In this document: positions 1 to 64,000 of the stretch, one piece after another
Layout: each line of letters starts with the position of its first letter
Position numbering within the stretch: position 1 is the stretch's first letter
DNA from: Comamonadaceae bacterium
Lineage (GTDB): Bacteria; Pseudomonadota; Gammaproteobacteria; Burkholderiales; Burkholderiaceae_C
Length of the DNA: 64,000 nucleotides
Direction of reading: 5' to 3'
Assembly: GCA_027484105.1 (NCBI GenBank)
Contig: JAIXUG010000004.1
Coordinates: 1 to 64,000 of the forward strand
Position numbers and translations under genes: made by a program
Notes under the pieces: model-generated
The model's input: only the letters and a program-made list of their open reading frames with translations
The model's database searches: none
Told to the model about the DNA's origin: nothing

Positions 1-563
1 TCCGGGCGGCTGTACATCAGGGTCTTCACATGCCGGTAGTCGTCGGACCCCGCACCCTCGACCATGTAGCAAGCCAGCGTCCAGGGGCTGCCGGAAAAGC
101 CAATGAGGGGCACACGGCCATTGAGCGCCTTGCGGATCGAGGTGACGGCATCGAACACGTAGCGCAGCTTGTTCATGTCGGGCACGGCCAGCTCGGCCAC
201 GGCCGCTTCGTCGCGCACGTTCTTGGCAAAGCGCGGGCCTTCACCTTGGGCAAACGACAGGCCCAGACCCATGGCATCGGGTACGGTGAGGATGTCGCTG
301 AAGAGGATGGACGCGTCCAGCGGGTAACGGTCCAGGGGCTGCAGGGTGACTTCGGTGGCGAAGTCGACATTGGTGGCCAGGCCCATGAAGCTGCCGGCTT
401 TGGCGCGGGTGGCGCAGTACTCGGGTAAATAGCGCCCGGCTTGGCGCATGAGCCACACGGGGGTGTGGTCGGTGGCCTGGCGCAGGCAAGCGCGCAAGAA
501 GGTGTCGTTTTGCAGGGGGGCGAAAGCCGACGAAGACGGGGTGGCGTTGGAGCTTGAATTCAT
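1..563 (-). CDS. hemE: Uroporphyrinogen decarboxylase, N-terminal part (3' end outside window)
   Basis: Cytoplasmic enzyme of haem synthesis that removes four acetate carboxyls from uroporphyrinogen III to give coproporphyrinogen III. The visible 187 codons begin MNSSSNATP at the ATG complementary to 561-563 and run off the left edge. Both family signatures are present: [15 protein letters not shown] around residues 35-49 binds the substrate carboxyls, and [13 protein letters not shown] lies about residue 155. The Asp of LFSDIL (about residue 90), the expected catalytic Asp, is kept. The other reading frames over this stretch give no family match. A 164-base gap separates it from the upstream HTTM gene on the same strand. 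Identification is secure; only the C-terminal half is missing. Confidence 0.96.
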
Positions 564-727
564 CGTGGCATTTTCGCAGGCCCCAAGGGTCTGGTCCAGC
601 ACAAGTCATCACGAATGTTCGAACTCGTGCGATAGCGTTGCATCGTGCACAAAAGCCATCTGCCCAGCGCAGGCAAAAAGGCTTGGGGGACTTGTGAGCA
701 TGGGCGTTCGGTGCGGAGCTTGGGATG

Positions 728-1507
728 TCAAACCGATGCGCAGTAAAGGATGGCGGGGAAGGTGCTCAACCAGGCCCAGAAAAAGCGGTTGAGTCCAAAG
801 AACCAGAACACCAAAAAGTGGAACACCGTGGCGATGGCGCAGAAGACGACGGCCAGTCGGACATCGAGCAAGGCCAATGGAAACAAGCCCTCCCACAGGG
901 TGAAGCTCCAACTGCACAACATGGCCAGCACTGGCGAACGCAAAATGCTCTTTTCTGGCAGTGGTCCGTAAACGCCATGGTCCAGAAAGACCGTCATGGC
1001 ACGTCCAGAGCGCCACTCAGGACGCATCAGCTTGACCCACCCTGACACAAAGTAGGAACTGAGACTTTGCAAGGCCACGTACCACAAGGCAACATGCCAG
1101 GCGGTGACGCGATCGTTGAACATGGCCAGCCCATGCGCCAGCAGCAAACCGGTCAGGCCCACCAAAGTCATGAAGTCGCTGCCTCCATTGAAAGCACCGC
1201 GCCAACGCAAGAGCAGCAGCAAAGCCATCGCAAAAAGCATGGCCGCGATGCCAGGACCGGCATGGCCCAGCATGAGGGTGATGGAAAGCGCGCCCCGCAG
1301 CCAGAGCATGCTGGCATAGGGCATGGGCTGGAACACCCAGTCCAGGGCACGACGAATCTGGCCAGAGGGCACTTCCGCGCGCTGGACTTGCCAGTTGCCT
1401 ACGCGGTCGAGTGAACGAAGGCGCAAGTATTCGGCCGTTTGCAGCAGCAAGCTCCAGCCCAACAGGAATTCAAAGGCCCTGATGGCGAGTGCTTGATCGA
1501 GGCTCAT
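728..1507 (-). CDS. HTTM-domain (vitamin-K-dependent gamma-carboxylase-like) membrane protein
   Basis: A 259-residue polytopic membrane protein with about six hydrophobic segments. The N-terminal part (AFEFLLGWSLLLQTAEYLRLR), the Trp-rich loops and the C-terminal FFGLNRFFWAWLSTFPAILY resemble the HTTM fold shared with gamma-glutamyl carboxylase, but no carboxylase activity can be inferred. The ATG overlaps the stop of the upstream gene by four bases (ATGA), so the two are probably translationally coupled. A thioesterase gene lies further upstream on the same strand, making a likely three-gene operon. The substrate is unknown. The fold assignment is from memory of the family and moderately sure; the membrane character is clear. 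Confidence 0.7.
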   Translation of the reverse strand: MSLDQALAIRAFEFLLGWSLLLQTAEYLRLRSLDRVGNWQVQRAEVPSGQIRRALDWVFQPMPYASMLWLRGALSITLMLGHAGPGIAAMLFAMALLLLLRWRGAFNGGSDFMTLVGLTGLLLAHGLAMFNDRVTAWHVALWYVALQSLSSYFVSGWVKLMRPEWRSGRAMTVFLDHGVYGPLPEKSILRSPVLAMLCSWSFTLWEGLFPLALLDVRLAVVFCAIATVFHFLVFWFFGLNRFFWAWLSTFPAILYCASV

Positions 1508-2043
1508 GAACGAACCGCCATGATCGGAGACAACAACAACTGCTCATCGCCTGGCTGGCCCAGCCGCAACAAGCGCACCTCGAATTGAAAAGCGCACGGT
1601 GTTGACCATGTGGGGGCGTCCACCAGCGCCATGTCACCCCAATGGCCGTTTTCAACCGCATCTCGGGCCAGCCTGGTCACCAATTGGTAGCTGACGCAAT
1701 CGCGGATGTCGGCGTCTTCTTTCAGGTCATGGATGTCGGAGGCCAGATGTTCAACCAGGTTCTGGTGTGACAGGGCCAGGTTCACCGCCGGGTTGTGAAA
1801 CAGGTGTGTGCTCTGGCGAGGCAAGCGGGGGTAGACGGGGTGCCAACTGGACCACTGACCATCCCGGTCTTGAGCGCGCACCCACAGGCGTGGCGAGGAA
1901 CCCAAGCCATGAAAAAATTGCCAATTGGGGAAAAAGGCACGCAACAAAAAAAGCCAAGGGCCCTTGAAGGTGCGTTGACGCTTGCGCAAAGCCAGCACCA
2001 GCAGTGCAAAGTAGGCCACGATCAGCAGCGCGATGAACTCCAT
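1504..2043 (-). CDS. Membrane-anchored protein of unknown function
   Basis: About 179 residues from the ATG at 2041-2043 (MEFIALLIVAYFALLVLALR). A longer frame extends to 2187, but that would run into the coding end of the thioesterase gene, so the internal ATG was chosen. There is one N-terminal transmembrane segment (residues 3-18), then a basic stretch and a soluble domain rich in Trp, His and Leu. I do not recognise the domain. Its stop overlaps the start of the HTTM-domain gene (ATGA), and it begins 37 bases after the thioesterase stop. The tight packing suggests it works with the HTTM protein at the membrane. Partner or function is inference only. Confidence 0.7.
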   Translation of the reverse strand: MEFIALLIVAYFALLVLALRKRQRTFKGPWLFLLRAFFPNWQFFHGLGSSPRLWVRAQDRDGQWSSWHPVYPRLPRQSTHLFHNPAVNLALSHQNLVEHLASDIHDLKEDADIRDCVSYQLVTRLARDAVENGHWGDMALVDAPTWSTPCAFQFEVRLLRLGQPGDEQLLLSPIMAVRS

Positions 2044-2080
2044 GTCGCGGATTATGGTGCGAAAGGGGATTGCCCAGCCT

Positions 2081-2887
2081 TCAATCCTTGAAGTAAACGG
2101 TTTGGTGGGTGGTGGCAAGCAATTGACCCTGATGGCTCCAAAGTTCGCCACTTTGGTCAAAAAATCCTTGGTGAAAGGTATTGGCACGGGCCGTGCCGAT
2201 CACATAGTGGTCCGACTGTGCGGCCATCGCGGCTTCATCGGCATGGAAGTAAGTGGTGATGGACACCGTGCCAATGGGGGATGGTTTGCGCCTGCGAACG
2301 AAGATGCGCGGGAAGAAGCTGTCGCTGATGGCCATCAGGGCAGGGTAGTCCAAGGGGCGAGGCGGATGGTCGCGCACCCACAAACGTGACTGTGAATGGG
2401 CTTGCTCCTGACCGTCAAAAGCATCAGGAAAAGCACCTTCGATGAATCGCATGTCATACCGTTGGACCCAGGCGGGGCGGTTTTCCGTGGGCATGCGCGC
2501 AAGGGAGGAGGGCGATGTCAGGTTTTGCGGTGTCTGTGCTTCTGTGTCAGACCATGTGAGTCTGCGTTCGGCAAAAACCGCAGTGGCCAAAGCCACCACG
2601 CCCGACGCTTGCCGGGCTTCGATGACCCAGTGTTGGGTCGAACGGTTGGTGCGTGCGGCGCGGGTGCAAATGGTGAAGGGGCCATCGGCCAGTGGGGCCG
2701 CGAAGTTCAGTGTGAAGGCCACGGGCACGCCGATTTTTTTCGGGTGCTGAATCACGGCTTGCAGCAAGGCCGCACAGGTGGCGCCACCAAATGGCCCAAT
2801 CATGTTGGCATAGTCGGACTGGGTGTGGGCCAAAAATTCATCTTCGGCGATGGGCTTGAGGGTGATGACAGCGTCCAGTGGGTGCAT
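2081..2887 (-). CDS. Acyl-CoA thioesterase-like protein, double hotdog fold (TesB type)
   Basis: A 268-residue cytoplasmic protein resembling TesB-like thioesterases, which hydrolyse acyl-CoA to free acid and CoA. The first hotdog carries MIGPFGGATCAALLQAV (about residues 29-45) and VAFTLNFAAPL. The second carries PALMAISDSFFPRIF, GTVSITTYFHAD and a C-terminal HQGFFDQSGELWSHQGQLL, where the usual GQ-L-A ending of the family is seen. It is the first gene of a leftward operon with a membrane-anchored unknown and an HTTM protein. The divergent rfbA starts 109 bases away, so both promoters sit in 2888-2996. The natural acyl substrate cannot be read from sequence. Confidence 0.8.
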   Translation of the reverse strand: MHPLDAVITLKPIAEDEFLAHTQSDYANMIGPFGGATCAALLQAVIQHPKKIGVPVAFTLNFAAPLADGPFTICTRAARTNRSTQHWVIEARQASGVVALATAVFAERRLTWSDTEAQTPQNLTSPSSLARMPTENRPAWVQRYDMRFIEGAFPDAFDGQEQAHSQSRLWVRDHPPRPLDYPALMAISDSFFPRIFVRRRKPSPIGTVSITTYFHADEAAMAAQSDHYVIGTARANTFHQGFFDQSGELWSHQGQLLATTHQTVYFKD

Positions 2888-2996
2888 GGCTCAAAAGTGT
2901 GTGAGTGGATTCCAGACCGATTGGAACAGCCAAATCCTTGGCTGGCAGGCGCCTGCGTGACTTTTCGGGGCGGGTTCAGGTCACCTAAAATAAGCC

Positions 2997-3869
2997 ATGA
3001 ACAAGCGAAAAGGCATCATCCTCGCAGGCGGCTCCGGCACCCGCCTTTACCCCGTGACACAAGCGGTGAGCAAGCAGCTCATGCCGGTGTACGACAAGCC
3101 CATGGTCTATTACCCGCTGACCACATTGATGCTGGCGGGCATTCGCGATGTGCTCTTGATCAGCACCCCGCAAGACACGCCGCGATTTACCGAGTTGCTG
3201 GGCGACGGCAGCCAGTGGGGCATGAACATCCAGTATGCGGTGCAACCCAGTCCCGATGGTCTCGCGCAAGCCTTCATCATCGGTAAGGACTTTGTGGGCC
3301 AAGACCCGAGCGCTTTGGTGCTGGGCGACAACATTTTTTATGGCCATGACCTGGTCAAACTGCTGGGCAGCGCCAATGCGCGTGACCAAGGCGCCAGCGT
3401 GTTTGCCTACCATGTGCACGATCCTGAACGTTATGGCGTGGTCGATTTCGACGCGCAGTCGCGCGCCTTGTCGATCGAAGAAAAGCCCAAAGCCCCCAAG
3501 AGCAATTACGCGGTCACTGGCCTGTATTTTTACGACCAACAGGTCTGCGATATTGCCGCCGACATCCAGCCTTCAGCCCGTGGGGAGCTGGAGATCACCG
3601 ATGTGAACAAGCGCTACCTCGAGCTGAACCAGCTGAATGTGGAAATCATGGGCCGTGGCTATGCCTGGCTGGACACCGGCACGCACGACAGCTTGTTGGA
3701 GGCTGCGGGCTTCATCGCCACCTTGCAAAAACGCCAGGGTTTGATGGTGGCTTGCCCTGAGGAGATCGCTTTCCATCAACACTGGATCGATGCTGCCGCC
3801 GTGCAAAAACTGGCCGCGCCCTTGGCCAAGAACGGTTACGGGCAATACCTGCTGAGCTTGCTCAAGTGA
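2997..3869 (+). CDS. rfbA: Glucose-1-phosphate thymidylyltransferase
   Basis: RmlA joins dTTP and glucose-1-phosphate to dTDP-glucose, the first step of dTDP-L-rhamnose synthesis for surface polysaccharide. The 290 residues match the usual RmlA length. The nucleotide-binding signature [11 protein letters not shown] (residues 11-21) and [16 protein letters not shown] are intact, as are [10 protein letters not shown] (Mg/sugar site) and [20 protein letters not shown]. The ATG follows a TAAAAT-like -10 by few bases, so the leader is short. rfbC follows after 106 bases, but rfbB and rfbD, needed to complete the pathway, are not in the window. Very secure. Confidence 0.97.
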
Positions 3870-3975
3870 GTGTGCTTTCAGGGCGATGGGGCGTCCCTGC
3901 CATCTGGTGCTTGCCCCTCGAAGATCGCCAAATTCTTGAACCCTCATTCGCCCAAGACCTGTAAACAGACTTTTT

Positions 3976-4527
3976 ATGCCCTACACCGTCACGCTCACCG
4001 CCATTCCTGAAGTGTTGTTGCTGGAGCCGCAGGTCTTCGGTGATGCGCGGGGGTTCTTTTTCGAGTCCTTCAACCAACGCGACTTTGCTGAGAAAACGGG
4101 TGTTGACTTGCCCTTTGTGCAGGACAACCACAGCAAATCGGCCCAAGGGGTGTTGCGCGGTTTGCATTACCAGATCCAGCACCCGCAGGGCAAACTGGTG
4201 CGCGTGGTGCAAGGCCAGGTGTTTGATGTGGCGGTGGATTTGCGCCAAAGCTCGGCCACTTTTGGCCAATGGGTGGGGGTGTATCTGGACGCCCAAAAAC
4301 ACCAGCAGCTGTGGGTGCCGCCGGGTTTTGCCCACGGCTTTGTGGTGCTCAGTGAAACAGCCGAGTTTTTGTACAAAACCACCGATTACTGGTACCCCGC
4401 CCATGAACGCAGCCTGCGCTGGGACGACCCCACGGTGGGCATTGCCTGGCCCATCAGCGGCCAACCTCTGCTGGCCGCCAAAGACGCGGCCGCCGTGGGT
4501 TTGGCGCAGGCCGACAAGTTCGCCTGA
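3976..4527 (+). CDS. rfbC: dTDP-4-dehydrorhamnose 3,5-epimerase
   Basis: RmlC epimerises dTDP-4-keto-6-deoxyglucose at C3 and C5, the third step of dTDP-rhamnose synthesis. It is a cupin-fold cytoplasmic protein of 183 residues, the normal length. Visible hallmarks are ARGFFFESFN near the start, the phosphate and substrate loop QDNHSKSAQGVLRGLHYQ with the catalytic His (about residue 63), VRVVQGQVFDVAVDLR, and PPGFAHGFVVLSE. It lies 106 bases behind rfbA and is probably co-transcribed with it. It converges with the kinase gene at 4622. Secure assignment. Confidence 0.97.
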   Translation: MPYTVTLTAIPEVLLLEPQVFGDARGFFFESFNQRDFAEKTGVDLPFVQDNHSKSAQGVLRGLHYQIQHPQGKLVRVVQGQVFDVAVDLRQSSATFGQWVGVYLDAQKHQQLWVPPGFAHGFVVLSETAEFLYKTTDYWYPAHERSLRWDDPTVGIAWPISGQPLLAAKDAAAVGLAQADKFA

Positions 4528-4621
4528 GGGCCAATCGGCCAAGCCTCAAGCCGGTCGGATGGGCTTTGGGGACTTTCGGCTCAGCGTGACCCGGCCCGTG
4601 CCGAGGTCAATGGCTTCGCAG

Positions 4622-5620
4622 TCAGGTTTTCTGGAACTCCGCGTGGATCTGCTGCATTTGCGCCGCGCTCAAGCGGTTGCCGTGTTGGCTGACCACGGCG
4701 GCTGCCGTGCGGTTGGCCAGCGCAGCGGCTTCGGAGGGGGTTTGGCCGTGGGTGATGCCGAACAAAAATGTGCCAGCAAACATGTCGCCCGCGCCGTTGG
4801 TGTCCACGGCCTTGGTGGGCACGGCAGGCACTTGCGTGCGCTGCTGGCCTTGCACCACGATGCAGCCTTGGGGGCCGCGGGTCAGGCAGACGGTTTTGGC
4901 CAAGGCTGACAGCTGACCGATGATGGCGTCCAGGTCGGTGGTGCCACACCAGGTTTGCGCTTCCTCTTCGTTGGCAAACAAATAGTCGAGACCGTCGCCG
5001 ATCATGGCCTCCAGACCAGCGCGGCAGAAGTTGATCATGCTCACATCGCTGAGCGTCAAGCCCGTTTGCACCTGGTGTTCAAGGGCGATTTGACGGCCTT
5101 TGACAGCGGCGTCCAGGCCCGTCGGCGAGGCGGCCAAGTAGCCTTCCATGTAATAGATCTTCGATTTGGCGATGTCTTGCGGGTGCAGAGCGCTCGCGTC
5201 CAACTGTGAGGTGGCACCCAAAAATGTGCACATGCTGCGCTCTGCGTCGGGTGTGACCAGCACCATGCAGCTGCCGGTTTGGCCTTCTTGCGCCTGTGTG
5301 TGGCTCAGGTTGGTGGCCACGCCGTTGGCCTGCAGGTCCTGGCTGTAGAAGGCCCCCAGTTCGTCTTTGGCCACGCGGCACGAATAGAAGGCCTTGCCAC
5401 CCAATTGGGCGAGCGCCACCACGGTGTTGCCCGCCGAGCCACCGCCTGTACGGCGTGCATGCAGGCCTTGCACATGGGTGAGCAATTGGGCGCGCTGTTC
5501 GGTGTCGATCAGCGTCATGTGGCGCTTGCTCACGCCCATGGCGTTCAGCAATGCATCGGAGACTTCGTATTCGGTATCGACCAGGGCATTGCCGATCGCG
5601 TAAAGGTGGTAGTGGGACAT
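4622..5620 (-). CDS. PfkB-family carbohydrate/nucleoside kinase (adenosine kinase-like)
   Basis: A ribokinase-fold kinase of 332 residues. GGSAGNTVVALAQLGGKAFY (residues 60-79) is the N-terminal substrate and dimer motif, and DTNGAGDMFAGTFLFG (about residues 275-290) is PfkB signature 2, with the anion hole and the catalytic Asp. The overall length and the sequence MSHYHLYAIGNALVD resemble the bacterial proteins annotated as adenosine kinase, which may phosphorylate adenosine, ribose or another sugar. It stands alone between rfbC and radC with no pathway partner, so the substrate is open. Family sure, substrate not. Confidence 0.9.
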   Translation of the reverse strand: MSHYHLYAIGNALVDTEYEVSDALLNAMGVSKRHMTLIDTEQRAQLLTHVQGLHARRTGGGSAGNTVVALAQLGGKAFYSCRVAKDELGAFYSQDLQANGVATNLSHTQAQEGQTGSCMVLVTPDAERSMCTFLGATSQLDASALHPQDIAKSKIYYMEGYLAASPTGLDAAVKGRQIALEHQVQTGLTLSDVSMINFCRAGLEAMIGDGLDYLFANEEEAQTWCGTTDLDAIIGQLSALAKTVCLTRGPQGCIVVQGQQRTQVPAVPTKAVDTNGAGDMFAGTFLFGITHGQTPSEAAALANRTAAAVVSQHGNRLSAAQMQQIHAEFQKT

Positions 5621-5718
5621 GGCGGTATGAACTTGAAGAAAACAAGGAGTTTAGCGGCTGCTTGCGCGTGTTTGCTGGGCCTGGGCAGCAGGCTGGCGCG
5701 GCGGTTTCAAGCAGGGCT

Positions 5719-6390
5719 TCACATCAAGCCCTGCTCCGCCATGGACAGGGTCTGCCCTTGGCTGACGATGATGTGGTCGAGCACGCGCACATCGACCAGC
5801 GCCAAAGAGGCTTTGAGGGTCTGGGTCAGGTGCTCGTCGGCCCGGCTGGGCTGCACCGAGCCGCTGGGGTGGTTGTGGCTGAGCACCACGGCCGCGGCCT
5901 GGTGGTGCAGGGCGCGCAGAACCACTTCACGCGGGTAAACGCTGGTTTGGCTGAGCGTGCCCCGAAAAAGTTCTTCCATGGCCAGCATGCGGTTTTGGTG
6001 GTCCAGAAACAGCACGGCAAAAACCTCGTGGTTTTTGTGGGCCAGTTGCAACTGCAAAAACTGCTTGACCGCATCGGGTGTGTGGAAGGCGGCGCGCTCT
6101 TTGAGGCGCTGGCTCAGGGCGCGCCGTGCCAGCTCGAACACCGCCAGCAACTCGGCCTGTTTGGCGGGCCCCAAGCCCTTCACCAACTTGAGCGACTGCA
6201 CCGACGCATGGAGCAGGCCCGCGATGCCGTCGGGCCCGAGCAGTTCTTCGGAGAGCTGAAAGACGTTTTTGCCCGCCATGCCGGTGCGCAACAAAATGGC
6301 CAGCAACTCCACATCGCTGAGCGCCTGCGGACCACGGGCGAGCAGTTTTTCGCGCGGACGCGCATCCGTTGGCAAGTCTTTGATGCCCAT
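5719..6390 (-). CDS. radC: RadC-like JAMM/MPN domain protein
   Basis: A 223-residue member of the RadC/YicR family. The N-terminal helix-hairpin-helix-like half ([34 protein letters not shown]) precedes a C-terminal JAB1/MPN domain with the zinc motif [14 protein letters not shown] and the conserved Glu of MEELFRGTL. The historical DNA-repair role of RadC is disputed and the activity is unknown. The open frame can be extended two codons to a TTG, but the ATG at 6388-6390 has a strong GGGAGGGG ribosome site at good spacing, so that start was taken. It is divergent from fkpB across 130 bases. Confidence 0.93.
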
Positions 6391-6520
6391 GTTCAAGCCC
6401 CTCCCTGGAGCAGCCTTCGGCCTTGCTTGCCCCTATCGCGGGGCGGGTCGGCCGGGCTTTTTACAATAGTGACTTGTTTATGCCTGTTCGGTCGCGTTTG
6501 CGGCATTCCAGAAAACCCTT

Positions 6521-6963
6521 ATGTCCATTGTTGAACCCGCCTCTTTCTTGACGCTGCACTACCGCCTGGCAGGGCCGCAAGGCGACATCATCAACACCTT
6601 CAACGAAAAGCCCGCCACCATGTCGCTGGGTTCGGGCACCTTGTCGCCTGCCTTGGAGCAGCGTTTGCTGGGCCTGGCAGAAGGCACCCGGGTGGTGATG
6701 GAGATTCCGGCGGGTGAGGCTTTTGGGGACCACATTGCCGAGATGCAGCAATGGGTGGCCCGCAAGCTGCTCAATGAGCTGGGCGATCCGACAGAAAAAT
6801 ACGTGGCGGGCGACGTGGTGCAATTTCCCACGCCCGATGGTTTGGGTTCTTATGCGGGCACGGTCTTGCAAGTGAACGAAGAGGGCGCGGTGTTGTTTGA
6901 CTTCAACCACCCGCTGGCAGGTCAGCCTGTGACCTTTGAAGTCGAACTGATCGGGGTGCTGTG

Positions 6964-6964
<1 letters not shown>
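6521..6964 (+). CDS. fkpB: FKBP-type peptidyl-prolyl cis-trans isomerase, SlpA/FkpB type
   Basis: A 147-residue FKBP-fold prolyl isomerase of the SlyD/SlpA branch. It opens with VEPASFLTLHYRLAGPQGDIINTF, has the GSGTLSPALEQRLLGLAEG flap, IPAGEAFGDHI, and the inserted IF domain around residues 72-122, closing with FDFNHPLAGQPVTFEVELIGV. Unlike SlyD it has no metal-binding His-rich tail. The stop overlaps the start of ispH (TGATG). The fkpB-ispH pair is conserved across proteobacteria, which supports the call; the link between the two functions is not understood. It is the upstream gene of a block that continues into serS. Confidence 0.93.
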
Positions 6965-9241
<2,277 letters not shown>

Positions 9242-9275
9242 TAGAATACCGGCTTCGACAAACGAAACCGAACCC

Positions 9276-9365
<90 letters not shown>

Positions 9366-9380
9366 GTGACCCAGTAAACA

Positions 9381-9402
9381 TGCGCCTTTCGGCGCATTTT
9401 TT
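9381..9402 (+). terminator. Intrinsic terminator after tRNA-Ser
   Basis: Stem TGCGCC (9381-9386), loop TTTC, stem GGCGCA (9391-9396), then six T. It ends the serS/tRNA-Ser transcript 16 bases after the tRNA. Confidence 0.9.
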
Positions 9403-9475
9403 ATTTCGACCCCCCCAATGTACCCACCATTAAAATTTGGTGCGTCTGGCATGGCTGACTGGTCGTTGCGCAGCT

Positions 9476-10069
9476 TTAGGAAACAAGCAAGCCACCAAAC
9501 AGATCGGCAATCGCGCAGGCGGTGGCCTTCGTGTCCACTGCCAAACCTACCTCGCTTCCCAGTTGAAGACCGCTGAACAGTGCCAGCAAAATAGCTGCAG
9601 TTCCATCGCTGTCGACCGATTTGCGGATCCAGCCCTCAGCCTTTCCCTGCTCGAGTTGACGCGAGATCATCTGTCGCAATGTTTCGTCGACCGCAAGTAG
9701 TCGTTTTCGACCCTCAACGTCGCGAGCCAGTTCCAACCAGCTGTCGGTGCCGAGCTCAAAACCCTTGGGCTCGATGAGCTGTGCGAGTTCTTCCGCTGTT
9801 ATTTGCGTCAGCCAGAGAATGCCCTCCTTTGTTGAGAGCTGCTCGATTTCCGATCGCAAGCGCTCGAACTCAACATCGGCAATCGCCGCGATCATCGATC
9901 GCTTGTCGGGAAAGTGACGGAACAGAGTGCCTGCGCTTAGACCCGATTCCGCACAGATGTCTTCAGTTCGCGCAAGGTGAAAGCCCTTGGCTTTGAATAC
10001 GCGGGCTGCTGCAGCGAGGATGTCCTGTCTCCGTGTCGCATGCAACGCCTCGTCCCGTGTTCTGGCCAT
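9476..10069 (-). CDS. TetR/AcrR-family transcriptional regulator
   Basis: A dimeric DNA-binding repressor of about 197 residues. The N-terminal TetR helix-turn-helix is plain: ATRRQDILAAAARVFKAKGF, then TEDICAESGLSAGTLFRHFPDKRSMIAAI (roughly residues 14-62). The C-terminal ligand domain has no diagnostic residues. The ATG at 10067-10069 (MARTRDEAL) was preferred to a start five codons upstream. It is divergent from a DUF418 membrane protein, and a perfect 6-bp inverted repeat (10086-10106) sits between the two starts, so it probably controls that gene and itself. It is the first gene of the lower-GC accessory stretch. The inducer is unknown. Confidence 0.9.
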   Translation of the reverse strand: MARTRDEALHATRRQDILAAAARVFKAKGFHLARTEDICAESGLSAGTLFRHFPDKRSMIAAIADVEFERLRSEIEQLSTKEGILWLTQITAEELAQLIEPKGFELGTDSWLELARDVEGRKRLLAVDETLRQMISRQLEQGKAEGWIRKSVDSDGTAAILLALFSGLQLGSEVGLAVDTKATACAIADLFGGLLVS

Positions 10070-10085
10070 GTTTTTCCTCAGCAAA

Positions 10086-10106
10086 GAATTATGGATGGAG
10101 TAATTC
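10086..10106. promoter_or_regulatory. Candidate TetR operator (inverted repeat)
   Basis: GAATTA (10086-10091) and TAATTC (10101-10106) form a perfect inverted repeat with a 9-base spacer, in the 86-base gap between the divergent TetR gene and the DUF418 gene, 17 bases upstream of the TetR ATG. Size and position suit a TetR dimer site. Binding is inferred. Confidence 0.5.
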
Positions 10107-10155
10107 GTCGCATTATATTATGATCTTGATCGGCTCAACTTTATTGAAGTCTGAC

Positions 10156-11334
10156 ATGGTCACCCCTTCACCTTCCGCGTCTCTCTCCCCATTGCCGCGG
10201 CAAGAGTTCGCTGATGAACTGCGCGGCTTCGCTCTGCTCGGCATCATCTTTGTCAATGCCCCATTCCTCGGTATCTCAGCCGAGGGATTCACCGCGGACT
10301 CGGTACTCGCCTGGTACGACCGCGTGGCAGCATTTGCCGTCATCGCGTTCGCTCAGGCGAAGTTCTATCTGCTGTTCGCCTTTCTGTTCGGCTACAGCAT
10401 GCACTTCATAGTCAAAGACGGAGGTGTAACTTCTGTACGTCGGTTCCGGCGACGCCTGCTGGGCCTCGGTCTTCTAGGTATCGCGCATGCTGCACTGCTT
10501 TTTGTGGGCGACATCTTATTTTTATATGCCGTATTGGGTGTCACTCTGATGTGGATGCGCCGTCTCAGTGATCGGATGGTTCTGCGCGTAGCAGTTATTG
10601 CGGGGTTTGCTTGGTTACTTCTGCTGGCTGCTCTCACGATGGCAGTCATGGCGGAGCCCGGCGGTTCTCTTACTGATGAGGACTGGATTGTTGCCGGTCA
10701 AGCATTGAATCAAGCGATGCGAGAGGGCGGCTTTATCGAGGCGACCGCTGCTCGGGTTTCTTTCTGGCCCTTGGCATCCTCAACGATCTTCTTGCTCAAC
10801 GGCTTGGGCGTACTGGCGGCGTTTGCACTCGGCCTGGTGGCTGGACGACGCGGCCTTTTGGCTCGTCCCGAGCTTCACAGGTCACTTTGGCAGGCTGGTC
10901 TGCGCTGGGGCCTATACCCTGGACTGTGTCTCGGATTCCTGTCGGCGTGGCTCGTTGTTGGTCCTGGCGCTCAGGTCGGGTCTTGGGGGCTGCGCGAAAC
11001 GGCCGGGATAGCACTCGGATTTGCCGGAGCGCCATTACTTAGTTGGGGTTATGTGTCGGTACTCGCCACGCTGCATGCAGGTGGAGTGCGGGGTCTAGCC
11101 ATGTTCAGGCCGGCGGGCAGGATGAGCCTGAGTGGGTATATCGGAGAGTCGCTCTTGCTGTCGTTGGTTTTCTGTGCCTATGGTTTGGGCCTGTTCGGCA
11201 AACTCAATGCGGGAGCGGTATCGGCGCTGGCTCTGGGTACTTGGATCGCACTAGACCTGCTAGCAAAGGCGACGCAATCTCGCTGGGCATCAGGACCTTT
11301 AGAAAGCCTTCTACGGCGATTCAGCGCAGGATGA
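10156..11334 (+). CDS. DUF418 / YeiB-like polytopic membrane protein
   Basis: A 392-residue inner-membrane protein with about eight to ten hydrophobic segments. The start region RQEFADELRGFALLGIIFVN and the KFYLLFAFLFGYSMHF segment are characteristic of the DUF418/YeiB group. The C-terminal half (AMFRPAGRMSLSGYIGESLLLSLVF) is the DUF418 domain proper, with the conserved GRMSL-Y run. Start: ATG at 10156 (MVTPSPSASL); in-frame upstream codons back to 10033 would overlap the TetR gene. The family has no established function, though transport or acyl-transfer-like roles have been suggested. It uses TTA and ATA codons more than the flanking core genes. Probably repressed by the divergent TetR. Confidence 0.85.
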   Translation: MVTPSPSASLSPLPRQEFADELRGFALLGIIFVNAPFLGISAEGFTADSVLAWYDRVAAFAVIAFAQAKFYLLFAFLFGYSMHFIVKDGGVTSVRRFRRRLLGLGLLGIAHAALLFVGDILFLYAVLGVTLMWMRRLSDRMVLRVAVIAGFAWLLLLAALTMAVMAEPGGSLTDEDWIVAGQALNQAMREGGFIEATAARVSFWPLASSTIFLLNGLGVLAAFALGLVAGRRGLLARPELHRSLWQAGLRWGLYPGLCLGFLSAWLVVGPGAQVGSWGLRETAGIALGFAGAPLLSWGYVSVLATLHAGGVRGLAMFRPAGRMSLSGYIGESLLLSLVFCAYGLGLFGKLNAGAVSALALGTWIALDLLAKATQSRWASGPLESLLRRFSAG

Positions 11335-11715
11335 TGGCTGGCATCTAGGCGTAACTAAAAGGAGTCGAAAAACTCACGCAACCAGTGTCTGTCTCAAAAT
11401 TTAGAAAGATGAACTGGACCCCAAGTGCTTGATTCACTTACCCATATATAACTTAGGCAGTTTGTGATGAAGTATGTTCTGGCCCGCCAGAATAGGATCC
11501 TCCAACTCGCTCAGTGGGGTTGTCAAGCGCTCAGAGCCCCGCACCACGCGGGGCTTTTTGCTTTGGGCCGCTGCTCACCCCATCGACATTTACCTCCAAG
11601 GCCCGTTTCAAATCCCATTTTGTCTCAGGACCTCACCGAGAAATTTTGCTCTTTATCCTGGTTGACCTGTGTCACCGGAACCATACCCACCAGGAGGGCT
11701 GGATACGCAAAGATA
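11335..11715. other. Gene-free stretch with terminator
   Basis: A 381-base gap between the convergent DUF418 and hydrolase genes. No supported gene. It holds an AT-rich section (11380-11470), a small perfect hairpin TTCTGG-CCCG-CCAGAA (11477-11492) and an intrinsic terminator (11535-11559). Short frames in it have no recognisable product. Confidence 0.6.
11535..11559 (+). terminator. Intrinsic terminator
   Basis: Stem AGCCCCGC (11535-11542), loop ACCAC, stem GCGGGGCT (11548-11555), then a T run. It lies about 200 bases past the DUF418 stop and can only work on rightward transcripts. Confidence 0.85.
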
Positions 11716-12786
11716 TCACTGGATTTCCGGCGCAACGAATCGATCCAGCAGGTTTTTGTGCCGATAGACCCATTGTTGCAGGCCCGGCTGCATTGCGCGG
11801 CTATCTGGCAGCTCAGCAGGTTTTGATTCCGCTAACGGCTGCTTTACCTGGCCTTGCGGATTGACCAACTGGTGCCCAAAGCGCAGCGACTGACGCAGGA
11901 AGATCGTGCAAAGCTCTTGCGTGGCGCCTTTGATGCGAGCGCTGGTTTCGGGACCACTGCGCGTGGTGCGGTCGGTGAAGATGCTGTGCCCACCCGTGTT
12001 GTAGATCGCCAGGGTTCTGGGCGAACGCTTCATGGCCTCAAAGATCGCGATGCGGTCCTCGACCGTGCTGCGGTAGCCGGGAAAGTTGATAGTGTCCTCC
12101 AGGCTGGTGATGTGTAGCGTGGGGGTGGTGACTGCTCCAAGCACCTGCTGAGCAGGCCCTTGGCCGAGCAAAGGCGGCGCAGAAATCAAAATTGCGGCCC
12201 TTATGCGCTGATCCTTCAGTTCGGCCAAGTTTGCACGGTCTGTATTCACCTGCGCACCCGCAACGAGCATGGCCGTGTTCGCGCCATACGAGTGACCTGC
12301 GACTGCTATTTGGGTGACGTCGATCAGTCGGCCATGATCTGAGGCGAGGACCTGATCCAGTGCAAAGCGCAAGTCGTGCGCTCTGGCCAGCGCTTCGGCG
12401 TCACGAGCGGCCGACTGCAGGCGTTGCACCAGGTCGATTGGGTTGCCTCGCCACAGATTGCTGTCACTGCCCACATGTTGCGGGTGCAGGCTGGCCATGC
12501 CGGCATCGGCCCAGTAACGAGCGAGGTAGCTGTAGCCCATGCGTGACCCACCCAAGCCGTGCGAGAACACGACCAGTGGCACCGGTTCATCGGGGTTGGC
12601 CAGATAAGGCAAGTACAGGCGTGCAGGAACAGGCCTTTGCCGGTCGGCGTCGATCAACTCGAGATCGAGGACGCGATGGCCTGACGTAGGTGACGCCACC
12701 GACGGACCGGCTGAAACCGCTAACTGCAGACCGAGTCCAGCGATGGGCAGGCCCAAGGACCGAGCGATGAATTCGCGACGTTTCAT
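11716..12786 (-). CDS. Exported alpha/beta hydrolase (dienelactone-hydrolase/PAF-acetylhydrolase-like)
   Basis: A 356-residue alpha/beta hydrolase. The N-terminus MKRREFIARSLGLPIAGLGL is a probable Tat signal (twin Arg, hydrophobic core, AxA-like SVAS end), so the enzyme likely acts in the periplasm. VVFSHGLGGSRMGYSYLA gives the oxyanion region, AVAGHSYGANTAM the nucleophile elbow with Ser (about residue 167), ITSLEDTINFPG a candidate acidic residue and NTGGHSIFTD the catalytic His. This layout resembles predicted dienelactone hydrolases of the PAF-acetylhydrolase type; the ester substrate is unknown. Its ATG overlaps the stop of a small membrane protein gene (ATGA), so the two form an operon. 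Confidence 0.85.
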   Translation of the reverse strand: MKRREFIARSLGLPIAGLGLQLAVSAGPSVASPTSGHRVLDLELIDADRQRPVPARLYLPYLANPDEPVPLVVFSHGLGGSRMGYSYLARYWADAGMASLHPQHVGSDSNLWRGNPIDLVQRLQSAARDAEALARAHDLRFALDQVLASDHGRLIDVTQIAVAGHSYGANTAMLVAGAQVNTDRANLAELKDQRIRAAILISAPPLLGQGPAQQVLGAVTTPTLHITSLEDTINFPGYRSTVEDRIAIFEAMKRSPRTLAIYNTGGHSIFTDRTTRSGPETSARIKGATQELCTIFLRQSLRFGHQLVNPQGQVKQPLAESKPAELPDSRAMQPGLQQWVYRHKNLLDRFVAPEIQ

Positions 12787-12992
12787 GAGGCCTTATTGTC
12801 GACAGCGCGCTTTGCAAGCCACGGGCGGATCCACATCAGCACGCCCGCACTGGCCACCAGGGGAAACACCCCCCACTGTACGATGGCAACAAAGGTCGGA
12901 TTTTCTCGCAGGGGACTGGCGTACACGAAGGCGCCCAGGACGGGTGTGGTGGCCAGATGCAGATTGCGAAGCAGCTGATGAGACAGTCGCAT
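12783..12992 (-). CDS. Small two-helix membrane protein
   Basis: About 69 residues starting MRLSHQLLRNLHLATTP, with two hydrophobic segments (about residues 10-24 and 35-52: VAIVQWGVFPLVASAGVLMW) and a basic C-terminus. A TTG two codons upstream is possible, but the ATG at 12990-12992 has an AAGGAG ribosome site seven bases upstream. Its stop overlaps the ATG of the downstream hydrolase by four bases, which strongly supports that it is a real, coupled gene. No family recognised. A role as membrane partner of the exported hydrolase is inference. Confidence 0.75.
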   Translation of the reverse strand: MRLSHQLLRNLHLATTPVLGAFVYASPLRENPTFVAIVQWGVFPLVASAGVLMWIRPWLAKRAVDNKAS

Positions 12993-13178
12993 GGTCAAAC
13001 TCCTTGGGGGTCTTGGTTATATCGGGCAGACGAAACCGGGCGCCCATGAATAACCGGGGTTGCCGATATTGAGCACCATGGGTGACTGTGAAGCCCATTG
13101 TGCCGATCTTGCTGCTTAAAGTAAACAGCGATAACATATTGGCATTCAACCAACCCAAAGCATTTAACTGCCGACACC

Positions 13179-13790
13179 ATGAAAGCTCGAACTTCTGCAG
13201 TGAGATCCTTTCACCATGGCAATCTGAAAAGGTGCCTGATCAACGCTGCTTTGTCAGAACCGGACATCGAAGGGTTGTCGCTGCGTCAACTTGCCGCTGG
13301 TCTTGGCGTTACCGCGGCTGCAGCCTACCGTCACTTTGGCAGTCGCGAGGAGCTTTTGTTCGAGGTTGCGCGCTGCGGCTTTGATCTTCTCCGGCAGCGA
13401 TTTGCATGCGCCTTTGACATATCTGTATCGCCTGCGGATGCCAGCGAGGCTCGCTTGAGGCTGATCCGGCTGGCACAGGCTTACTTGCAGTTCGCAGATG
13501 ATGAACCGGCTCTATGGCGCTTGATCTTTGGCGTGCAGGCGGAGGCCTACAGACAAACGATCGATTCACAGGGTGATCCCGATAGCTACGAATATCTTCC
13601 CGCAGTTTTGATGGGGCTGTATCTGAAAGGTGTGATTTCCAAAAATCCAGACGAGCGTGATGCGCTGTTCGCCTGGAGCGCAGTTCACGGAGCAGCTACC
13701 TTGCGCAGTGGACGGGTTCCGGCTGCACTGGTTTCGCTCCCAGAGCTTGCCAACGAGGTGGCTGAGCGTGTGATACGTGCACTCAAATAG
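13179..13790 (+). CDS. TetR-family regulator with WHG-type C-terminal domain
   Basis: A 203-residue TetR repressor. SFHHGNLKRCLINAAL and LSLRQLAAGLGVTAAAAYRHFGSREELLFEV (residues 10-62) form the HTH, in the form that is typical of regulators with a WHG C-terminal domain. The C-terminal half contains AWSAVHGAATLRSG, the family's W-x-x-x-H-G run. It begins a rightward operon: GST follows 26 bases after its stop, then an SDR gene. The divergent hydrolase operon starts 186 bases away, so the regulator may act on both. The inducer is unknown, but GST and SDR partners suggest response to an electrophilic or aromatic compound. Confidence 0.9.
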   Translation: MKARTSAVRSFHHGNLKRCLINAALSEPDIEGLSLRQLAAGLGVTAAAAYRHFGSREELLFEVARCGFDLLRQRFACAFDISVSPADASEARLRLIRLAQAYLQFADDEPALWRLIFGVQAEAYRQTIDSQGDPDSYEYLPAVLMGLYLKGVISKNPDERDALFAWSAVHGAATLRSGRVPAALVSLPELANEVAERVIRALK

Positions 13791-13816
13791 CGATCACGAG
13801 AAAAGGAGACTTTGAC

Positions 13817-14425
13817 ATGATTCTTCACGACCTGAGCGCAGGCATGCATCCCCGCCGAGTGCGCATCTTCATGGCCGAAAAAGGCATTGCGATTGACCGA
13901 TGCGAGGTGGATGCCGCCGGCGGCGCCAATGCGATGCCGGATTTCCTGCGGCTCAATCCCTTGGGGAAGCTGCCCGTGCTCGAGCTCGACGATGGCAGCG
14001 CCATTGCCGAGTCCTTAGCGATTTGCCGTTACCTGGAAGCGATGCAGCCGCTGCCGTCGCTGATGGGGAGATCCTCTCAGGCGTCAGCGCATATCGAGAT
14101 GTGGACCCTGCGCATGGACCACGAGCTGTCTCACCCGATTGCGCTGGCTTTTTTACACAGCGGTGATTTCTACCGAGGGCGGATCGAGCAAGTGCCAGAG
14201 GTTGCGAGTTGGGCACGTAGCCATGCGCTTCAAACCATGACATGGCTGGATGGTGAGTTGGCTGGACGCAGTCACATCGCGGGTGAGGACTACACCATGG
14301 CCGACATCGTCGCGCAATGTGCCTGTGTTCTGGGCAAGGCGGTTGGCTTGCGCATCCCGCCCGAGATGACCCATTTGTCGCGCTGGTTTGCTCAGGTGTC
14401 GGCCCGCCCGACCGCACGGGCTTGA
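13817..14425 (+). CDS. Glutathione S-transferase
   Basis: A 202-residue cytoplasmic GST. The thioredoxin-like N-domain (residues 1-78) shows MILHDLSAGMHPRRVRIFMAEKG, NPLGKLPVLELDDG and the glutathione contact AIAESLAICRYLE. The helical C-domain has the GEDYTMADIVAQ N-capping box at about residues 155-166. An AAAAGGAG ribosome site lies at suitable distance before the ATG. It sits between the TetR gene and an SDR gene, in what looks like one operon. Conjugation of a xenobiotic or metabolite with glutathione is likely; the substrate cannot be told. Confidence 0.92.
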   Translation: MILHDLSAGMHPRRVRIFMAEKGIAIDRCEVDAAGGANAMPDFLRLNPLGKLPVLELDDGSAIAESLAICRYLEAMQPLPSLMGRSSQASAHIEMWTLRMDHELSHPIALAFLHSGDFYRGRIEQVPEVASWARSHALQTMTWLDGELAGRSHIAGEDYTMADIVAQCACVLGKAVGLRIPPEMTHLSRWFAQVSARPTARA

Positions 14426-14447
14426 TGCCCACATGAAGGAGAACGCC

Positions 14448-15185
14448 ATGCCCAGACCCGGGGTCTGTTGTGTGATTGGTGCCGGAGATGCCACTGGTTC
14501 GGCGGTGGCCCGGCGCTTCGCCAAAGAGGGCTACACCGTGTGTGTGGCGCGGCGAACTGCGACGGCTTTGAAGCCACTGGTTGACCAGATCACCGTCGAG
14601 GGTGGCAAGGCTGTTGCATTTGGCCTCGATGCGCGCCGAGAGGACCAGGTGGTCAACTTCTTTCATCACATCGAAGCCGAGGTCGGACCGGTCGAGGTGA
14701 TGGTGTTCAACGTGGGCGGCAATGTTCGCTTTCCTGTTCTTGAAACGACCGCACAAAAGTATTTCAAAGTCTGGGAGATGTGTGCCATGGCCGGCTTTCT
14801 GGCAGGCCGCGAGGCCGCCCGGGTCATGTTGCCGCGAGGGCGTGGAACATTGCTCTTCACTGGCGCCACGGCCAGTCTGCGCGGCGCTGCAGGTTTTGCG
14901 GCCTTCGCTGGTGGCAAGGCGGCGCTGCGGGCGCTCGCTCAGTCCATGGCGCGGGAACTGGGTCCCAAGGGGCTGCATGTGGCGCATGTGGTCATCGATG
15001 GCCTGATCGATACGGCTTTCGCGCGTGAGCATTTTTCACAACGCGTCAAGGAAGTCGGACCTGATGGCATCCTGAATCCGGACCATATCGCCGACACGTA
15101 CTGGTGGTTGCACCAGCAAGCACGCGACGCGTGGACTTTCGAACTTGACTTGCGCCCTTCAGCAGAAAGGTGGTCACCGTCATGA
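14448..15185 (+). CDS. Short-chain dehydrogenase/reductase
   Basis: A 245-residue SDR with an N-terminal Rossmann motif CCVIGAGDATGSAVARRFAK; the usual TGxxxGxG is altered to GAGDATGS. The NVGGN run at about residues 88-92 corresponds to NNAG. The catalytic region is atypical: the usual Ser and the YxxxK appear as TGATASLRGAAGFAAFAGGKAAL, so the Tyr is replaced by Phe, as in SDR subgroups of uncertain activity. Start: ATG at 14448 with AAGGAG seven bases upstream; an earlier in-frame ATG at 14433 lacks a site. The stop overlaps the ATG of a truncated oxidoreductase gene. Confidence 0.85.
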   Translation: MPRPGVCCVIGAGDATGSAVARRFAKEGYTVCVARRTATALKPLVDQITVEGGKAVAFGLDARREDQVVNFFHHIEAEVGPVEVMVFNVGGNVRFPVLETTAQKYFKVWEMCAMAGFLAGREAARVMLPRGRGTLLFTGATASLRGAAGFAAFAGGKAALRALAQSMARELGPKGLHVAHVVIDGLIDTAFAREHFSQRVKEVGPDGILNPDHIADTYWWLHQQARDAWTFELDLRPSAERWSPS

Positions 15186-15265
15186 CAAGGATTGCTGTTT
15201 TTGGTGCCACCGGGCCAACAGGCCCGCCAGAACAACCCCGCTTGGCCTCCATGCGGGGTTTTTAA
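15182..15265 (+). pseudogene. Truncated NAD(P)-binding (NmrA/SDR-like) gene
   Basis: The frame starts at an ATG that overlaps the SDR stop (ATGA) and reads MTRIAVFGATGPTG, the Rossmann beta-alpha start of an NmrA-like or atypical-SDR NAD(P)-binding protein. After GPTG the sequence loses all family character, enters a terminator hairpin and stops after 27 codons. A full gene would have over 200. I read this as the 5' remnant of the next operon gene, cut by a deletion or insertion near 15223. Confidence 0.7.
15234..15263 (+). terminator. Intrinsic terminator closing the GST-SDR operon (repeat copy 1)
   Basis: Stem AACCCCGC (15234-15241), an 11-base loop, stem GCGGGGTT (15253-15260), then T. 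Its loop and stem nearly repeat the element at 17360-17387. Confidence 0.85.
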
Positions 15266-15469
15266 TCGACAGCTCCCAGAGCCAAGTCAGACTGACGGCG
15301 AAGTTTGCGCCGTGCGTATTGAAATCATGCCACGCCAACCTTGCCATTGGTTCAAATGGTGAACCGCTGGTGCAGCAGTGCTTGTCTCATGGGCAGACCG
15401 ACTGTATCTTGATCCTGTCGACTCCAAAGTGGACGGCAGTTTTCTTCAACCCATAATAGGTGAACCCTC

Positions 15470-16150
15470 ATGCTTCAACGTTCTCTGACATATTTCATCG
15501 GCCCTTTGCTGTGCGCCAGCTTGATGCCCGCTGCTGCTTTGGCGCAGGCAGATTCCAAGGGTTTTTACGCCACGATCTACGCTCAGCAAAGCCGGATTGA
15601 CGGCTCCAATTTCACAGAATCCGGCGCCATGGGTGCTGGCAGTGGTCTGAGCGCCGAGTTTGGTACCGGACTCGGCTTCGGTGGCGACATTGGCTATCGC
15701 TATGGAAATGGCTGGGCGTCTGAAATCGAGTGGAATTACCGAAGTCATGCGCTCAATGCTCTGCGGCAGGGCAGCAGCAAGCTGACACGCGATGGGGATT
15801 TTGCCTCCAACATCCTGCTGATCAATGGCTTGCGTCGCTTCAGCATGGGTGGCGGGTGGACGCCCTATGTGGGAGCCGGTATCGGTTGGGTTCAGGAGAT
15901 CGACATCGATATGACCCCCAGCAACGCAGGTGCCGAACGTGGCTACTCGGCAGGCAGCAAGTCAGCCTTTCAGTTGATTGGCGGCGTCGAGTACGAACTC
16001 ACACCCCGGTGGCGCTTGACCGCCGATGCGCGTTGGCTGCGTGTGGGCTCTGTGCGTCTGGACAATGAGTTGGGCAATCCAGGGGGGAGTGCAAGCCCAC
16101 TGAAGTACAACCCGATCTCAGTTCAGGTGGGTCTGCGTTACAGCTTTTGA
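15470..16150 (+). CDS. Outer-membrane beta-barrel protein (OmpA/OmpW-like porin family)
   Basis: 226 residues with a Sec signal peptide (MLQRSLTYFIGPLLCASLMP, cleavage after ALA-QA about residue 26). Alternating hydrophobic strands follow, e.g. GFGGDIGYRYGNGWASEIEW, TPYVGAGIGWVQEIDIDM and RWRLTADARWLRVGSVRLD. The last residue is Phe in VQVGLRYSF, the usual outer-membrane insertion signal. The size suggests an eight-stranded barrel. No binding partner can be inferred. Its last 33 bases overlap the 3' end of the convergent LytTR gene. It is preceded by 204 bases of leader after the operon terminator, so it has its own promoter. Confidence 0.88.
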   Translation: MLQRSLTYFIGPLLCASLMPAAALAQADSKGFYATIYAQQSRIDGSNFTESGAMGAGSGLSAEFGTGLGFGGDIGYRYGNGWASEIEWNYRSHALNALRQGSSKLTRDGDFASNILLINGLRRFSMGGGWTPYVGAGIGWVQEIDIDMTPSNAGAERGYSAGSKSAFQLIGGVEYELTPRWRLTADARWLRVGSVRLDNELGNPGGSASPLKYNPISVQVGLRYSF

Positions 16151-17116
16151 TGCGTCTTCGCACCGGTATTGAGCACCATCGCCAAAGTGGGCGAGCACTT
16201 CGCTGCGGCGGCGACGGCTGACCGGTACTTGGCGACCGTCGCTCATCAGGCAAACTGCTCCGGTCGCGGTGCGCCGAACGCTGACAACATGATCAGTGGC
16301 CACCCACCACGACCGGTGCACGCGCAAGCCAGTTGCAGCAGCCTCGGTTTCGACATCCGCCAAAGCGCCAAGGATCAGGGCGCAACCGCGTGGCGTCCAG
16401 ACGCGCAGGTATTGCAGTTCGGAAGTGACCGCGATCACGTCCGTGCCCAACTGCTCAGGAAGGCGATCTCGCCACGTCGCACGAGTTGGAGCGGACGACT
16501 CGGCTGCATTCGACTCGTTGATGCTGGAGGAAGCCTCAATTGGTTTTGGATTGATATCTGGCGTGGTGGTGACAGCATCGCTGTCCGATGTTCGTCCATG
16601 CAGCAGCGGTGGCATCAGCCAGTGCAAGCGGGGCAAGCAGATCAGTGTCCATGCAGCACTGACCGGGCCAACGATGTTCAGGTATTCCTGGATCAGAGGG
16701 TGTGCAAGGGTAAATCCGATGAAATCGGCAGCCGTTTCATCCGCTTGGCTCGGGTATTCCAACCACGTCACCATCAGTCCTTCTCCGATCAGCCAGTAGA
16801 GGGGCGCGAGCAGCACAGAACCGAGCACGCCAGACAACAAAACCAATGACCAGCTGGGTGCACGGCCAGCGCCGAGTTGGCGTGTGAGCAGGTACAGCAC
16901 CAATTGCAGGACGAGCAATCCGGTCATGATCTGAAGGGACCAAAACAACAGCCGCGCTGCCAGTGGTGCTTCAAAACCCACGTCAGGCTCCAGCGTGAGC
17001 ATGAGCGCGAGAAAGGCACAGCCCACGATCGTCAGGTAGCGCAAGACCCCCTCTGAATGCGCGCCAGCTGGTGTTACATCACTGGGTGACTGGGTGAAAA
17101 ATTCAGAAGGGCGCTG
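16118..17116 (-). CDS. Membrane-bound LytTR-domain transcriptional regulator
   Basis: About 332 residues from the ATG at 17114-17116 (MQRPSEFFTQSP). A GTG start at 17212 is possible but would lie at or before the expected transcription start. Four hydrophobic segments (for example YLTIVGCAFLALMLTL and LVLLSGVLGSVLLAPLYWLI) are followed by a polar linker and a C-terminal LytTR DNA-binding domain (DVIAVTSELQYLRVWTPRGCAL, then VHRSWWVATDHVVSV). Such one-component membrane LytTR proteins act on nearby genes, often membrane-protein genes. The 3' end overlaps the beta-barrel gene by 33 bases. The signal sensed is unknown. Confidence 0.85.
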   Translation of the reverse strand, partial: QRPSEFFTQSPSDVTPAGAHSEGVLRYLTIVGCAFLALMLTLEPDVGFEAPLAARLLFWSLQIMTGLLVLQLVLYLLTRQLGAGRAPSWSLVLLSGVLGSVLLAPLYWLIGEGLMVTWLEYPSQADETAADFIGFTLAHPLIQEYLNIVGPVSAAWTLICLPRLHWLMPPLLHGRTSDSDAVTTTPDINPKPIEASSSINESNAAESSAPTRATWRDRLPEQLGTDVIAVTSELQYLRVWTPRGCALILGALADVETEAAATGLRVHRSWWVATDHVVSVRRTATGAVCLMSDGRQVPVSRRRRSEVLAHFGDGAQYRCEDASKAVTQTHLN

Positions 17117-17359
17117 CATGTCGAAAAGCGAATAGTTTGGCCATGAGACCTGAACAGTGAACGGAGCAGGGTGCCTTTGGGTGCTGAAAAACTCAGATTG
17201 ATCATCACGCACCCGCCAATATATAGGTCCCTTTGTCTCAGTTGAAAAATGTCACCCGAGCCGCAGGTTCTTTCAAGCCAAAAAGCGCCAAAGGGAAGAA
17301 AGAACCGGAACCGGTCACTGGGTCCGTGGGTGAGATAATTTGATGCATCCGCTCAGCGC

Positions 17360-17387
17360 AACCCGCTTGGCAACCATGCGGGGTTTT
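17360..17387 (+). repeat. Second copy of terminator-like repeat, upstream of lipoprotein gene
   Basis: Reads AACCCGCTTGGC, two variable bases, then CCATGCGGGGTTTT; 24 of 26 bases match 15237-15262. No rightward gene lies upstream for it to terminate, since the LytTR gene points left. It is 27 bases before the lipoprotein ATG and may be a leader hairpin. The gap 17117-17413 otherwise holds the LytTR promoter region (TATATATT near 17215-17225). Confidence 0.6.
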
Positions 17388-17413
17388 GTCTGACTTGAAG
17401 GACTGAAAGAACA

Positions 17414-17599
17414 ATGATGAAAACGACAACCTGGATGTTGGCCCTTGTGGCCTTGCCTTTGCTGCAAGGGTGCACGGTGCTGGCCATTGCCGATGTGGCG
17501 GCATCGACCGTGATTTATGGCGTCAAGACGGCGGTCAATGTGGTCGATGCGGTCACCCCGGACATCATCAACCGGGACAAAGACAAAAGCAAAAAGTAG
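17414..17599 (+). CDS. Small lipoprotein
   Basis: A 61-residue lipoprotein precursor. The signal MMKTTTWMLALVALPLLQGC ends in the lipobox LLQGC, so Cys20 is the lipidated residue. The mature part is 42 residues, with TVLAIADVAASTVIYGVKTAVNVVDAVTPDI and a Lys/Asp-rich tail. It resembles short conserved proteobacterial lipoproteins with no known role. Two adjacent ATGs (17414, 17417) are possible starts. It converges with the tautomerase-NTF2 gene 14 bases away. Confidence 0.85.
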   Translation: MMKTTTWMLALVALPLLQGCTVLAIADVAASTVIYGVKTAVNVVDAVTPDIINRDKDKSKK

Positions 17600-17613
17600 G
17601 GTTGGCGCTGGAC

Positions 17614-18171
17614 TCAGGCCTTGCGGTGCTCGGCCAGATCGTTCCACACATCCTGGCGGGTGATCAGGCTACCGCGCACTTCCATCCGGTCGATGAACCG
17701 GATGCCTTCAAAAGCCTCGCCATCGAGCCAGGTGCCCTGCAAGGTGCCGTGGCAAAACACCACCGTGACATCGCCTTGCCAACTTTCTTCAAATTGTTCG
17801 TAATGCTTGCGGATGCGCGTGTAGCGTTGGGCGGCCCAAGCACCCAGTTCTTGCAGCGTGTGCATGACCACAGCTCCGGGAAAACACATCCGGAAGTCGG
17901 GTGACAAAAAGCTTTGCGCACGGGCCAAGTCACCGGATTGAAGGGCTTGCAAATAATCACGCACCAGGTCAGAGGCCACCGGATGCGCTGCGCGGCCTTC
18001 GCTGAACACCTTGCCGTCGCGGCGGTAGGTGCTGACCTCGTTGACGAACACGGTGGTCCCCGCTTCGGGGGTATCGATCACTGAGCGCACCGCCTGCGCC
18101 AGGCGATTGACCATGCGGTGCTGGGTCTCTGCAGCGTAACCCGGCAGCAGGGTGATCGAAACGACCGGCAT
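17614..18171 (-). CDS. Tautomerase-like domain fused to an NTF2/SnoaL-like domain
   Basis: 185 residues in two parts. Residues 1-60 (MPVVSITLLPGYAAETQHRM, VFVNEVSTYRRDGKVF) look like a 4-oxalocrotonate tautomerase subunit with Pro2 as the catalytic base. Residues 65-180 (DLVRDYLQALQSGDLARAQS, FLSPDFRMCFPGAVV, GEAFEGIRFIDRMEVRG) fit an NTF2-like cone fold. Each domain is usually a separate small protein, so the fusion is notable. The substrate is unknown. It lies six bases after the stop of the upstream response-regulator gene on the same strand, so the two are likely co-transcribed. Confidence 0.75.
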   Translation of the reverse strand: MPVVSITLLPGYAAETQHRMVNRLAQAVRSVIDTPEAGTTVFVNEVSTYRRDGKVFSEGRAAHPVASDLVRDYLQALQSGDLARAQSFLSPDFRMCFPGAVVMHTLQELGAWAAQRYTRIRKHYEQFEESWQGDVTVVFCHGTLQGTWLDGEAFEGIRFIDRMEVRGSLITRQDVWNDLAEHRKA

Positions 18172-18177
18172 GGGGCC

Positions 18178-18783
18178 TTAAATGCCCAGCCAGCCGTTGG
18201 TGCGAGCGAAGTGCAGGGCCTGTGTGCGGCTGTTGACGCCCAAGCGGCGGAACAGACGCCAGAAGTGCACCTTGACAGTGTGCTCGCTGATGTCGAGTTT
18301 TTCGGCAATGTCGCGGTTGGACAGGCCTTGGTCCAGCATCAGAATCAGTTGCTTCTGGCGCTTGGAAAGCTTGGTGGGGCCAGCAGGTGTGGCCGCGTCT
18401 TCTGCCGCTGCATCTTCTTCGGTGACCAACAAACCGCGCAGGGCTGCGATGATTTGTGCAGGGCTGTTCGACTTCTCAATGAAGGCATCGGCACCAGCAT
18501 CCATGCAGCGCTGTTCAAACTCACTGGCGCTGGAGCTGGTGACCACAGCCAGCGGGACATTGGGAAATTTGGATTTGAGGACCTGAACACCCGACATGCC
18601 CAAGGTGTCTGGCAGCTGCAAGTCCAAACAGAAAAGCTCAGCGGGGCCGTTCTTTTCGACGGTGGATTCCACCACATTCAATTTGTGGATGGGGATGATT
18701 TTCAAGCCGGGCTTGACCCGGTGGACCAGCATGGTCAGCGCATCGCGCATCAAAGGGTGGTCATCAATGACATACACAGTCAT
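18178..18783 (-). CDS. NarL/LuxR-type response regulator
   Basis: 201 residues. The receiver domain (1-120) has the acidic pocket in VYVIDDHPLMRDAL, the phospho-acceptor Asp in LFCLDLQLPD (about residue 54) and Lys in IEKSNSP (about 106). A polar linker leads to a LuxR HTH (about 138-195: LSKRQKQLILMLDQGLSNRDIAEKLDISEHT by position, recognition part HTVKVHFWRLFRRLGV). No sensor kinase gene is adjacent. The 84-base AT-rich gap to trpS holds its promoter. The downstream tautomerase-NTF2 gene follows after six bases and may be a target or simply co-expressed. Confidence 0.92.
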   Translation of the reverse strand: MTVYVIDDHPLMRDALTMLVHRVKPGLKIIPIHKLNVVESTVEKNGPAELFCLDLQLPDTLGMSGVQVLKSKFPNVPLAVVTSSSASEFEQRCMDAGADAFIEKSNSPAQIIAALRGLLVTEEDAAAEDAATPAGPTKLSKRQKQLILMLDQGLSNRDIAEKLDISEHTVKVHFWRLFRRLGVNSRTQALHFARTNGWLGI

Positions 18784-18867
18784 GGTTTACTCTCTGCGTT
18801 AAACGGTAAGCATTAGGATATCAGTATTTCAAGAATTTTGCCATATATTTCATTGAAAACACCAAAA

Positions 18868-20187
18868 TCATTTTTGTGATAAGCCGTGGTTTGACGTCAA
18901 TAGTTCTAAATTGGACAGCAGCTGTTGATGGGCAATGGACGATAAAGTTTCCAAAGCGTCGGACAAACTAGGCAGCGCCTGGGCGCCTTCTGTTTGCAAA
19001 CGCGCAATCGCCTGACCCGCTTCTTTGGGGGTGGTGAATCCCAGACTTTGCAGCAAGGTCTGGCCTTTGGCATCGACCATCTTGAAGTAAAAACGGCCGT
19101 CTTTTTCTCGGTATTGCTTGAAACTGGGCAAAGCCAACTTGGTCTGTGCGGGCTGTGCCGAAGATGCCACCGTGCTCAAGGAGCGCAAGCCCACGGCATG
19201 GCGCAACTCGCGCATGAAGGGCGTGGCCAATTCTCGGGCCTTGTCTGCTCCGGCCCGCAGGATTTTGTCCATCTGCGCGGGGTCATCGATCAGGCTTTGG
19301 TAGTGCTCGCGCATGGGCGCGATTTCGCGGTCGATGCGCTCGAACAGCATGTGCTTGGCATCGCCCCAGCCAATGCCCTCGGCATAGGCGCGGGCCATGG
19401 CGGCGGTCTCGTCTGCGCTGGCAAAGGCCTGGTAAATCTGGAACAAGGCCGAGCCTTCGGTGGCCTTGGGCTCGCCCGGCGCTTTGGAGTCGGTGACGAT
19501 GCCTGCGATTTGCTTGCGCATTTGCGCGGCGGGTGCAAACAGCGGGATGGTGTTGTCGTAGCTCTTGCTCATCTTGCGACCGTCCAGGCCCGGCAGCAGG
19601 GCCACCGATTCTTCGATCACGGCTTCGGGCAGCACGAAATGCTCGCCATACAAATGGTTGAAGCTCGACGCCATGTCGCGCGCCATTTCGATGTGCTGGA
19701 TCTGGTCACGGCCCACGGGCACTTTGTGGGCCTTGAACATCAAAATGTCGGCCCCCATGAGCACCGGGTACATGAACAGGCCTGCCGTCACGTCGGCATC
19801 GGTGTCATGGCCAGCGGCATTGTTTTTGTCCACCGCCGCCTTGTAGGCGTGGGCGCGGTTGAGCACCCCCTTGCCGGTCACGCAGGTCAAGAGCCAGGTG
19901 AGTTCGGGGATTTCCGGGATGTCGGACTGGCGGTAAAAGGTGACTTTGTCTGGGTCCAGGCCCGAGGCGATCCAGCTGGCGGCGATCTCCAGCGTGGAGC
20001 GCTGGATGCGGGCGGGTTCGTCGCATTTGATGAGCGCGTGGTAGTCGGCCAAAAAGTAAAAACCATCGGTATGGGGGTCACGGCTGGCTTGCACGGTGGG
20101 GCGAATCGCGCCCACATAGTTGCCCAGGTGTGGGGTGCCTGTGGTGGTGATGCCGGTGAGAACGCGGGTGCGGGTCTGGGGTGTCAT
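18868..20187 (-). CDS. trpS: Tryptophanyl-tRNA synthetase, long form
   Basis: Class I synthetase that charges tRNA-Trp. The HIGH-type motif is TPHLGNYVGAI (residues 18-28) and the KMSKS loop is GRKMSKSYDN (about residues 205-214). VPVGRDQIQHIEMARD lies between. At 439 residues it is about 100 longer than E. coli TrpS. The extra C-terminal part has an YREKDGRFYFKMVDAKGQTL run at about residues 365-384 that resembles a DUF1508/YegP-like beta unit, followed by a polar tail. It lies 21 bases after the end of the M50 frame's stop region on the same strand, possibly read with it. Confidence 0.95.
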   Translation of the reverse strand: MTPQTRTRVLTGITTTGTPHLGNYVGAIRPTVQASRDPHTDGFYFLADYHALIKCDEPARIQRSTLEIAASWIASGLDPDKVTFYRQSDIPEIPELTWLLTCVTGKGVLNRAHAYKAAVDKNNAAGHDTDADVTAGLFMYPVLMGADILMFKAHKVPVGRDQIQHIEMARDMASSFNHLYGEHFVLPEAVIEESVALLPGLDGRKMSKSYDNTIPLFAPAAQMRKQIAGIVTDSKAPGEPKATEGSALFQIYQAFASADETAAMARAYAEGIGWGDAKHMLFERIDREIAPMREHYQSLIDDPAQMDKILRAGADKARELATPFMRELRHAVGLRSLSTVASSAQPAQTKLALPSFKQYREKDGRFYFKMVDAKGQTLLQSLGFTTPKEAGQAIARLQTEGAQALPSLSDALETLSSIAHQQLLSNLELLTSNHGLSQK

Positions 20188-20208
20188 GACAAAAACAAAA
20201 TGAAAAAA

Positions 20209-20871
20209 TCAGCGCAAAAAAGCGGCCAAGGGGCTGAGGGTGAACTTGAGCAATTCAAAGGTGGCCCCCATCAGGGGCTGCATCCACCAGGCGCTGATGA
20301 GGCCTGTCAGGACCAGCGCCATCACGATGAAAAAGCCCCAAGGCTCTACCTTTGACACCAGCACCGCCTGCCGCCAGGGCAAAAGGCCCACCAGGATGCG
20401 CCCACCGTCCAGCGGGGGCAGCGGAAACAGGTTGAAGGCGAACATGACCACATTGGTCAGCATGCCGGCTTTGCACATCTCGATGAAAAAGCGCTCGGTG
20501 ATGCCGCTGCCGCTCAAGACATAAAACAACACCCCCCACAGCAGGGCTTGCAACAGGTTGGCCCCGGGGCCTGCCAAGGCCACCCAGACCATGTCGCGTT
20601 TGGGGTGACGCAGCCGGTCAAAGCGCACCGGCACGGGCTTGGCGTAACCGAACAAAAACGCACCGCTGGTGCTGAAATACAGCAGCAGGGGCAACAAGAT
20701 GGTGCCCACCAGGTCGATGTGTGGAAAAGGGTTGAGGGTGACACGCCCCAACACCCAGGCGGTGTTGTCGCCCAGGCGCAGCGCAGCGTAGCCGTGGGCC
20801 GCTTCGTGCAAGGTGATGGCAAAGATCACCGGCAAGGCATAGATCAGGACGGTTTGGATCAGGTCGGACAT
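20209..20871 (-). CDS. Site-2-protease-family (M50) zinc metalloprotease
   Basis: About 220 residues with five or six transmembrane segments. The zinc motif HEAAH (ITLHEAAHGYAAL, about residues 20-32) and the third ligand region NLFPLPPLDGGRILV (about 150-164) are intact. This fits the short FpvA/SpoIVFB-like M50 group, which often sits next to trpS in betaproteobacteria; the substrate is unknown. Start: ATG at 20869-20871 (MSDLIQTVLIYALP). The frame is open upstream to 20958, but that part is proline- and glycine-rich without hydrophobic character. It precedes trpS by 21 bases and is probably in one operon with it. Confidence 0.92.
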   Translation of the reverse strand: MSDLIQTVLIYALPVIFAITLHEAAHGYAALRLGDNTAWVLGRVTLNPFPHIDLVGTILLPLLLYFSTSGAFLFGYAKPVPVRFDRLRHPKRDMVWVALAGPGANLLQALLWGVLFYVLSGSGITERFFIEMCKAGMLTNVVMFAFNLFPLPPLDGGRILVGLLPWRQAVLVSKVEPWGFFIVMALVLTGLISAWWMQPLMGATFELLKFTLSPLAAFLR

Positions 20872-20988
20872 GTTGGCCCCGATTGTCTCAGACCCGTCTG
20901 TGTGGTGCCGTGCACCCTGGGGCCCCACCCCCCCAAACGCCCTGTCCATCCCAAGCACCCGCCGGACCCAAGGCCCGGCGGGTGCTGT

Positions 20989-22218
20989 TCAGCCTTGGAC
21001 CGGTAAAAAGCGCTCGACCAGCAAGGACCAAAATGCGGCCCCAACGGCCACGTTCTTGTCATTGAAGTCATAACCCGGGTTGTGCACCATGCAGGCGCCA
21101 TGACCGTCCCCAGGGCCTTGGCCGTTGCCAATGAGCACATAGCTGCCGGGCACTGCTTCGAGCATGAAGGCAAAGTCTTCGCTGCCGGTGAGTGCGGGGC
21201 CTTGGCGAACCACGCGTGCCGGTCCCACCAATTCTTCGGCCACGGTGCGCGCGAAGTCGGTTTCGGCCGGATGGTTGACCAAGACCGGGTAACCGCGCTG
21301 GTAGTCGATGTCTGCGGTGACGCCGTAGCTTTGGGCTTGGGCATGGACCAGTTCGGTGATGCGTTGTTCCAGCAGCACGCGCACATCGCGGTCAAGCGAG
21401 CGCACGCTCAAGCGCAGTGTGGCGGTCTGCGGGATCACGTTGTTGGCCACGCCGGCCTGGAAGGCGCCCACGGTGATGATGGCCATGTGCTGTGGGTCGA
21501 CATTGCGGGCCACGATGCTTTGCAAGCCCATGACGATGGCCGAGCCCGCCACCACGGGGTCTGCAGCCAAATGGGGCATGGCGCCGTGCCCCCCCTTGCC
21601 GTGCAAGGTGATGGTGACGTAGTCAGACGAGGCCATGGCCGAGCCATCGCGCAACACCAGATGCCCTTGCGGCTGTCCTGGCATGTTGTGCATGGCAAAA
21701 ATGGCATCGCAGGGGAACTGTTGGAAGAGGCCGTCTTCCATCATCTTCTTGGCGCCGCCCAAGCCTTCTTCGGCGGGCTGAAAAATCAGGTTCACCGTGC
21801 CCGAAAACACCCCCTGTTGAGCGATGTGCTTGGCCGCAGCCAGCAGCATGGCGGTGTGACCATCGTGGCCACAGGCGTGCATGATGCCCACCTTGCAGCT
21901 GGCATAAGGCAGGCCGGTGGCCTCCTCAATGGGCAGGGCGTCCATGTCGGCACGGATGCCGATGCTTTCGGTGCCCGTGCCTTTTTTGAGCTGGCCGACC
22001 ACACCGGTGCCGCCCAAGCCCCGAGTCACCTGGTAGCCCCAGGCGCTCAGTTGCTCGGCCACCAGGTCACTGGTGCGGTACTCCTTGTAGCCCATCTCCG
22101 GGTGCCGGTGGATGTCGCGGCGCACCGCGATGAACTCATCCGCCTGGGCGTGATGGGCTTGCAGTTTGTCGTGCACCAAAGTTTCTCTGGGGGCGTTCAC
22201 GGTGTCGGCCTTGTCCAT
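20989..22218 (-). CDS. M20-family amidohydrolase (hippurate hydrolase-like)
   Basis: About 409 residues. Metal-binding and catalytic motifs of M20D peptidases are clear: HRHPEMGYKEYRTSDLV (residues 40-56), ACGHDGHTAMLL (about 117-128), FQPAEEGLGGAKKMMEDGLF and GSEDFAFMLE near the C-terminus. Such enzymes remove acyl groups from N-acyl amino acids. The ATG at 22216-22218 overlaps the stop of the upstream Bug-type binding-protein gene as TGATG, and a GTG one codon upstream is possible. The pair suggests uptake and hydrolysis of an N-acylated carboxylate, under control of the divergent LysR regulator. Confidence 0.93.
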   Translation of the reverse strand: MDKADTVNAPRETLVHDKLQAHHAQADEFIAVRRDIHRHPEMGYKEYRTSDLVAEQLSAWGYQVTRGLGGTGVVGQLKKGTGTESIGIRADMDALPIEEATGLPYASCKVGIMHACGHDGHTAMLLAAAKHIAQQGVFSGTVNLIFQPAEEGLGGAKKMMEDGLFQQFPCDAIFAMHNMPGQPQGHLVLRDGSAMASSDYVTITLHGKGGHGAMPHLAADPVVAGSAIVMGLQSIVARNVDPQHMAIITVGAFQAGVANNVIPQTATLRLSVRSLDRDVRVLLEQRITELVHAQAQSYGVTADIDYQRGYPVLVNHPAETDFARTVAEELVGPARVVRQGPALTGSEDFAFMLEAVPGSYVLIGNGQGPGDGHGACMVHNPGYDFNDKNVAVGAAFWSLLVERFLPVQG

Positions 22219-23198
22219 CACTGGGCTTGCAGATTGATCGACTTGGCGATGCCACGGTAGCGATCGATTTCACTCCGATAAATGCGGTCCAGAACCAGCG
22301 GGTCGCGTTCTGGCAGTACCACATTGCCGCTGCCTTCCAGGGCCTTGCGTGTTTCAGGCATTTCTGCCGATGCATAGAAGGCTTTGTTGAGCGCATTGAC
22401 GATGTGGTCGGGCGTGTTGCGGTGCACCACAATGCCAGCCCAGATGTCGAACTCCATGCTCTCCAGACCCTTCATCGTGGCCATGGCAGGGAACTGCTTG
22501 AACAGCGGGTGAGGGGTTTTGGCGGTCACGGCCAGGCCCTGGATCTTGCCATCCATGAGGGTGGCTGGAATCGAGCCGGCCATGGGCAGGAAAGCCATGT
22601 CGATCTGCCCCCCCATCAGGTCGGTCAGCAAGGGTGCAATGCCTTTGTAGGGCACGTGCAGCATGTCGACCTTGGTGAGCTGGGAGAACCGCTCGCCAAT
22701 CAGGTGGTAGAGCGAACCTGGACCCACGCTGCCATAGCTCAGGGGTTTGCTGTTGCTTTTGCGGGCCAGAGCCAGCAGCTCGTCAACGGTCTTGACGTTG
22801 AGCGAGTTGCGAACGGCCAAAATCGTGTTGGTGGTGGCAAATTGAGCCACCAGCTTGAAGTCCTCAGACTTGTACTTGACACCCTGGATGGCCAAGGGGG
22901 ACAGCACCAGCTCCATGGGGCTGGCCAGGCTCAGGGTGGCGCCGTCGGCAGGGGCGCTGACGAGCTTGCTCAAGCCGATCGAGCCGCCTGCGCCGCCGAT
23001 GTTCTCGATGATCATGGGTTGTTTGCCCAGTCGGGTGGCCGCATCGGGTTGAACCTTGCGGGCAAAAAAGTCGGAAGGGCCCCCTGCAGGGTAGGGCACG
23101 ATCAGGCTGATCGGCTTGACAGGGTAAGTCTGCGCCATGGCGGGGCTGAGCGCGCTGGAGGCCACGAGCAGGCCGCCAAGAAAGGTTTTGATGTTCAT
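22218..23198 (-). CDS. Bug/TctC-family tripartite tricarboxylate transporter binding protein
   Basis: 326 residues, periplasmic solute receptor. The signal peptide MNIKTFLGGLLVASSALSPA ends AMA-QT. The mature start YPVKPISLIVPYPAGGPSDF is the Bug signature, and VPYKGIAPLLTDLMGGQIDM (about residues 195-214) is the second conserved block. The frame is open far upstream to 24206 because of antisense coding; the ATG at 23196-23198 with GGAGAC upstream is the real start. Cognate TctAB membrane genes are not adjacent, which is common for Bug proteins in Comamonadaceae. It shares TGATG with the downstream amidohydrolase gene and is divergent from a LysR regulator. Confidence 0.94.
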   Translation of the reverse strand: MNIKTFLGGLLVASSALSPAMAQTYPVKPISLIVPYPAGGPSDFFARKVQPDAATRLGKQPMIIENIGGAGGSIGLSKLVSAPADGATLSLASPMELVLSPLAIQGVKYKSEDFKLVAQFATTNTILAVRNSLNVKTVDELLALARKSNSKPLSYGSVGPGSLYHLIGERFSQLTKVDMLHVPYKGIAPLLTDLMGGQIDMAFLPMAGSIPATLMDGKIQGLAVTAKTPHPLFKQFPAMATMKGLESMEFDIWAGIVVHRNTPDHIVNALNKAFYASAEMPETRKALEGSGNVVLPERDPLVLDRIYRSEIDRYRGIAKSINLQAQ

Positions 23199-23246
23199 GA
23201 TGTCTCCTGTGGGGTTGAACTTTGGGGTCGCTTGGTTTGACCCTGT

Positions 23247-23273
23247 ATTCATGCTAAAAATTTTGAATTCATG
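23247..23273. promoter_or_regulatory. Candidate LysR binding site (direct repeats)
   Basis: ATTCATG occurs at 23247-23253 and 23267-23273, exactly 20 bases apart, with an AT-rich centre, between the divergent Bug and LysR genes. Two-turn phasing and position fit a LysR regulatory site. Binding is inferred. Confidence 0.45.
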
Positions 23274-23318
23274 TGTCCAATGACTTATTTTTCTGATAAT
23301 CATTCGTAAAATGAATGA

Positions 23319-24224
23319 ATGAACCTCAGGCACCTTGAACACTGGCTGGCGCTGGCGGACACCGGCTCCTTCAGCCGCGCGGCAGAAAAACTGCACATCA
23401 CCCAGTCCGCTTTGAGCCGAAGCATCCAGGCGCTGGAAGAGGACCTGGGCGGCCCTTTGGTGGACCGTGTGGGCAAAAAAAACGAGCTCACGCCTCTGGG
23501 CCGATCCGTGCTGGAGCGGGCGCGGCGCATCGTGCACGAAGCCCAAGAGCTCAAACAAGGCGCTGCCTTGCTGCAGCAAGGCGGCTTGGGCGCCTTGCGC
23601 GTAGGTTTGGGCTCTGGCCCCGGGGCGATGCTGATGACCCCTTGGCTGGTGTACATGGCCAGGCACCACCCCACAGTGCAGGTCACGGTCTCCCGGGGCT
23701 CGACCGAGCTGCAATTGACCCAATTGCGCGAGCGGCAACTCGATGCCCTGGTGGTCGATGTGCGCCGCGTCGAAGCGGCGCCGGATTTGGTCATGACACA
23801 GGTGGTGGAGATGCGTGCAGGTTTTGTCTGCCGCCAGGGCCACCCTTTGCTGGCGCGCACGGCCAAGGGCTTGCCCTTTGATGCTTTGCTGTCCTACCCC
23901 ATGGCCTCGATCCAGCTGTCGCAAGAGGTGGCCCGCTTGCTGGTGGACCACTATGGCCCGCAGGCCAACCCGGCGCAAATGACCACCTTGCAGTGCGAGG
24001 ACATCGCCAGTTTGCTGGATGTGGTGGGCCAAACCGATGCGATTTACTTGGGGATTTTGGGCGCGGCCCGAGAGGGCTTGGCCCAGGGCCGTTTGGTGGA
24101 GTTGCCCATGCAAATACCCCTGAAAGGCCAGGCACGGCTGGCCCTCATCACCTTGGCGGGCCGCACCGAGTTGCCCGTCATGTCGGTGTTTCGCACGTTT
24201 GTGCAAAGCTACTTGAGCGATTGA
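23319..24224 (+). CDS. LysR-family transcriptional regulator
   Basis: 301 residues. The N-terminal HTH is standard: MNLRHLEHWLALADTGSFSR, AAEKLHITQSALSRSIQALE, and LFDR replaced here by LVDRVGKKNELTPLG. The C-terminal co-inducer domain starts LRVGLGSGPGAMLMTP near residue 92. It is divergent from the Bug-amidohydrolase operon with 120 bases between, which is the classic arrangement for control of that operon by its substrate. A TauE-like permease gene starts 16 bases after its stop and is probably co-transcribed. Confidence 0.94.
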   Translation: MNLRHLEHWLALADTGSFSRAAEKLHITQSALSRSIQALEEDLGGPLVDRVGKKNELTPLGRSVLERARRIVHEAQELKQGAALLQQGGLGALRVGLGSGPGAMLMTPWLVYMARHHPTVQVTVSRGSTELQLTQLRERQLDALVVDVRRVEAAPDLVMTQVVEMRAGFVCRQGHPLLARTAKGLPFDALLSYPMASIQLSQEVARLLVDHYGPQANPAQMTTLQCEDIASLLDVVGQTDAIYLGILGAAREGLAQGRLVELPMQIPLKGQARLALITLAGRTELPVMSVFRTFVQSYLSD

Positions 24225-24240
24225 AGCAACAGGAATCAGG

Positions 24241-24972
24241 ATGCAGGAATGGCTTTACCCCATGGGGGTGGTGGTGTTGGGTTACACCGTGCTGGGCCTC
24301 ACGGGCTTTGGCTCGGCCCTGGTGGTGGTGCCCCTGTTGGCCTGGGACTGGCCCTTGCCCGCCGTGGTGGCGCTGACTTTGCTCATGGACGTGCCCGCCT
24401 CGGCTTTTCACAGTGGGCTGAACTGGCGGCAGGTGCAGTGGCGTGAACTGCGCCGCCTGCTGCCTGGCATGGTGGTGGGCACGGTGCTGGGCTTGTGGCT
24501 CCTGCAGCACATGAACAGCCGCTGGCCTCTGCTTTTGCTCGGCGTGTATGTGGCGGGTGTGGGCTTGAATGCCTTGCGCGTCCGGACCGCGGCTTTGGCG
24601 CCCCCCGCGGCTTTTTGGGTACATCCGGTGGGCGGGGCCATTGGCTTGGTGGAGATGCTGTTTGGCACGGCGGGCCCCTTGGTGGTGGCCTGGCTCAGCC
24701 GCCGCGTGGCCGATGTGCAGCAGTTGCGCGCCAGCACGCCCATGGTCATTGCCACGGCGGCGACCACGGTCTTGGGGGTCATGGCATGGGACGGTCGCTT
24801 GTCCAGTAGCGACCTGTGGCAGCGCTGGAGCGTGTTGATGGGTGTGGCGCTGGCGGGCGTGTGGCTGGGCCACCGTTTGGCGCACCGGGTGCCCGTGGCC
24901 AGGCTGCGTCAGCTCATCTGCGCTTTGCTGGTGGTCAGCGGTGTGATGCTGGCGCTGGGGGCCTTGAGATAA
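24241..24972 (+). CDS. TSUP-family (TauE/SafE) membrane permease
   Basis: 243 residues with about seven hydrophobic segments. The two halves each open with a Gly-rich helix: VVVLGYTVLGLTGFGSALVV (residues 10-29) and VHPVGGAIGLVEMLFGTAGP (about 127-146), the repeat typical of TauE/SafE. Members export sulfite, sulfoacetate or other small organic anions. It follows the LysR gene by 16 bases, so it may serve the same pathway as the Bug-amidohydrolase operon. A strong bidirectional terminator separates it from guaC. Confidence 0.9.
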   Translation: MQEWLYPMGVVVLGYTVLGLTGFGSALVVVPLLAWDWPLPAVVALTLLMDVPASAFHSGLNWRQVQWRELRRLLPGMVVGTVLGLWLLQHMNSRWPLLLLGVYVAGVGLNALRVRTAALAPPAAFWVHPVGGAIGLVEMLFGTAGPLVVAWLSRRVADVQQLRASTPMVIATAATTVLGVMAWDGRLSSSDLWQRWSVLMGVALAGVWLGHRLAHRVPVARLRQLICALLVVSGVMLALGALR

Positions 24973-25020
24973 AGCTTGTACAGGTCGGAGCTGAAGCCCC
25001 GACTACCCGATTGACCCCCG

Positions 25021-25052
25021 AAAAAAAGGGAGCCCATGGCTCCCTTTTTTTT
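25021..25052. terminator. Bidirectional intrinsic terminator between TSUP gene and guaC
   Basis: A run of A, then GGGAGCC, loop CAT, GGCTCCC and a run of T. The A and T runs allow it to end transcripts from both convergent genes. Confidence 0.95.
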
Positions 25053-25067
25053 GAACACCTTGAGGCC

Positions 25068-26045
25068 TTACATCAACAGGTGTTCACCCGCGTTGTCACC
25101 GCCCAGGATCACGTAGTTCACCTTGCGGATGTCCATCAGCTTGGTGCCGCCGGCGTAGCTGATCGAGCTTTGCACGTCTTGCTCCATCTCAATGAGCGTG
25201 TTGGCCAGCTTGCCCTTGATGGGTTCCAGAATGCGCTTGCCTTCGACGTGTTTGTACTCACCCTTGTTGAAGTCCGACGCCGAGCCGTAGTACTCCTTGA
25301 ACAGCTCACCATCGACTTCGACGGTTTTGCCGGGCGACTCTTCGTGGCCGGCGAACAGCGAACCGATCATCACCATGCTCGCGCCAAAGCGGATGCTCTT
25401 GGCGATGTCACCGTGGCTGCGGATGCCGCCGTCGGCAATGATGGGCTTGGTGGCCACACGGGCGCACCACTTGAGGGCCGACAACTGCCAGCCGCCGGTG
25501 CCAAAGCCGGTCTTGAGTTTGGTGATGCAAACCTTGCCGGGGCCCACGCCCACTTTGGTCGCGTCCGCACCCCAGTTTTCCAGGTCGATCACGGCCTCGG
25601 GCGTGGCCACGTTGCCGGCGATCACAAAGCTGGTGGGCAGTTTGCCCTTGATGTAGCGAATCATGTCGCGCACGCTGTCGGCGTGGCCATGGGCGATGTC
25701 GATGGTGATGTACTCGGGCACCAGGTTTTCAGCGGCCAGCTGGTCCACGGTGGCGCGGTCCGGGGCTTTGACGCCCAGCGAGATCGAGGCGTACACGCCT
25801 TGGGCGTGCATGTCGCGCACGAGTTTGACGTTGTCGATGTCAAAGCGGTGCATCACATAGAAGTAACCATTTTTCGCCATCCAGACACAAATGGACTCGT
25901 CCACCACGGTCTTCATGTTGGCAGGCACCACCGGCAGGCGGAATTTTCGTCCCCCCAGTTCGACGCCCGCGTCGCACTCGGAACGGCTCTCCACGCGGCA
26001 TTTGCGTGGCAGCAACAAGATGTTGTCGTAATCAAAAATTTCCAT
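25068..26045 (-). CDS. guaC: GMP reductase
   Basis: Converts GMP to IMP with NADPH and release of ammonia, in purine salvage. About 325 residues in one TIM-barrel domain without the CBS insertion of IMP dehydrogenase. The catalytic Cys lies in [20 protein letters not shown] (about residues 174-193), with [10 protein letters not shown] before it and [17 protein letters not shown] after. The C-terminal SSISYAGG run is also typical. The ATG at 26043-26045 ([13 protein letters not shown]) was chosen over an ATG six codons upstream because family proteins start close to this point. The 229-base gap to the MFS gene carries its promoter and no gene. Confidence 0.95.
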
Positions 26046-26274
26046 GAGAAAACCAAGCTCCAAAAAAGGATTCGTTGAAAGAACGAGTGAGCGCTTGGCC
26101 TGGCCGGTTTGATCGCCCTGGGTGATGAACCCCTTGCAGGTTCAGGGCGAAAAAAACCGGGCGCAAGAATCTTGGGCCCGGTGGCTGATTCTACCCGTGT
26201 CAATGGGCCCGATCTTTCTGCAGCCTGACCGGCTGGCAAGACCGCATGGCATCGGTCCTGCGGTCAGCCCATTT

Positions 26275-27516
26275 TCAGTCGGCAAGAGGCGGTGGCGGCT
26301 TGGTGGCCAGCATGAAGGACAGCGAACCCAAGGCGGCCAACAAGGCCAGCAGACTGAAGCCCAGGCGGTAATCGCCCGTCAGGTCGGCCAGCACACCCCC
26401 GATCATGGGCCCGGCAATTTGACCCAATGCAATGATGGCGGCCGACAGTCCCAAAATCAGACCAATCGCGTTGCGACCAAAGTAGTCGGCCCGGATGGCT
26501 TGCATGAAGGGCCCACGCAAGCCCCAGGCGATGCCATGAAACACACCGAACGCCACCAGCATGGCCAGGTGGTTGGCATAGGTCAGGCACAACATGCCCA
26601 CGCCATGGGCCAGCATGCACAAGGCGGCGACTTTTCTTTTTTCGAACCAGTCGCCCATGCTGGCCCCCATCAGCACCCCGGCCAGCTGGCCGAAAGTCAT
26701 GATCAGGATCACCCAGCTGGCGGTGGTGAACGAATAGCCCAGACCTTCTTTCATGTGGGTGATGGCGTGCACATTCACAGCGGACACCACCAGCAGGGCC
26801 AGGCCGTGGCCGATGGCCAGCATCCAGAAAGCGCGGGTGCGCAAAGCCTGCGCGACGGTGAATTCAACCTGCACCGCAGGTGCAGGGTGGCCTTGGGCCA
26901 AATGGGCCGCTGCTTGCGCCGGATGGATGCCGTCAACATGTTCGCCATGGTCTTCCGGGCGGCGACGGATGATGCTGGCCATGGGCAAACCGGTCAGCAA
27001 AACCAGCAGGCCCGATCCTGCGGCGGTGGCCCGCCATCCCCACACCTGAATGGACCAGGCCATGAGGGGCACCACCAGCCCGCCCATGGCCAGCCCCAGG
27101 CTCATGATGGACAGGGCGCGGGCGCGGAACTTTTCGAACCACTGCACCAGGGCCACCGACAGGGGAAAGTAGCCGCCCAAACTGGCGCCCACAGCCATGA
27201 GCACAGCGCTGACGTAAAAGGTGGCCACACTGTCGACCTGGCTGAGCAAAAGCAAACCGGCGCTGAACAACACCATGCCCCAGCGGATCATTTTTTGGGG
27301 CCCTGTCCGGTCCATCAGCCAGCCCAACACCGGGCCGATGATGGCCGCCTCGACCGACTGCAGCGCGGCAGCACCGGACAAGGTGGTTTTGCTCCAGCCC
27401 ATCTCGTCGGACAAGACCGCAATGTAGAGGCCTAGCGCCTGGGTGAGAAAAGCGGCCAGCAGAAACTGGATGCCACAGGCGGCACCGACCATGCGCCAGC
27501 CGTAAAAAATCGTCAT
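26275..27516 (-). CDS. Major facilitator superfamily transporter
   Basis: About 413 residues with twelve hydrophobic segments, and a loop between helices 6 and 7 at roughly residues 190-220 (RRRPEDHGEHVDGIHPAQ). GWLMDRTGPQKMIRWG is the loop 2-3 signature and SMGDWFEKRKVAAL its counterpart in the second half. It resembles oxalate/formate-antiporter-like and other monocarboxylate MFS carriers, but the substrate is not readable. The start at 27514-27516 (MTIFYGWRMVG) was chosen; the 14 upstream codons look non-coding. No regulator or enzyme is adjacent on the same strand. Divergent from uvrD. Confidence 0.88.
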   Translation of the reverse strand: MTIFYGWRMVGAACGIQFLLAAFLTQALGLYIAVLSDEMGWSKTTLSGAAALQSVEAAIIGPVLGWLMDRTGPQKMIRWGMVLFSAGLLLLSQVDSVATFYVSAVLMAVGASLGGYFPLSVALVQWFEKFRARALSIMSLGLAMGGLVVPLMAWSIQVWGWRATAAGSGLLVLLTGLPMASIIRRRPEDHGEHVDGIHPAQAAAHLAQGHPAPAVQVEFTVAQALRTRAFWMLAIGHGLALLVVSAVNVHAITHMKEGLGYSFTTASWVILIMTFGQLAGVLMGASMGDWFEKRKVAALCMLAHGVGMLCLTYANHLAMLVAFGVFHGIAWGLRGPFMQAIRADYFGRNAIGLILGLSAAIIALGQIAGPMIGGVLADLTGDYRLGFSLLALLAALGSLSFMLATKPPPPLAD

Positions 27517-27664
27517 CGTGTGGCTCCGGGTTCCAGGGCAGGACAACGATGGGCGCATCGGTGTGTCCAGCAGCTTGGTGCAGTCACCTGTGGCAAATCA
27601 TGTCACACGTGACGTGGGCCGCATGTCACGCACTGGACCGGGTTGATGTTTCTACAATCGGCAG

Positions 27665-30097
27665 ATGTTGTCTGATTTCTCCCCGAACGCCTTGTCTAGC
27701 GAGGCCGCCCCCATTTCCCTGCTTGGCCAACTCAACGATGAGCAGCACCGAGCCGTGGCCCTGCCACCCGAGCACGCGCTGATTTTGGCGGGCGCAGGTT
27801 CGGGCAAAACCCGGGTGCTGACCACGCGCATCGCCTGGCTCTTGCAGACCTCGCAGGTCTCCCCTGGCGGCATTTTGGCGGTGACCTTCACCAACAAAGC
27901 GGCCAAAGAAATGAAGCTGCGCCTGCAGTCCATGCTGCCGGTGAATGTGAACGCCATGTGGATTGGCACCTTCCACGGCTTGTGCAACCGCTTTTTGCGG
28001 GCGTACCACCAGCTGGCGGGCTTGCCGCAGACCTTTCAGATTTTGGACACGCAAGACCAGTTGTCCGCCGTCAAGCGCCTGTGCAAGCAGTTCAATGTGG
28101 ACGAAGACCGCTTTCCGCCGAAGCAATTGCAGTATTTCATTGCGGGCTGCAAGGAGGACGGCCAACGCCCAGGCGATGTGCCGGTGCGCGATGACGAGAC
28201 CCGCCGCAAGGTGGAGCTGTACCAGCTGTACGAAGAGCAATGCCAGCGCGAAGGCGTGGTGGACTTTGGCGAACTGATGCTGCGATCGTACGAATTGCTG
28301 CGCGACAACGTGCATGTGCGTGAGCATTACCGGCGCCGCTTTCGCCACATTTTGGTGGACGAGTTCCAGGACACCAACAAACTGCAATACGCCTGGCTCA
28401 AGCTGCTGGTCGGCTTGCCAGGCGAGGGCAGCGCGGGGGCGATTTTGGCCGTGGGCGACGATGACCAGAGCATTTACGCCTTCCGGGGTGCGCGCGTGGG
28501 CAATATGGCCGACTTTGTGCGCGAGTTCCAGGTGCAGCACCAGATCAAGCTGGAGCAAAATTACCGCAGCTTCAGCAACATCCTCGACTCGGCCAACCAC
28601 CTGATCAGCCACAACAAGACCCGCTTGGGCAAAACCCTGCGCACGACTCAAGGCGCCGGCGAGCCGGTGCGGGTGGTGGAGTCACCGTCTGACTTTGCCG
28701 AAGCGCAATGGCTGGTGGAAGAGCTGCGCCAGTTGGTCAAGCAAGACGGTTTTGAGCGCAAAGAAGTCGCCTTGCTCTACCGCAGCAATGCGCAAAGCCG
28801 GGTGCTGGAGACCGCGCTGTTCAACGCCGGATTTCCGTACCGCGTGTATGGCGGTTTGCGCTTTTTTGAGCGCGCCGAGATCAAGCACGCGCTGGCCTAT
28901 TTGCGCCTGATGGAGAACCCCAACGACGACACCAGCTTTTTGCGGGTGGTCAATTTTCCGCCGCGCGGCATCGGGGCGCGATCCATTGAGCAGTTGCAAG
29001 ACGCGGCGCGTGCTGCGGGCTGCTCGCTGCACGACGCGGTGAGCGCCACCACCGGCAAGGCCGGGGCCAATCTGGCGGCCTTTGTGGCCATGGTCGATGT
29101 GTTGCGCGAGCAGACCGTGGGCATGACGCTGCGCGAGATCATCGACCTGGTGCTGGACAAGACCGGCTTGGTCAACCACTACCGCACCGAAAAAGAAGGC
29201 GCTGACCGGGTGGAAAACCTAGAAGAACTGGTCAATGCCGCCGAGAGCTTTGTCACGCAAGAGGGCTTTGGCCGCAGTGCGGTGGCCATGCCACAAGGCT
29301 TGTCGCAAAGCCCCGCCAGCCAAGGTGTGAGCGATGCGCCTGCATCAGACCTCGGCACGATCGACGAGTTCAGCGAAGACGGGGTGATCATGAGCCCGCT
29401 GGCGGCCTTCCTCACGCATGCGTCTTTGGAGGCGGGTGACAACCAGGCGCAAGCGGGCGAAGACGCGGTGCAGCTGATGACGGTGCACGCCAGCAAGGGC
29501 CTTGAATTTGACGCGGTGTTCATCACCGGGCTGGAAGAAGGCCTGTTCCCGCACGAAAACGCGATGAACGACTTTGACGGCCTGGAAGAAGAGCGCCGCC
29601 TGATGTATGTGGCCATCACCCGCGCTCGCAAGCGCCTGTACCTGAGCCATTCGCAAACCCGCATGCTGCACGGCCAGACCCGCTACAACCTGAAAAGCCG
29701 ATTTCTGGACGAGTTGCCCGAAGCATGCCTGAAATGGATCACGCCCAAAGGGGCAGGCTTTGCCAATCTGGGCGGCAATGCTGGCGGGTTCGGCGCTGGC
29801 TCAGGTGGATCGGGCGCACCCTGGGGCCAGACCCCGGCGCAAAACCGCCACGCCCGCCCGGCTTGGGGCCAAAGCAGCCTGAGCACCGAAACCTACAAAA
29901 GCCCGCCGGTGCCGTTGCAAAAAGCCGCGCCTGAACACGGCATCACGGCCGGTCAAAATGTGTTCCACACCAAGTTTGGCGAGGGCAAAGTCCTGGCCGT
30001 CGAAGGTGTGGGCGCCGATGCCCGTGCCCAGGTCAACTTCCCGCGCCACGGCGTGAAGTGGCTGGCCTTGAGCGTGGCCAAACTCACCGTCGTGTGA
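27665..30097 (+). CDS. uvrD: UvrD/Rep-type DNA helicase (helicase II)
   Basis: A 3'-5' SF1A helicase of 810 residues for nucleotide-excision and mismatch repair. Helicase motifs in order: I AGAGSGKTRVLTTRIAWLL (about 39), II VDEFQDTNKLQYAWL, III GDDDQSIYAFRGA, IV KLEQNYRSFSNILDSAN, V MTVHASKGLEFDAVFITGLE, VI MYVAITRARKRLYL. After a Gly/Ser-rich linker (about 698-720) the C-terminus has a Tudor-like end (FHTKFGEGKVLAVEGVG), which in UvrD/PcrA binds RNA polymerase. Divergent from the MFS gene; slyD follows after 46 bases. Confidence 0.96.
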   Translation: MLSDFSPNALSSEAAPISLLGQLNDEQHRAVALPPEHALILAGAGSGKTRVLTTRIAWLLQTSQVSPGGILAVTFTNKAAKEMKLRLQSMLPVNVNAMWIGTFHGLCNRFLRAYHQLAGLPQTFQILDTQDQLSAVKRLCKQFNVDEDRFPPKQLQYFIAGCKEDGQRPGDVPVRDDETRRKVELYQLYEEQCQREGVVDFGELMLRSYELLRDNVHVREHYRRRFRHILVDEFQDTNKLQYAWLKLLVGLPGEGSAGAILAVGDDDQSIYAFRGARVGNMADFVREFQVQHQIKLEQNYRSFSNILDSANHLISHNKTRLGKTLRTTQGAGEPVRVVESPSDFAEAQWLVEELRQLVKQDGFERKEVALLYRSNAQSRVLETALFNAGFPYRVYGGLRFFERAEIKHALAYLRLMENPNDDTSFLRVVNFPPRGIGARSIEQLQDAARAAGCSLHDAVSATTGKAGANLAAFVAMVDVLREQTVGMTLREIIDLVLDKTGLVNHYRTEKEGADRVENLEELVNAAESFVTQEGFGRSAVAMPQGLSQSPASQGVSDAPASDLGTIDEFSEDGVIMSPLAAFLTHASLEAGDNQAQAGEDAVQLMTVHASKGLEFDAVFITGLEEGLFPHENAMNDFDGLEEERRLMYVAITRARKRLYLSHSQTRMLHGQTRYNLKSRFLDELPEACLKWITPKGAGFANLGGNAGGFGAGSGGSGAPWGQTPAQNRHARPAWGQSSLSTETYKSPPVPLQKAAPEHGITAGQNVFHTKFGEGKVLAVEGVGADARAQVNFPRHGVKWLALSVAKLTVV

Positions 30098-30143
30098 GAC
30101 CCCCAAACCCTTGACCCTTGCGATCTCCTTGAGAAAGAACCCC

Positions 30144-30620
30144 ATGAAAATCACCCGAGACACCGTTGTCACCATGCACCACAAAGTGGTGAACGCCCAG
30201 GGCCAAGTGCTCGACAAGACGCAAGAGCCTACGGCTTACCTGCATGGCGGTTACGACAACACCTTCCCGAAAATCGAAGCAGCGCTCGAAGGCCAGGAAG
30301 TGGGCTTCACCACCACGCTCAAACTGGCCCCGGCAGACGCTTTTGGCGAGCGCGACGAAAGCTTGTTGCAAACCATCCCCAAAAGCGAATTTCCACCGGG
30401 TGTCAAAGTGGGCGGACAACTGCGTGGGCGCTCCGCCGAGGGTCAAGAGCGGGTCTTCAATGTGGTGAAAATCAAAGGCGACAAGGTGATTCTGGACGCC
30501 AATCACCCTTGGGCAGGTCAACACCTGACGCTCACACTCAAGGTGGTGGAAGTGCGCCCCGCCACCGCTGAAGAAGTGAACCACCGCCACGCGCACGGCG
30601 CGCACGGCCACCATCACTGA
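30144..30620 (+). CDS. slyD: FKBP-type peptidyl-prolyl isomerase SlyD
   Basis: A 158-residue FKBP chaperone/prolyl isomerase. FKBP core: VTMHHKVVNAQGQVLDKT, then HGGYDNTFPKIEAALEGQEV, the IF domain (about residues 70-122) and NHPWAGQHLTLTLKVVEV. The tail HRHAHGAHGHHH is the metal-binding (Ni/Zn) region, shorter than in E. coli. The ATG at 30144 (MKITRDTVV) follows a GAGAAAG site; an upstream frame to 30111 is not needed. It ends immediately next to the convergent BPSS1780-like gene, with no gap. Confidence 0.95.
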   Translation: MKITRDTVVTMHHKVVNAQGQVLDKTQEPTAYLHGGYDNTFPKIEAALEGQEVGFTTTLKLAPADAFGERDESLLQTIPKSEFPPGVKVGGQLRGRSAEGQERVFNVVKIKGDKVILDANHPWAGQHLTLTLKVVEVRPATAEEVNHRHAHGAHGHHH

Positions 30621-31424
30621 TCATTCGCTGCCGCTCGGATTCGGGCTGGTTTGTTCGTCGGTCAGGTCGATCGCAAAACAGTCGCGAACCGAAAACAGCA
30701 TGGAGCTGAAAAACATGGCCGCCACCATCAGGGCCATGGGCACAAAAGCGGCCGTCATCAGCTGCGGGTTACCCATCAAGCTGGCGATGAGCAAGGCCAG
30801 CACACCGGTGCCCAAGAAAATCACGCCCCAGGCCATCACGTAAACGATAAAGGCTCTCAGGTTGCGCCAGCACGCCATGAAGCTGAAAAACAGGCTTTTG
30901 GCAGCAGGCAGGCCGTACCAGTGCACCAAGGCTGGCGCATGCCAGAACATCATGGACAGGGGCACATAAAAGAGCATCGAGATCCACAAAGCCGTCTGAA
31001 ACGAGTCGGCAGTGACCACTTCAGGGGTCATGGGGGCGCCGCCAAAGTACACCTTGGCAAAGGTGCCGCCATCGGCCAGGGTGGACAGGAGCATCACGAC
31101 CAGAAAAATCAGGGCATACCAGGCGCCCAGCTGGAACATGGTTTTGCGCTGCGGGCCCTTTTTAAAGGCCAGGTAAAGGACCGCCGGCATGGGGAACTTG
31201 CCCTCGGATGCGGTTTTCGTGGCGGCCATCATCCCCAAGGTGAGTGCGGGCAAAACGACCAGCGCCAAGGCGCTGCCAATGAAGGGCACGATCGACACGA
31301 CGGACACCGTGGCCATGAACAAAAAAAACAAACCCGACATGGCCAAAGGCTGACGCCAAAACGTGCGCATGCCCTGCTTGGCCCATTGGATGCCGGCGCT
31401 GGCGGGAACAATTTGCAGTTGCAT
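30621..31424 (-). CDS. BPSS1780-type integral membrane protein
   Basis: 267 residues with about six transmembrane segments and an acidic C-terminal tail. The opening MQLQIVPASAGIQWAKQGMR, TFWRQPLAMSGLFFLF and the tail VRDCFAIDLTDEQ are typical of a betaproteobacterial membrane family known by the locus name BPSS1780. Function unknown. It lies six bases after the thrB stop on the same strand, so the two are co-transcribed, a frequent pairing in this group. Its stop abuts the slyD stop. Confidence 0.85.
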   Translation of the reverse strand: MQLQIVPASAGIQWAKQGMRTFWRQPLAMSGLFFLFMATVSVVSIVPFIGSALALVVLPALTLGMMAATKTASEGKFPMPAVLYLAFKKGPQRKTMFQLGAWYALIFLVVMLLSTLADGGTFAKVYFGGAPMTPEVVTADSFQTALWISMLFYVPLSMMFWHAPALVHWYGLPAAKSLFFSFMACWRNLRAFIVYVMAWGVIFLGTGVLALLIASLMGNPQLMTAAFVPMALMVAAMFFSSMLFSVRDCFAIDLTDEQTSPNPSGSE

Positions 31425-31429
31425 GGTGA

Positions 31430-32392
31430 TCAGAGGATGGCGGACAAAGAAACGGGGTGAAGGACACGGCCCCGAAGCACCCGCTCAAAATGGCGGGGGT
31501 CGTGGGGCGTGAGCATGGCGGCTTCGCGGGGCAGATGGTAGTCCCACAGGCGCGAAATCCAGAAACGCAAAGCCCCTGCACGCAAAAGGGCAGGCAGCAA
31601 CGCGCGTTCGGCCGCGCTCAAAGGGCGCACCCGGTTGTAGGCTTGCAGCATGGCCACGGCCCGCTCACCGATGTGCATGCCGCTGGGCAAGTCGATGCAC
31701 CAGTCGTTCAGGCACACCGCCAAGTCAAACAGCCAGGTGTCCACACCGGCAAAGTAAAAATCAAAAAAGCCGGTCAACTGCTCACCGTCGAACATCACGT
31801 TGTCGCGGAACAGGTCGGCATGCACCGGGCCACGGGGCAGGGCGGCATAGGCAGCACTGTCGGCGATGTGGTTCTGGTAGGCCAATTCGCTGCGCAGCAG
31901 GCTTGTTTGGGCGGGGTCCAAAAAGGGGAGCACCACAGGCGCGGTCTCGTTCCACCAGGGCAGTCCACGCAAATTGGGCTGGCTGCGGTTGTAGTCGGCC
32001 CCGGCCAGGTGCATGCGCGCCAACATGTCGCCCACGGCGGCGCAGTGCACCGCCTGGGGCTGCAGCTGGCTTTTACCGGCCAGTTTGTTGACCACGGCTG
32101 CAGGCTTGCCGTTCAGGCTGTGCAGCACATCGCCGTCGCGGTTGGCTGCAGGGTTCGGCACCGGGATGCCACGCTCGGCCAGGTGCTTCATCAACAGCAA
32201 ATAAAAAGGCAGTTGTTCGTGGGTCAGGCGCTCGAACAAGGTGAGCACGTAGTCGCCCTGGTCGGTGGTGGCGAAGTAATTGGTGTTTTCGATGCCACCT
32301 TCGATGCCGCGCAGGGCGGTGAGCTGGCCCAGGTTCAGGGCTTGCATCAGGTCATTGGCCTGGGTTTCGGTGACTTCGGTGAATACCGCCAT
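31430..32392 (-). CDS. thrB: Homoserine kinase (APH-fold type)
   Basis: Phosphorylates homoserine for threonine synthesis. It is the aminoglycoside-phosphotransferase-like ThrB of 320 residues seen in beta- and alphaproteobacteria, not the GHMK type. The start MAVFTEVTETQANDLMQALN, the GIEGGIENTNYFATT run and the Brenner-type motif PVHADLFRDNVMFDG (catalytic Asp about residue 197), then FFDFYFAGVDTWLFDLAV, are all present. A BPSS1780-like gene follows after six bases. The promoter lies in the hairpin-rich gap towards the divergent polA. Confidence 0.95.
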   Translation of the reverse strand: MAVFTEVTETQANDLMQALNLGQLTALRGIEGGIENTNYFATTDQGDYVLTLFERLTHEQLPFYLLLMKHLAERGIPVPNPAANRDGDVLHSLNGKPAAVVNKLAGKSQLQPQAVHCAAVGDMLARMHLAGADYNRSQPNLRGLPWWNETAPVVLPFLDPAQTSLLRSELAYQNHIADSAAYAALPRGPVHADLFRDNVMFDGEQLTGFFDFYFAGVDTWLFDLAVCLNDWCIDLPSGMHIGERAVAMLQAYNRVRPLSAAERALLPALLRAGALRFWISRLWDYHLPREAAMLTPHDPRHFERVLRGRVLHPVSLSAIL

Positions 32393-32470
32393 GGGAAGAG
32401 GGTCAAAGTGCCAGAGCGAACTGGCTTAGGTGGGAAAAACAAGGATTGTAGAGGGCGAACAACCCACAAT

Positions 32471-32721
32471 GACCCGCAAAGGGCGGACAGCGCGGGGCCG
32501 ATGTGGCAAAGCGAAGCGCCTCTGAGGCCCAGCGCACCCAGCCCTTTGCGGGTCTGCCCGTGCCCGTTTGCCTTGCTGGCGGAAGGATGGTGTGCAGGGC
32601 CTGCGCCGAGGCTCAGAGGCGCTTCGCTTTGCCACATCGCCTCAGCGCAGGCCCCACACACCATCTGGAGCTTCCTCGGTGGCCATCGCGCTTTGCTTGG
32701 CCACATCACCCTGAAACAGGG
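32471..32721. repeat. Cluster of interleaved inverted repeats between thrB and polA
   Basis: The 384-base gap 32393-32776 carries no gene but several overlapping inverted repeats. Pair A: 32499-32526 with 32612-32639, a perfect 28-bp match. Pair B: 32471-32484 with 32541-32554, perfect 14 bp (GACCCGCAAAGGGC). Pair C: 32587-32612 with 32639-32664, 23 of 26. Two smaller hairpins follow at 32679-32704 and 32709-32721. A conflicts topologically with B and with C, while B and C can form together, so two alternative folds exist. Either a composite repeat element or a regulatory leader of polA. Confidence 0.85.
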
Positions 32722-32776
32722 CCTGCCCCCAATCCTTCTTGGTCACTGGGGTGTCAACCCGGTACACAATCGAGGG

Positions 32777-35641
32777 ATGAGCGAAAACACCCCTGACACC
32801 ACCCCCGAAACATCCCAACCGACCCTCTTGCTGGTCGATGGTTCCAGCTACCTGTACCGCGCCTTCCACGCCATGCCCGACCTGCGGGCCGTGCCCGGCG
32901 ACCCGACGAGTGCCGCCACGGGCGCCATTCGCGGCATGATCAACATGATGGAGCGGCTGCGCAAAGATGTGCCCGCCACCTATGCCGCTTGCGTGTTTGA
33001 CGCCAAAGGCCCGACTTTTCGGGACGCGCTCTACCCCGAGTACAAGGCCCACCGCAGCCCCATGCCCGATGATTTGCGCAGCCAAATCGAGCCGATCCAC
33101 GAACTGGTGCGCCTGATGGGCTGGACCGTGCTGGATGTGCCCGGTGTGGAAGCCGACGATGTGATCGCCACGCTGGCCCACACTGCTGCGCAGCAGGGCG
33201 TCGAGGTCACGGTGTCCAGCGGCGACAAGGACCTGAGCCAGCTGGTGAACGCGCACATCACCATCATCGACACCATGAACGGCAAGGTGCGCGATGTGGC
33301 GGGCGTGACCGAAGAATTTGGCGTGCCGCCGTCGCTGATGATCGATTACCAGACCCTGGTGGGCGACCCGGTGGACAACGTGCCGGGCGTGGCCAAGGTG
33401 GGCCCCAAGACGGCTGCCAAGTGGTTGCTGGAGTACGGCTCACTGGACAATTTGTTGGCGCACGCCCATGAGATCAAAGGCGTGGCGGGTGAAAACCTGC
33501 GCCAGGCGGTGGATTGGTTGCCCAAGGGCCGAGCGCTGGTGACCATGAAAACCGATTGCGACCTGAACGGCTGGGTGCCCGGTTTGCCGTCGCTGGCCAG
33601 CTTGCACCTGCACGCGCCCGACAAAGACAAGCTGCTCGGTTTTTACCAGACCTATGGATTCAAGGGTCTGGTTCAGTCGCTGGGTGGGGCCATGCCGGCG
33701 CCCGCTGCCAAAGCCAAAACCGCCAAGCCACCCAGTCGGGGGGTGGACACGGGCATGGGTGACCTGTTCGGAGAGGCTTCATCCGACGAAGCTGCTGCTT
33801 TGCCCGAATTGCACACTGCGGCCAGCGCGGTGCAGGGCGATGTGGCATACGACACGGTGCTCGACTGGGCGCTGTTTGGCACCTGGCTCGCGCGCATCGA
33901 GCAAGCGCCGCTGGTGGCCATCGACACCGAAACCACGTCGCTCGACGCCATGCGTGCCGAGATCGTGGGCATCTCGCTCAGCGTCAAACCCGGCGAGGCG
34001 GCCTACATTCCGCTGGCCCACAACGCCCCGGGTGCGCCTGAGCAACTGCCGCTGGCCGATGTGCTGGCCAAGCTCAAGCCCTGGCTCGAAAACCCGGCCC
34101 GTCTGAAATTGGGTCAGAACATCAAATACGACCGCCATGTGTTCGCCAACCACGGCATCGAGGTGCAGGGCTATGCGCACGACACCATGCTGGAGAGCTA
34201 TGTGCTCGAAGTGCACAAGCCGCACGGCCTCTCCAGCCTCGCCGAGCGGCATGTGGGGCGCAAAGGCGTGACGTATGAAGACCTGTGTGGCAAGGGCGCG
34301 CACCAGATCCCGTTCGCGCAGGTGGACGTGGACAAGGCCGCGCACTATTCGTGCGAAGACGCGGACCAGTGTCTGGATGTGCACTTGGCACTGTGGCCGC
34401 AGATCGAGGCGCATGCTGGGCTTAAATATGTGTACGAGCTGGAAATCGCCACCAGCGAAGCGCTGTACCGCATCGAGCGCAACGGCGTGCTGATCGACGG
34501 GCCCACGCTGGCCGCGCAAAGCCAGGCGCTGGGTGAGCGCATCGTGCAACTCGAAACCGAAGCCTACGAGATCGCAGGGCAGCCCTTCAACCTGGCCAGT
34601 CCCAAGCAATTGGGCGAGATCTTTTTTGACAAGCTGGGCCTGCCCGTCATCAAGAAAACCGCCACCGGTGCACGCAGCACCGACGAAGAGGTTCTGGAGA
34701 AGCTGGCCGAAGACTACCCGCTGCCCGCCCGCATCCTGGAGCACCGGAGTCTTTCCAAACTCAAGGGCACTTACACCGACAAGCTGGCGCAGCTGGCCTT
34801 GCCGCGCACGGGTCGTGTTCACACGAATTACGCGCAGGCCGTGGCCGTCACAGGCCGTTTGTCGAGCAACGAGCCGAACCTGCAAAACATCCCGGTGCGC
34901 ACCGCAGAGGGGCGCAAGGTGCGCGAGGCCTTTGTAGCCCCCGCAGGCTGCGTGATCGCCAGTGCCGACTACAGCCAGATCGAGCTGCGCATCATGGCGC
35001 ACCTGAGCGACGACCCGGCCTTGCTCAAGGCCTTCCATGAGGGCCTGGACGTGCACAAGGCCACGGCGGCCGAAGTGTTTGGCATGACGCCCGACACCGT
35101 GAGCAGCGAACAGCGCCGCTACGCCAAGACCATCAACTTCGGCCTGATCTATGGCATGAGCGCGTTCGGTTTGGCCAAGGCGCTGGCCATCGACAACACC
35201 GCGGCCAAGAACTACATCACCCGCTACTTTGAGCGTTTTGCGGGCGTCAAGCACTACATGGACGCCACCCGCGAGCAGGCCAAGGCGATGGGCTATGTCG
35301 AGACGGTGTTTGGCCGCCGCCTGGTGCTGCCCGAGATCAACAGCCCCAATGGCCCGCGCCGTGCCGGGGCTGAGCGCGCCGCCATCAACGCGCCCATGCA
35401 GGGCACGGCGGCCGACCTGATCAAGCTGAGCATGGTCGCGGTGCAAAAAGCGCTCGACGAACAAGGCAAGGCCACCAAGGTCATCATGCAGGTGCACGAC
35501 GAATTGGTGTTCGAGGTGCCTGAGGCCGAGGTGGAGTGGGTACGTACCGAGATCCCGCGCATCATGGCCGGTGTGGCCGATTTGAAGGTGCCCCTGCTGG
35601 CCGAGGTGGGTTTTGGGCCGAATTGGGAGCAGGCGCACTGA
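32777..35641 (+). CDS. polA: DNA polymerase I
   Basis: 954 residues with all three domains. The 5'-3' exonuclease (1-300) starts LLLVDGSSYLYRAFHAMPDL and has VPGVEADDVIATLA and SSGDKDLSQLV. The 3'-5' exonuclease is intact: VAIDTETTSLDAMRAE, NIKYDRHVFANHG, YSCEDADQCLDVH. Polymerase motifs: A ADYSQIELRIMAHLS, B RRYAKTINFGLIYGMSAFG, C MQVHDELVFEV. It is somewhat longer than E. coli Pol I (928) through an Ala/Pro-rich linker near residues 305-340. The ATG at 32777 was chosen; the frame is open 440 codons upstream only because thrB lies antisense. A REP-like element follows. Confidence 0.96.
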   Translation: MSENTPDTTPETSQPTLLLVDGSSYLYRAFHAMPDLRAVPGDPTSAATGAIRGMINMMERLRKDVPATYAACVFDAKGPTFRDALYPEYKAHRSPMPDDLRSQIEPIHELVRLMGWTVLDVPGVEADDVIATLAHTAAQQGVEVTVSSGDKDLSQLVNAHITIIDTMNGKVRDVAGVTEEFGVPPSLMIDYQTLVGDPVDNVPGVAKVGPKTAAKWLLEYGSLDNLLAHAHEIKGVAGENLRQAVDWLPKGRALVTMKTDCDLNGWVPGLPSLASLHLHAPDKDKLLGFYQTYGFKGLVQSLGGAMPAPAAKAKTAKPPSRGVDTGMGDLFGEASSDEAAALPELHTAASAVQGDVAYDTVLDWALFGTWLARIEQAPLVAIDTETTSLDAMRAEIVGISLSVKPGEAAYIPLAHNAPGAPEQLPLADVLAKLKPWLENPARLKLGQNIKYDRHVFANHGIEVQGYAHDTMLESYVLEVHKPHGLSSLAERHVGRKGVTYEDLCGKGAHQIPFAQVDVDKAAHYSCEDADQCLDVHLALWPQIEAHAGLKYVYELEIATSEALYRIERNGVLIDGPTLAAQSQALGERIVQLETEAYEIAGQPFNLASPKQLGEIFFDKLGLPVIKKTATGARSTDEEVLEKLAEDYPLPARILEHRSLSKLKGTYTDKLAQLALPRTGRVHTNYAQAVAVTGRLSSNEPNLQNIPVRTAEGRKVREAFVAPAGCVIASADYSQIELRIMAHLSDDPALLKAFHEGLDVHKATAAEVFGMTPDTVSSEQRRYAKTINFGLIYGMSAFGLAKALAIDNTAAKNYITRYFERFAGVKHYMDATREQAKAMGYVETVFGRRLVLPEINSPNGPRRAGAERAAINAPMQGTAADLIKLSMVAVQKALDEQGKATKVIMQVHDELVFEVPEAEVEWVRTEIPRIMAGVADLKVPLLAEVGFGPNWEQAH

Positions 35642-35642
35642 A

Positions 35643-35673
35643 GCGCCCATCGCCCACGGGGTGGGCTCCTACC
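35643..35673. repeat. REP-like element, copy 1
   Basis: CGCCCATCGC, then the hairpin GCCCAC-GGG-GTGGGC (35652-35666) and CTCCTAC. It sits between the convergent polA and GST stops. Related copies are at 38245-38273 and 55529-55586. Confidence 0.65.
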
Positions 35674-36328
35674 CAACAGCTGCGGGTTCTGGCCAGGGCG
35701 CGTGCTTGTGCATGATGGCTGCAAACAGTTCGGAGGCTTCAAAAGCAGCCAACCAAGACGCCAGCGCAGGCCAAGGCTGCGCCGCAAACCATGCCGGGTC
35801 GGTGTGGGCGTATTGCCGGACAAAGGGGGCGATGGCGGCATCGGCCAGGCCGAAGTGTTCGCCCGCCAAAAAAGGCTTTTCGCGAAGACGTGCCTCCAGC
35901 GTGAGCAACCAAACCGCCGCCTCATCGCGGTCGGCAGAACCACTGTCCAGCCCAGAGCGGTTGGGGTATTTGTAGCGGTCCAGTTGTTGTTTGAAAGGCC
36001 CGTCGTTGTGGGCGATCAGCGCCATCGCATCGGCCATGGCCACATCTGAAGCCGGCAGCCAGCCCAGCGGGTCGTGCTGGTGCAGGGCCAACAGCATGAT
36101 GTCCAGGCTCTGCTCCAGCACCCTGCCGCCTTGAGGCCCTTGGCCATCGGGCAACCACAACACGGGCACCGTGCCTTTGGGCGAGAGGGCCAACATGTGG
36201 GCCGGTTTGTTTTTCAGAACCACTTCGCGGTGTTCCAACGGGATGCCGCTCGTGTGCAGTGCCAGGCGGGCCCGCATGGCGTAGGGGCAGCGGCGAAACG
36301 AGTAGAGAACGGGCAAAGTCCAGGGCAT
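35669..36328 (-). CDS. Glutathione S-transferase family protein
   Basis: 219 residues. The N-terminal thioredoxin fold carries LYSFRRCPYAMRARLAL, a CPxA motif (Cys about residue 14) as in glutaredoxin-like and omega-type GSTs, and SPKGTVPVLWLPDGQ, then VLEQSLDIM. The C-domain has LAGEHFGLADAAIAPFVRQY. A Cys-type active site suggests thiol transfer or deglutathionylation rather than conjugation; the substrate is unknown. It stands alone; its stop lies in the REP-like element behind polA, and the divergent dienelactone hydrolase gene begins 90 bases away. Confidence 0.9.
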   Translation of the reverse strand: MPWTLPVLYSFRRCPYAMRARLALHTSGIPLEHREVVLKNKPAHMLALSPKGTVPVLWLPDGQGPQGGRVLEQSLDIMLLALHQHDPLGWLPASDVAMADAMALIAHNDGPFKQQLDRYKYPNRSGLDSGSADRDEAAVWLLTLEARLREKPFLAGEHFGLADAAIAPFVRQYAHTDPAWFAAQPWPALASWLAAFEASELFAAIMHKHAPWPEPAAVG

Positions 36329-36417
36329 GGCGGCAGTTTAAATCGTCAACCCTGTGCAAACCCGTGGCGCCTGTGTCAAGATAAGCGTCCTCTGATATTT
36401 GCACATGGAGACCTGAC

Positions 36418-37314
36418 TTGAACAAAGACCTGATCAACGATGCCCAAGCCCTTTTGGGAGGCCGCGTAGACGCCAGTGGCACCACCCGCCGAGTGGCCTT
36501 GAAAGCTGCGCTGGGGGTGGGTTATGCCGCAGCGGCGGCTCCGATCATGGCCCAAACGGCCATCAAGACCCCTGCCACAGGCTTGCTTGCGGGGGAGGTG
36601 ACCATTGACGTCAAGGGCTTCAAGATGCCGGCTTACCGGGCTGCGCCCGCAGGCAAGACAGGTTTGCCGGTGGTCTTGGTGATTTCCGAAATTTTTGGTG
36701 TGCACGAATACATCGCCGACACCACCCACCGCCTCGCGCAAGCGGGCTACCTGGCGATTGCCCCCGAGCTGTTTGTGCGCCAGGGAGACCCGAACGAATA
36801 CGGCGAATTGGCCAAACTGCAGTCGGAAATCATCGCCAAAGTGCCGGACGAACAGGTCATGGGTGACCTGGATGCAGCCGTGGCCTGGGCCGCGGTCAAT
36901 GGCGGCAACGCCGACAAATTGGCCATCACCGGATTTTGCTGGGGCGGGCGCATCACCTGGCTGTACGCTGCCCACCAAGCCAGGCTCAAAGCGGGCGTGG
37001 CGTGGTACGGCCGCCTGGTGGGCAACACGACCCCTCAAACCCCGAGGCACCCGCTGGCCCTGGCGGGCAGTCTGAAGGCCCCGGTTCTGGGCTTGTATGG
37101 CGGCGCAGACACTGGCATCCCCCTTGACACCGTTGATAAGATGAAGGCCGAATTGGCCAAAGGACCCGCAGCGGCCAAAGCCAGTGAGTTTGTGGTTTAT
37201 CCTGATGCCCCGCATGCCTTCCATGCCGACTACCGATCGAGCTACCGCAAGCCGGCGGCCGAAGATGGTTGGCAGCGGATGTTGGCTTGGTTCAAGCGCC
37301 ACGGTGTGGCCTGA
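36418..37314 (+). CDS. Dienelactone hydrolase family protein, exported
   Basis: 298 residues. The start is TTG at 36418: an in-frame stop lies directly upstream (36414-36416) and the next ATG would cut off the signal. A twin-Arg segment TTRRVALKAALGVGYAAAAA (residues 22-41) followed by PIMAQT suggests Tat export. The alpha/beta hydrolase core has a Cys nucleophile in GFCWGGRITW (about residue 180), Asp in LYGGADTGIP and His in YPDAPHAFHADYR, the dienelactone-hydrolase triad. Lactone or ester substrate unknown. A strong terminator follows. Divergent from the GST gene. Confidence 0.9.
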   Translation: MNKDLINDAQALLGGRVDASGTTRRVALKAALGVGYAAAAAPIMAQTAIKTPATGLLAGEVTIDVKGFKMPAYRAAPAGKTGLPVVLVISEIFGVHEYIADTTHRLAQAGYLAIAPELFVRQGDPNEYGELAKLQSEIIAKVPDEQVMGDLDAAVAWAAVNGGNADKLAITGFCWGGRITWLYAAHQARLKAGVAWYGRLVGNTTPQTPRHPLALAGSLKAPVLGLYGGADTGIPLDTVDKMKAELAKGPAAAKASEFVVYPDAPHAFHADYRSSYRKPAAEDGWQRMLAWFKRHGVA

Positions 37315-37354
37315 TTCATAAAATGTGACAGCTGCCCCTTGGGGCATGAGCGAT

Positions 37355-37385
37355 AAAAAAACCGCCCTTCGGGGCGGTTTGTTTT
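37355..37385 (+). terminator. Intrinsic terminator after the dienelactone hydrolase gene
   Basis: AAACCGCCC, loop TTCG, GGGCGGTTT then GTTTT. Forty bases after the stop; the ZIP gene starts 29 bases later with its own ribosome site. Confidence 0.93.
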
Positions 37386-37413
37386 GGAGTGCAAGGCACT
37401 TCGTGGATGCAAG

Positions 37414-38217
37414 ATGACTTTATTGGCAATTTTGGTGGGCACTTTGGTGGCGGGCATTGGCAGCGTTTGGCTGGCCGCCTGGTTGAGCTTTGGTGTGCTC
37501 AGCCGCTACACCCAGCACATGCTGAGCCTGGCCGCTGGGGCATTGCTGGCCACGGCGTTTTTGCATCTGTTGCCTGAAGCTTTTGAAAGTGAAGCCGGGG
37601 CCCACGAATTGTTTCTGACCCTGCTCATCGGTCTGGTGTTTTTCTTTCTGCTCGACAAGGCTGAACTGTGGCACCACGGGCACGAGCATGGCCATGTCCA
37701 TCACCACGATCACAAAGCGCACGACCATGCTCACTCTCATGGCCATCACGACGAAGAGAAAATCGGCGGTCAATGGGCTGTCTTGGCCGGCGACAGCGTG
37801 CATTGCTTTGGTGATGGCATCTTGATCGCATCGGCATTCATGGCCGATATGCGCTTGGGCGTGATCGCCGCCTTGGCCGTGTTGGCGCATGAGGTGCCGC
37901 ACCACATGGGTGATCTGGCCGTTCTTCGCCAGGGCAGCAGCAGCCGCCAGGCGGCCATTGTCAAAGTCTCGATGGCGGGGGCCATCACCGCCTTGGGCGG
38001 TGCCGTGGGTTATGTGCTGGTCGATGCCCTGCACGACTGGCTGCCTTACTTTTTGGTGGTGGCCAGCAGCAGCTTTGTCTATGTGGCCTTGGCCGATTTG
38101 ATCCCGCAGCTGCAAAAGCGCCTGTCAGCCCGTGAAACCGCCTCACAAATTTTGTGGCTGGCCTTGGGCATGGGCATGGTGCTGGTGGTCAGCGCTCTGG
38201 CGGGACACCAGCACTGA
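37414..38217 (+). CDS. ZIP-family metal transporter
   Basis: 267 residues with about eight transmembrane helices, importing or moving Zn2+ and possibly other divalent ions across the inner membrane. Conserved helices: FLHLLPEAFES (near residue 50), CFGDGILIASAF (helix 4, with H/D metal ligands) and LAHEVPHHMGDLAVL (helix 5, metal site HExPHxxGD). A cytoplasmic loop at about residues 90-115 is packed with His (HGHEHGHVHHHDHKAHDHAH), a metal-sensing or buffering region. Start: ATG at 37414. REP-like copy 2 separates it from the convergent sulfurtransferase gene. Confidence 0.93.
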   Translation: MTLLAILVGTLVAGIGSVWLAAWLSFGVLSRYTQHMLSLAAGALLATAFLHLLPEAFESEAGAHELFLTLLIGLVFFFLLDKAELWHHGHEHGHVHHHDHKAHDHAHSHGHHDEEKIGGQWAVLAGDSVHCFGDGILIASAFMADMRLGVIAALAVLAHEVPHHMGDLAVLRQGSSSRQAAIVKVSMAGAITALGGAVGYVLVDALHDWLPYFLVVASSSFVYVALADLIPQLQKRLSARETASQILWLALGMGMVLVVSALAGHQH

Positions 38218-38244
38218 AATTGAGAGGCAAGGGGGCGTGTGCCA

Positions 38245-38273
38245 CGCCCATCGCGCAAGGGGTGCGCTCCTGC
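38245..38273. repeat. REP-like element, copy 2
   Basis: CGCCCATCGCGCAAGGGG followed by TGCGCTCCTGC. The inner hairpin is GCGCA-AGGGG-TGCGC. It lies between the convergent ZIP and sulfurtransferase genes and matches copy 1 in the flanks CGCCCATCGC and GCTCCT. Confidence 0.65.
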
Positions 38274-38278
38274 AAGCG

Positions 38279-39136
38279 TCACCCTTTGGCGTAGGGCAGG
38301 CCGGGGGTGCGGCACCATTCGCTCCAGCTGCCCGCATACAGCGCGGTGGGGCCGAAACCGGCCAGCTCCATGGCCATCAGGTTGGGCACGGCCGTCACGC
38401 CGCTGCCACAGTGGTGCACCACGCTGCTGGCTGGGCGGCCTGCCAGCACCCGGTCCCATTCGGCTTTGAGCAATTCGGGGGTTTTGAATCGGCCGTCTTC
38501 GGTGAAGTTCTCGGCAAAAGGCCGGTTGAGCGCGCCGGGGATGTGACCTGCCACAGGGTCCAGTGGCTCCACCTCGCCACGGTAACGGGCCCCGGCGCGG
38601 GCATCGACCACGGTTTGCGCGGGCTGGCCAAGGTGGGCGACCACCTTGTCGGTCAGAACCAGCTGGCGCAGCGGTGCTTTCAATTCAAATGCCGCAGGCG
38701 CAGGGGGGGTGAAGGGGCCCGATGCGATGGCCCCACCCGCGTCTTTCCAGGCTTGTAAGCCGCCGTCCAGCACGGCCACGGCCTCATGCCCGAGCCATTT
38801 GAGCATCCACCACAAGCGTCCGCAGTACTGGCTTTTGTTGCGGTCGTACACCACGATCTGCATGCCGTTGTGCACCCCCATGCGGCCCAGCCACCGGGCC
38901 ACGGCCTCGCGCTGGGGCAAGGGGTGGCGTCCGCCATTCACGGCCATGCCTGCCTCGTGCGTGCTCAGGTCCTTGTCCAGGTCAGCGGGCAGGGCGCCTG
39001 CGATGCGCGCGTCGGCAAAAAAACCACCCGCCAGCTCGGGCTTCATCAGGTCAAAACTGCAGTCGAAAATGGCGCAGGGGGTGCCTTGCGCCAGCAGGGT
39101 TTGCAATTGGGGGACGTTGATCAACAAGTTGTACAT
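38279..39136 (-). CDS. sseA: Sulfurtransferase (3-mercaptopyruvate/thiosulfate type)
   Basis: 285 residues with two rhodanese domains. The N-terminal one is inactive (VVYDRNKSQYCGRLWWMLK). The C-terminal active loop is HHCGSGVTAVPN, the CG-S/T-G-V-T-A form that marks mercaptopyruvate sulfurtransferases. It transfers sulfur from 3-mercaptopyruvate to cyanide or thiols. Conserved AGHIPGALNRPF is present. The ATG at 39134-39136 (MYNLLI) with a TTGGAG site was chosen; the frame extends four codons to a TTG. It follows the DMT transporter gene by 15 bases and is likely co-transcribed. Confidence 0.93.
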   Translation of the reverse strand: MYNLLINVPQLQTLLAQGTPCAIFDCSFDLMKPELAGGFFADARIAGALPADLDKDLSTHEAGMAVNGGRHPLPQREAVARWLGRMGVHNGMQIVVYDRNKSQYCGRLWWMLKWLGHEAVAVLDGGLQAWKDAGGAIASGPFTPPAPAAFELKAPLRQLVLTDKVVAHLGQPAQTVVDARAGARYRGEVEPLDPVAGHIPGALNRPFAENFTEDGRFKTPELLKAEWDRVLAGRPASSVVHHCGSGVTAVPNLMAMELAGFGPTALYAGSWSEWCRTPGLPYAKG

Positions 39137-39151
39137 GGTGGTCTCCAAGGT

Positions 39152-40039
39152 TCAGTGGTCTTCAGGGGGCGCGCTGGGCAGTGTACGGCTGCGCAACACG
39201 GTGGAGGCGATGCCGCTGGCCATGATGAGGCCCATGCCCAACCAGCCCATGAGCGGGATTTGGTCGCCAAACAGCATCAGGCCGAACAAGGCGCCAAAGA
39301 CGATGCCTGAATATTGCAGATTGGCCACCACCAGGGTCGAGCCTCGGCTGTAGGCGTTGGTCATGCACAACTGACCCAGCGCGGCCAGCACACCGATGGG
39401 CAACAACCACAACACGTTGGGCCAAACCCAGGCGCTGACGCCGGTGACCAGCATCAGCGCGGCGCCCACCACGGCGGTGCCCACCGAAAAATAAAACACG
39501 GTGCGGGCTTCGGGTTCGTTCAGTCGGCCCAAGGCGGCCACTTGGATGTAGGCCAATGCAGCGACCAGGCCCGAGAGCAGCCCGATGAGGCCGGCGAACA
39601 ACTGGTCTTGCTCGATGGTGGGGCGCAGTAACAAGATGACACCGCCAAAACCGGCGATCACCGTCAGCACGATGGGTCCTTGCCGGGTCGCTTCTTGCAG
39701 TTTGCCCATGACCAAGGTGCCACCCACCAGAAAAACCGCCACCCAGATACCGCTCATGTAGTTGAGTGTCATGGCGGTGGCCAGGGGCAAGTGGGCAATG
39801 GCATAAAACCAGGCCGCCAGTGAAGTGACACCCACCACCGAACGCCAGACGTGCATCATGGGAATCGATGTGCGCAAAGGGACACCTTGCACCCTGCACA
39901 AGGTGGCCATGAACACCACGCCGATCAGACCCCTGAAAAAAACCAGCTCGGAAGTTTGAAAGTGTGCCGATGCGAATTTGATGCAAACCCCCATCATCGA
40001 GAAGAACAAGGATGCCAAGATCATCCAAGAGGCTTGCAT
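39152..40039 (-). CDS. DMT-superfamily (EamA) transporter
   Basis: 295 residues with ten transmembrane helices in two EamA repeats (about 5-130 and 145-280). The first begins MILASLFFSMMGVCIKFASA, the second LIGLLSGLVAALAYIQVAAL. EamA proteins mostly export metabolites or amino acids; the substrate here is unknown. Thirteen bases upstream lies the stop of the Rieske oxygenase gene and 15 bases downstream begins the sulfurtransferase gene, so Rieske-DMT-sulfurtransferase may form one leftward operon. Confidence 0.9.
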   Translation of the reverse strand: MQASWMILASLFFSMMGVCIKFASAHFQTSELVFFRGLIGVVFMATLCRVQGVPLRTSIPMMHVWRSVVGVTSLAAWFYAIAHLPLATAMTLNYMSGIWVAVFLVGGTLVMGKLQEATRQGPIVLTVIAGFGGVILLLRPTIEQDQLFAGLIGLLSGLVAALAYIQVAALGRLNEPEARTVFYFSVGTAVVGAALMLVTGVSAWVWPNVLWLLPIGVLAALGQLCMTNAYSRGSTLVVANLQYSGIVFGALFGLMLFGDQIPLMGWLGMGLIMASGIASTVLRSRTLPSAPPEDH

Positions 40040-40052
40040 CGTCGCCTTCGCT

Positions 40053-41180
40053 TCAGAGGGTGTTCATCTGTCTGCGGTACCACTCGTGAAAGTGTTGCAT
40101 GCCGTCTTCCATGGGGCTTTGGTAGGGCCCGACTTCGTTGTCACCGCGCGCCAGCAGGGCTTTGCGACCGGCGTCCATGCGTTCGGCAATTTCGTCGTCT
40201 TCGATGCAGGTTTCCATGTAAGCCGCTTGCTGCGCCTCGACGAATTCGCGCTCGAAGGCCACGATTTCTTCGGGGTAATAAAACTCGACCATGTTGAGCG
40301 TCTTGTTCGGGCTGATGGGGTGCAGGGTGGAGACGGTGAGCACATGCGGGTACCACTCCACCATGATGTGCGGGTAATACGTCAGCCAGATCGCGCCACG
40401 TTCGGGCATGGCACCGTTGCGGTAGTTCAGCAGCACTTCGTGCCACTTTTTGTAAATGTCCGAGCCCGGTTGGCCAAAGCCGCGAGACACGCCCACGGTC
40501 TGCACCGAGTAGTGTTCCTTGAACTCCCAGCTCAGGTCGTCGCAGCTGACGAACTGGCCCAGCCCCGGGTGGAAGGGACCGACGTGGTAGTCCTCCAGAT
40601 ACACCTCGATGAAGGTCTTCCAGTTGTAATTGCACTCGTGCAGTTCCACCCGGTCGAGCGCGTAGCCGTCGAAATTGAGTTGCGCCCTGGGGCCCATGCC
40701 CGCCAGATCGGCGGCGATGTCGCGGCCGTTGTCTTCAAACAGGAGGCCGTTCCACTCTTGCAACTTGTAGTTGTTCAGATTCAGGCAGGGGTCGTGCGAA
40801 AAATGCGGTGCGCCCAAGAGCTCACCCTTGGGTGAGTAAGTCCAGCGGTGCAGCGGGCAGACGATGTTGCCGCCCGCGCTGCCTTTTTGCTGGGTGTGCA
40901 AATTGCCCCGACCGTTCAGCATGACGGCCTGGCGGTGACGGCAGACATTGGAGACCAGCTCGACCCCGCCCTGGGCGTTGCGCACCAAGGCGCGGCCTTC
41001 GGCCTCGTGGGGCAGGGCGTAGTAGTCGCCGGGGTGGGGCACGGCCAGCTGGTGGCCCACATAACGCGGGCCCTGCTGGAAGAGCGTTTTCAATTCGCGC
41101 TGAAACAGCGCCTCATCGAAATAAGTGGAAACTGGTAGTTGGCTTGCGGCCTGCTGCAGTTGAAGACTTAAATCAGACAT
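40053..41180 (-). CDS. Rieske non-haem iron oxygenase, alpha subunit
   Basis: 375 residues. The Rieske [2Fe-2S] domain has CRH (about residue 81) and CPLH (about 109), with a 25-residue gap between His and Cys, longer than the usual 15-17. The catalytic domain starts NWKTFIEVYLEDYHVGPFHP (about residues 187-206), giving the mononuclear-iron His ligands, as in the choline/carnitine monooxygenase and related aromatic-ring oxygenase branch. No reductase or ferredoxin gene is adjacent, so electron donors are encoded elsewhere. A terminator-shaped hairpin lies in its leader (41252-41277). It may share an operon with the DMT gene. Confidence 0.9.
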   Translation of the reverse strand: MSDLSLQLQQAASQLPVSTYFDEALFQRELKTLFQQGPRYVGHQLAVPHPGDYYALPHEAEGRALVRNAQGGVELVSNVCRHRQAVMLNGRGNLHTQQKGSAGGNIVCPLHRWTYSPKGELLGAPHFSHDPCLNLNNYKLQEWNGLLFEDNGRDIAADLAGMGPRAQLNFDGYALDRVELHECNYNWKTFIEVYLEDYHVGPFHPGLGQFVSCDDLSWEFKEHYSVQTVGVSRGFGQPGSDIYKKWHEVLLNYRNGAMPERGAIWLTYYPHIMVEWYPHVLTVSTLHPISPNKTLNMVEFYYPEEIVAFEREFVEAQQAAYMETCIEDDEIAERMDAGRKALLARGDNEVGPYQSPMEDGMQHFHEWYRRQMNTL

Positions 41181-41251
41181 GGGTGACCTGACCTAGAGAC
41201 TCCCCCTATGAAGGGGCAGGGACAAAGCGCTGAATTCAGGGAAAACGGCGC

Positions 41252-41277
41252 AAAAAAATGACAGGAAGCTTCCTGTC
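41252..41277 (-). promoter_or_regulatory. Terminator-shaped hairpin in the Rieske oxygenase leader
   Basis: A perfect 18-bp palindrome (GACAGGAAGCTTCCTGTC) at 41260-41277. Read leftwards it is a 7-bp stem with loop AGCT, followed by ATTTTTTT. It lies 72 bases upstream of the Rieske ATG; no leftward gene precedes it. Either an attenuator or an operator. The gap 41181-41447 otherwise holds only the promoters of this gene and xseB. Confidence 0.6.
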
Positions 41278-41447
41278 GATGAACCGAGATTCTACCCCGG
41301 GGGGTGAGGGGCGCCGTGCGCCCCCGCACCGGCCATGAAAAACTCAGGGTTTTCCCGCCCATGACCGTCTTGTGGGATTGACGCTGCACGGTGTCAGGCT
41401 GAACAAGGCTGAAGGCCTAGAATCTGGTTTTTTCCCCGGAACATCCC

Positions 41448-41702
41448 ATGCCCAAGGCCGCCCCCACCGAAACAGCCAACACCGCCGAAGCCCTGATGCC
41501 CGCCACCTACGAAGCGGCACTGTCGGAGCTGGAGTCGTTGGTCGGGCAACTGGAGTCGGGCCAGATGCCACTGGACCAATTGCTGTCGGGTTACCAACGT
41601 GGCGCTGCCTTGCTGGCCTTTTGCCGCGACAAGCTCAAAGCCGTGGAAGACCAGATTCAGGTACTCGATGGCGGCCAACTCAAACCCTGGAGCGGTGCAT
41701 GA
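41448..41702 (+). CDS. xseB: Exodeoxyribonuclease VII small subunit
   Basis: 84 residues, the small helical subunit of exonuclease VII, which degrades single-stranded DNA together with XseA. The family core [20 protein letters not shown] (residues 15-34), then [20 protein letters not shown] and [11 protein letters not shown], is complete. The stop overlaps the ispA start by four bases (ATGA). xseB-ispA-dxs is a conserved operon in proteobacteria. xseA is not in the window. Confidence 0.96.
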
Positions 41703-42604
41703 GCGCTTTTGACCTCCAAGCCTGGATGCAGCCGCACCTGGCGCGCGTCGAACAGGCTTTGTCTGGGGGCATTGCGGCCCACTCGCCTGCGGCCCTCGGG
41801 CAGGCCATGCGTTACGCCGTGCTCGACGGCGGCAAGCGTTTGCGTCCCTTGCTGGTGTTGGCCACGGCAGAAGCTGTGGGCGAAGCACCCGGCAGCACGT
41901 CGGCCCTGAACGCAGCCTGTGCGATAGAGCTCATCCACGCCTATTCGCTGGTGCACGACGACATGCCCTGCATGGACAACGATGTGCTGCGGCGCGGCAA
42001 ACCCACGGTGCATGTGCAGTTTGGCGAGGCGCAGGCCCTGCTGGCGGGAGACGCCTTGCAGACCCTGGCCTTTGAGTTTTTGACCCCGCAAGACGGCAGC
42101 GTGAGCGCTGGCGTCCAAGCGGCCTGCGTGGGCTTGTTGGCCCGCGCTTCGGGTTACCAGGGCATGGCCGGGGGCCAGGCGATTGACCTGGCCAGCGTGG
42201 GCCAGCGCTTGACGGAAGACCAGTTGCGTCAGATGCACCGCCTCAAAACCGGTGCCTTGCTCTTGTGCAGCGTGCACATGGGGGCTGCTTGCGCGCCCGG
42301 CGTGCCCGCCCCGGTGCAGGCGGCATTGGGTCGTTTTGGTCAGGCCCTGGGCCTGGCCTTTCAGGTGGTGGACGATGTCCTGGACGTGACGGCCGATTCG
42401 GCCACTCTGGGCAAGACTGCGGGCAAGGATGAAGCCGCTGACAAACCCACCTATGTGGCCCTGATGGGGCTGGCTGCGGCCAAGGCCTATGCCGATGCGC
42501 TGGCCACCCAGGCCTTGCAAGCCCTGGCCGACACCGAATTGCCCGAGGCCCGTTTGGCCGCTTTGCGCGCCTTGACCGCCATGGTGGTAGAAAGAAACAA
42601 CTGA
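41699..42604 (+). CDS. ispA: Farnesyl diphosphate synthase (polyprenyl synthetase)
   Basis: 301 residues. Condenses IPP with DMAPP and GPP to FPP. Substrate motifs: [16 protein letters not shown], first Asp-rich motif [17 protein letters not shown] (about residues 84-100), [11 protein letters not shown], and second Asp-rich motif [13 protein letters not shown]. The two-residue insertion in the first Asp motif (DDMPCMD) is typical of bacterial FPP synthases. The ATG overlaps the xseB stop and dxs starts one base after its stop. The frame extends upstream over xseB, but that part is out of family. Confidence 0.96.
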
Positions 42605-42605
42605 C

Positions 42606-44453
42606 ATGACCGATTTGCTCAAGACCATCGACCAGCCCGCCGACCTGCGCCGCTTGACGCGGACCGAACTGCCGCGCCTGGCCGATGAATTGCGCCAGTG
42701 TGTGCTGGACAACGTGTCCAAAACTGGCGGTCACCTGAGCTCAAACCTGGGCACGGTCGAACTGACGGTGGCATTGCACTATGTGTTCAACACCCCCGAA
42801 GACCGCATCGTTTGGGATGTGGGTCACCAGACCTATCCGCACAAAATCCTGACCGGTCGTCGTGACCGCATGCCCACGCTGCGCCAATTTGGCGGCTTGT
42901 CGGGTTTTCCGCGCCGCGACGAGAGCGAATACGACACCTTTGGCACGGCGCACTCGTCCACCAGCATTTCGGCTGCTTTGGGCATGGCTGTAGCCGCGCG
43001 CCAAAAAGGCGAGTCACGCCATTCAATTGCGGTGATCGGCGATGGCGCCATGACCGCCGGCATGGCCTTTGAAGCCCTGAACAATGCGGGCGTAGAAGAA
43101 TGCAAGCTGCTGGTGATCCTGAACGACAACGACATGTCGATCAGCCCGCCTGTGGGCGCGCTCAACCGCTACCTGGCGCAATTGATGAGCGGGCGTTTTT
43201 ACTCGGCCGCCAAAGCCGGTGCCAAGAATGTGCTGAAAAACGCGCCCCCCTTGTTCGAGTTGGCCAAGCGCCTGGAAGAGCATGCCAAGGGCATGGTGGT
43301 GCCCGCCACGCTGTTTGAGAAATTCGGCTTCAACTACATCGGCCCGATCGATGGGCACGACCTGGAGTCGCTGATCCCGACGCTGGAAAACATCAAGCAC
43401 CTCGATGGTCCGCAGTTCTTGCATGTGGTGACCAAAAAAGGCCAGGGCTATGAAAAAGCCGAAGCCGATCCGGTGGCCTACCACGGCCCCGGCAAGTTTG
43501 ACCCCAGTGTCGGCCTGGTGCCTGCGGCCACGCCCGCCAAAACCACCTTCACCCAGGTGTTTGGCCAGTGGTTGTGCGACATGGCCGAGAAAGACCTGCG
43601 CCTGGTCGGCATTACGCCTGCCATGCGCGAAGGCTCGGGCATGGTCGAATTCCACCAGCGCTTTCCCAAACGCTATTACGACGTGGGCATTGCCGAGCAG
43701 CATGCCGTGACCTTTGCGGCCGGCATGGCCTGCGAAGGGCTCAAGCCCGTGGTGGCGATTTACTCCACCTTCTTGCAGCGTGGCTACGACCAACTGATCC
43801 ACGATGTGGCGCTGCAAAACCTGCCGGTGGTGTTTGCACTGGACCGCGCAGGCTTGGTGGGGGCCGACGGTGCGACGCACGCTGGCGCTTACGACATCGC
43901 TTACATCCGCTGCATTCCCAACATGAGCCTGGCCTGCCCAGCCGATGAGCGCGAGTGCCGTCAACTGCTGAGCACCGCTTTCGCCCAAAACCACCCGGTG
44001 GCGGTGCGCTACCCGCGCGGCGCGGGCGTGGGCACGGTGGCGGGGCGTGATCTGGACACCCTGCCTTTTGGCAAAGGCGAAGTGCGCCGCCAAGGCGAAA
44101 AAACAGCCATTCTGGCCTTTGGCACCTTGCTGGCCCCGGCCTTGCAAGCGGCTGAAAAGCTCAATGCCACGGTGGTCAACATGCGCTGGGTCAAGCCCTT
44201 GGATGTCGATTTGCTGGCGCAAATCGCGCAAACCCACGAACGCATCGTCACGGTGGAAGAGGGTTGCACCATGGGTGGTGCAGGCAGTGCGGTGGCCGAG
44301 GCCTTGCAGCAGATGAACGTGCAGCGCTCTGTGCTGCACCTGGGCTTGCCCGATGTGTTCATCGAACATGGTGACCCGGCCAAGTTGTTGTCCCTTCAGG
44401 GCCTGGATGCCGCAGGCATCGAGCATTCCGTGCGGCAAAGGTGGGGTGATTGA
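42606..44453 (+). CDS. dxs: 1-deoxy-D-xylulose-5-phosphate synthase
   Basis: First enzyme of the MEP pathway; joins pyruvate and glyceraldehyde-3-phosphate with thiamine diphosphate. 615 residues, normal. ThDP/Mg motif [18 protein letters not shown] (about residues 140-157), [42 protein letters not shown] with the catalytic Glu, and [15 protein letters not shown]. It lies directly behind ispA. Together with ispH near 7 kb, the window encodes the first and last MEP steps. Confidence 0.97.
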
Positions 44454-44580
44454 GTGGAATTCAGATCGGTCTTGAATTCTTTTCAAGGGCTGCACGGCAT
44501 GGTCAAATCCCTTTCAAGATAAGGCTTAAAAAAAGGGTAAACCCGCACGTTTGAGCGCCATTGGAATTCCTACAATACGC

Positions 44581-44625
44581 CATCCGATCATTCGAAAAAT
44601 CCTGTTCGTCGGATGTATTTTTTTT
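44581..44625 (+). promoter_or_regulatory. Leader hairpin with U-run upstream of TRAP dctP
   Basis: CATCCGA (44581-44587) pairs with TCGGATG (44609-44615), with an inner CGAA/TTCG pair, followed by TATTTTTTTT. A TACAAT -10 lies at 44571-44576, so the hairpin would sit at the very 5' end of the mRNA, 17 bases before the ATG. AAGGAG at 44630-44635 is the ribosome site. Possible attenuator or mRNA-stabilising element. Confidence 0.55.
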
Positions 44626-44641
44626 CAACAAGGAGTCCTTC

Positions 44642-45721
44642 ATGGATCGTCGTTCCGTAATTAAAAACGCCGGTATCGCTGGCGTCTTGGCTGCCGGTGC
44701 TGCACCCGCTGTACACGCCCAGGCCGCCATCCGCTGGCGCCTTGCTTCCAGCTTCCCGAAAGCCCTGGACACCATCTTTGGTGCAGCCGAAGTGTTCGCC
44801 GAAAAGGTCAATGCCATGTCTGGCGGCAAGTTTGTCGTCACCACGCATGCAGCAGGCGAGTTGATGCCCGCTTTTGGTGTGTTGGACGGTGTGCAGCAAG
44901 GCACCGTGGAAGCGGCTCACACAGCGCCTTACTACTTCTTCGGCAAGGACGACACTTTTGCCCTGGGCACAGCCATTCCGTTTGGTCTGAACAGCCGCCA
45001 GCTCACATCCTGGTTTTATGACGGCAACGGCATGAAGCTGTTCCGTGAGTTCTACGACAAGTACAACATCGTGAACTTCCCGGGCGGCAACACAGGCGCC
45101 CAAATGGGTGGCTGGTACCGCAAGGAAATCAAGACCCTGGCCGACATCAAGGGCCTGAAGTTCCGCGTTGGCGGTTTCGCTGGCAAGGTCATGACCCGCA
45201 TGGGCGCTGTGCCCCAGAACATCCCTGGTGGCGAAATTTACCAAGCCCTGGAAAAAGGCACCATCGACGCCGTTGAGTGGGTCGGTCCTTACGATGACGA
45301 GAAGCTGGGCTTCCAAAAAGTGGCCAAGAACTACTACTACCCAGGCTTCTGGGAAGGCGGCGCACAGCTGGACTTCTACATCAACAAGGCTGCTTTCAAT
45401 GCCTTGTCCAAAGACAACCAAGCCATTGTGGAAGCTGCTGCGTCTTACGCGCACACCGAAATGCAAGCACGTTACGACAACCGCAACCCTGCGGCACTCA
45501 AGCGCTTGGTGGCCGGTGGTGTCAAGTTGCGGCCTTTCCCCAAGGTGGTGATGGACGAGGCCTTCAAGCAGTCCATGGCCCTGTACGAAGAGCTGCGCCA
45601 GTCCAACCCGAACTGGAAAAAGATCTACGACGACTACTCGGCTTTCCGCAAGGATCAAAACCAGTGGTTCCGCTTCACCGAAGCCACATTCGATCGCTAC
45701 ATGCAATCGGCCAAGCTGTAA
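44642..45721 (+). CDS. dctP: TRAP transporter substrate-binding protein (DctP/TakP-like)
   Basis: 359 residues. Start: ATG at 44642; the open frame upstream holds the promoter. MDRRSVIKNAGIAGVLAAGA has twin Arg and ends VHAQA, a probable Tat signal. The mature protein has IRWRLASSFPKALDTIFGAA, the receptor arginine region FRVGGFAGKVM, and GGEIYQALEKGTIDAVEWVG (about residues 200-219), the DctP signature. Sequence features resemble the TakP branch that binds 2-oxo acids. Its membrane partners dctQ and dctM lie downstream but are separated by a terminator and a regulator gene. Periplasmic capture of an organic acid is expected; the ligand is not certain. Confidence 0.93.
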   Translation: MDRRSVIKNAGIAGVLAAGAAPAVHAQAAIRWRLASSFPKALDTIFGAAEVFAEKVNAMSGGKFVVTTHAAGELMPAFGVLDGVQQGTVEAAHTAPYYFFGKDDTFALGTAIPFGLNSRQLTSWFYDGNGMKLFREFYDKYNIVNFPGGNTGAQMGGWYRKEIKTLADIKGLKFRVGGFAGKVMTRMGAVPQNIPGGEIYQALEKGTIDAVEWVGPYDDEKLGFQKVAKNYYYPGFWEGGAQLDFYINKAAFNALSKDNQAIVEAAASYAHTEMQARYDNRNPAALKRLVAGGVKLRPFPKVVMDEAFKQSMALYEELRQSNPNWKKIYDDYSAFRKDQNQWFRFTEATFDRYMQSAKL

Positions 45722-45738
45722 TCATCTGCTGCGACCGA

Positions 45739-45767
45739 AGAAAAAAGGCCCCTCGGGGCCTTTTTTC
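45739..45767. terminator. Intrinsic terminator between dctP and the regulator gene
   Basis: A run, GGCCCC, loop TC, GGGGCC, then six T. It separates dctP from the regulator gene and so lets the binding protein be made in excess. Confidence 0.93.
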
Positions 45768-45794
45768 ATGGGCTTGTCCTCATTTCGCTTCGTC

Positions 45795-45805
45795 ATGCAA
45801 ACTTG
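45795..45805. promoter_or_regulatory. Candidate half operator in front of the ModE-like regulator
   Basis: ATGCAAACTTG, identical to 49517-49527 inside the palindrome upstream of tupB. It ends five bases before the regulator ATG, a position suited to autorepression. The right half of the palindrome is not conserved here. Confidence 0.45.
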
Positions 45806-45810
45806 GCACC

Positions 45811-46935
45811 ATGCAACACATCGAGCTTTCTTACCAATGGACGCCCCCGGGCGCTGAACCGGTACGCAACCGCCAAAGTCCGCTGCGCAACCCACTCATG
45901 GACTTGTTGCAAGCTGTGCGCGATACGGGCTCCATCGGCGGAGCGGCCAAGGCCATGGGGCTGTCCTACCGCCATGTTTGGGGTCAGCTCAAGCGCTGGG
46001 AGGACAGCCTGGGCCAATCCCTGATCCTTTGGGAGAAGGGGCAGGCGGCCAGGCTCACGGGTTTTGCCGACAAGTTGCTGTGGGCCGAGCGTCAGGCGCA
46101 GGCTCGGCTGTTGCCCCAAATCAGTGCGCTGCATGCCGACCTGGAGAAAACATTTGCAGTGGCCTTTGACCCTGCGCACCTGGTCTTGCCGATTTTTGCC
46201 AGCCATGATGCGGCCATGGACCTGTTGCGTGAAGAAGCGGCATCCAGGGCTTTGCATCTGGATTTGCGCTTTTGCGGCAGCGTGGACGCGATCCGGGCGC
46301 TGAACGAGGGCCGGTGCCATGTGGCGGGCTTTCATGCCCCTTGGCAGCCCGATGCCCCATCGCTGGTCGCACGCACCTACAAGCCCTTGCTCAAAATAGG
46401 TCAGCACAAATTGATCGGTTTTGCCAAGCGTGCACAGGGCCTCATGGTCGCCCGGGGCAACCCCTTGGGCTTGCGGGATTGGGCCGATTTGTGCAAGGGT
46501 GATGTGCGCTTTGTGAACCGCAGCCCCGGGACCGGAACCCGTCTGCTGTTGGACCAAAACTTACAAGAAAGAGGTCTCGTGCCCGCATCGATCAAGGGCT
46601 ATGCGCATGAGGAAAACTCGCATTCGGCTGTGGCAGCTCGTATTGCCGCAGGGCAGGCCGATGTGGGTCTGGGCATCGCCCATGCGGCCGAAGGGCATGG
46701 CCTCGACTTTGTGCCACTGTCGCAAGAGTTTTATTGGTTGGTGTGTCTGGCATCGGCGCTGGACACCCCGCCGGTGTTGCAACTGCGGCAGTTGTTGGGC
46801 AGTGCCGCCTGGCGGGCCAGCTTACAGGCCCTCAAGGGCTACAGCCCCATCGATCAAGCCGGTCAGGTGCAGTCTTTGCGCAGCATGCTGCCCTGGTGGC
46901 AATTCCGGTCTTCACGGCACAGCGCGGGCGCTTGA
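45811..46935 (+). CDS. ModE-type HTH regulator with periplasmic-binding-like effector domain
   Basis: 374 residues, cytoplasmic. Residues 25-100 form a ModE/LysR-like winged HTH: NPLMDLLQAVRDTGSIGGAA, KAMGLSYRHVWGQLKRWEDS, then ARLTGFADKLL. Residues 110-355 form a substrate-binding-protein-like domain (DLRFCGSVDAIRALNEGRCH, VNRSPGTGTRLLLDQ, ADVGLGIAHAAEGHGLDFVP), as in one-component regulators that sense molybdate or tungstate or a related ligand. The start at 45811 was chosen since upstream codons span the terminator. It sits between dctP and dctQM and close to tupBCA and the AOR operon, and matching sites occur upstream of itself, tupB and the AOR operon. A tungstate-responsive role is inference. 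Confidence 0.85.
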   Translation: MQHIELSYQWTPPGAEPVRNRQSPLRNPLMDLLQAVRDTGSIGGAAKAMGLSYRHVWGQLKRWEDSLGQSLILWEKGQAARLTGFADKLLWAERQAQARLLPQISALHADLEKTFAVAFDPAHLVLPIFASHDAAMDLLREEAASRALHLDLRFCGSVDAIRALNEGRCHVAGFHAPWQPDAPSLVARTYKPLLKIGQHKLIGFAKRAQGLMVARGNPLGLRDWADLCKGDVRFVNRSPGTGTRLLLDQNLQERGLVPASIKGYAHEENSHSAVAARIAAGQADVGLGIAHAAEGHGLDFVPLSQEFYWLVCLASALDTPPVLQLRQLLGSAAWRASLQALKGYSPIDQAGQVQSLRSMLPWWQFRSSRHSAGA

Positions 46936-47063
46936 CGCGCAACGGCATGGCGGTTTGAAAGGCTTTCACACAGCACATCAAAAATATCAACTTGAGTTTT
47001 CAGGGCCTGATCCGGGAATCCATCAACACAGACTTACAATCGCGCAAGTTTTTTGGAGTTCGC

Positions 47064-47663
47064 ATGTCATCTTTATTGAAACTTTCAAGCGGCATTGACC
47101 GTTTGAACAAAGGGGTGGGCAAATTCACCACCTGGCTGATTTTGATCGTGACGATCATCAGTGCCGCCAATGCCATTGTCCGCAAAGCTTTCAACATCAG
47201 CTCGAACGGCATGTTGGAAATTCAGTGGTATTTGTTCGCGGCCGTTTTCTTGTTGGGGGCGGGTTACGGCTTCCTCAAAAACTCGCATGTGCGCATCGAC
47301 TTCATCTCGGGCAAGCTCAGCGCACGTGCCCGCAACTGGATCGACGTGGGCGGTATCTTGTTGGCCCTGTTTCCGTTTTGTTTCTTGTGCATTTACTTGT
47401 CTTGGCCCTTGTTCGTGCAGGCTTACAACACCGGTGAAATGTCGTCCAACGCGGGCGGCTTGATCCGCTGGCCGGTGTATGCCTTGGTGCCTCTGGGCTT
47501 TGGCTTGCTGATGTTGCAAGGTGTCTCCGAACTGATCAAGCGCCTTTCTTTCTTGTCAGGGGTTGGGGAAGACCCCCTGTCTTCTGAAGACACCATGTCA
47601 GACGAAGAAAAAGAACTGCTGGAACTTGAAAAAATCGCGCAGCAAGCGCAGGGAGCCCGTTGA
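47064..47663 (+). CDS. dctQ: TRAP transporter small membrane subunit
   Basis: 199 residues with four transmembrane helices, the DctQ fold. GKFTTWLILIVTIISAANAI, then GMLEIQWYLFAAVFLLGAGY and HVRIDFISGKLSARARNWID are typical. The C-terminus is extended and charged (DEEKELLELEKIAQQAQGAR). Start: ATG at 47064 with TTGGAG upstream. It overlaps dctM as TGATG. Its own promoter is probably in 46936-47063, since the regulator gene precedes it. It partners the DctP encoded before the regulator. Confidence 0.92.
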   Translation: MSSLLKLSSGIDRLNKGVGKFTTWLILIVTIISAANAIVRKAFNISSNGMLEIQWYLFAAVFLLGAGYGFLKNSHVRIDFISGKLSARARNWIDVGGILLALFPFCFLCIYLSWPLFVQAYNTGEMSSNAGGLIRWPVYALVPLGFGLLMLQGVSELIKRLSFLSGVGEDPLSSEDTMSDEEKELLELEKIAQQAQGAR

Positions 47664-49459
47664 TGGAAGCGACTTTTTTGGCACAAAACTTTGTGCCCAT
47701 CATGTTTGCCGGTTTGTTTGTGCTGCTGCTGACCGGTTTTCCGGTGGCCTTCGCTCTGGCTGCGTGCGGTTTGGGCTTTGGCTTCATTGGCATGGAAGCC
47801 GGCCTGTTCCCGCCCTCCTTGTTCCAAGCCTTGCCGCTGCGCATTTTCGGCATCATGCAAAACGACACCTTGCTGGCCATTCCATTTTTCACCTTCATGG
47901 GCATCATCTTGCAAAAGTCCGGCATGGCCGAGGACTTGTTGGAGACGGTAGGCCAGGTGTTTGGTCCCGTGCGTGGCGGCGTGGCGATTGCGGTGATCTT
48001 GGTGGGCGCTTTGTTGGCCGCCACCACCGGTGTGGTGGCCGCAGCCGTGATTTCCATGGGCCTGATTTCTTTGCCCATCATGCTGCGCTACGGCTACAGC
48101 CGCGTCATTGCCACCGGAACCATCACGGCCTCGGGTACCTTGGCGCAAGCCATTCCGCCTTCGTTGGTGTTGATTGTGCTGGCCGACCAATTGGGCCGTT
48201 CGGTGGGTGACATGTACGCCGGTGCCTTGTTGCCCGGTCTGTTGCTCGTGGGACTGTATGTCTTGTTCATTGTGGTGGTGGCGATTTTCAAGCCCGCCAT
48301 GGTGCCTGCCTTGCCGCCCGAAGCCCGCATCTACCGCGAGGCCAATGGCAAATCGGGTCATGTGTCCTTGATGTTCCTATTGATCGTGTGCACGGTGGTC
48401 GGTTTTGCATGGGCTTCGTCCCACGATGCCATCATGACCGCTTGGCTGGACCGCACCCAAGAGTCACCCGGCGATGAAATGGTCATCATGTCCTTGACCG
48501 TCGCGTCCTTGGTGGCTTTGGCCTTGGCCATTGTCAACCGGATCACCGGTATGGGCTTGTTGTCGCGCTTGGCTGAGCAAGTGACCTTTGTGCTGATGCC
48601 GCCCCTGATCTTGATCTTTTTGGTTCTGGGTACCATCTTCTTGGGTGTCGCGACCCCCACAGAGGGCGGTGCGATGGGCGCTTTGGGTGCTTTGATTTTG
48701 GCGGTCAGCAGAAAGCGCTTGGACAAGAAATTGATGAACCAGGCGCTGGAAAACACGGCCAAGCTGGCATCGTTTGTGCTGTTCATCCTGATCGGCTCCA
48801 CCGTGTTCAGCTTCACCTTCAATGCGGCCGATGGCCACATTTGGGTGGAACACTTGTTTGTCGACATGCCCGGCGGTGCGATCGGTTTCCTGATCGTGGT
48901 GAACATCCTGATTTTCATCTTGGGTTGTTTCATCGATTTCTTTGAAATCGCCTTCATCGTGATCCCGATCCTGGCGCCCGTGGCCGAAAAGATCTTGCCC
49001 GGTTTGGTGCCTGGCATGACCCCCGACCAGGCCATGATCTGGTTCGGGGTGATCGTGGCGATGAACCTGCAGACCTCGTTCCTGACGCCGCCGTTTGGCT
49101 TTGCCCTGTTCTATTTGCGCAGCGTGGCGCCCAAAAACGATTACAAGGACCGGATCACGGGGGAGAACATTCCTTCGGTCAAGACCTCTGAAATCTACAA
49201 AGGTTCGATCGCCTTCATTATTTTGCAGTTGATCATGGTGGCGGCCATCATCATCTTCCCTAACTTGGTGACGGGTGGCATCAAGGAAGGTGTCAAGATC
49301 GATGCCGATGCTGCGTTTGAGCAAATGCTCGACCAAGCAGGGGAAGACGATGACAAGGACGACGAAGTGAACATGGATGACATGAAGCCTGCTTCAGATG
49401 CATCGGCACAGGACCCTGCCAAGGCCTTGGAAGCCGAGATGAAGGCTGGCAAGAAGTAA
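47663..49459 (+). CDS. dctM: TRAP transporter large membrane subunit, long form
   Basis: 598 residues, the sodium-coupled transport subunit. Family blocks: VAFALAACGLGFGFIGME, LLAIPFFTFMGIILQKSGMA, GALLAATTGVVAAAVISMG, TPTEGGAMGALGAL and FLTPPFGFALFYLR. It is longer than the common 430-residue DctM: an extra part of about 60 residues around 245-300 with added hydrophobic segments, and an acidic C-terminal tail (GEDDDKDDEVNMDDMK). Long DctM proteins usually go with TakP-type receptors. ATG overlaps the dctQ stop. A terminator follows. Confidence 0.93.
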   Translation: MEATFLAQNFVPIMFAGLFVLLLTGFPVAFALAACGLGFGFIGMEAGLFPPSLFQALPLRIFGIMQNDTLLAIPFFTFMGIILQKSGMAEDLLETVGQVFGPVRGGVAIAVILVGALLAATTGVVAAAVISMGLISLPIMLRYGYSRVIATGTITASGTLAQAIPPSLVLIVLADQLGRSVGDMYAGALLPGLLLVGLYVLFIVVVAIFKPAMVPALPPEARIYREANGKSGHVSLMFLLIVCTVVGFAWASSHDAIMTAWLDRTQESPGDEMVIMSLTVASLVALALAIVNRITGMGLLSRLAEQVTFVLMPPLILIFLVLGTIFLGVATPTEGGAMGALGALILAVSRKRLDKKLMNQALENTAKLASFVLFILIGSTVFSFTFNAADGHIWVEHLFVDMPGGAIGFLIVVNILIFILGCFIDFFEIAFIVIPILAPVAEKILPGLVPGMTPDQAMIWFGVIVAMNLQTSFLTPPFGFALFYLRSVAPKNDYKDRITGENIPSVKTSEIYKGSIAFIILQLIMVAAIIIFPNLVTGGIKEGVKIDADAAFEQMLDQAGEDDDKDDEVNMDDMKPASDASAQDPAKALEAEMKAGKK

Positions 49460-49474
49460 ATTCTTGTCGCCCCA

Positions 49475-49505
49475 TGAAGAGCCCGGTTCGCCGGGCTTTT
49501 TTCAT
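49475..49505. terminator. Intrinsic terminator after dctM
   Basis: ATGAAGAGCCCGG, loop TTCG, CCGGGCTTTTTTCAT. It closes the TRAP transcript before the tup promoter. Confidence 0.93.
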
Positions 49506-49514
49506 GGCGCTGGC

Positions 49515-49534
49515 CTATGCAAACTTGTTCATAG
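49515..49534. promoter_or_regulatory. Candidate operator upstream of tupB
   Basis: CTATGCA-N7-TCATAG. The outer arms CTATG and CATAG are a perfect inverted repeat. Fifteen of 20 bases match 53114-53133 upstream of the AOR operon, and 11 bases match the site before the ModE-like regulator. It lies 55 bases before the tupB ATG. Confidence 0.55.
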
Positions 49535-49588
49535 TGGACACCCCTCATGCTTTGGCGGGTGCATGTGCCGTAGCATCCACAGCGCTGT

Positions 49589-50332
49589 ATGAACACCTTC
49601 TCGGACAGCGTCTTGACGGCGCTGAATCTCGTCATATCTTTCGACCCTGCCCTGTGGGTGGTGGTGGTCAGGTCTTTGGCCGTCAGTGCCACGGCCTGTG
49701 CCCTGGCTTATGGCGTGGGCGTCGCCCTGGGGGCCTGGTTGGCGGTGTCCCGTTTTCGCGGCCGTGGTCCGTTGCTGGTGGGCCTGAACACCCTGTTGGC
49801 GCTGCCTTCGGTGGTGGTGGGCTTGGTGGTTTACCTCCTGCTGTCGCGCACCGGGCCCTTGGGCTTTTTGGGCTGGTTGTTCAGCTTCAAAGCCATGGTG
49901 CTGGCCCAGTTCATTTTGGTCGTGCCAGTGGTCACGGCCCTGACACGTCAAGTGGTCGAGGACGCCGAGCGCCAGCAGGGTGAGCAGTGGGCTTCTTTGG
50001 GCGCGGGCCCTTGGGTGCGTGGTTTGCTCTTGGCTTGGGATGAGCGTTTGGCTTTGCTCATGATTGGCGTCACAGCGTTTGGCCGCGCCATTTCGGAAGT
50101 GGGCGCGGTCATGATCGTGGGCGGCAACATCGATGGCTTCACCCGTGTGATGACCACCGCCATTGCCCTGGAAACCAGCAAGGGCGATTTGCCGTTGGCG
50201 CTGGGGCTGGGCATGGTCTTGCTGGCCGTGGTGTTGCTGCTCAATGCGCTGGTGGCGGGCCTGCGGCGCTGGGGCGAGGCACGCCATGCGCGGCCCGCTG
50301 CGGCCGATGGTCTGGTGGGTGCGCAGCCATGA
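49589..50332 (+). CDS. tupB: Tungstate ABC transporter permease
   Basis: 247 residues with five to six membrane helices. The inner-membrane-component signature for ATPase contact is EQWASLGAGPWVRGLLLAWD (about residues 131-150), and GRAISEVGAVMIVGGNIDGF (about 169-188) is a stretch typical of TupB-type permeases. It forms the channel for oxyanion import. tupC overlaps its stop (ATGA). The order B-C-A in one operon with a TupA-type receptor argues for tungstate rather than molybdate or sulfate. Gene start chosen at the only ATG near the conserved N-terminus. Confidence 0.92.
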   Translation: MNTFSDSVLTALNLVISFDPALWVVVVRSLAVSATACALAYGVGVALGAWLAVSRFRGRGPLLVGLNTLLALPSVVVGLVVYLLLSRTGPLGFLGWLFSFKAMVLAQFILVVPVVTALTRQVVEDAERQQGEQWASLGAGPWVRGLLLAWDERLALLMIGVTAFGRAISEVGAVMIVGGNIDGFTRVMTTAIALETSKGDLPLALGLGMVLLAVVLLLNALVAGLRRWGEARHARPAAADGLVGAQP

Positions 50333-51057
50333 GCGCCGTGCAAATCACGCTGGACGCGGTCAGCGTCCAGTTGGGGGCACAACAGGTCTTGAAGGGCGTG
50401 CGCTTGCGCATCGTGGCGGGTGAGCGCGTGGCGCTGGTGGGGGCCAATGGCTCGGGCAAAAGCAGCTTGCTGCGCACACTGCATGGTTTGGTGCTGCCCA
50501 CACAAGGGCAGGTGACTCAAGCGCCGGGTGTGCGCCAGGCCATGCTGTTCCAAAGGCCGCACATGCTGCGCCTGTCGGCTTTGAACAATGTGGCGCTGGG
50601 GGTGTGGCTGGACCGTTCGCTGGCCTTGAATTGGCAGGCCGCTCAAGCTTTGGCCCTGCAGGCATTGCACCGCGTGGGCCTGGAGTCTGTGGCGCAGCAA
50701 AACGGTCGTCAGTTGTCGGGCGGGCAGCAGCAGCGCTTGGCGCTGGCACGGGCTTGGGCGCGCCAGCCCCATGTCTTGTTGCTCGATGAGCCCACGGCCA
50801 GCTTGGACCCGCATGCCAAGCGCGAGGTCGAAGCCCTGATGGCCGAGTTTGCAGCCGGGTCGCAAGCCGACAAACCCTTGACCTTGGTCTGGGCCAGTCA
50901 CAACCTGGGCCAGGTCAAGCGCTTGGCCACCCGTGTCATTTACCTGGAGGCAGGTCGTGTTTTGGCCGACCTGCCTGTGGCTGATTTTTTTAACCCTCCA
51001 CTGTTGGCTGAGATCAGCCCTGCAGCCCATGCTTTTGTTCAAGGAGAACTTTCATGA
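50329..51057 (+). CDS. tupC: Tungstate ABC transporter ATP-binding protein
   Basis: 242 residues. Walker A GANGSGKSSLLRTLHGL (about residues 37-53), Q-loop in MLFQRPHMLRLSA, signature QLSGGQQQRLALARAWARQP, Walker B VLLLDEPTASLDP and the H-loop Asn-His in LVWASHNLGQVK. It powers the TupB channel. It has no C-terminal MOP domain, as expected for TupC and unlike ModC. Overlaps tupB and tupA by four bases on each side, so the three are translated together. Confidence 0.93.
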   Translation: MSAVQITLDAVSVQLGAQQVLKGVRLRIVAGERVALVGANGSGKSSLLRTLHGLVLPTQGQVTQAPGVRQAMLFQRPHMLRLSALNNVALGVWLDRSLALNWQAAQALALQALHRVGLESVAQQNGRQLSGGQQQRLALARAWARQPHVLLLDEPTASLDPHAKREVEALMAEFAAGSQADKPLTLVWASHNLGQVKRLATRVIYLEAGRVLADLPVADFFNPPLLAEISPAAHAFVQGELS

Positions 51058-51869
51058 CCTTTCCACTTTCAATGACCCGCCGCGCCTTGGTCAGCGCCGT
51101 TTTGGCCAGCACCTCGTTGTGGGCGCAAGCCCAATCGATCGTGATGTCCTCCACCACATCGACCGAGCAATCGGGCTTGTTTTCGCATCTTTTGCCTGCC
51201 TTCAAAAAAGCCAGTGGGCTGGACGTGAAAGTGGTGGCCTTGGGCACCGGCCAGGCGCTCGATATGGCGCGACGCGGTGACGCCGATGTGGTGTTTGTGC
51301 ACGACCAAGCGGCCGAAGAAAAATTCGTAGCCGATGGTTTTGGCATCAAGCGCCTGCCCGTGATGTACAACGACTTTGTGCTGATTGGCCCCAAAGCCGA
51401 TCCGGCAGCCACCCGTGGCAAAGACATTGTGGCGGCCTTGGCCAAATTGTCTGCAAGCAATGCCGCTTTTGTCTCGCGCGGTGACAAGAGCGGCACGCAT
51501 GCGGCCGAGTTGCGCTTTTGGAAAGCTGCCAACCTGGAGGCCGCCAAAGGCAAGGGTTACCGCGAGTGCGGCTGCGGCATGGGCCCGGCTTTGAACATTG
51601 CGGCGTCTTCGGGCGCCTATGTGTTGTCAGACCGTGCCACCTGGCTGAACTTCAAGAACCGGGCCGATCTGACCATTTTGGTGGAGGGCGATCAGCGCTT
51701 GTTCAACCAGTACGGGGTGATGGTGGTCAACCCCGCCAAGCATGCGCACGTCAAACAAGCCGATGCGCAGAAATTTGTGGACTGGATCACTTCGCCCGCA
51801 GGGCAGGGCGTGATTGCGGACTACAAGATTGGCGGTGAGCAGTTGTTCTTCCCGAATGCGGGCAGATGA
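51054..51869 (+). CDS. tupA: Tungstate-binding periplasmic protein
   Basis: 271 residues. The signal MTFPLSMTRRALVSAVLAST carries twin Arg and ends WAQAQ, so Tat or Sec export. The mature N-terminus has the oxyanion motif MSSTTSTEQSGLFSHLLPAF; a TTS-T-x-x-SGL run is the TupA/WtpA-independent signature distinguishing it from ModA. GTGQALDMARRGDADVVFVH and SRGDKSGTHAAELRFW are further TupA blocks. It delivers tungstate to TupB. It is directly upstream of the AOR cluster, which needs tungsten. The convergent GAF-Fis gene ends 25 bases away. Confidence 0.93.
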   Translation: MTFPLSMTRRALVSAVLASTSLWAQAQSIVMSSTTSTEQSGLFSHLLPAFKKASGLDVKVVALGTGQALDMARRGDADVVFVHDQAAEEKFVADGFGIKRLPVMYNDFVLIGPKADPAATRGKDIVAALAKLSASNAAFVSRGDKSGTHAAELRFWKAANLEAAKGKGYRECGCGMGPALNIAASSGAYVLSDRATWLNFKNRADLTILVEGDQRLFNQYGVMVVNPAKHAHVKQADAQKFVDWITSPAGQGVIADYKIGGEQLFFPNAGR

Positions 51870-51894
51870 GCAGGGCATCTCACCTGCGTTGTGT

Positions 51895-53019
51895 TCAGCC
51901 TCTGGGCAAGCCGAGTTTGCGGTAAACCGTGGCGCGGCTGATGCCGAGAGCTCGGGCGGCTTCGGCCACATTGCCGCGCGCCTGGTTCACCGCCTCGCGG
52001 ATCATGTCGGTCTGCACGTCTTTCAGGGGTTTGGGGGCGGTGCTGGCCCGGGGTGTGGCTGTAGTGGGTTGGGGCGGCGTGAGGGGTCGGCCCGCGCGCA
52101 AAGCCTGAGTCTGCAAACGCAAGCCTGACCACAGCGGCAGCTCTTGTGCGCTGGCTTGGCGGCTGGCCGTATCGAAGAGGCTTTCCCAGGGAGAGGCAAA
52201 GACATCACTGGCGTGCAGCATTTGGCCGTGGACATCTGGGGACAAGGACAGCATTTGCCGTGCGGTGGGGTTGGCCCCCAGGATGTGGCCGTCGGCATCC
52301 AGCGTGAGCAGGCCGTCGCTGTCATCACCGGGCTGGTTGCCTGGCCAGTTCAGGCGCAGCACCAGAGCATGCGCGGTGGACAAGAGCCAGCTGTTTTCGA
52401 TGCTGCGGGCTGAGCGGCGCACCAGGTGTTTCAAGGCCGCGCGTTCGGTGGTCTCGATGCCCGTCAGGTCCAGCATGCCCGCGCACAGGCCATCAGGCCC
52501 GAACACGGGCGCACCCGCGCAGCTGTACACCCCGGTGTCCTGGAAGAAATGCTCGCCCCGGTGCAGCCACACGGGTTGCAACTCGGTCAATGCGGCGCTG
52601 ATGGCGGTGGTGCCCACGGCTTTTTCGGACAAATCCACCCCCACGCGGGCGATCACCTCGGCGCGGCGGTCTTGACGATCCACTGGGCCATGCACGTCCA
52701 CCACGATGCCTTCGGCATTGGTCAGGATGGCAAAGTAGCGGATGTCGGCAATGGCCCGTGCCAGCTCGACCAGCACCGGTTGGGCCGCTTGCAGCAGCGG
52801 ACGGCTGGATTCTTGCACCCGGCGCATGTGTTGCACGGAAATCGCGTCAAAACCAACGCCATGGCTGGGCTGCAAACCCATGTCGATGCAGCGCTGCCAA
52901 GACCGGGTGATCCAGGGGGCCAGCTCGGCCGCCAGGCCACCTGAATTGCCCTGAAACACCAGGTCACGGGCTTGTTCAATCCGCTGCAAGCGGTCGCTGT
53001 GGTCTGCAGTCAGGGGCAT
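51895..53019 (-). CDS. GAF-domain, Fis-type HTH regulator lacking the AAA+ domain (AcoR-like)
   Basis: 374 residues. The N-terminal part (ITRSWQRCIDMGLQPSHG, then a GAF domain about residues 75-225 with NAEGIVVDVHGPVDRQ and LSEKAVGTTAISAAL) matches AcoR-type activators of aldehyde/acetoin catabolism. A PAS-like piece (LLTLDADGHILGANPTARQM) follows. The C-terminus is a Fis HTH (DMIREAVNQARGNVAEAARA, LGISRATVYRKLG). The sigma-54-interacting AAA+ domain is absent, so it cannot activate sigma-54 promoters in the usual way. It is divergent from the AOR operon and probably controls it, perhaps sensing an aldehyde or alcohol. Confidence 0.9.
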   Translation of the reverse strand: MPLTADHSDRLQRIEQARDLVFQGNSGGLAAELAPWITRSWQRCIDMGLQPSHGVGFDAISVQHMRRVQESSRPLLQAAQPVLVELARAIADIRYFAILTNAEGIVVDVHGPVDRQDRRAEVIARVGVDLSEKAVGTTAISAALTELQPVWLHRGEHFFQDTGVYSCAGAPVFGPDGLCAGMLDLTGIETTERAALKHLVRRSARSIENSWLLSTAHALVLRLNWPGNQPGDDSDGLLTLDADGHILGANPTARQMLSLSPDVHGQMLHASDVFASPWESLFDTASRQASAQELPLWSGLRLQTQALRAGRPLTPPQPTTATPRASTAPKPLKDVQTDMIREAVNQARGNVAEAARALGISRATVYRKLGLPRG

Positions 53020-53054
53020 GTCAGATGTGTATCAAGCTGAGAATTTTTGAGGAC

Positions 53055-53075
53055 AACCCCTTAAAACCTAGGGTT
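53055..53075. promoter_or_regulatory. Inverted repeat between GAF-Fis regulator and AOR operon
   Basis: AACCC (53055-53059) and GGGTT (53071-53075) around an AT-rich centre, 36 bases from the regulator ATG. Candidate site for the GAF-Fis protein; weak by sequence alone. Confidence 0.35.
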
Positions 53076-53113
53076 AATCCGCATCGGTTTGCAGGGGTAT
53101 TCACCAACAATGG

Positions 53114-53133
53114 CTATGCATTCTGATTCATAT
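53114..53133. promoter_or_regulatory. Candidate operator upstream of the AOR operon
   Basis: CTATGCA-N7-TCATAT, 15 of 20 bases identical to the tupB site (49515-49534), 40 bases before the ferredoxin-subunit ATG. Confidence 0.55.
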
Positions 53134-53173
53134 GCGCGTGCTTGAACTGCCCGCCACCTCACAGGAGACACAC

Positions 53174-53650
53174 ATGCAGAAAGTCCTGCACATCAATCCG
53201 GACAAATGCACCGGCTGCTTGCAGTGCGAAATGGCCTGTTCTTTCGAGAACTACGGCACATACGCCACCTCCAAATCGCGCATCAAGGTGTTTGACTTCC
53301 ACCACACCGGTAAAAAAGTCCCCTACACCTGCACCCAGTGCGACGAAGCCTGGTGCTTGCACGCATGCCCTGTGGAAGCGATCACCGTGGACAAGGCCAC
53401 GGGCGCCAAAGTGGTCAACGAGTCCACCTGTGTGGGTTGCAAGGTCTGCACCATTGCCTGCCCCTTCGGCACCATCAACTACGTGCAAGAGACTGGCAAG
53501 GTACAAAAGTGCGACCTGTGTGGCGGTGACCCGGCTTGCGCCGATGCTTGCCCGACCGGTGCGATCACGTTTGTGGACGCCAACTGGACTGGCATCGACA
53601 AGATGAAGCAGTGGGCCGACAAGTTGGGCAATCAGCCCTCGGCCTCTTAA
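53174..53650 (+). CDS. aorA: Four-cluster ferredoxin subunit of aldehyde oxidoreductase (AorA-like)
   Basis: 158 residues with four cysteine groups, each in typical [4Fe-4S] form: CTGCLQCEMAC (about residue 14), CTQCDEAWCLHACP (about 54), CVGCKVCTIACPF (about 86) and CDLCGGDPACADACP (about 112). This is the polyferredoxin type found as electron-transfer subunit of multimeric tungsten AORs and of DMSO-reductase-like enzymes. The ATG at 53174 with AGGAG before it is the first gene of the operon. The AOR catalytic gene follows after 23 bases. It passes electrons between the tungsten subunit and the flavin subunit encoded downstream. Confidence 0.92.
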   Translation: MQKVLHINPDKCTGCLQCEMACSFENYGTYATSKSRIKVFDFHHTGKKVPYTCTQCDEAWCLHACPVEAITVDKATGAKVVNESTCVGCKVCTIACPFGTINYVQETGKVQKCDLCGGDPACADACPTGAITFVDANWTGIDKMKQWADKLGNQPSAS

Positions 53651-53673
53651 ATCCCCCCATAAGGAGCATCAAC

Positions 53674-55521
53674 ATGTCTTGGGCTGGAAAAATTCTCCGC
53701 GTCAACCTCACGGCGGGCACCGTCAAATTCGAACCGCTGAACATGGAGTGGGCCAAAGCCTACCTTGGCTCACGCGGTCTGGGCAGCAAATACCTGATCA
53801 GCGAGATCAACCCAAAAGTCGATCCCCTGTCGGCCGACAACAAAATCATTTGGGCCACGGGCCCATTGACTGGCACCATGGCCTCCACCGGTGGCCGCTA
53901 CACCGTCATCACCAAGAGCCCACTCACCGGCGCGATTGCCTGCTCCAACTCGGGCGGCTATTGGGGCGCCGAGCTGAAAATGGCCGGTTGGGACATGGTC
54001 ATTTTTGAGGGCGCATCGCCCAAGCCGGTGTACCTCTACATTAACGACGACGAAGCCGAGTTGCGCGATGCCAGCCACCTGTGGGGCCAAAGCGTCTGGA
54101 AGACCGAAGAAATCCTCAAGACCAGCCTGCAAGATCCGCTGCTGCGCATCTCGAGCATTGGCAAGGCCGGTGAAAACGGCGTGCTCTACGCTGCGGTGGT
54201 GAACGACTTGCACCGTGCAGCGGGCCGCTCGGGCGTGGGCACCGTGATGGGCAGCAAAAACCTCAAGGCCATTGCGGTGCGTGGCACCAAAGGCGTGGGA
54301 AATATTCAAAACCCCAAGGCCTTCATGGCTGCGACCAAGGCGGCCAAAAAGGTGTTGGCCGACAACGCGGTCACGGGCCAGGGCCTGCCAGCGTATGGCA
54401 CTCAGGTGCTGATGAACGTGATCAACGAAGTCGGTGGTTTGCCGACTCGCAATCACCGTGATGTGCAGTTTGAAAGCGCCAAAGACATCTCGGCCGAAGC
54501 CATGGTCACGCCCCGCGAGACCGATGGCAAAAAGCACCTGGTGACCAACCAGGCTTGCTTTGGTTGTACCATCGCCTGCGGTCGCATCAGCAAGATGGAC
54601 GAAGGCCACTTCTCCGTCAAGAACAAGCCTGAGTATTGGGGCGCTAGTGGCGGCCTGGAGTACGAAGCGGCTTGGGCGCTGGGCGCAGCCAACGGCGTGA
54701 AAGACTTGGAAGCCTTGCAATACGCCAACATGATTTGCAACGAAGAAGGCTTTGACCCGATCAGCTTTGGCACCACCGTAGGCGCCGTCATGGAGCTGTA
54801 TGAGATGGGCGTGTTGACCAAAGAGCAGCTGGGCATCGAGGCGCCCTTTGGCTCGGCGCAAGCGCTGTGCGAGTTTGCCGACATGACCGCCAAGGGCACC
54901 GGTTTTGGCAAGGAAATTGGCATGGGCTCCAAGCGCCTGACCGCCAAATATGGCCACCCTGACCTGTCCATGAGCGTCAAGGGCCAAGAGTTCCCGGCCT
55001 ACGACGGTCGCGTGATCCAAGGCATTGGCCTGGCTTACGCCACCTCCAACCGCGGTGCTTGCCACTTGCGCGGCTACACCATCGCCTCTGAAGTGCTGGG
55101 CATTCCGGTCAAAACCGAGCCGACCGAGCACGAAGGCAAGCCAGAATTGGTCAAGGCCTTCCAGGACGCGACAGCCGCGTTTGACTCCGCAGGCATCTGC
55201 GTTTTCACCAGCTTTGCCTGGACCCTGGCCGACGTGGCCCCTCAGGTGCAAGCGGCCTGTGGCGAGGAGTTCACCATGGAGCACTTGAACCACATCGGCG
55301 AGCGCATCTGGAACATGGAGCGGGAGTTCAACAACGCCGCAGGCTTCACCAAGGCCGACGACAACCTGCCCAAGCGCCTGATGACCGAAGCCGCCAAAAC
55401 CGGCCCCGGCAAAGGCATGGTCAGCAAGTTGGACGAAATGCTGCCCAAGTACTATGACGCGCGTGGCTGGGACGATGAAGGTCGCCCCACATCGGCCACC
55501 CTGGAACGTCTGGGTTTGTGA
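53674..55521 (+). CDS. aorB: Tungsten aldehyde:ferredoxin oxidoreductase, catalytic subunit
   Basis: 615 residues, close to Pyrococcus AOR (about 605). It oxidises aldehydes to acids (or the reverse) at a bis-tungstopterin. Cluster ligands are Cys295, Cys298 and Cys302 in ACFGCTIACGR and Cys509 in DSAGICVFTSFAW, matching Cys288/291/295/494 of the archaeal enzyme. Cofactor-contact regions include GRYTVITKSPLTGAIACSNS, NSGGYWGAELKMAGWD, RSGVGTVMGSKNLKAI and ATSNRGACHLRGY. Start: ATG at 53674 with AAGGAG. The frame reaches back into the ferredoxin gene but that part is non-coding. Order ferredoxin-AOR-flavoprotein-MoaD matches the described AorABC enzyme of Aromatoleum. Symbol by analogy. Confidence 0.95.
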   Translation: MSWAGKILRVNLTAGTVKFEPLNMEWAKAYLGSRGLGSKYLISEINPKVDPLSADNKIIWATGPLTGTMASTGGRYTVITKSPLTGAIACSNSGGYWGAELKMAGWDMVIFEGASPKPVYLYINDDEAELRDASHLWGQSVWKTEEILKTSLQDPLLRISSIGKAGENGVLYAAVVNDLHRAAGRSGVGTVMGSKNLKAIAVRGTKGVGNIQNPKAFMAATKAAKKVLADNAVTGQGLPAYGTQVLMNVINEVGGLPTRNHRDVQFESAKDISAEAMVTPRETDGKKHLVTNQACFGCTIACGRISKMDEGHFSVKNKPEYWGASGGLEYEAAWALGAANGVKDLEALQYANMICNEEGFDPISFGTTVGAVMELYEMGVLTKEQLGIEAPFGSAQALCEFADMTAKGTGFGKEIGMGSKRLTAKYGHPDLSMSVKGQEFPAYDGRVIQGIGLAYATSNRGACHLRGYTIASEVLGIPVKTEPTEHEGKPELVKAFQDATAAFDSAGICVFTSFAWTLADVAPQVQAACGEEFTMEHLNHIGERIWNMEREFNNAAGFTKADDNLPKRLMTEAAKTGPGKGMVSKLDEMLPKYYDARGWDDEGRPTSATLERLGL

Positions 55522-55528
55522 GCTAGCC

Positions 55529-55610
55529 CCTGTAGGAGCGAGCGCCTGCTCGTGAAGCCTTCGCCGTAGGGGTGCGCTTCTACAGGAATCCAAGCGGCCT
55601 GCGGGCCGCT
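55529..55610. repeat. REP-like element, copy 3, and hairpin inside the AOR operon
   Basis: CCTGTAGGAGCG (55529-55540) pairs with CGCTTCTACAGG (55575-55586) with one mismatch, framing two REP-type units in inverted orientation. A second hairpin, AGCGGCC-TGCG-GGCCGCT (55593-55610), follows. No U-run, so not a terminator. It lies between the catalytic and the flavin subunit genes. Confidence 0.75.
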
Positions 55611-55632
55611 ACCTGTTTCTGGAGTCTGATTC

Positions 55633-56973
55633 ATGACCCACCACGTCATCTTGGGCGCAGGCCCTGCAGGCGTCATCGCCGCCGAAACCCTGCGCAAACA
55701 TGCCCCCACCGACACCATCACTTTGGTGGGTGACGAGCCCGATGCGCCTTACTCGCGCATGGCCATCCCTTATTTGCTGATCGGCAACATCGAAGAGCAG
55801 GGCACTTACCTGCGCAAGAGCGCCACCCACTTTGACGATTTGCGCATCACGCAAGTCAAGGCCAAAGTCACCCGCGTCGATGCAGCGGGCAAAACGGTGC
55901 ACTTGGACAACGGCCAGTCGATGGCCTTTGACAAGCTCTTGATCGCCACCGGCTCGCACCCGGTACGCCCACCCATTGCGGGCATGGACCTGCCGGGCGT
56001 GCACCCCTGCTGGACGCTGGAAGACGCGCGCGCCATCCAGGCGCTGGCCAAGCCGGGTGCCCGTGTGTTGCAAATGGGCGCAGGCTTCATTGGCTGCATC
56101 ATCATGGAAGCGCTGGCGGCGCGCGGCGTCAAGCTGAGCGTGGTGGAGATGGGCGACCGCATGGTGCCCCGCATGATGGGCCCGGTGGCGGGCGGCATGA
56201 TCCGCGACTGGTGCGAAGCCAAAGGCGTGCAGGTGTTCACCGGCACCAAGGTCGAAGCCATCAGCCAAGGTGCCGAAAAAGGCTTGCTCGGCAAGTTGGC
56301 TTCTGCGGTGGGCTTGGCCTCAGACGATGCCAGTGGCGCGCTGCAGGTGCGCTTATCCAATGGCCAAACCGTTGAGGCCGATCTGGTCATCAGCGCCACC
56401 GGCGTGCGCCCAGCGATTGGCTTTTTGAAGGACAGCGGCATCACCTGCCTGCAAGGCGTGTTGACCGACCAGCACCTGCAAACCAATGTGCCCGGCATCT
56501 ACGCTGCAGGCGACTGCGCCGAAGCTTTTGACATGGTCAGCGGCAAAACGATTGTGAGCGCCATCCAGCCCAACGCCGCCGAGCAGGCGCGTGTGGCCGC
56601 GCTCAACATGCTGGGCCAAAAAACCGAGCTCAAAGGCGTCACGCAAATCAACGTGCTCGACACCCTGGGTTTGATCTCCACCAGTTTTGGCAACTGGGAA
56701 GGCGTGGCCGATGGCCAGTCGGCGGTGTTGACCGACAAGGCCGCAGGCCGTCACCTGAGCTTGCAGTTCAAGGACGATGTGATGATCGGCTGCAACAGCG
56801 TGGGCTGGACCGAGCATGTGGGCGTGATGCGCGGCCTGGTCGAAGGCCAGGTGCGCCTGGGCGACTGGAAAGACCGCCTGATGCACGACCCGACCAAGTT
56901 GGTGGATGCCTATTTGGACTGTGCTCAGGGCCAGGGGCGCTGGAGTGGTGCCGCCGATGCGCGTCGCCGCTGA
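55633..56973 (+). CDS. aorC: FAD/NAD-dependent oxidoreductase subunit (AorC-like)
   Basis: 446 residues of the pyridine-nucleotide-disulfide oxidoreductase fold. FAD site VILGAGPAGVIAAETLRK (residues 5-22), NAD site VLQMGAGFIGCIIMEALAAR (about 145-164), and second FAD motif YAAGDCAEAFDM (about 290-301). It resembles the class I NADH-oxidase/rubredoxin-reductase-like subunits that link AOR to NAD(H). No redox disulfide of the glutathione-reductase type is seen. GGAG precedes the ATG. It lies 111 bases after the AOR gene, separated by a REP-like element, and 15 bases before the MoaD-like gene. Confidence 0.9.
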   Translation: MTHHVILGAGPAGVIAAETLRKHAPTDTITLVGDEPDAPYSRMAIPYLLIGNIEEQGTYLRKSATHFDDLRITQVKAKVTRVDAAGKTVHLDNGQSMAFDKLLIATGSHPVRPPIAGMDLPGVHPCWTLEDARAIQALAKPGARVLQMGAGFIGCIIMEALAARGVKLSVVEMGDRMVPRMMGPVAGGMIRDWCEAKGVQVFTGTKVEAISQGAEKGLLGKLASAVGLASDDASGALQVRLSNGQTVEADLVISATGVRPAIGFLKDSGITCLQGVLTDQHLQTNVPGIYAAGDCAEAFDMVSGKTIVSAIQPNAAEQARVAALNMLGQKTELKGVTQINVLDTLGLISTSFGNWEGVADGQSAVLTDKAAGRHLSLQFKDDVMIGCNSVGWTEHVGVMRGLVEGQVRLGDWKDRLMHDPTKLVDAYLDCAQGQGRWSGAADARRR

Positions 56974-56988
56974 AGCGACAATCTGCGC

Positions 56989-57243
56989 ATGAACATCACT
57001 TTCAAACTGTTTGCCACGCTGACCGACTATTTGCCTGCCGAGGCCCGTCGCAGCAACCAGGTCACGCTGGATGTGGCGCAGGACGCCAGCATCAGCCAGA
57101 TCATCGAGCCCTTCGGCATGCCCCCCAAGCTCGTGCATCTGGTGCTGGTCAACGGCAAATACATCAAACCCGAAGACCGGGACACCACCAGCCTGGTTGA
57201 AGGCGACGTGCTGGCGATCTGGCCACCCGTGGCGGGCGGCTGA
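56989..57243 (+). CDS. MoaD/ThiS-family sulfur carrier
   Basis: 84 residues with a ubiquitin-like fold, ending AIWPPVAGG. The C-terminal Gly-Gly is the site that is adenylated and thiocarboxylated to give sulfur for the dithiolene of molybdopterin. Hydrophobic core FKLFATLTDYLPAEA and LVLVNGKYI are typical. A dedicated MoaD copy next to AOR genes is often seen and may supply tungstopterin for this enzyme. Partner enzymes MoaE and MoeB are not in the window. Confidence 0.9.
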   Translation: MNITFKLFATLTDYLPAEARRSNQVTLDVAQDASISQIIEPFGMPPKLVHLVLVNGKYIKPEDRDTTSLVEGDVLAIWPPVAGG

Positions 57244-57269
57244 AGTCTGCGCAGGCAGGTCTTGTTTTC

Positions 57270-57569
57270 GTGCAGTCCTACTATCCCGAGCGCTTCGAGC
57301 GCGACATGGGCACCAGCGAAACCGAATGGTTGACGGCCTTGCCCCGCGCACTGGGCCAGCATGCCTTTGTGCTGGGCACCGGCCAGGTGCGTGTGCAGAT
57401 CGGTGAAGGCCATCTGCAACTGCAATGGCACACCCTGCCGCCACGCGTGATCGCGCTGCTGCGCTTGCAGCGCTTGGCGGTCTCTTTTGTGTTTGAAGGC
57501 GTGCAAGAAGATGCGCGCCAGCGCTTCATGCAGCACTTTGATTTGTCGATGCAGCGGGGTGGGGGGTGA
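57270..57569 (+). CDS. Small protein of unknown function, last gene of the AOR operon
   Basis: 99 residues starting at a GTG (57270) 26 bases after the MoaD stop: MQSYYPERFERDMGTSETEW by position. There is no signal peptide, no Cys and no metal motif; the region VRVQIGEGHLQLQWHTLPPR looks beta-rich and VIALLRLQRLAVSFVFEGV hydrophobic. I do not recognise the family. Close packing behind aorC-moaD suggests a role in AOR maturation or stability, which is inference. The start codon is uncertain as no strong ribosome site is visible. The brnA gene converges 89 bases on. Confidence 0.65.
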   Translation: MQSYYPERFERDMGTSETEWLTALPRALGQHAFVLGTGQVRVQIGEGHLQLQWHTLPPRVIALLRLQRLAVSFVFEGVQEDARQRFMQHFDLSMQRGGG

Positions 57570-57658
57570 GTTGGCTTCCACGGGTAAAGGTCAACGATCG
57601 AATTTGCTAACCTTAAGAACGCAAGTCTTGGCGGTTTTGCGGCTTGGCTTTTGGTCTT

Positions 57659-57928
57659 TCAGAGTTGCCCGGCCAATCTCAAGGAAGCGCGCAATGCCTC
57701 GTTGATGCGCGTTTGCCAGCCCTCACCACTGGCCCGCAAGGCGGCCAGGACATCTGCATCCAAACGAAGCTTGACGGGCTCTTTGGTCATGGCGGCCTTG
57801 GGGCGTCCTCGGGGTTTGAGTTGCTTGCCTTCGTAAAGTTCAGCCGATTTGAAAAATTCGGCCGTCAAAGGCGGCGCGTCATCCGGATCAATCCAGGGCG
57901 CGGGCGTAGAGCGCTTTTTCTCGGTCAT
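57659..57928 (-). CDS. brnA: BrnA-family antitoxin
   Basis: 89 residues. The C-terminal half VKLRLDADVLAALRASGEGW, then QTRINEALRASL, is a ribbon-helix-helix DNA-binding domain typical of BrnA, and the N-terminal WIDPDDAPPLTAEFF is the toxin-binding part. BrnA neutralises the ribonuclease BrnT and represses the operon. The start overlaps the 3' end of brnT by 41 bases, so translation is coupled, with the toxin encoded first as usual for this family. Confidence 0.93.
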   Translation of the reverse strand: MTEKKRSTPAPWIDPDDAPPLTAEFFKSAELYEGKQLKPRGRPKAAMTKEPVKLRLDADVLAALRASGEGWQTRINEALRASLRLAGQL

Positions 57929-58160
57929 TGGCTTTCCTCATGCTGATGATGCGGCGCACTTTGCCGCGTGGGGTCCAGACCAAAACAATCAAGCGGGCAT
58001 CCAAGAAACCCACAGTGATGAACCGGTCTTCGGTGTAGTTGATCCTTGAGTCCTGGCCGGTGAAGTGCATGCCTTCAAAGACTTCTTGAGCGCGGGCAAA
58101 ATCCAAACCACGCTCCAACAGCGTCTGGTCTCGTTTTGCAGGGTCGAACTCAAGATCCAT
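57888..58160 (-). CDS. brnT: BrnT-family ribonuclease toxin
   Basis: 90 residues, RelE-like fold. Starts MDLEFDPAKRDQTLLERGLD; FARAQEVFEGMH, then RINYTEDRFITVGFLDARLIV and VRRIISMRKANDREKALYARA contain the conserved Arg and His/Glu/Lys residues of BrnT. Cleaves RNA and inhibits growth when not bound by BrnA. First gene of the brnTA operon. A 15-base palindrome lies 14 bases before the ATG as probable BrnA operator. Located at the border of the AOR operon and crcB. Confidence 0.94.
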   Translation of the reverse strand: MDLEFDPAKRDQTLLERGLDFARAQEVFEGMHFTGQDSRINYTEDRFITVGFLDARLIVLVWTPRGKVRRIISMRKANDREKALYARALD

Positions 58161-58174
58161 ACGATTTATTGTAC

Positions 58175-58189
58175 ACCCATTAAATGGGT
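58175..58189. promoter_or_regulatory. Candidate BrnA operator
   Basis: ACCCAT-TAA-ATGGGT, a perfect 6-bp inverted repeat just upstream of a TACAAT -10-like run (58168-58173) and the brnT ATG. Fits autoregulation by the BrnTA complex. Confidence 0.65.
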
Positions 58190-58232
58190 TTCGAGAATTG
58201 GCAAGAAGGCCGTCTGTCCTTCAGTCAACTGC

Positions 58233-58622
58233 TCATCGCGCCCAGAGCAGACCCACGGTTTTAAGTCCCAGCACCGTGAGAGCCAGTGAGCCGAACAAGT
58301 GCAAACTGGCCGTGCCTGCCGCCAGCGCAAAGCGGCCTTGCTGCAGCATGGCCACCACCTCGGCTGAAAAGCTGGAAAACGTGGTGAGTGCCCCCAAAAA
58401 ACCGGTGACCAGGGCCAAGCGCCAAACCGGGTCCAGCTCGGGCAGTTGCTGGAACACGCCCACACACACGCCCACCAAGTAGCCACCGATCAGGTTCGCC
58501 GCCAAGGTGCCCCAAGGCAGCAGGCCAGCGCTGGCGGTGCTGGGGTTGAGCCACAGGCCCAGCTGCCAGCGCGACAGCGCACCCACACAAGCCCCCAGAC
58601 AAATCGCGATCACCGTGAGCAT
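58233..58622 (-). CDS. crcB: Fluoride channel/exporter
   Basis: 129 residues, four membrane helices, Fluc family dimeric fluoride channel. GACVGALSRWQLGLWL, WGTLAANLIGGYLVG (with the conserved Asn), VTGFLGALTTFSSFSAEVV (the Phe-box and Na+ site TTFSTF-like) are all present. It protects the cell from fluoride. No fluoride riboswitch was recognised in the 34-base gap to rdgC. It may be co-transcribed with rdgC. Confidence 0.94.
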   Translation of the reverse strand: MLTVIAICLGACVGALSRWQLGLWLNPSTASAGLLPWGTLAANLIGGYLVGVCVGVFQQLPELDPVWRLALVTGFLGALTTFSSFSAEVVAMLQQGRFALAAGTASLHLFGSLALTVLGLKTVGLLWAR

Positions 58623-58656
58623 GGCGTGGGTCCTTTCGCTTGGGGTTTACCGACGA

Positions 58657-59673
58657 TTAAAACGGCGGGTCATCGTCGGTCGCCGCTGTGCCCCTGGCCC
58701 CTATCTGAAGGGTCGAATTCACCAAAGTGCGCGTTGGGTTCGGCTGAGCTGGGTCGACCGCTGCTGCGCCCAGTTCCATCTCGCCGCCCAAGGCTTCGAT
58801 CAGGCTGTCGATCAGCGGCCCCAGCAAGCCGGTGGACAAGGCCACGTCGGCGTCAAAGCGGTCTTCGTTCTTGTCGGTGCCCGACTCGTCCATCACACCG
58901 TCGAGGTACTGCACTTTTTTCAGCTGCAGGGTCTCGGTCAGCACAAAGGCTACGCGGCCGTCCCAGCTGAGCGCCAGTTGGGTGGGCAGCTTGCCTTCCA
59001 TGACATGCTTGCGCACATCGTCGTTGGCCAGGTGGTGGCGGGTGTAGCGCACGCTGGCTGCTTCTTCGCCGGTGGACTTGAGCACGGTTTCGCGCTCCAC
59101 GGTCAGGTCGGCGGGCCAATCTTCGGGGGTGGGGGCCAACAGCCATTGCGCCATGGCCGCTTGCGGTGAAGTCACAGTTTGGATCAGCGAGACCGTCAAG
59201 CCGCCCATCACCTGCATCAGCGCCGACATGACTTCGTCGGCCTTGCCTTGGCTGCCTGCGTTGAGCACCAGCCGGCGGTTTTCCAGATCCATCCACACCA
59301 GCACGGTGGATTGGCGTGGAAAAGCCTGCGGCAGCAGCGACAACAGAGCCTCGTCCATCAGCTCGCGTTTTTCTTTTTTGCCGGGTTTGCGGCCCGTGGC
59401 CGCTTCGATCTCGGCGATGCGTTCGTCCACCTTGCGGCGCACCACGTTGCCGGGAACGGCCTTGGATTCGATCATGAGCTTCATGATCCATTGGCCCGAG
59501 ACCGATTCCACCAGCGGCCCGTGGGCTTCGCCCCGGGGTGGCACCCAGCCAATCGACTTGTCTTGGCTCGCGCCACACACCACAAACTGCATCGGCTCCA
59601 GCGCCGCCTGCACATCGGCCAAAGCGGGCGCAAAGCCCTCGCCGATGCGGTAAACCATCACATTTTTGAACAT
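58657..59673 (-). CDS. rdgC: Recombination-associated protein RdgC
   Basis: 338 residues, slightly longer than E. coli RdgC (303). Ring-shaped DNA-binding protein that limits RecA activity. The start MFKNVMVYRIGEGF, VGWVPPRG-like run GWVPPRGEAHGPLV, and IKMMIE-like KLMIESKAVPGNVVRRKVDE, then GRKPGKKEKRELMDEALLSL are typical. The C-terminal 30 residues (AAVDPAQPNPTRTLVN) are an added polar tail. It lies upstream of crcB on the same strand by 34 bases. Confidence 0.95.
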   Translation of the reverse strand: MFKNVMVYRIGEGFAPALADVQAALEPMQFVVCGASQDKSIGWVPPRGEAHGPLVESVSGQWIMKLMIESKAVPGNVVRRKVDERIAEIEAATGRKPGKKEKRELMDEALLSLLPQAFPRQSTVLVWMDLENRRLVLNAGSQGKADEVMSALMQVMGGLTVSLIQTVTSPQAAMAQWLLAPTPEDWPADLTVERETVLKSTGEEAASVRYTRHHLANDDVRKHVMEGKLPTQLALSWDGRVAFVLTETLQLKKVQYLDGVMDESGTDKNEDRFDADVALSTGLLGPLIDSLIEALGGEMELGAAAVDPAQPNPTRTLVNSTLQIGARGTAATDDDPPF

Positions 59674-59734
59674 CCGTCACTCTTTCATGCCTTGTCAGGC
59701 CAGCGCGGCATCTTACCGGAGTGGGTGGACGGTT

Positions 59735-61048
59735 CTACTTGGCGACGCCCATCAGAAGATTGGGCACGACGGTGACGATGGAGGGGAAAACGGTGATCAG
59801 CATAATGCCCAGGATCAAGCAGCCGAAAAAGGGCAAGGTCACGGTGGCGATGCGGTTGCTGTCGATGCCGGTCATGTTCTGCAACACAAACAGGTTGAAG
59901 CCCACGGGGGGTGTGATTTCGGCGATTTCAATCAACATGATGATGAAGATGCCAAACCAGATCAGATCGAAGCCGGCCTTCTGAATCATGGGCAGCACCA
60001 CCGCGCTGGTCAGCACGATCATCGAGATGCCGTCGAGCGCCGTCCCCAGAATCAAATACACCACCACCAAAATTGCAATGAGGCCAAAAGGCGAAAGGTT
60101 GAGGGCGTGGACATACTCGGCCAGCTCGCGCGGAATACCGGTGAAGGCCATGGTTTTGGTCAGGAAGGCGGCGCCCGCCAAGATGAACATGATCATGCAG
60201 CTCACCCGGGTGGCGCTCACCAGGCCTTGCCAGAAGTTCTGCCAAGTCAAGCTGCGGCCCGCGGCGGCAATGGCGAGGGACCCCAGCACGCCATAGGCCG
60301 CGCATTCGGTGGCGGTGGCGATGCCTGCCACCAGCACCCACACGATGAAGACAATCAGCAAGCCACAAGGAATCAAGCTGCCCGAGCGCCGCATTTTCTC
60401 CATGAAGGTGGTGGGCGCTTCGGCTGGCGGTACCTTGTCGGGATTGCGCAGGCTCCACCAGATGATGTAGCCCGAGAAAAGCCCCATCAGCAAAAAGCCA
60501 GGCAAGAAGCCCGCGAGGAACAGGCGGATCACACTGGCATCGGCTGCAACGGCGTACACCACCATGGTGATGGATGGCGGAATCAAAATCCCCAAACCGC
60601 CAGCAGCGGCCAATGAGCCCAGTGCGATGTTGCGGTCGTAACCGCGCTTTTCCAACTCGGGCAGGGCCACCTTGGCGATCGTGGCGCAGGTGGCGGCCGA
60701 TGAGCCCGAGACCGAGCCAAAAATGCCACAACCCAAAATCGTGGTGTGCATCAGGCGCCCTGGCACCTTGGACAACCAGGGTGAGAGACCATCGAACATT
60801 TGCTCGGACAAGCGGGTGCGGTAGAGGATTTCGCCCATCCAGATGAACATGGGCAGGGCCGCCAGCTCCCAGCTGGCCGAGGTTTCCCAAAACGATGAAA
60901 ACAGGTTCTTGCCGGGCAAGGTGTTGGTAAAAAAGGCTTGACCGACCCAGCCGACAATGGCCAGTGTCATGGCGATCCACACGCCACCGCTGAGCATCAG
61001 CAACATCAAAAAGAGGAGCAGGCCCCCGATCTCCAGCAGGCCCATCAC
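59735..61048 (-). CDS. dctM: TRAP transporter large membrane subunit
   Basis: 437 residues, normal DctM length, about twelve helices. GLLLFLMLLMLSGGVWIAM, ELAALPMFIWMGEILYRTRL, IFGSVSGSSAATCATIAKVA, GILIPPSITMVVYAVAAD and ITPPVGFNLFVLQNMTG are family blocks. Its ATG overlaps the dctQ stop (ATGA). It is the last gene of the second TRAP operon (P-Q-M order), unlike the first, which is split by a regulator. Coupled to Na+; substrate set by the binding protein encoded upstream. Confidence 0.95.
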   Translation of the reverse strand: MMGLLEIGGLLLFLMLLMLSGGVWIAMTLAIVGWVGQAFFTNTLPGKNLFSSFWETSASWELAALPMFIWMGEILYRTRLSEQMFDGLSPWLSKVPGRLMHTTILGCGIFGSVSGSSAATCATIAKVALPELEKRGYDRNIALGSLAAAGGLGILIPPSITMVVYAVAADASVIRLFLAGFLPGFLLMGLFSGYIIWWSLRNPDKVPPAEAPTTFMEKMRRSGSLIPCGLLIVFIVWVLVAGIATATECAAYGVLGSLAIAAAGRSLTWQNFWQGLVSATRVSCMIMFILAGAAFLTKTMAFTGIPRELAEYVHALNLSPFGLIAILVVVYLILGTALDGISMIVLTSAVVLPMIQKAGFDLIWFGIFIIMLIEIAEITPPVGFNLFVLQNMTGIDSNRIATVTLPFFGCLILGIMLITVFPSIVTVVPNLLMGVAK

Positions 61049-61611
61049 AACTCCTCTGAAAAGTCACCACGGGCATGGCGCTCTTCGACCCGCGCCACAT
61101 AGCTGGGTTTGCCGCCTTGGAACACGCAGACGCATTCATCGATGACGGCAATCACCAAAATCGCCGAACCGATGACAAAGCTCATCTGCGGAATCCAGAT
61201 GGGGATGGCCACCATATTGCCGGCGATGTCGTTGAATTCGTAGCTTTCCCAAGTGAAACGCGCGGCCCAATAGCCCAGGTAGCCGATGGCGACGGCAGCG
61301 ACCGTCAGCGAGATCAGCTCCAGCCAACGGCGCACGGGCGCGGACACCGATTCCAACACCAGTGTCACGCGCACAAAGTCGCCGTTGCGAAAACTGTAGG
61401 CCATGCCCAAGAAAGCAGCGGCTGCACACAGCCAAGCCACGATGTCGTTCACCCAGGAAACACGCCAGTTCATCACACGCCCGACCGAGGCGCCGATCAT
61501 CAAAATCAGAATCGTCAGCACGCACAGGGCGGCCAGTTGCCCCCCGAGCAAGTACAGACCCTCCAGGATGCGACGCGCCGGTGAGGCGCGCGTGGGAAGA
61601 CTGGCGCTCAT
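61045..61611 (-). CDS. dctQ: TRAP transporter small membrane subunit
   Basis: 188 residues with four helices. The segments QLAALCVLTILILMIGASVG, VNDIVAWLCAAAAFLGMAYS, FRNGDFVRVTLVLESV and ISLTVAAVAIGYLGYWAARF are typical. DctQ supports DctM in the membrane. Overlaps dctM by four bases and starts six bases after the dctP stop. Confidence 0.93.
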   Translation of the reverse strand: MSASLPTRASPARRILEGLYLLGGQLAALCVLTILILMIGASVGRVMNWRVSWVNDIVAWLCAAAAFLGMAYSFRNGDFVRVTLVLESVSAPVRRWLELISLTVAAVAIGYLGYWAARFTWESYEFNDIAGNMVAIPIWIPQMSFVIGSAILVIAVIDECVCVFQGGKPSYVARVEERHARGDFSEEL

Positions 61612-61617
61612 TCGGTC

Positions 61618-62595
61618 TTATCGCTTGTTGTACGCGTCGACCAGGGCTTTGCCTTCGGCACCGGATCGGTCCAGCCATTCCTTGAGCATGGTGTCGCCGA
61701 CCTTTTTCATGTCAGCCTTGAGCTGGGCCGATGGGGGGGTGACCGTCATGCCGTTGGTTCTGAGGATTTCCAATGTGCTGGTGTTGACCCTGCGCGATTC
61801 GGCCCATCCGCGGACTTCGGCATCGGCTGCGGCTTTCATCACAGCGTCCTGGCTCGCTTTGTCCAGCGCGTCGAAAGCTTTCTTGTTGGCGATCACCGCG
61901 TTTTTGGGCAACCAGGCCTGCACGTCGTAGTAAAACTTGAGGTGTTCGAACAACTTGCTGTCCACGCCGGTGGCGCCCGAGGTCATGGTCGATTCGACCA
62001 CGCCGGTGGCCAGTGCCTGTGTGAATTCAGCCGCTTGCACCGTGACGGGCTGGGCACCCACCAGTTCGGCGATGCGGGCTGTGGCTGGGCTGTAAGAGCG
62101 CCACTTGATGCCCTTCAAATCGGCAACGCTGTTCAGAGGCTTCTTGCTGTAGATGCCCTGCGGTGGCCAAGCCACCGAGTACAGCAGCACCATGCCTTGC
62201 TCGGCCAACTTTTTTTCCATCATGGGTTTTTGCGCCCGGTACAGCCTCATGCTCTCGTCGTAGCTGTCGGCCAGGAAGGGCAGGCCATCGGCTGCGTAAA
62301 TGGGCCACTCGTTGCTGAAGTTGGCCAGCAAAATCTCACCCAACTGGGCTTGACCGCCTTGCACGGCACGCTTGATTTCCGGGGCTTTGAACAACGAGGC
62401 GTTGGCATGCACCGTGATTTTGAGTTTGCCCGCTGTGGCCTTGTCCACGTCGGCCGCAAACTGGGTCATGTTGACGGTGTGGAAATTGGTGGCCGGGTAA
62501 GCGGCGGGCAGGTCCCACCGGGTTTGGGCCGACACGAAGCCGGAGACAGCGAGCAGACCAGCCAGCAGGCTGAGGTGAAGGGCGCGACGTTGCAT
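61618..62595 (-). CDS. dctP: TRAP transporter substrate-binding protein
   Basis: 325 residues, periplasmic receptor. Signal MQRRALHLSLLAGLLAVSGF ends VSAQT. Mature DctP features: WDLPAAYPATNFHTVNMTQF, the loop GIKWRSYSPATARIAELVGA, and VESTMTSGATGVDSKLFEHL. The expected GE-x-x-x-AL-x-x-G-x-D-G block is divergent here (AEFTQALATGVVESTMTSG). First gene of the P-Q-M operon, divergent from a winged-helix regulator, next to a hydantoinase/oxoprolinase gene; an N-heterocyclic or amide-type carboxylate is a plausible ligand by context only. Confidence 0.93.
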   Translation of the reverse strand: MQRRALHLSLLAGLLAVSGFVSAQTRWDLPAAYPATNFHTVNMTQFAADVDKATAGKLKITVHANASLFKAPEIKRAVQGGQAQLGEILLANFSNEWPIYAADGLPFLADSYDESMRLYRAQKPMMEKKLAEQGMVLLYSVAWPPQGIYSKKPLNSVADLKGIKWRSYSPATARIAELVGAQPVTVQAAEFTQALATGVVESTMTSGATGVDSKLFEHLKFYYDVQAWLPKNAVIANKKAFDALDKASQDAVMKAAADAEVRGWAESRRVNTSTLEILRTNGMTVTPPSAQLKADMKKVGDTMLKEWLDRSGAEGKALVDAYNKR

Positions 62596-62739
62596 GAGAA
62601 CTCCTGTGAAAGATGGAATGAACGGTTCACTGGGCAGTGCAAGAAAGGTGCCCGCTTCACGCGCGCATCGGGTGCATCTGTCAGATGATCACTGTAGGCA
62701 CCCTGATGACAAATCGTGCTCGGTGTTTTCCCTTAATGT

Positions 62740-62752
62740 CAACAAATTGTTG
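62740..62752. promoter_or_regulatory. Candidate operator between TRAP operon and winged-helix regulator
   Basis: CAACAA-A-TTGTTG, a perfect 6-bp palindrome, followed by a further CAAATTG. It overlaps a TTGGCA -35-like run for the regulator and lies 145 bases from the dctP start. Confidence 0.5.
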
Positions 62753-62799
62753 GCAAATTGTCGATATCGGACATAGACTTTCCCATCTTTATCAACGTG

Positions 62800-63360
62800 A
62801 TGGAATCCATGCCACGCAAAAATTCCCTCAGCTTGTCGGCGCCCTCCGCACCCCTGGTCACCAGCCCCATCGTGTCTTCGGCCCACCTGGTCTCGCCCGA
62901 CAGCGCCGAGATGAGCGAGTTCGAGTTCGGTCTCATCGTGGCGGGCAACGCCTTTCACCGCTGGATCATCCACTGCATGGCGGCAGCGGGCCTGAAAGAT
63001 TTGACGCCGCTGGATGTGCTGGTGCTGCACCATGTCACGCACCGCGCCCGCGACAAGCGCCTGGCCGACATTTGTTTCATCATGAACATCGAAGACACGC
63101 ATTTGGTGAATTACGCCCTGAAAAAATTGCAAGGGCTGGGCGTGGTGGTGTCGCAAAAAAATGGCAAGGATGTGACCTATGCCGCGACCGATGAAGGGCG
63201 TGCCTCTGTGCAGCGCTACCGCGAGATCCGTGAGAGCTGCCTGATCGATGCCCTCAAAGCCGACGATGGCCTGAACCGCGACATTGGCGAGTTGGCCCGC
63301 TTGCTGCGCGTGCTCTCGGGCATGTACGACCAAGCCGCGCGCGCTGCGGCCTCTTTGTGA
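62800..63360 (+). CDS. Winged-helix (MarR-like) DNA-binding regulator
   Basis: About 186 residues from the ATG at 62800 (MESMPRKNSL); an ATG at 62809 is equally possible, and a TTG further up is unlikely. Residues 45-150 form a winged helix: FHRWIIHCMAAAGLKDLTPL, DVLVLHHVTHRARDKRLADI, CFIMNIEDTHLVNYALKKLQ and GVVVSQKNGKDVTYAAT. This resembles predicted MarR-type winged-helix proteins common in betaproteobacteria near TRAP and catabolic genes. Divergent from TRAP dctPQM, and 31 bases before the hydantoinase-like gene, so it probably controls both. Confidence 0.87.
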   Translation: MESMPRKNSLSLSAPSAPLVTSPIVSSAHLVSPDSAEMSEFEFGLIVAGNAFHRWIIHCMAAAGLKDLTPLDVLVLHHVTHRARDKRLADICFIMNIEDTHLVNYALKKLQGLGVVVSQKNGKDVTYAATDEGRASVQRYREIRESCLIDALKADDGLNRDIGELARLLRVLSGMYDQAARAAASL

Positions 63361-63391
63361 AGTTTTTTGAATTCTGATTGTTGAGCGACGC

Positions 63392-64000
63392 ATGACCGAA
63401 CCCACCATCGCCCCCGCTGGCCCCAACCGTTGGCAGTTCTGGATCGACCGGGGCGGCACCTTCACCGACGTGGTGGGCAAGCGCCCCGATGGCAGCTTGG
63501 TCACGCACAAGCTTTTGAGCGAAAACCCCGAGCATTACCGCGATGCGGCGGTGGCGGGCATCCGCCATTTGCTGGGCCTGAAAGCCGGTGAGCCGGTCAC
63601 GCCCGAGTTGGTCGAGTGCGTGAAGATGGGCACCACCGTGGCCACCAACGCGCTGCTGGAGCGCAAGGGCGAGGCGACGCTGCTGGTGACCACACAAGGC
63701 TTTGGTGACGCGCTGCGCATTGCCTACCAAAACCGCCCCCGTTTGTTTGACCGCCAGATTGTTTTGCCCGAATTGCTCTATAGCGCCGTGGTGGAAGCGC
63801 AGGAGCGTGTGGCGGTGGATGGCGAAGTTTTGCAGCCACTCGATGAGGTGCATTTGCGCACCCAATTGAAGCATTCGCACCAGCAAGGGGTACGTTCGGT
63901 GGCCATCGTGTTCATGCACGGCTGGCGGCACACGGCGCACGAGTTGGCCGCAGCGCGTCTGGCGCGTGAAGTGGGTTTCACGCAGGTCAGCACTTCGCAC
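63392..64000 (+). CDS. Hydantoinase A/5-oxoprolinase family protein, N-terminal part
   Basis: 203 codons visible, running off the right edge. Starts MTEPTIAPAGPNRWQFWIDR; GGTFTDVVGKRPDG is the nucleotide-binding P-loop-like start of the HyuA/OplAH fold, with MGTTVATNALLERKG (about residues 88-102) and TTQGFGDALRIAYQNRPRLF following, both strongly conserved. It could be a full OplAH (about 1200 residues) that opens 5-oxoproline with ATP, or HyuA of a two-gene hydantoinase or acetone carboxylase-like pair. The rest lies outside, so this cannot be settled. Context: TRAP transporter and winged-helix regulator. Confidence 0.9.
   Translation, partial: MTEPTIAPAGPNRWQFWIDRGGTFTDVVGKRPDGSLVTHKLLSENPEHYRDAAVAGIRHLLGLKAGEPVTPELVECVKMGTTVATNALLERKGEATLLVTTQGFGDALRIAYQNRPRLFDRQIVLPELLYSAVVEAQERVAVDGEVLQPLDEVHLRTQLKHSHQQGVRSVAIVFMHGWRHTAHELAAARLAREVGFTQVSTSH

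Follow-up and report, generated by a model that had tools for sequence, protein, structure and literature searches.

The window, i.e. the whole stretch of 64,000 nucleotides analyzed here, belongs to a 3.1 Mb genome that is Limnohabitans-like. Pfam and NCBIfam searches recovered all the genes named in an earlier note on this DNA, at or near the positions given there (Table 1), including a "split" TRAP transporter, with a regulator gene (hereafter REG) between takP and dctQ, and a complete tungsten aldehyde oxidoreductase (AOR) operon with its own MoaD (aorA, aorB, aorC and a MoaD/ThiS-type gene). Control by a riboswitch was rejected, because the Rfam scan of the window (gathering thresholds) reported no riboswitch and only a tRNA. 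The generic promoter scan returned a single sigma-70-like site, compared with a shuffle mean of 3.1.

Table 1. Genes and sites of the tungsten-related block and its right-hand border (positions in the window)
Feature	Position	Strand	Evidence
takP, TRAP solute-binding protein (DctP family, TakP-like)	44642..45721	+	PF03480 E 2.7e-59; best PDB relative 2hzk/2hzl E 6e-124
REG, LysR/ModE-type HTH + PBP_like sensor domain, between takP and dctQ	45811..46935	+	HTH_1 E 1.3e-9; PBP_like (PF12727) E 3.4e-58
dctQ, TRAP small permease	47064..47663	+	PF04290 E 2.6e-24
dctM, TRAP large permease	47663..49459	+	PF06808 E 1.8e-87
Hairpin with T-tract, terminator-like, between dctM and tupB operator	49472..49507	+	fold energy
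Operator 1, TATGCAAACTTGTTCATA, 5' of tupB	49516..49533	+	exact genome match
tupB, tungstate permease	49589..50332	+	NF041773 E 6.1e-49, below curated equivalog cut-off
tupC, ATP-binding subunit	50329..51057	+	ABC_tran E 1.7e-29
tupA, tungstate-binding protein	51054..51869	+	NF041772 E 4.9e-71, below cut-off; PDB 3lr1 E 6e-72
GAF-Fis regulator, divergent from aorA	51895..53019	-	GAF E 6e-6; HTH_8 E 3.1e-11
Operator 2, TATGCATTCTGATTCATA, 5' of aorA	53115..53132	+	exact genome match
aorA, polyferredoxin subunit, 16 Cys (counted in translation)	53174..53650	+	Fer4 families
aorB, tungsten AOR large subunit	53674..55521	+	AFOR_N E 3e-81; AFOR_C E 1.5e-136; PDB 8c0z_A 1047 bits
aorC, FAD/NAD subunit, flavoprotein	55633..56973	+	Pyr_redox_2 E 1.5e-53
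aorD, MoaD/ThiS-like carrier	56989..57243	+	ThiS E 5.2e-9; Ub-Mut7C E 6.9e-11
aorE-like 99-aa protein, C-terminal RGGG	57270..57569	+	conservation across AOR loci
brnA/brnT toxin-antitoxin genes, just past the exchangeable slot	57659..58160	-	PF14384, PF04365
crcB + rdgC, right-hand slot border	58233..59673	-	PF02537, PF04381

The AOR operon has adjacent genes for a polyferredoxin, an AFOR-type large subunit close to the solved Aromatoleum aromaticum enzyme (PDB 8c0z) and an FAD subunit, and its product is, as judged from gene content and similarity, a predicted three-subunit NAD-linked tungsten aldehyde oxidoreductase; aorABCDE would encode this enzyme and two putative maturation proteins. 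Where 2.6 kb or more of DNA is available downstream of aorB, aorD is present in 71/71 AOR loci and the aorE-like gene in 69/71, and in 51 of the 68 AOR loci that have 1.7 kb or more upstream of aorA, a GAF-Fis gene lies divergent from it within 600 bp. The 99-aa aorE-like protein matched no Pfam or NCBIfam family; its C-terminal RGGG is invariant in 24 aligned sequences, and its best fold match is the MoaD-related protein 1v8c (E 1.8e-3), which was not returned by the PDB profile search up to E 10. This marks the aorE-like protein, the operon's second small one, as conserved and unclassified.

In the tungstate transporter, the matches of TupA to 3lr1 and 5my5 keep the arginine of the anion site, whose residues are given in the excerpted text of PMC5517513 as a TTTS motif and the Arg118 region. 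In all 55 frames found by our search pattern the first motif is STTS rather than TTTS and the arginine is present, the pattern itself having required [RK]GD.SGTH. Neither TupA nor TupB reaches its NCBIfam equivalog cut-off (NF041772 and NF041773, respectively).

The tup and aor operons share a candidate operator, defined here de novo as an inverted repeat with the consensus TATGCA-N6-TKCATA, exact copies of which occur in the 3.1 Mb genome at two places only, upstream of tupB and of aorA. Across the loci compared, drawn from the 80 best of 499 relatives and so weighted towards near kin, the pattern TATG-N10-CATA was found upstream of 54/58 tupB and 56/77 aorA genes (it is absent from the other 21/77), and in the regions tested it was found upstream of 0/43 takP and 0/41 dctQ genes, whereas shuffling predicts no more than 0.1 for any of the four counts. 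The shared operators proposed in the earlier note therefore stand for tupB and aorA, where they occur far beyond chance, but not for takP and dctQ. Operators were also present in 15/15 of the AOR-less loci examined that have REG and tupB. A scan of the window alone with one mismatch allowed gave 7 matches, with no excess above chance (mean 4.8), of which just the tupB and aorA sites are perfect. With up to two mismatches, 58 + 50 matches were counted genome-wide versus 10 + 10 when the reversed pattern served as control, and because of this excess the regulon may be wider than tup and aor, or the operator core may be common to another regulator.

REG shows a weak match to a ModE domain model (TIGR00637, E 9e-9, below cut-off), and its predicted structure, of mean pLDDT 84.7, resembles that of full-length LysR-type regulators (E 3e-14, with a whole-chain TM of only 0.42). 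Outside the genus, operator-type sites lie within 250 bp upstream of 7/9 REG orthologues (expected 0.015; the 9 genes represent 9 genomes out of the 19 beyond the genus in which REG was matched) and are missing at the other two. Conversely, four genomes (G008, G015, G022 and G047, 81-89% complete) possess an unbroken dctQ-to-tupB stretch without REG, have no REG match genome-wide, and lack the operator; in the dxs tree, G008 pairs with G043 and G022 with L056, and both partners carry REG together with the operator. Since the operator precedes tupB and aorA, not takP or dctQ, and tracks REG, it is most likely that REG controls tup and aor, and not the TRAP transporter. The tungsten-type regulon joining tup and aor that the earlier note had put forward is supported by these data: the exact operator at two genome sites only, its conservation in AOR loci and its co-occurrence with REG. 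Against it count the 21/77 aorA genes and the two outside-genus REG orthologues without the pattern, and 21/55 AOR loci that have no tupA in their ~10 kb of upstream DNA.

The operator might instead belong to a different regulator, either a BoxR/BzdR-like protein or the GAF-Fis protein, which we regard as improbable. Its TGCA-N6-TGCA core resembles BoxR/BzdR boxes, and in G000 near-sites with one or two mismatches flank a BoxR-like HTH/shikimate-kinase gene, whereas the sites of the tup/aor type track REG. One operator copy is situated between the GAF-Fis gene and aorA; however, the operator 5' of tupB also occurs in cox-type loci (see below) without any GAF-Fis match. G010 and G057 (75% and 82% complete) retain tup and the operator without a REG match, but their REG may be missing sequence, because the contigs end on the side where it would lie. 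The presence of the operator before REG in other families and its absence from the four genomes with a continuous REG-less locus argue against both of these regulators and for REG.

The position of the TRAP transporter is different. All 28 genus genomes with a completeness of 95% or more, the eight AOR-less ones among them, have both takP and tupA, and wherever in the genus the two genes occur together, they are within 10 kb of each other in 20/22 AOR-less versus 24/28 AOR-holding ones; TRAP-tup linkage was found in 26/28 near-complete Limnohabitans genomes, with contig breaks in the other two. TRAP, REG and tup form a core of the genus that does not depend on AOR. The comparison of gene order in relatives, by which the earlier note had wanted its idea judged, came out mixed. 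Adjacency is kept within the genus, with rearrangements (at least four internal orders occur, the split TRAP among them), and is not seen outside it: 0/10 outside genomes with matches to both genes have takP and tupA within 10 kb, and takP was not found in the upstream DNA examined of AOR loci labelled Hydrogenophaga, Polaromonas or Tepidicella. The stretch 49455-49520, which includes the hairpin between dctM and tupB, folds at -29 kcal/mol (z -3.6), although the hairpin is absent from the output of the generic terminator scan. The earlier note regarded the whole 13 kb as one tungsten regulon, with the TRAP system importing or exporting a substrate or product of AOR. This is consistent with the adjacency of TRAP, regulator and tup through the genus arrangements, with the location of REG inside the TRAP operon in the window, and with the binding of 2-oxo acids by relatives of TakP (best PDB match 2hzk/2hzl) and a metabolic route passing through a 2-oxo acid. 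Nonetheless, we rejected it and give it little credence on the evidence of the operator, the hairpin and the distribution, i.e. no operator found 5' of takP or dctQ, a hairpin 5' of tupB, TRAP-tup linkage that is equal without AOR, and no takP found upstream in the loci with the three labels mentioned above. Because it is without the operator and the hairpin separates it from tup, the TakP-type TRAP operon is probably a co-inherited importer of the 2-oxo-acid type, not a member of the metal regulon, and in the window it would simply host the REG gene. A neighbour may be functionally linked even without a common operator.

To the right of tupA there is an exchangeable slot that holds AOR, an operon of the form-II CoxSLM type, or neither; crcB/rdgC were found to its right, either immediately or after another ~3-4 kb, whether it was occupied by AOR, by cox or by neither. 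AYRGAGR, the active-site signature of form II CoxL, was found in 8/20 loci scanned (L111-L115, L118, L119 and L122). According to Pfam, the cox slot contains genes for CoxG, CoxE, an AAA ATPase (CoxD by position), CoxM-type and CoxL-type proteins and XdhC, and by signature and accessory genes the alternative occupant is assigned to the form II CoxL class. Strict exclusivity of AOR and cox was rejected, since G044 has both, its cox operon following a second regulator-operator unit (L131). The two are nonetheless unevenly distributed, with cox in 1/32 AOR-positive versus 20/28 AOR-negative genomes (Fisher p 1e-8, kinship not corrected), or 18/28 of the latter if only coxL of at least 80% identity is counted (Fisher p 4e-7, again uncorrected for kinship). 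In the dxs tree two cox genomes, G024 and G053, fall at separate places within the AOR genomes (SH-aLRT no higher than 84-85), and the well-supported branches force just one cox change; this pattern suggests repeated AOR/cox exchange. A nitrate reductase beside tup in G076 was considered and rejected: moeA and a mobA-like gene are found there, followed by unrelated genes. We speculate, with a low expectation of being right, that the form-II CoxSLM-type enzyme of the slot is a xanthine oxidase family member that uses tungsten, or that it at least substitutes functionally for AOR; if true, one metal switch would serve two unrelated aldehyde/hydroxylase enzymes.

Altogether, the best explanation of the locus, to which we assign a probability of roughly 0.7, is a metal regulon comprising REG, tup and aor, accompanied by a neighbouring TRAP operon and an exchangeable slot. 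REG would act as a one-component regulator that combines DNA binding through a LysR/ModE-type domain with a periplasmic-binding-protein-like (PBP) domain, and is predicted to bind TATGCA-N6-TKCATA 5' of tupBCA (tungstate import) and 5' of aorABCDE. We infer that tungstate is the ligand of the PBP domain and, from the example of TaoR in Desulfovibrio, that REG in its metal-loaded form would turn tup down and aor up; TaoR reportedly also controls tupABC, with the same sign of control. A further input to aor, from substrate or redox state, probably comes through the GAF-Fis protein. A less likely variant, which does not exclude the same wiring, is that REG senses molybdate or both oxyanions and that the block is a general Mo/W locus with AOR as one settler among several. 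Form-II cox enzymes are classed as Mo enzymes; their operons occupy the same slot, in G044 one follows REG and the operator, and in G076 REG-tupBCA is accompanied by moeA and a mobA-like gene. However, both the TupA-type binding residues and the presence of AOR favour tungstate, and a separate ModA is encoded in all the genus genomes tested (modA, two moeA and PF00384 enzymes in 13/13).

With the proposed regulon, tungsten use in freshwater Limnohabitans-group bacteria gains a specific operator and regulator that can be put to the test, and the metal module turns out to persist in relatives that lack the enzyme it had been supposed to serve. The slot points to natural exchange, at one chromosomal place, between a tungsten enzyme and one of the xanthine oxidase family, and this enables direct tests of the cell's choice between tungsten and molybdenum enzymes. 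In titles and abstract beginnings of the open-access literature we found nothing on this operator, on a block joining TRAP, tup and AOR, or on a form-II cox operon linked to tup.

Among known systems, TakP is a close sequence relative of 2hzk/2hzl (417 bits, residues 1-355 aligned), the TakP of the Rhodobacter sphaeroides TRAP system, whose ligands are 2-oxo acids; unlike that system, the one described here adjoins a tungstate locus, and its 2-oxo-acid binding is putative. ModE combines a ModE-type HTH with TOBE, whereas in REG no TOBE (molybdate-binding) domain was found by Pfam at E 0.001 and the HTH match is below cut-off, so REG falls outside the ModE definition. Like the TaoR family, which includes a characterized regulator of tungsten aldehyde oxidoreductase (Rajeev et al. 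2019, as cited in PMC11980592, excerpted text), REG joins an HTH to a PBP-like domain; TaoR-like proteins carry HTH_17 according to the same excerpt, and REG, with HTH_1 instead and without TOBE, lies outside the HTH_17/excisionase-like class. The moeA1-mobB-tupBCA cluster of Methylorubrum extorquens (PMC13197769, excerpted text) likewise groups a tungstate transporter with tungsten-cofactor maturation in an aerobe, but serves formate dehydrogenase and not AOR. On a Cetobacterium somerae plasmid, tupABC lies upstream of a tungsten oxidoreductase (WOR41) operon, as in the window, although the enzyme is a Class V WOR and the host a strict anaerobe (PMC13328260); neither "TRAP" nor "regulator" is mentioned anywhere in the main text of that paper. 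A close parallel to the enzyme operon itself is AorABCDE of A. aromaticum EbN1, where, as in the window, aorABC is accompanied by two small putative maturation genes (PMC6365974, excerpted text). The last aor gene of the window, with no Pfam family and a terminal RGGG, is only a candidate counterpart of aorE; in contrast to EbN1, the operon here resides in a Limnohabitans-like genome, where aor adjoins tupBCA and has a common operator with it.

All genes on which the earlier note had built a tungsten regulon (a TRAP transporter, a ModE-like regulator, here REG, the tungstate transporter genes tupBCA and an AOR operon in one block) were found in the window, part of a genome of 3.1 Mb with a completeness rating of 100%. 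Over its whole length AorB aligns (1047 bits) with the Aromatoleum aromaticum enzyme of known structure, 8c0z; TupA aligns with TupA proteins of known structure and TakP with 2hzk/2hzl. The nearest AOR loci among the best 80 of 499 relatives are titled Limnohabitans and related Comamonadaceae. A Limnohabitans-type AOR block also stands under an Akkermansia muciniphila MAG title (L037), probably owing to a binning error or a stray contig.

Coordinates of features in the window and in compared loci
Feature	Sequence	Position	Strand	Remark
REG	window	45811-46935	+	between takP and dctQ
Operator before tupB	window	49516-49533		exact match
GAF-Fis regulator	window	51895-53019	-	
Operator before aorA	window	53115-53132		exact match
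99-residue protein gene	window	57270-57569	+	directly after moaD; unnamed in the earlier note; also in AOR loci L031-L110
BrnTA toxin-antitoxin pair	window	57659-58160	-	edge of the exchangeable slot
Second TRAP transporter	window	59735-62595	-	right of rdgC; close copies adjoin the block in several genus loci
GAF-Fis gene alone	L117 (G049)	7608-8714		between tupA and crcB; aor genes absent
REG and tupBCA	L130 (G076, another family)	7659-13019		beside moeA and a mobA-like gene
Second REG copy and cox genes	L131 (G044)	6902-15736		
BoxR-like gene	L132 (window's genome)	G000:C7:202646-203728		three TGCA-type near-sites around it, pattern close to the tup/aor operator

AorB, TakP, TupA and REG were searched in 100 relatives, and 60 same-genus genomes were tabulated. 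AOR was matched in 32 of the 60 (fragments only in two, G040 and G048). Both takP and tupA are present in all 28 genus genomes of at least 95% completeness (20 with AOR, 8 without), within 10 kb of each other in 26 and on different contigs in the other two. Across all 60, the genomes holding both genes keep them at most 10 kb apart in 24/28 AOR-positive and 20/22 AOR-negative cases. By these counts the TRAP-regulator-tup block belongs to the core of the genus, independently of AOR. Conservation of gene order, proposed earlier as a check, thus holds within the genus for the adjacency of takP and tupA, while the arrangement inside the block differs. The window has takP-REG-dctQM-tup; elsewhere takP-dctQM is combined with an inverted REG ahead of tupB, dctQM is inverted together with REG, or takP and REG are inverted and dctQM is forward. 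The gene dxs lies left of the block in all loci reaching that far, except L115. Outside the genus the adjacency breaks down, with takP and tupA within 10 kb in 0/10 genomes matching both (judged by eye from the match tables). The best 80 of 499 relatives supplied 55 AOR loci that extend 9.9 kb or more upstream; tupA occurs in 34 of these, REG in 30 and takP in 27, takP never without tupA and in none of the loci titled Hydrogenophaga, Polaromonas or Tepidicella. The TRAP neighbour therefore appears to be characteristic of the Limnohabitans group. As for the second TRAP transporter, right of rdgC, several genus loci have close copies of it beside the block, while TRAP matches near AOR in other genera reach 22-30% only.

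The ligand class of TakP, judged by its match to 2hzk/2hzl, is presumably a 2-oxo acid or related carboxylate, which suggests that the TRAP system is an importer of such compounds; conversion of a 2-oxo acid via an aldehyde to an acid could connect it with AOR. The idea that it carries a substrate or product of AOR finds no support in the distribution, the block being equally present without AOR. A hairpin with a T-tract (-29 kcal/mol, z -3.6) separates dctM from the tupB operator in the window; it is not among the calls of a generic terminator scan.

The operator upstream of tupB is a strongly conserved inverted repeat, TATGCA-N6-TKCATA. Its looser form, TATG-N10-CATA, was counted in 101 loci (the window and L031-L130), at most 250 bp from the gene start and once per distinct upstream region, leaving out duplicates, truncated upstream regions and matches below 40% identity. 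It precedes tupB in 54/58 and aorA in 56/77 cases, REG in 34/50 (one region being common to divergent REG and tupB), GAF-Fis in 37/64 (a region common to aorA), takP in 0/43 and dctQ in 0/41; dinucleotide shuffles give an expectation of at most 0.2 for any gene set. The stricter pattern occurs exactly at two places only in the window's genome, before tupB and aorA; for these two genes the shared candidate operators of the earlier note are borne out. These are also the two perfect matches in a looser scan of the window alone, where seven matches with up to one mismatch (chance mean 4.8) are at chance level. Elsewhere in the genome there are six one-mismatch places, and up to two mismatches yield 58 forward and 50 reverse matches vs 10 and 10 for a reversed control pattern, an excess because of which a wider regulon may exist, or another TGCA-type regulator may use such sites. 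Two one-mismatch sites flank a single gene, which we take to resemble BoxR (HTH and shikimate-kinase-like), beside genes resembling box genes, and are probably that regulator's own boxes.

The presence of the operator goes with that of REG. It precedes tupB in all 15 fetched AOR-less loci holding REG and tupB, and outside the genus a site lies at most 250 bp upstream of 7/9 REG genes (0.015 expected), the nine genes coming from nine of 19 genomes with a match. At E 1e-20 REG was not matched in six genus genomes that have tupA, all of them incomplete (75-89%). Four of these (G008, G015, G022, G047) have an unbroken contig from dctQ to tupB in which both REG and the operator are missing. The dxs tree covers two of the four: G008 groups with G043, and G022 with L056. 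Since both partners retain REG as well as the operator, the two elements were probably lost together on two separate occasions. Several REG matches, including a second copy in G044, show a single in-frame stop where they align, most likely the natural gene end (open frame ~370).

An exchangeable slot extends from tupA rightwards to brnTA, crcB and rdgC; in the window it holds GAF-Fis, of presumed regulatory role, and aorABCDE. In 12 of 17 fetched AOR-less genus loci (L111-L116, L118, L119, L122, L125-L127) the slot holds cox genes, by Pfam in L111 XdhC, CoxG, CoxE, an AAA ATPase (CoxD by position) and CoxM- and CoxL-type proteins. The CoxL signature AYRGAGR was found in eight loci, and CoxS wherever the upstream end was fetched. 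The cox genes point towards tup in 10/12, with XdhC nearest tup, and crcB or rdgC follows coxS directly or ~3-4 kb on (extended loci L151-L155). G024 and G053 carry tupBCA-coxSLMDEG on one strand with the tupB operator only and no XdhC match in these loci, ending at the brnTA region and crcB, respectively. GAF-Fis stands alone in G049, nothing lies between tupA and crcB in G022, and no cox gene follows tupA within the fetched DNA of L120, L121 and L124; G008 and G052 carry their cox operon beside rdgC, on a different contig from tup. Matches to CoxL with 80% identity or more, not all of them full-length, occur in 18/28 AOR-less vs 1/32 AOR-positive genomes. The single exception, G044, has its second REG copy divergent from form-II coxSLMDEG-XdhC with an operator between. 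From the operator onwards (operator included), 29/35 bases of this cox promoter equal the tupB promoter region of G044 itself, and further on 48/59 bases agree with the G053 coxS leader; cox thus seems to have acquired a promoter of the tup type by fusion. The cox enzyme might conceivably use tungsten. All 13 genomes tested contain modA, two moeA genes and PF00384-type enzymes; by this gene content the genus has separate Mo transport.

The 99-residue frame after moaD is kept in 69 of the 71 AOR loci that extend 2.6 kb or more beyond aorB, and all 24 aligned sequences (the window and 23 of the 71, hand-picked for spread) end in RGGG. No Pfam or NCBIfam family scored above noise. The predicted fold (strand-helix-four strands-helix, mean pLDDT 88) has as its top Foldseek match the MoaD-related 1v8c from Thermus thermophilus (E 1.8e-3; none at or below 1e-3), the matched part presumably being its C-terminal domain. 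A sequence profile did not return 1v8c. Since aorD and aorE resemble MoaD according to Arndt et al. (PMC6365974), we read the gene, by position, as the putative aorE.

Our best explanation is that REG would bind the operator and switch tup and aor, in whichever direction, with TRAP as a neighbour and an exchangeable slot. We give it a probability of roughly 0.7, lowered slightly because G010 and G057 (L061, L175) keep the operator without a REG match, their contigs ending where REG could lie. The predicted architecture of REG is that of a LysR-type regulator (Foldseek E 3e-14 against a full-length LysR protein, TM 0.42 over the whole chain), with a sensor domain of the PBP_like family, and by its neighbour genes and analogy to TaoR it may bind tungstate. 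TaoR, as described in PMC11980592, is an HTH and PBP-like regulator of tungsten AOR; REG would work like TaoR, but TaoR has another HTH class, and for this reason REG is set apart from the TaoR family and not counted as a member.
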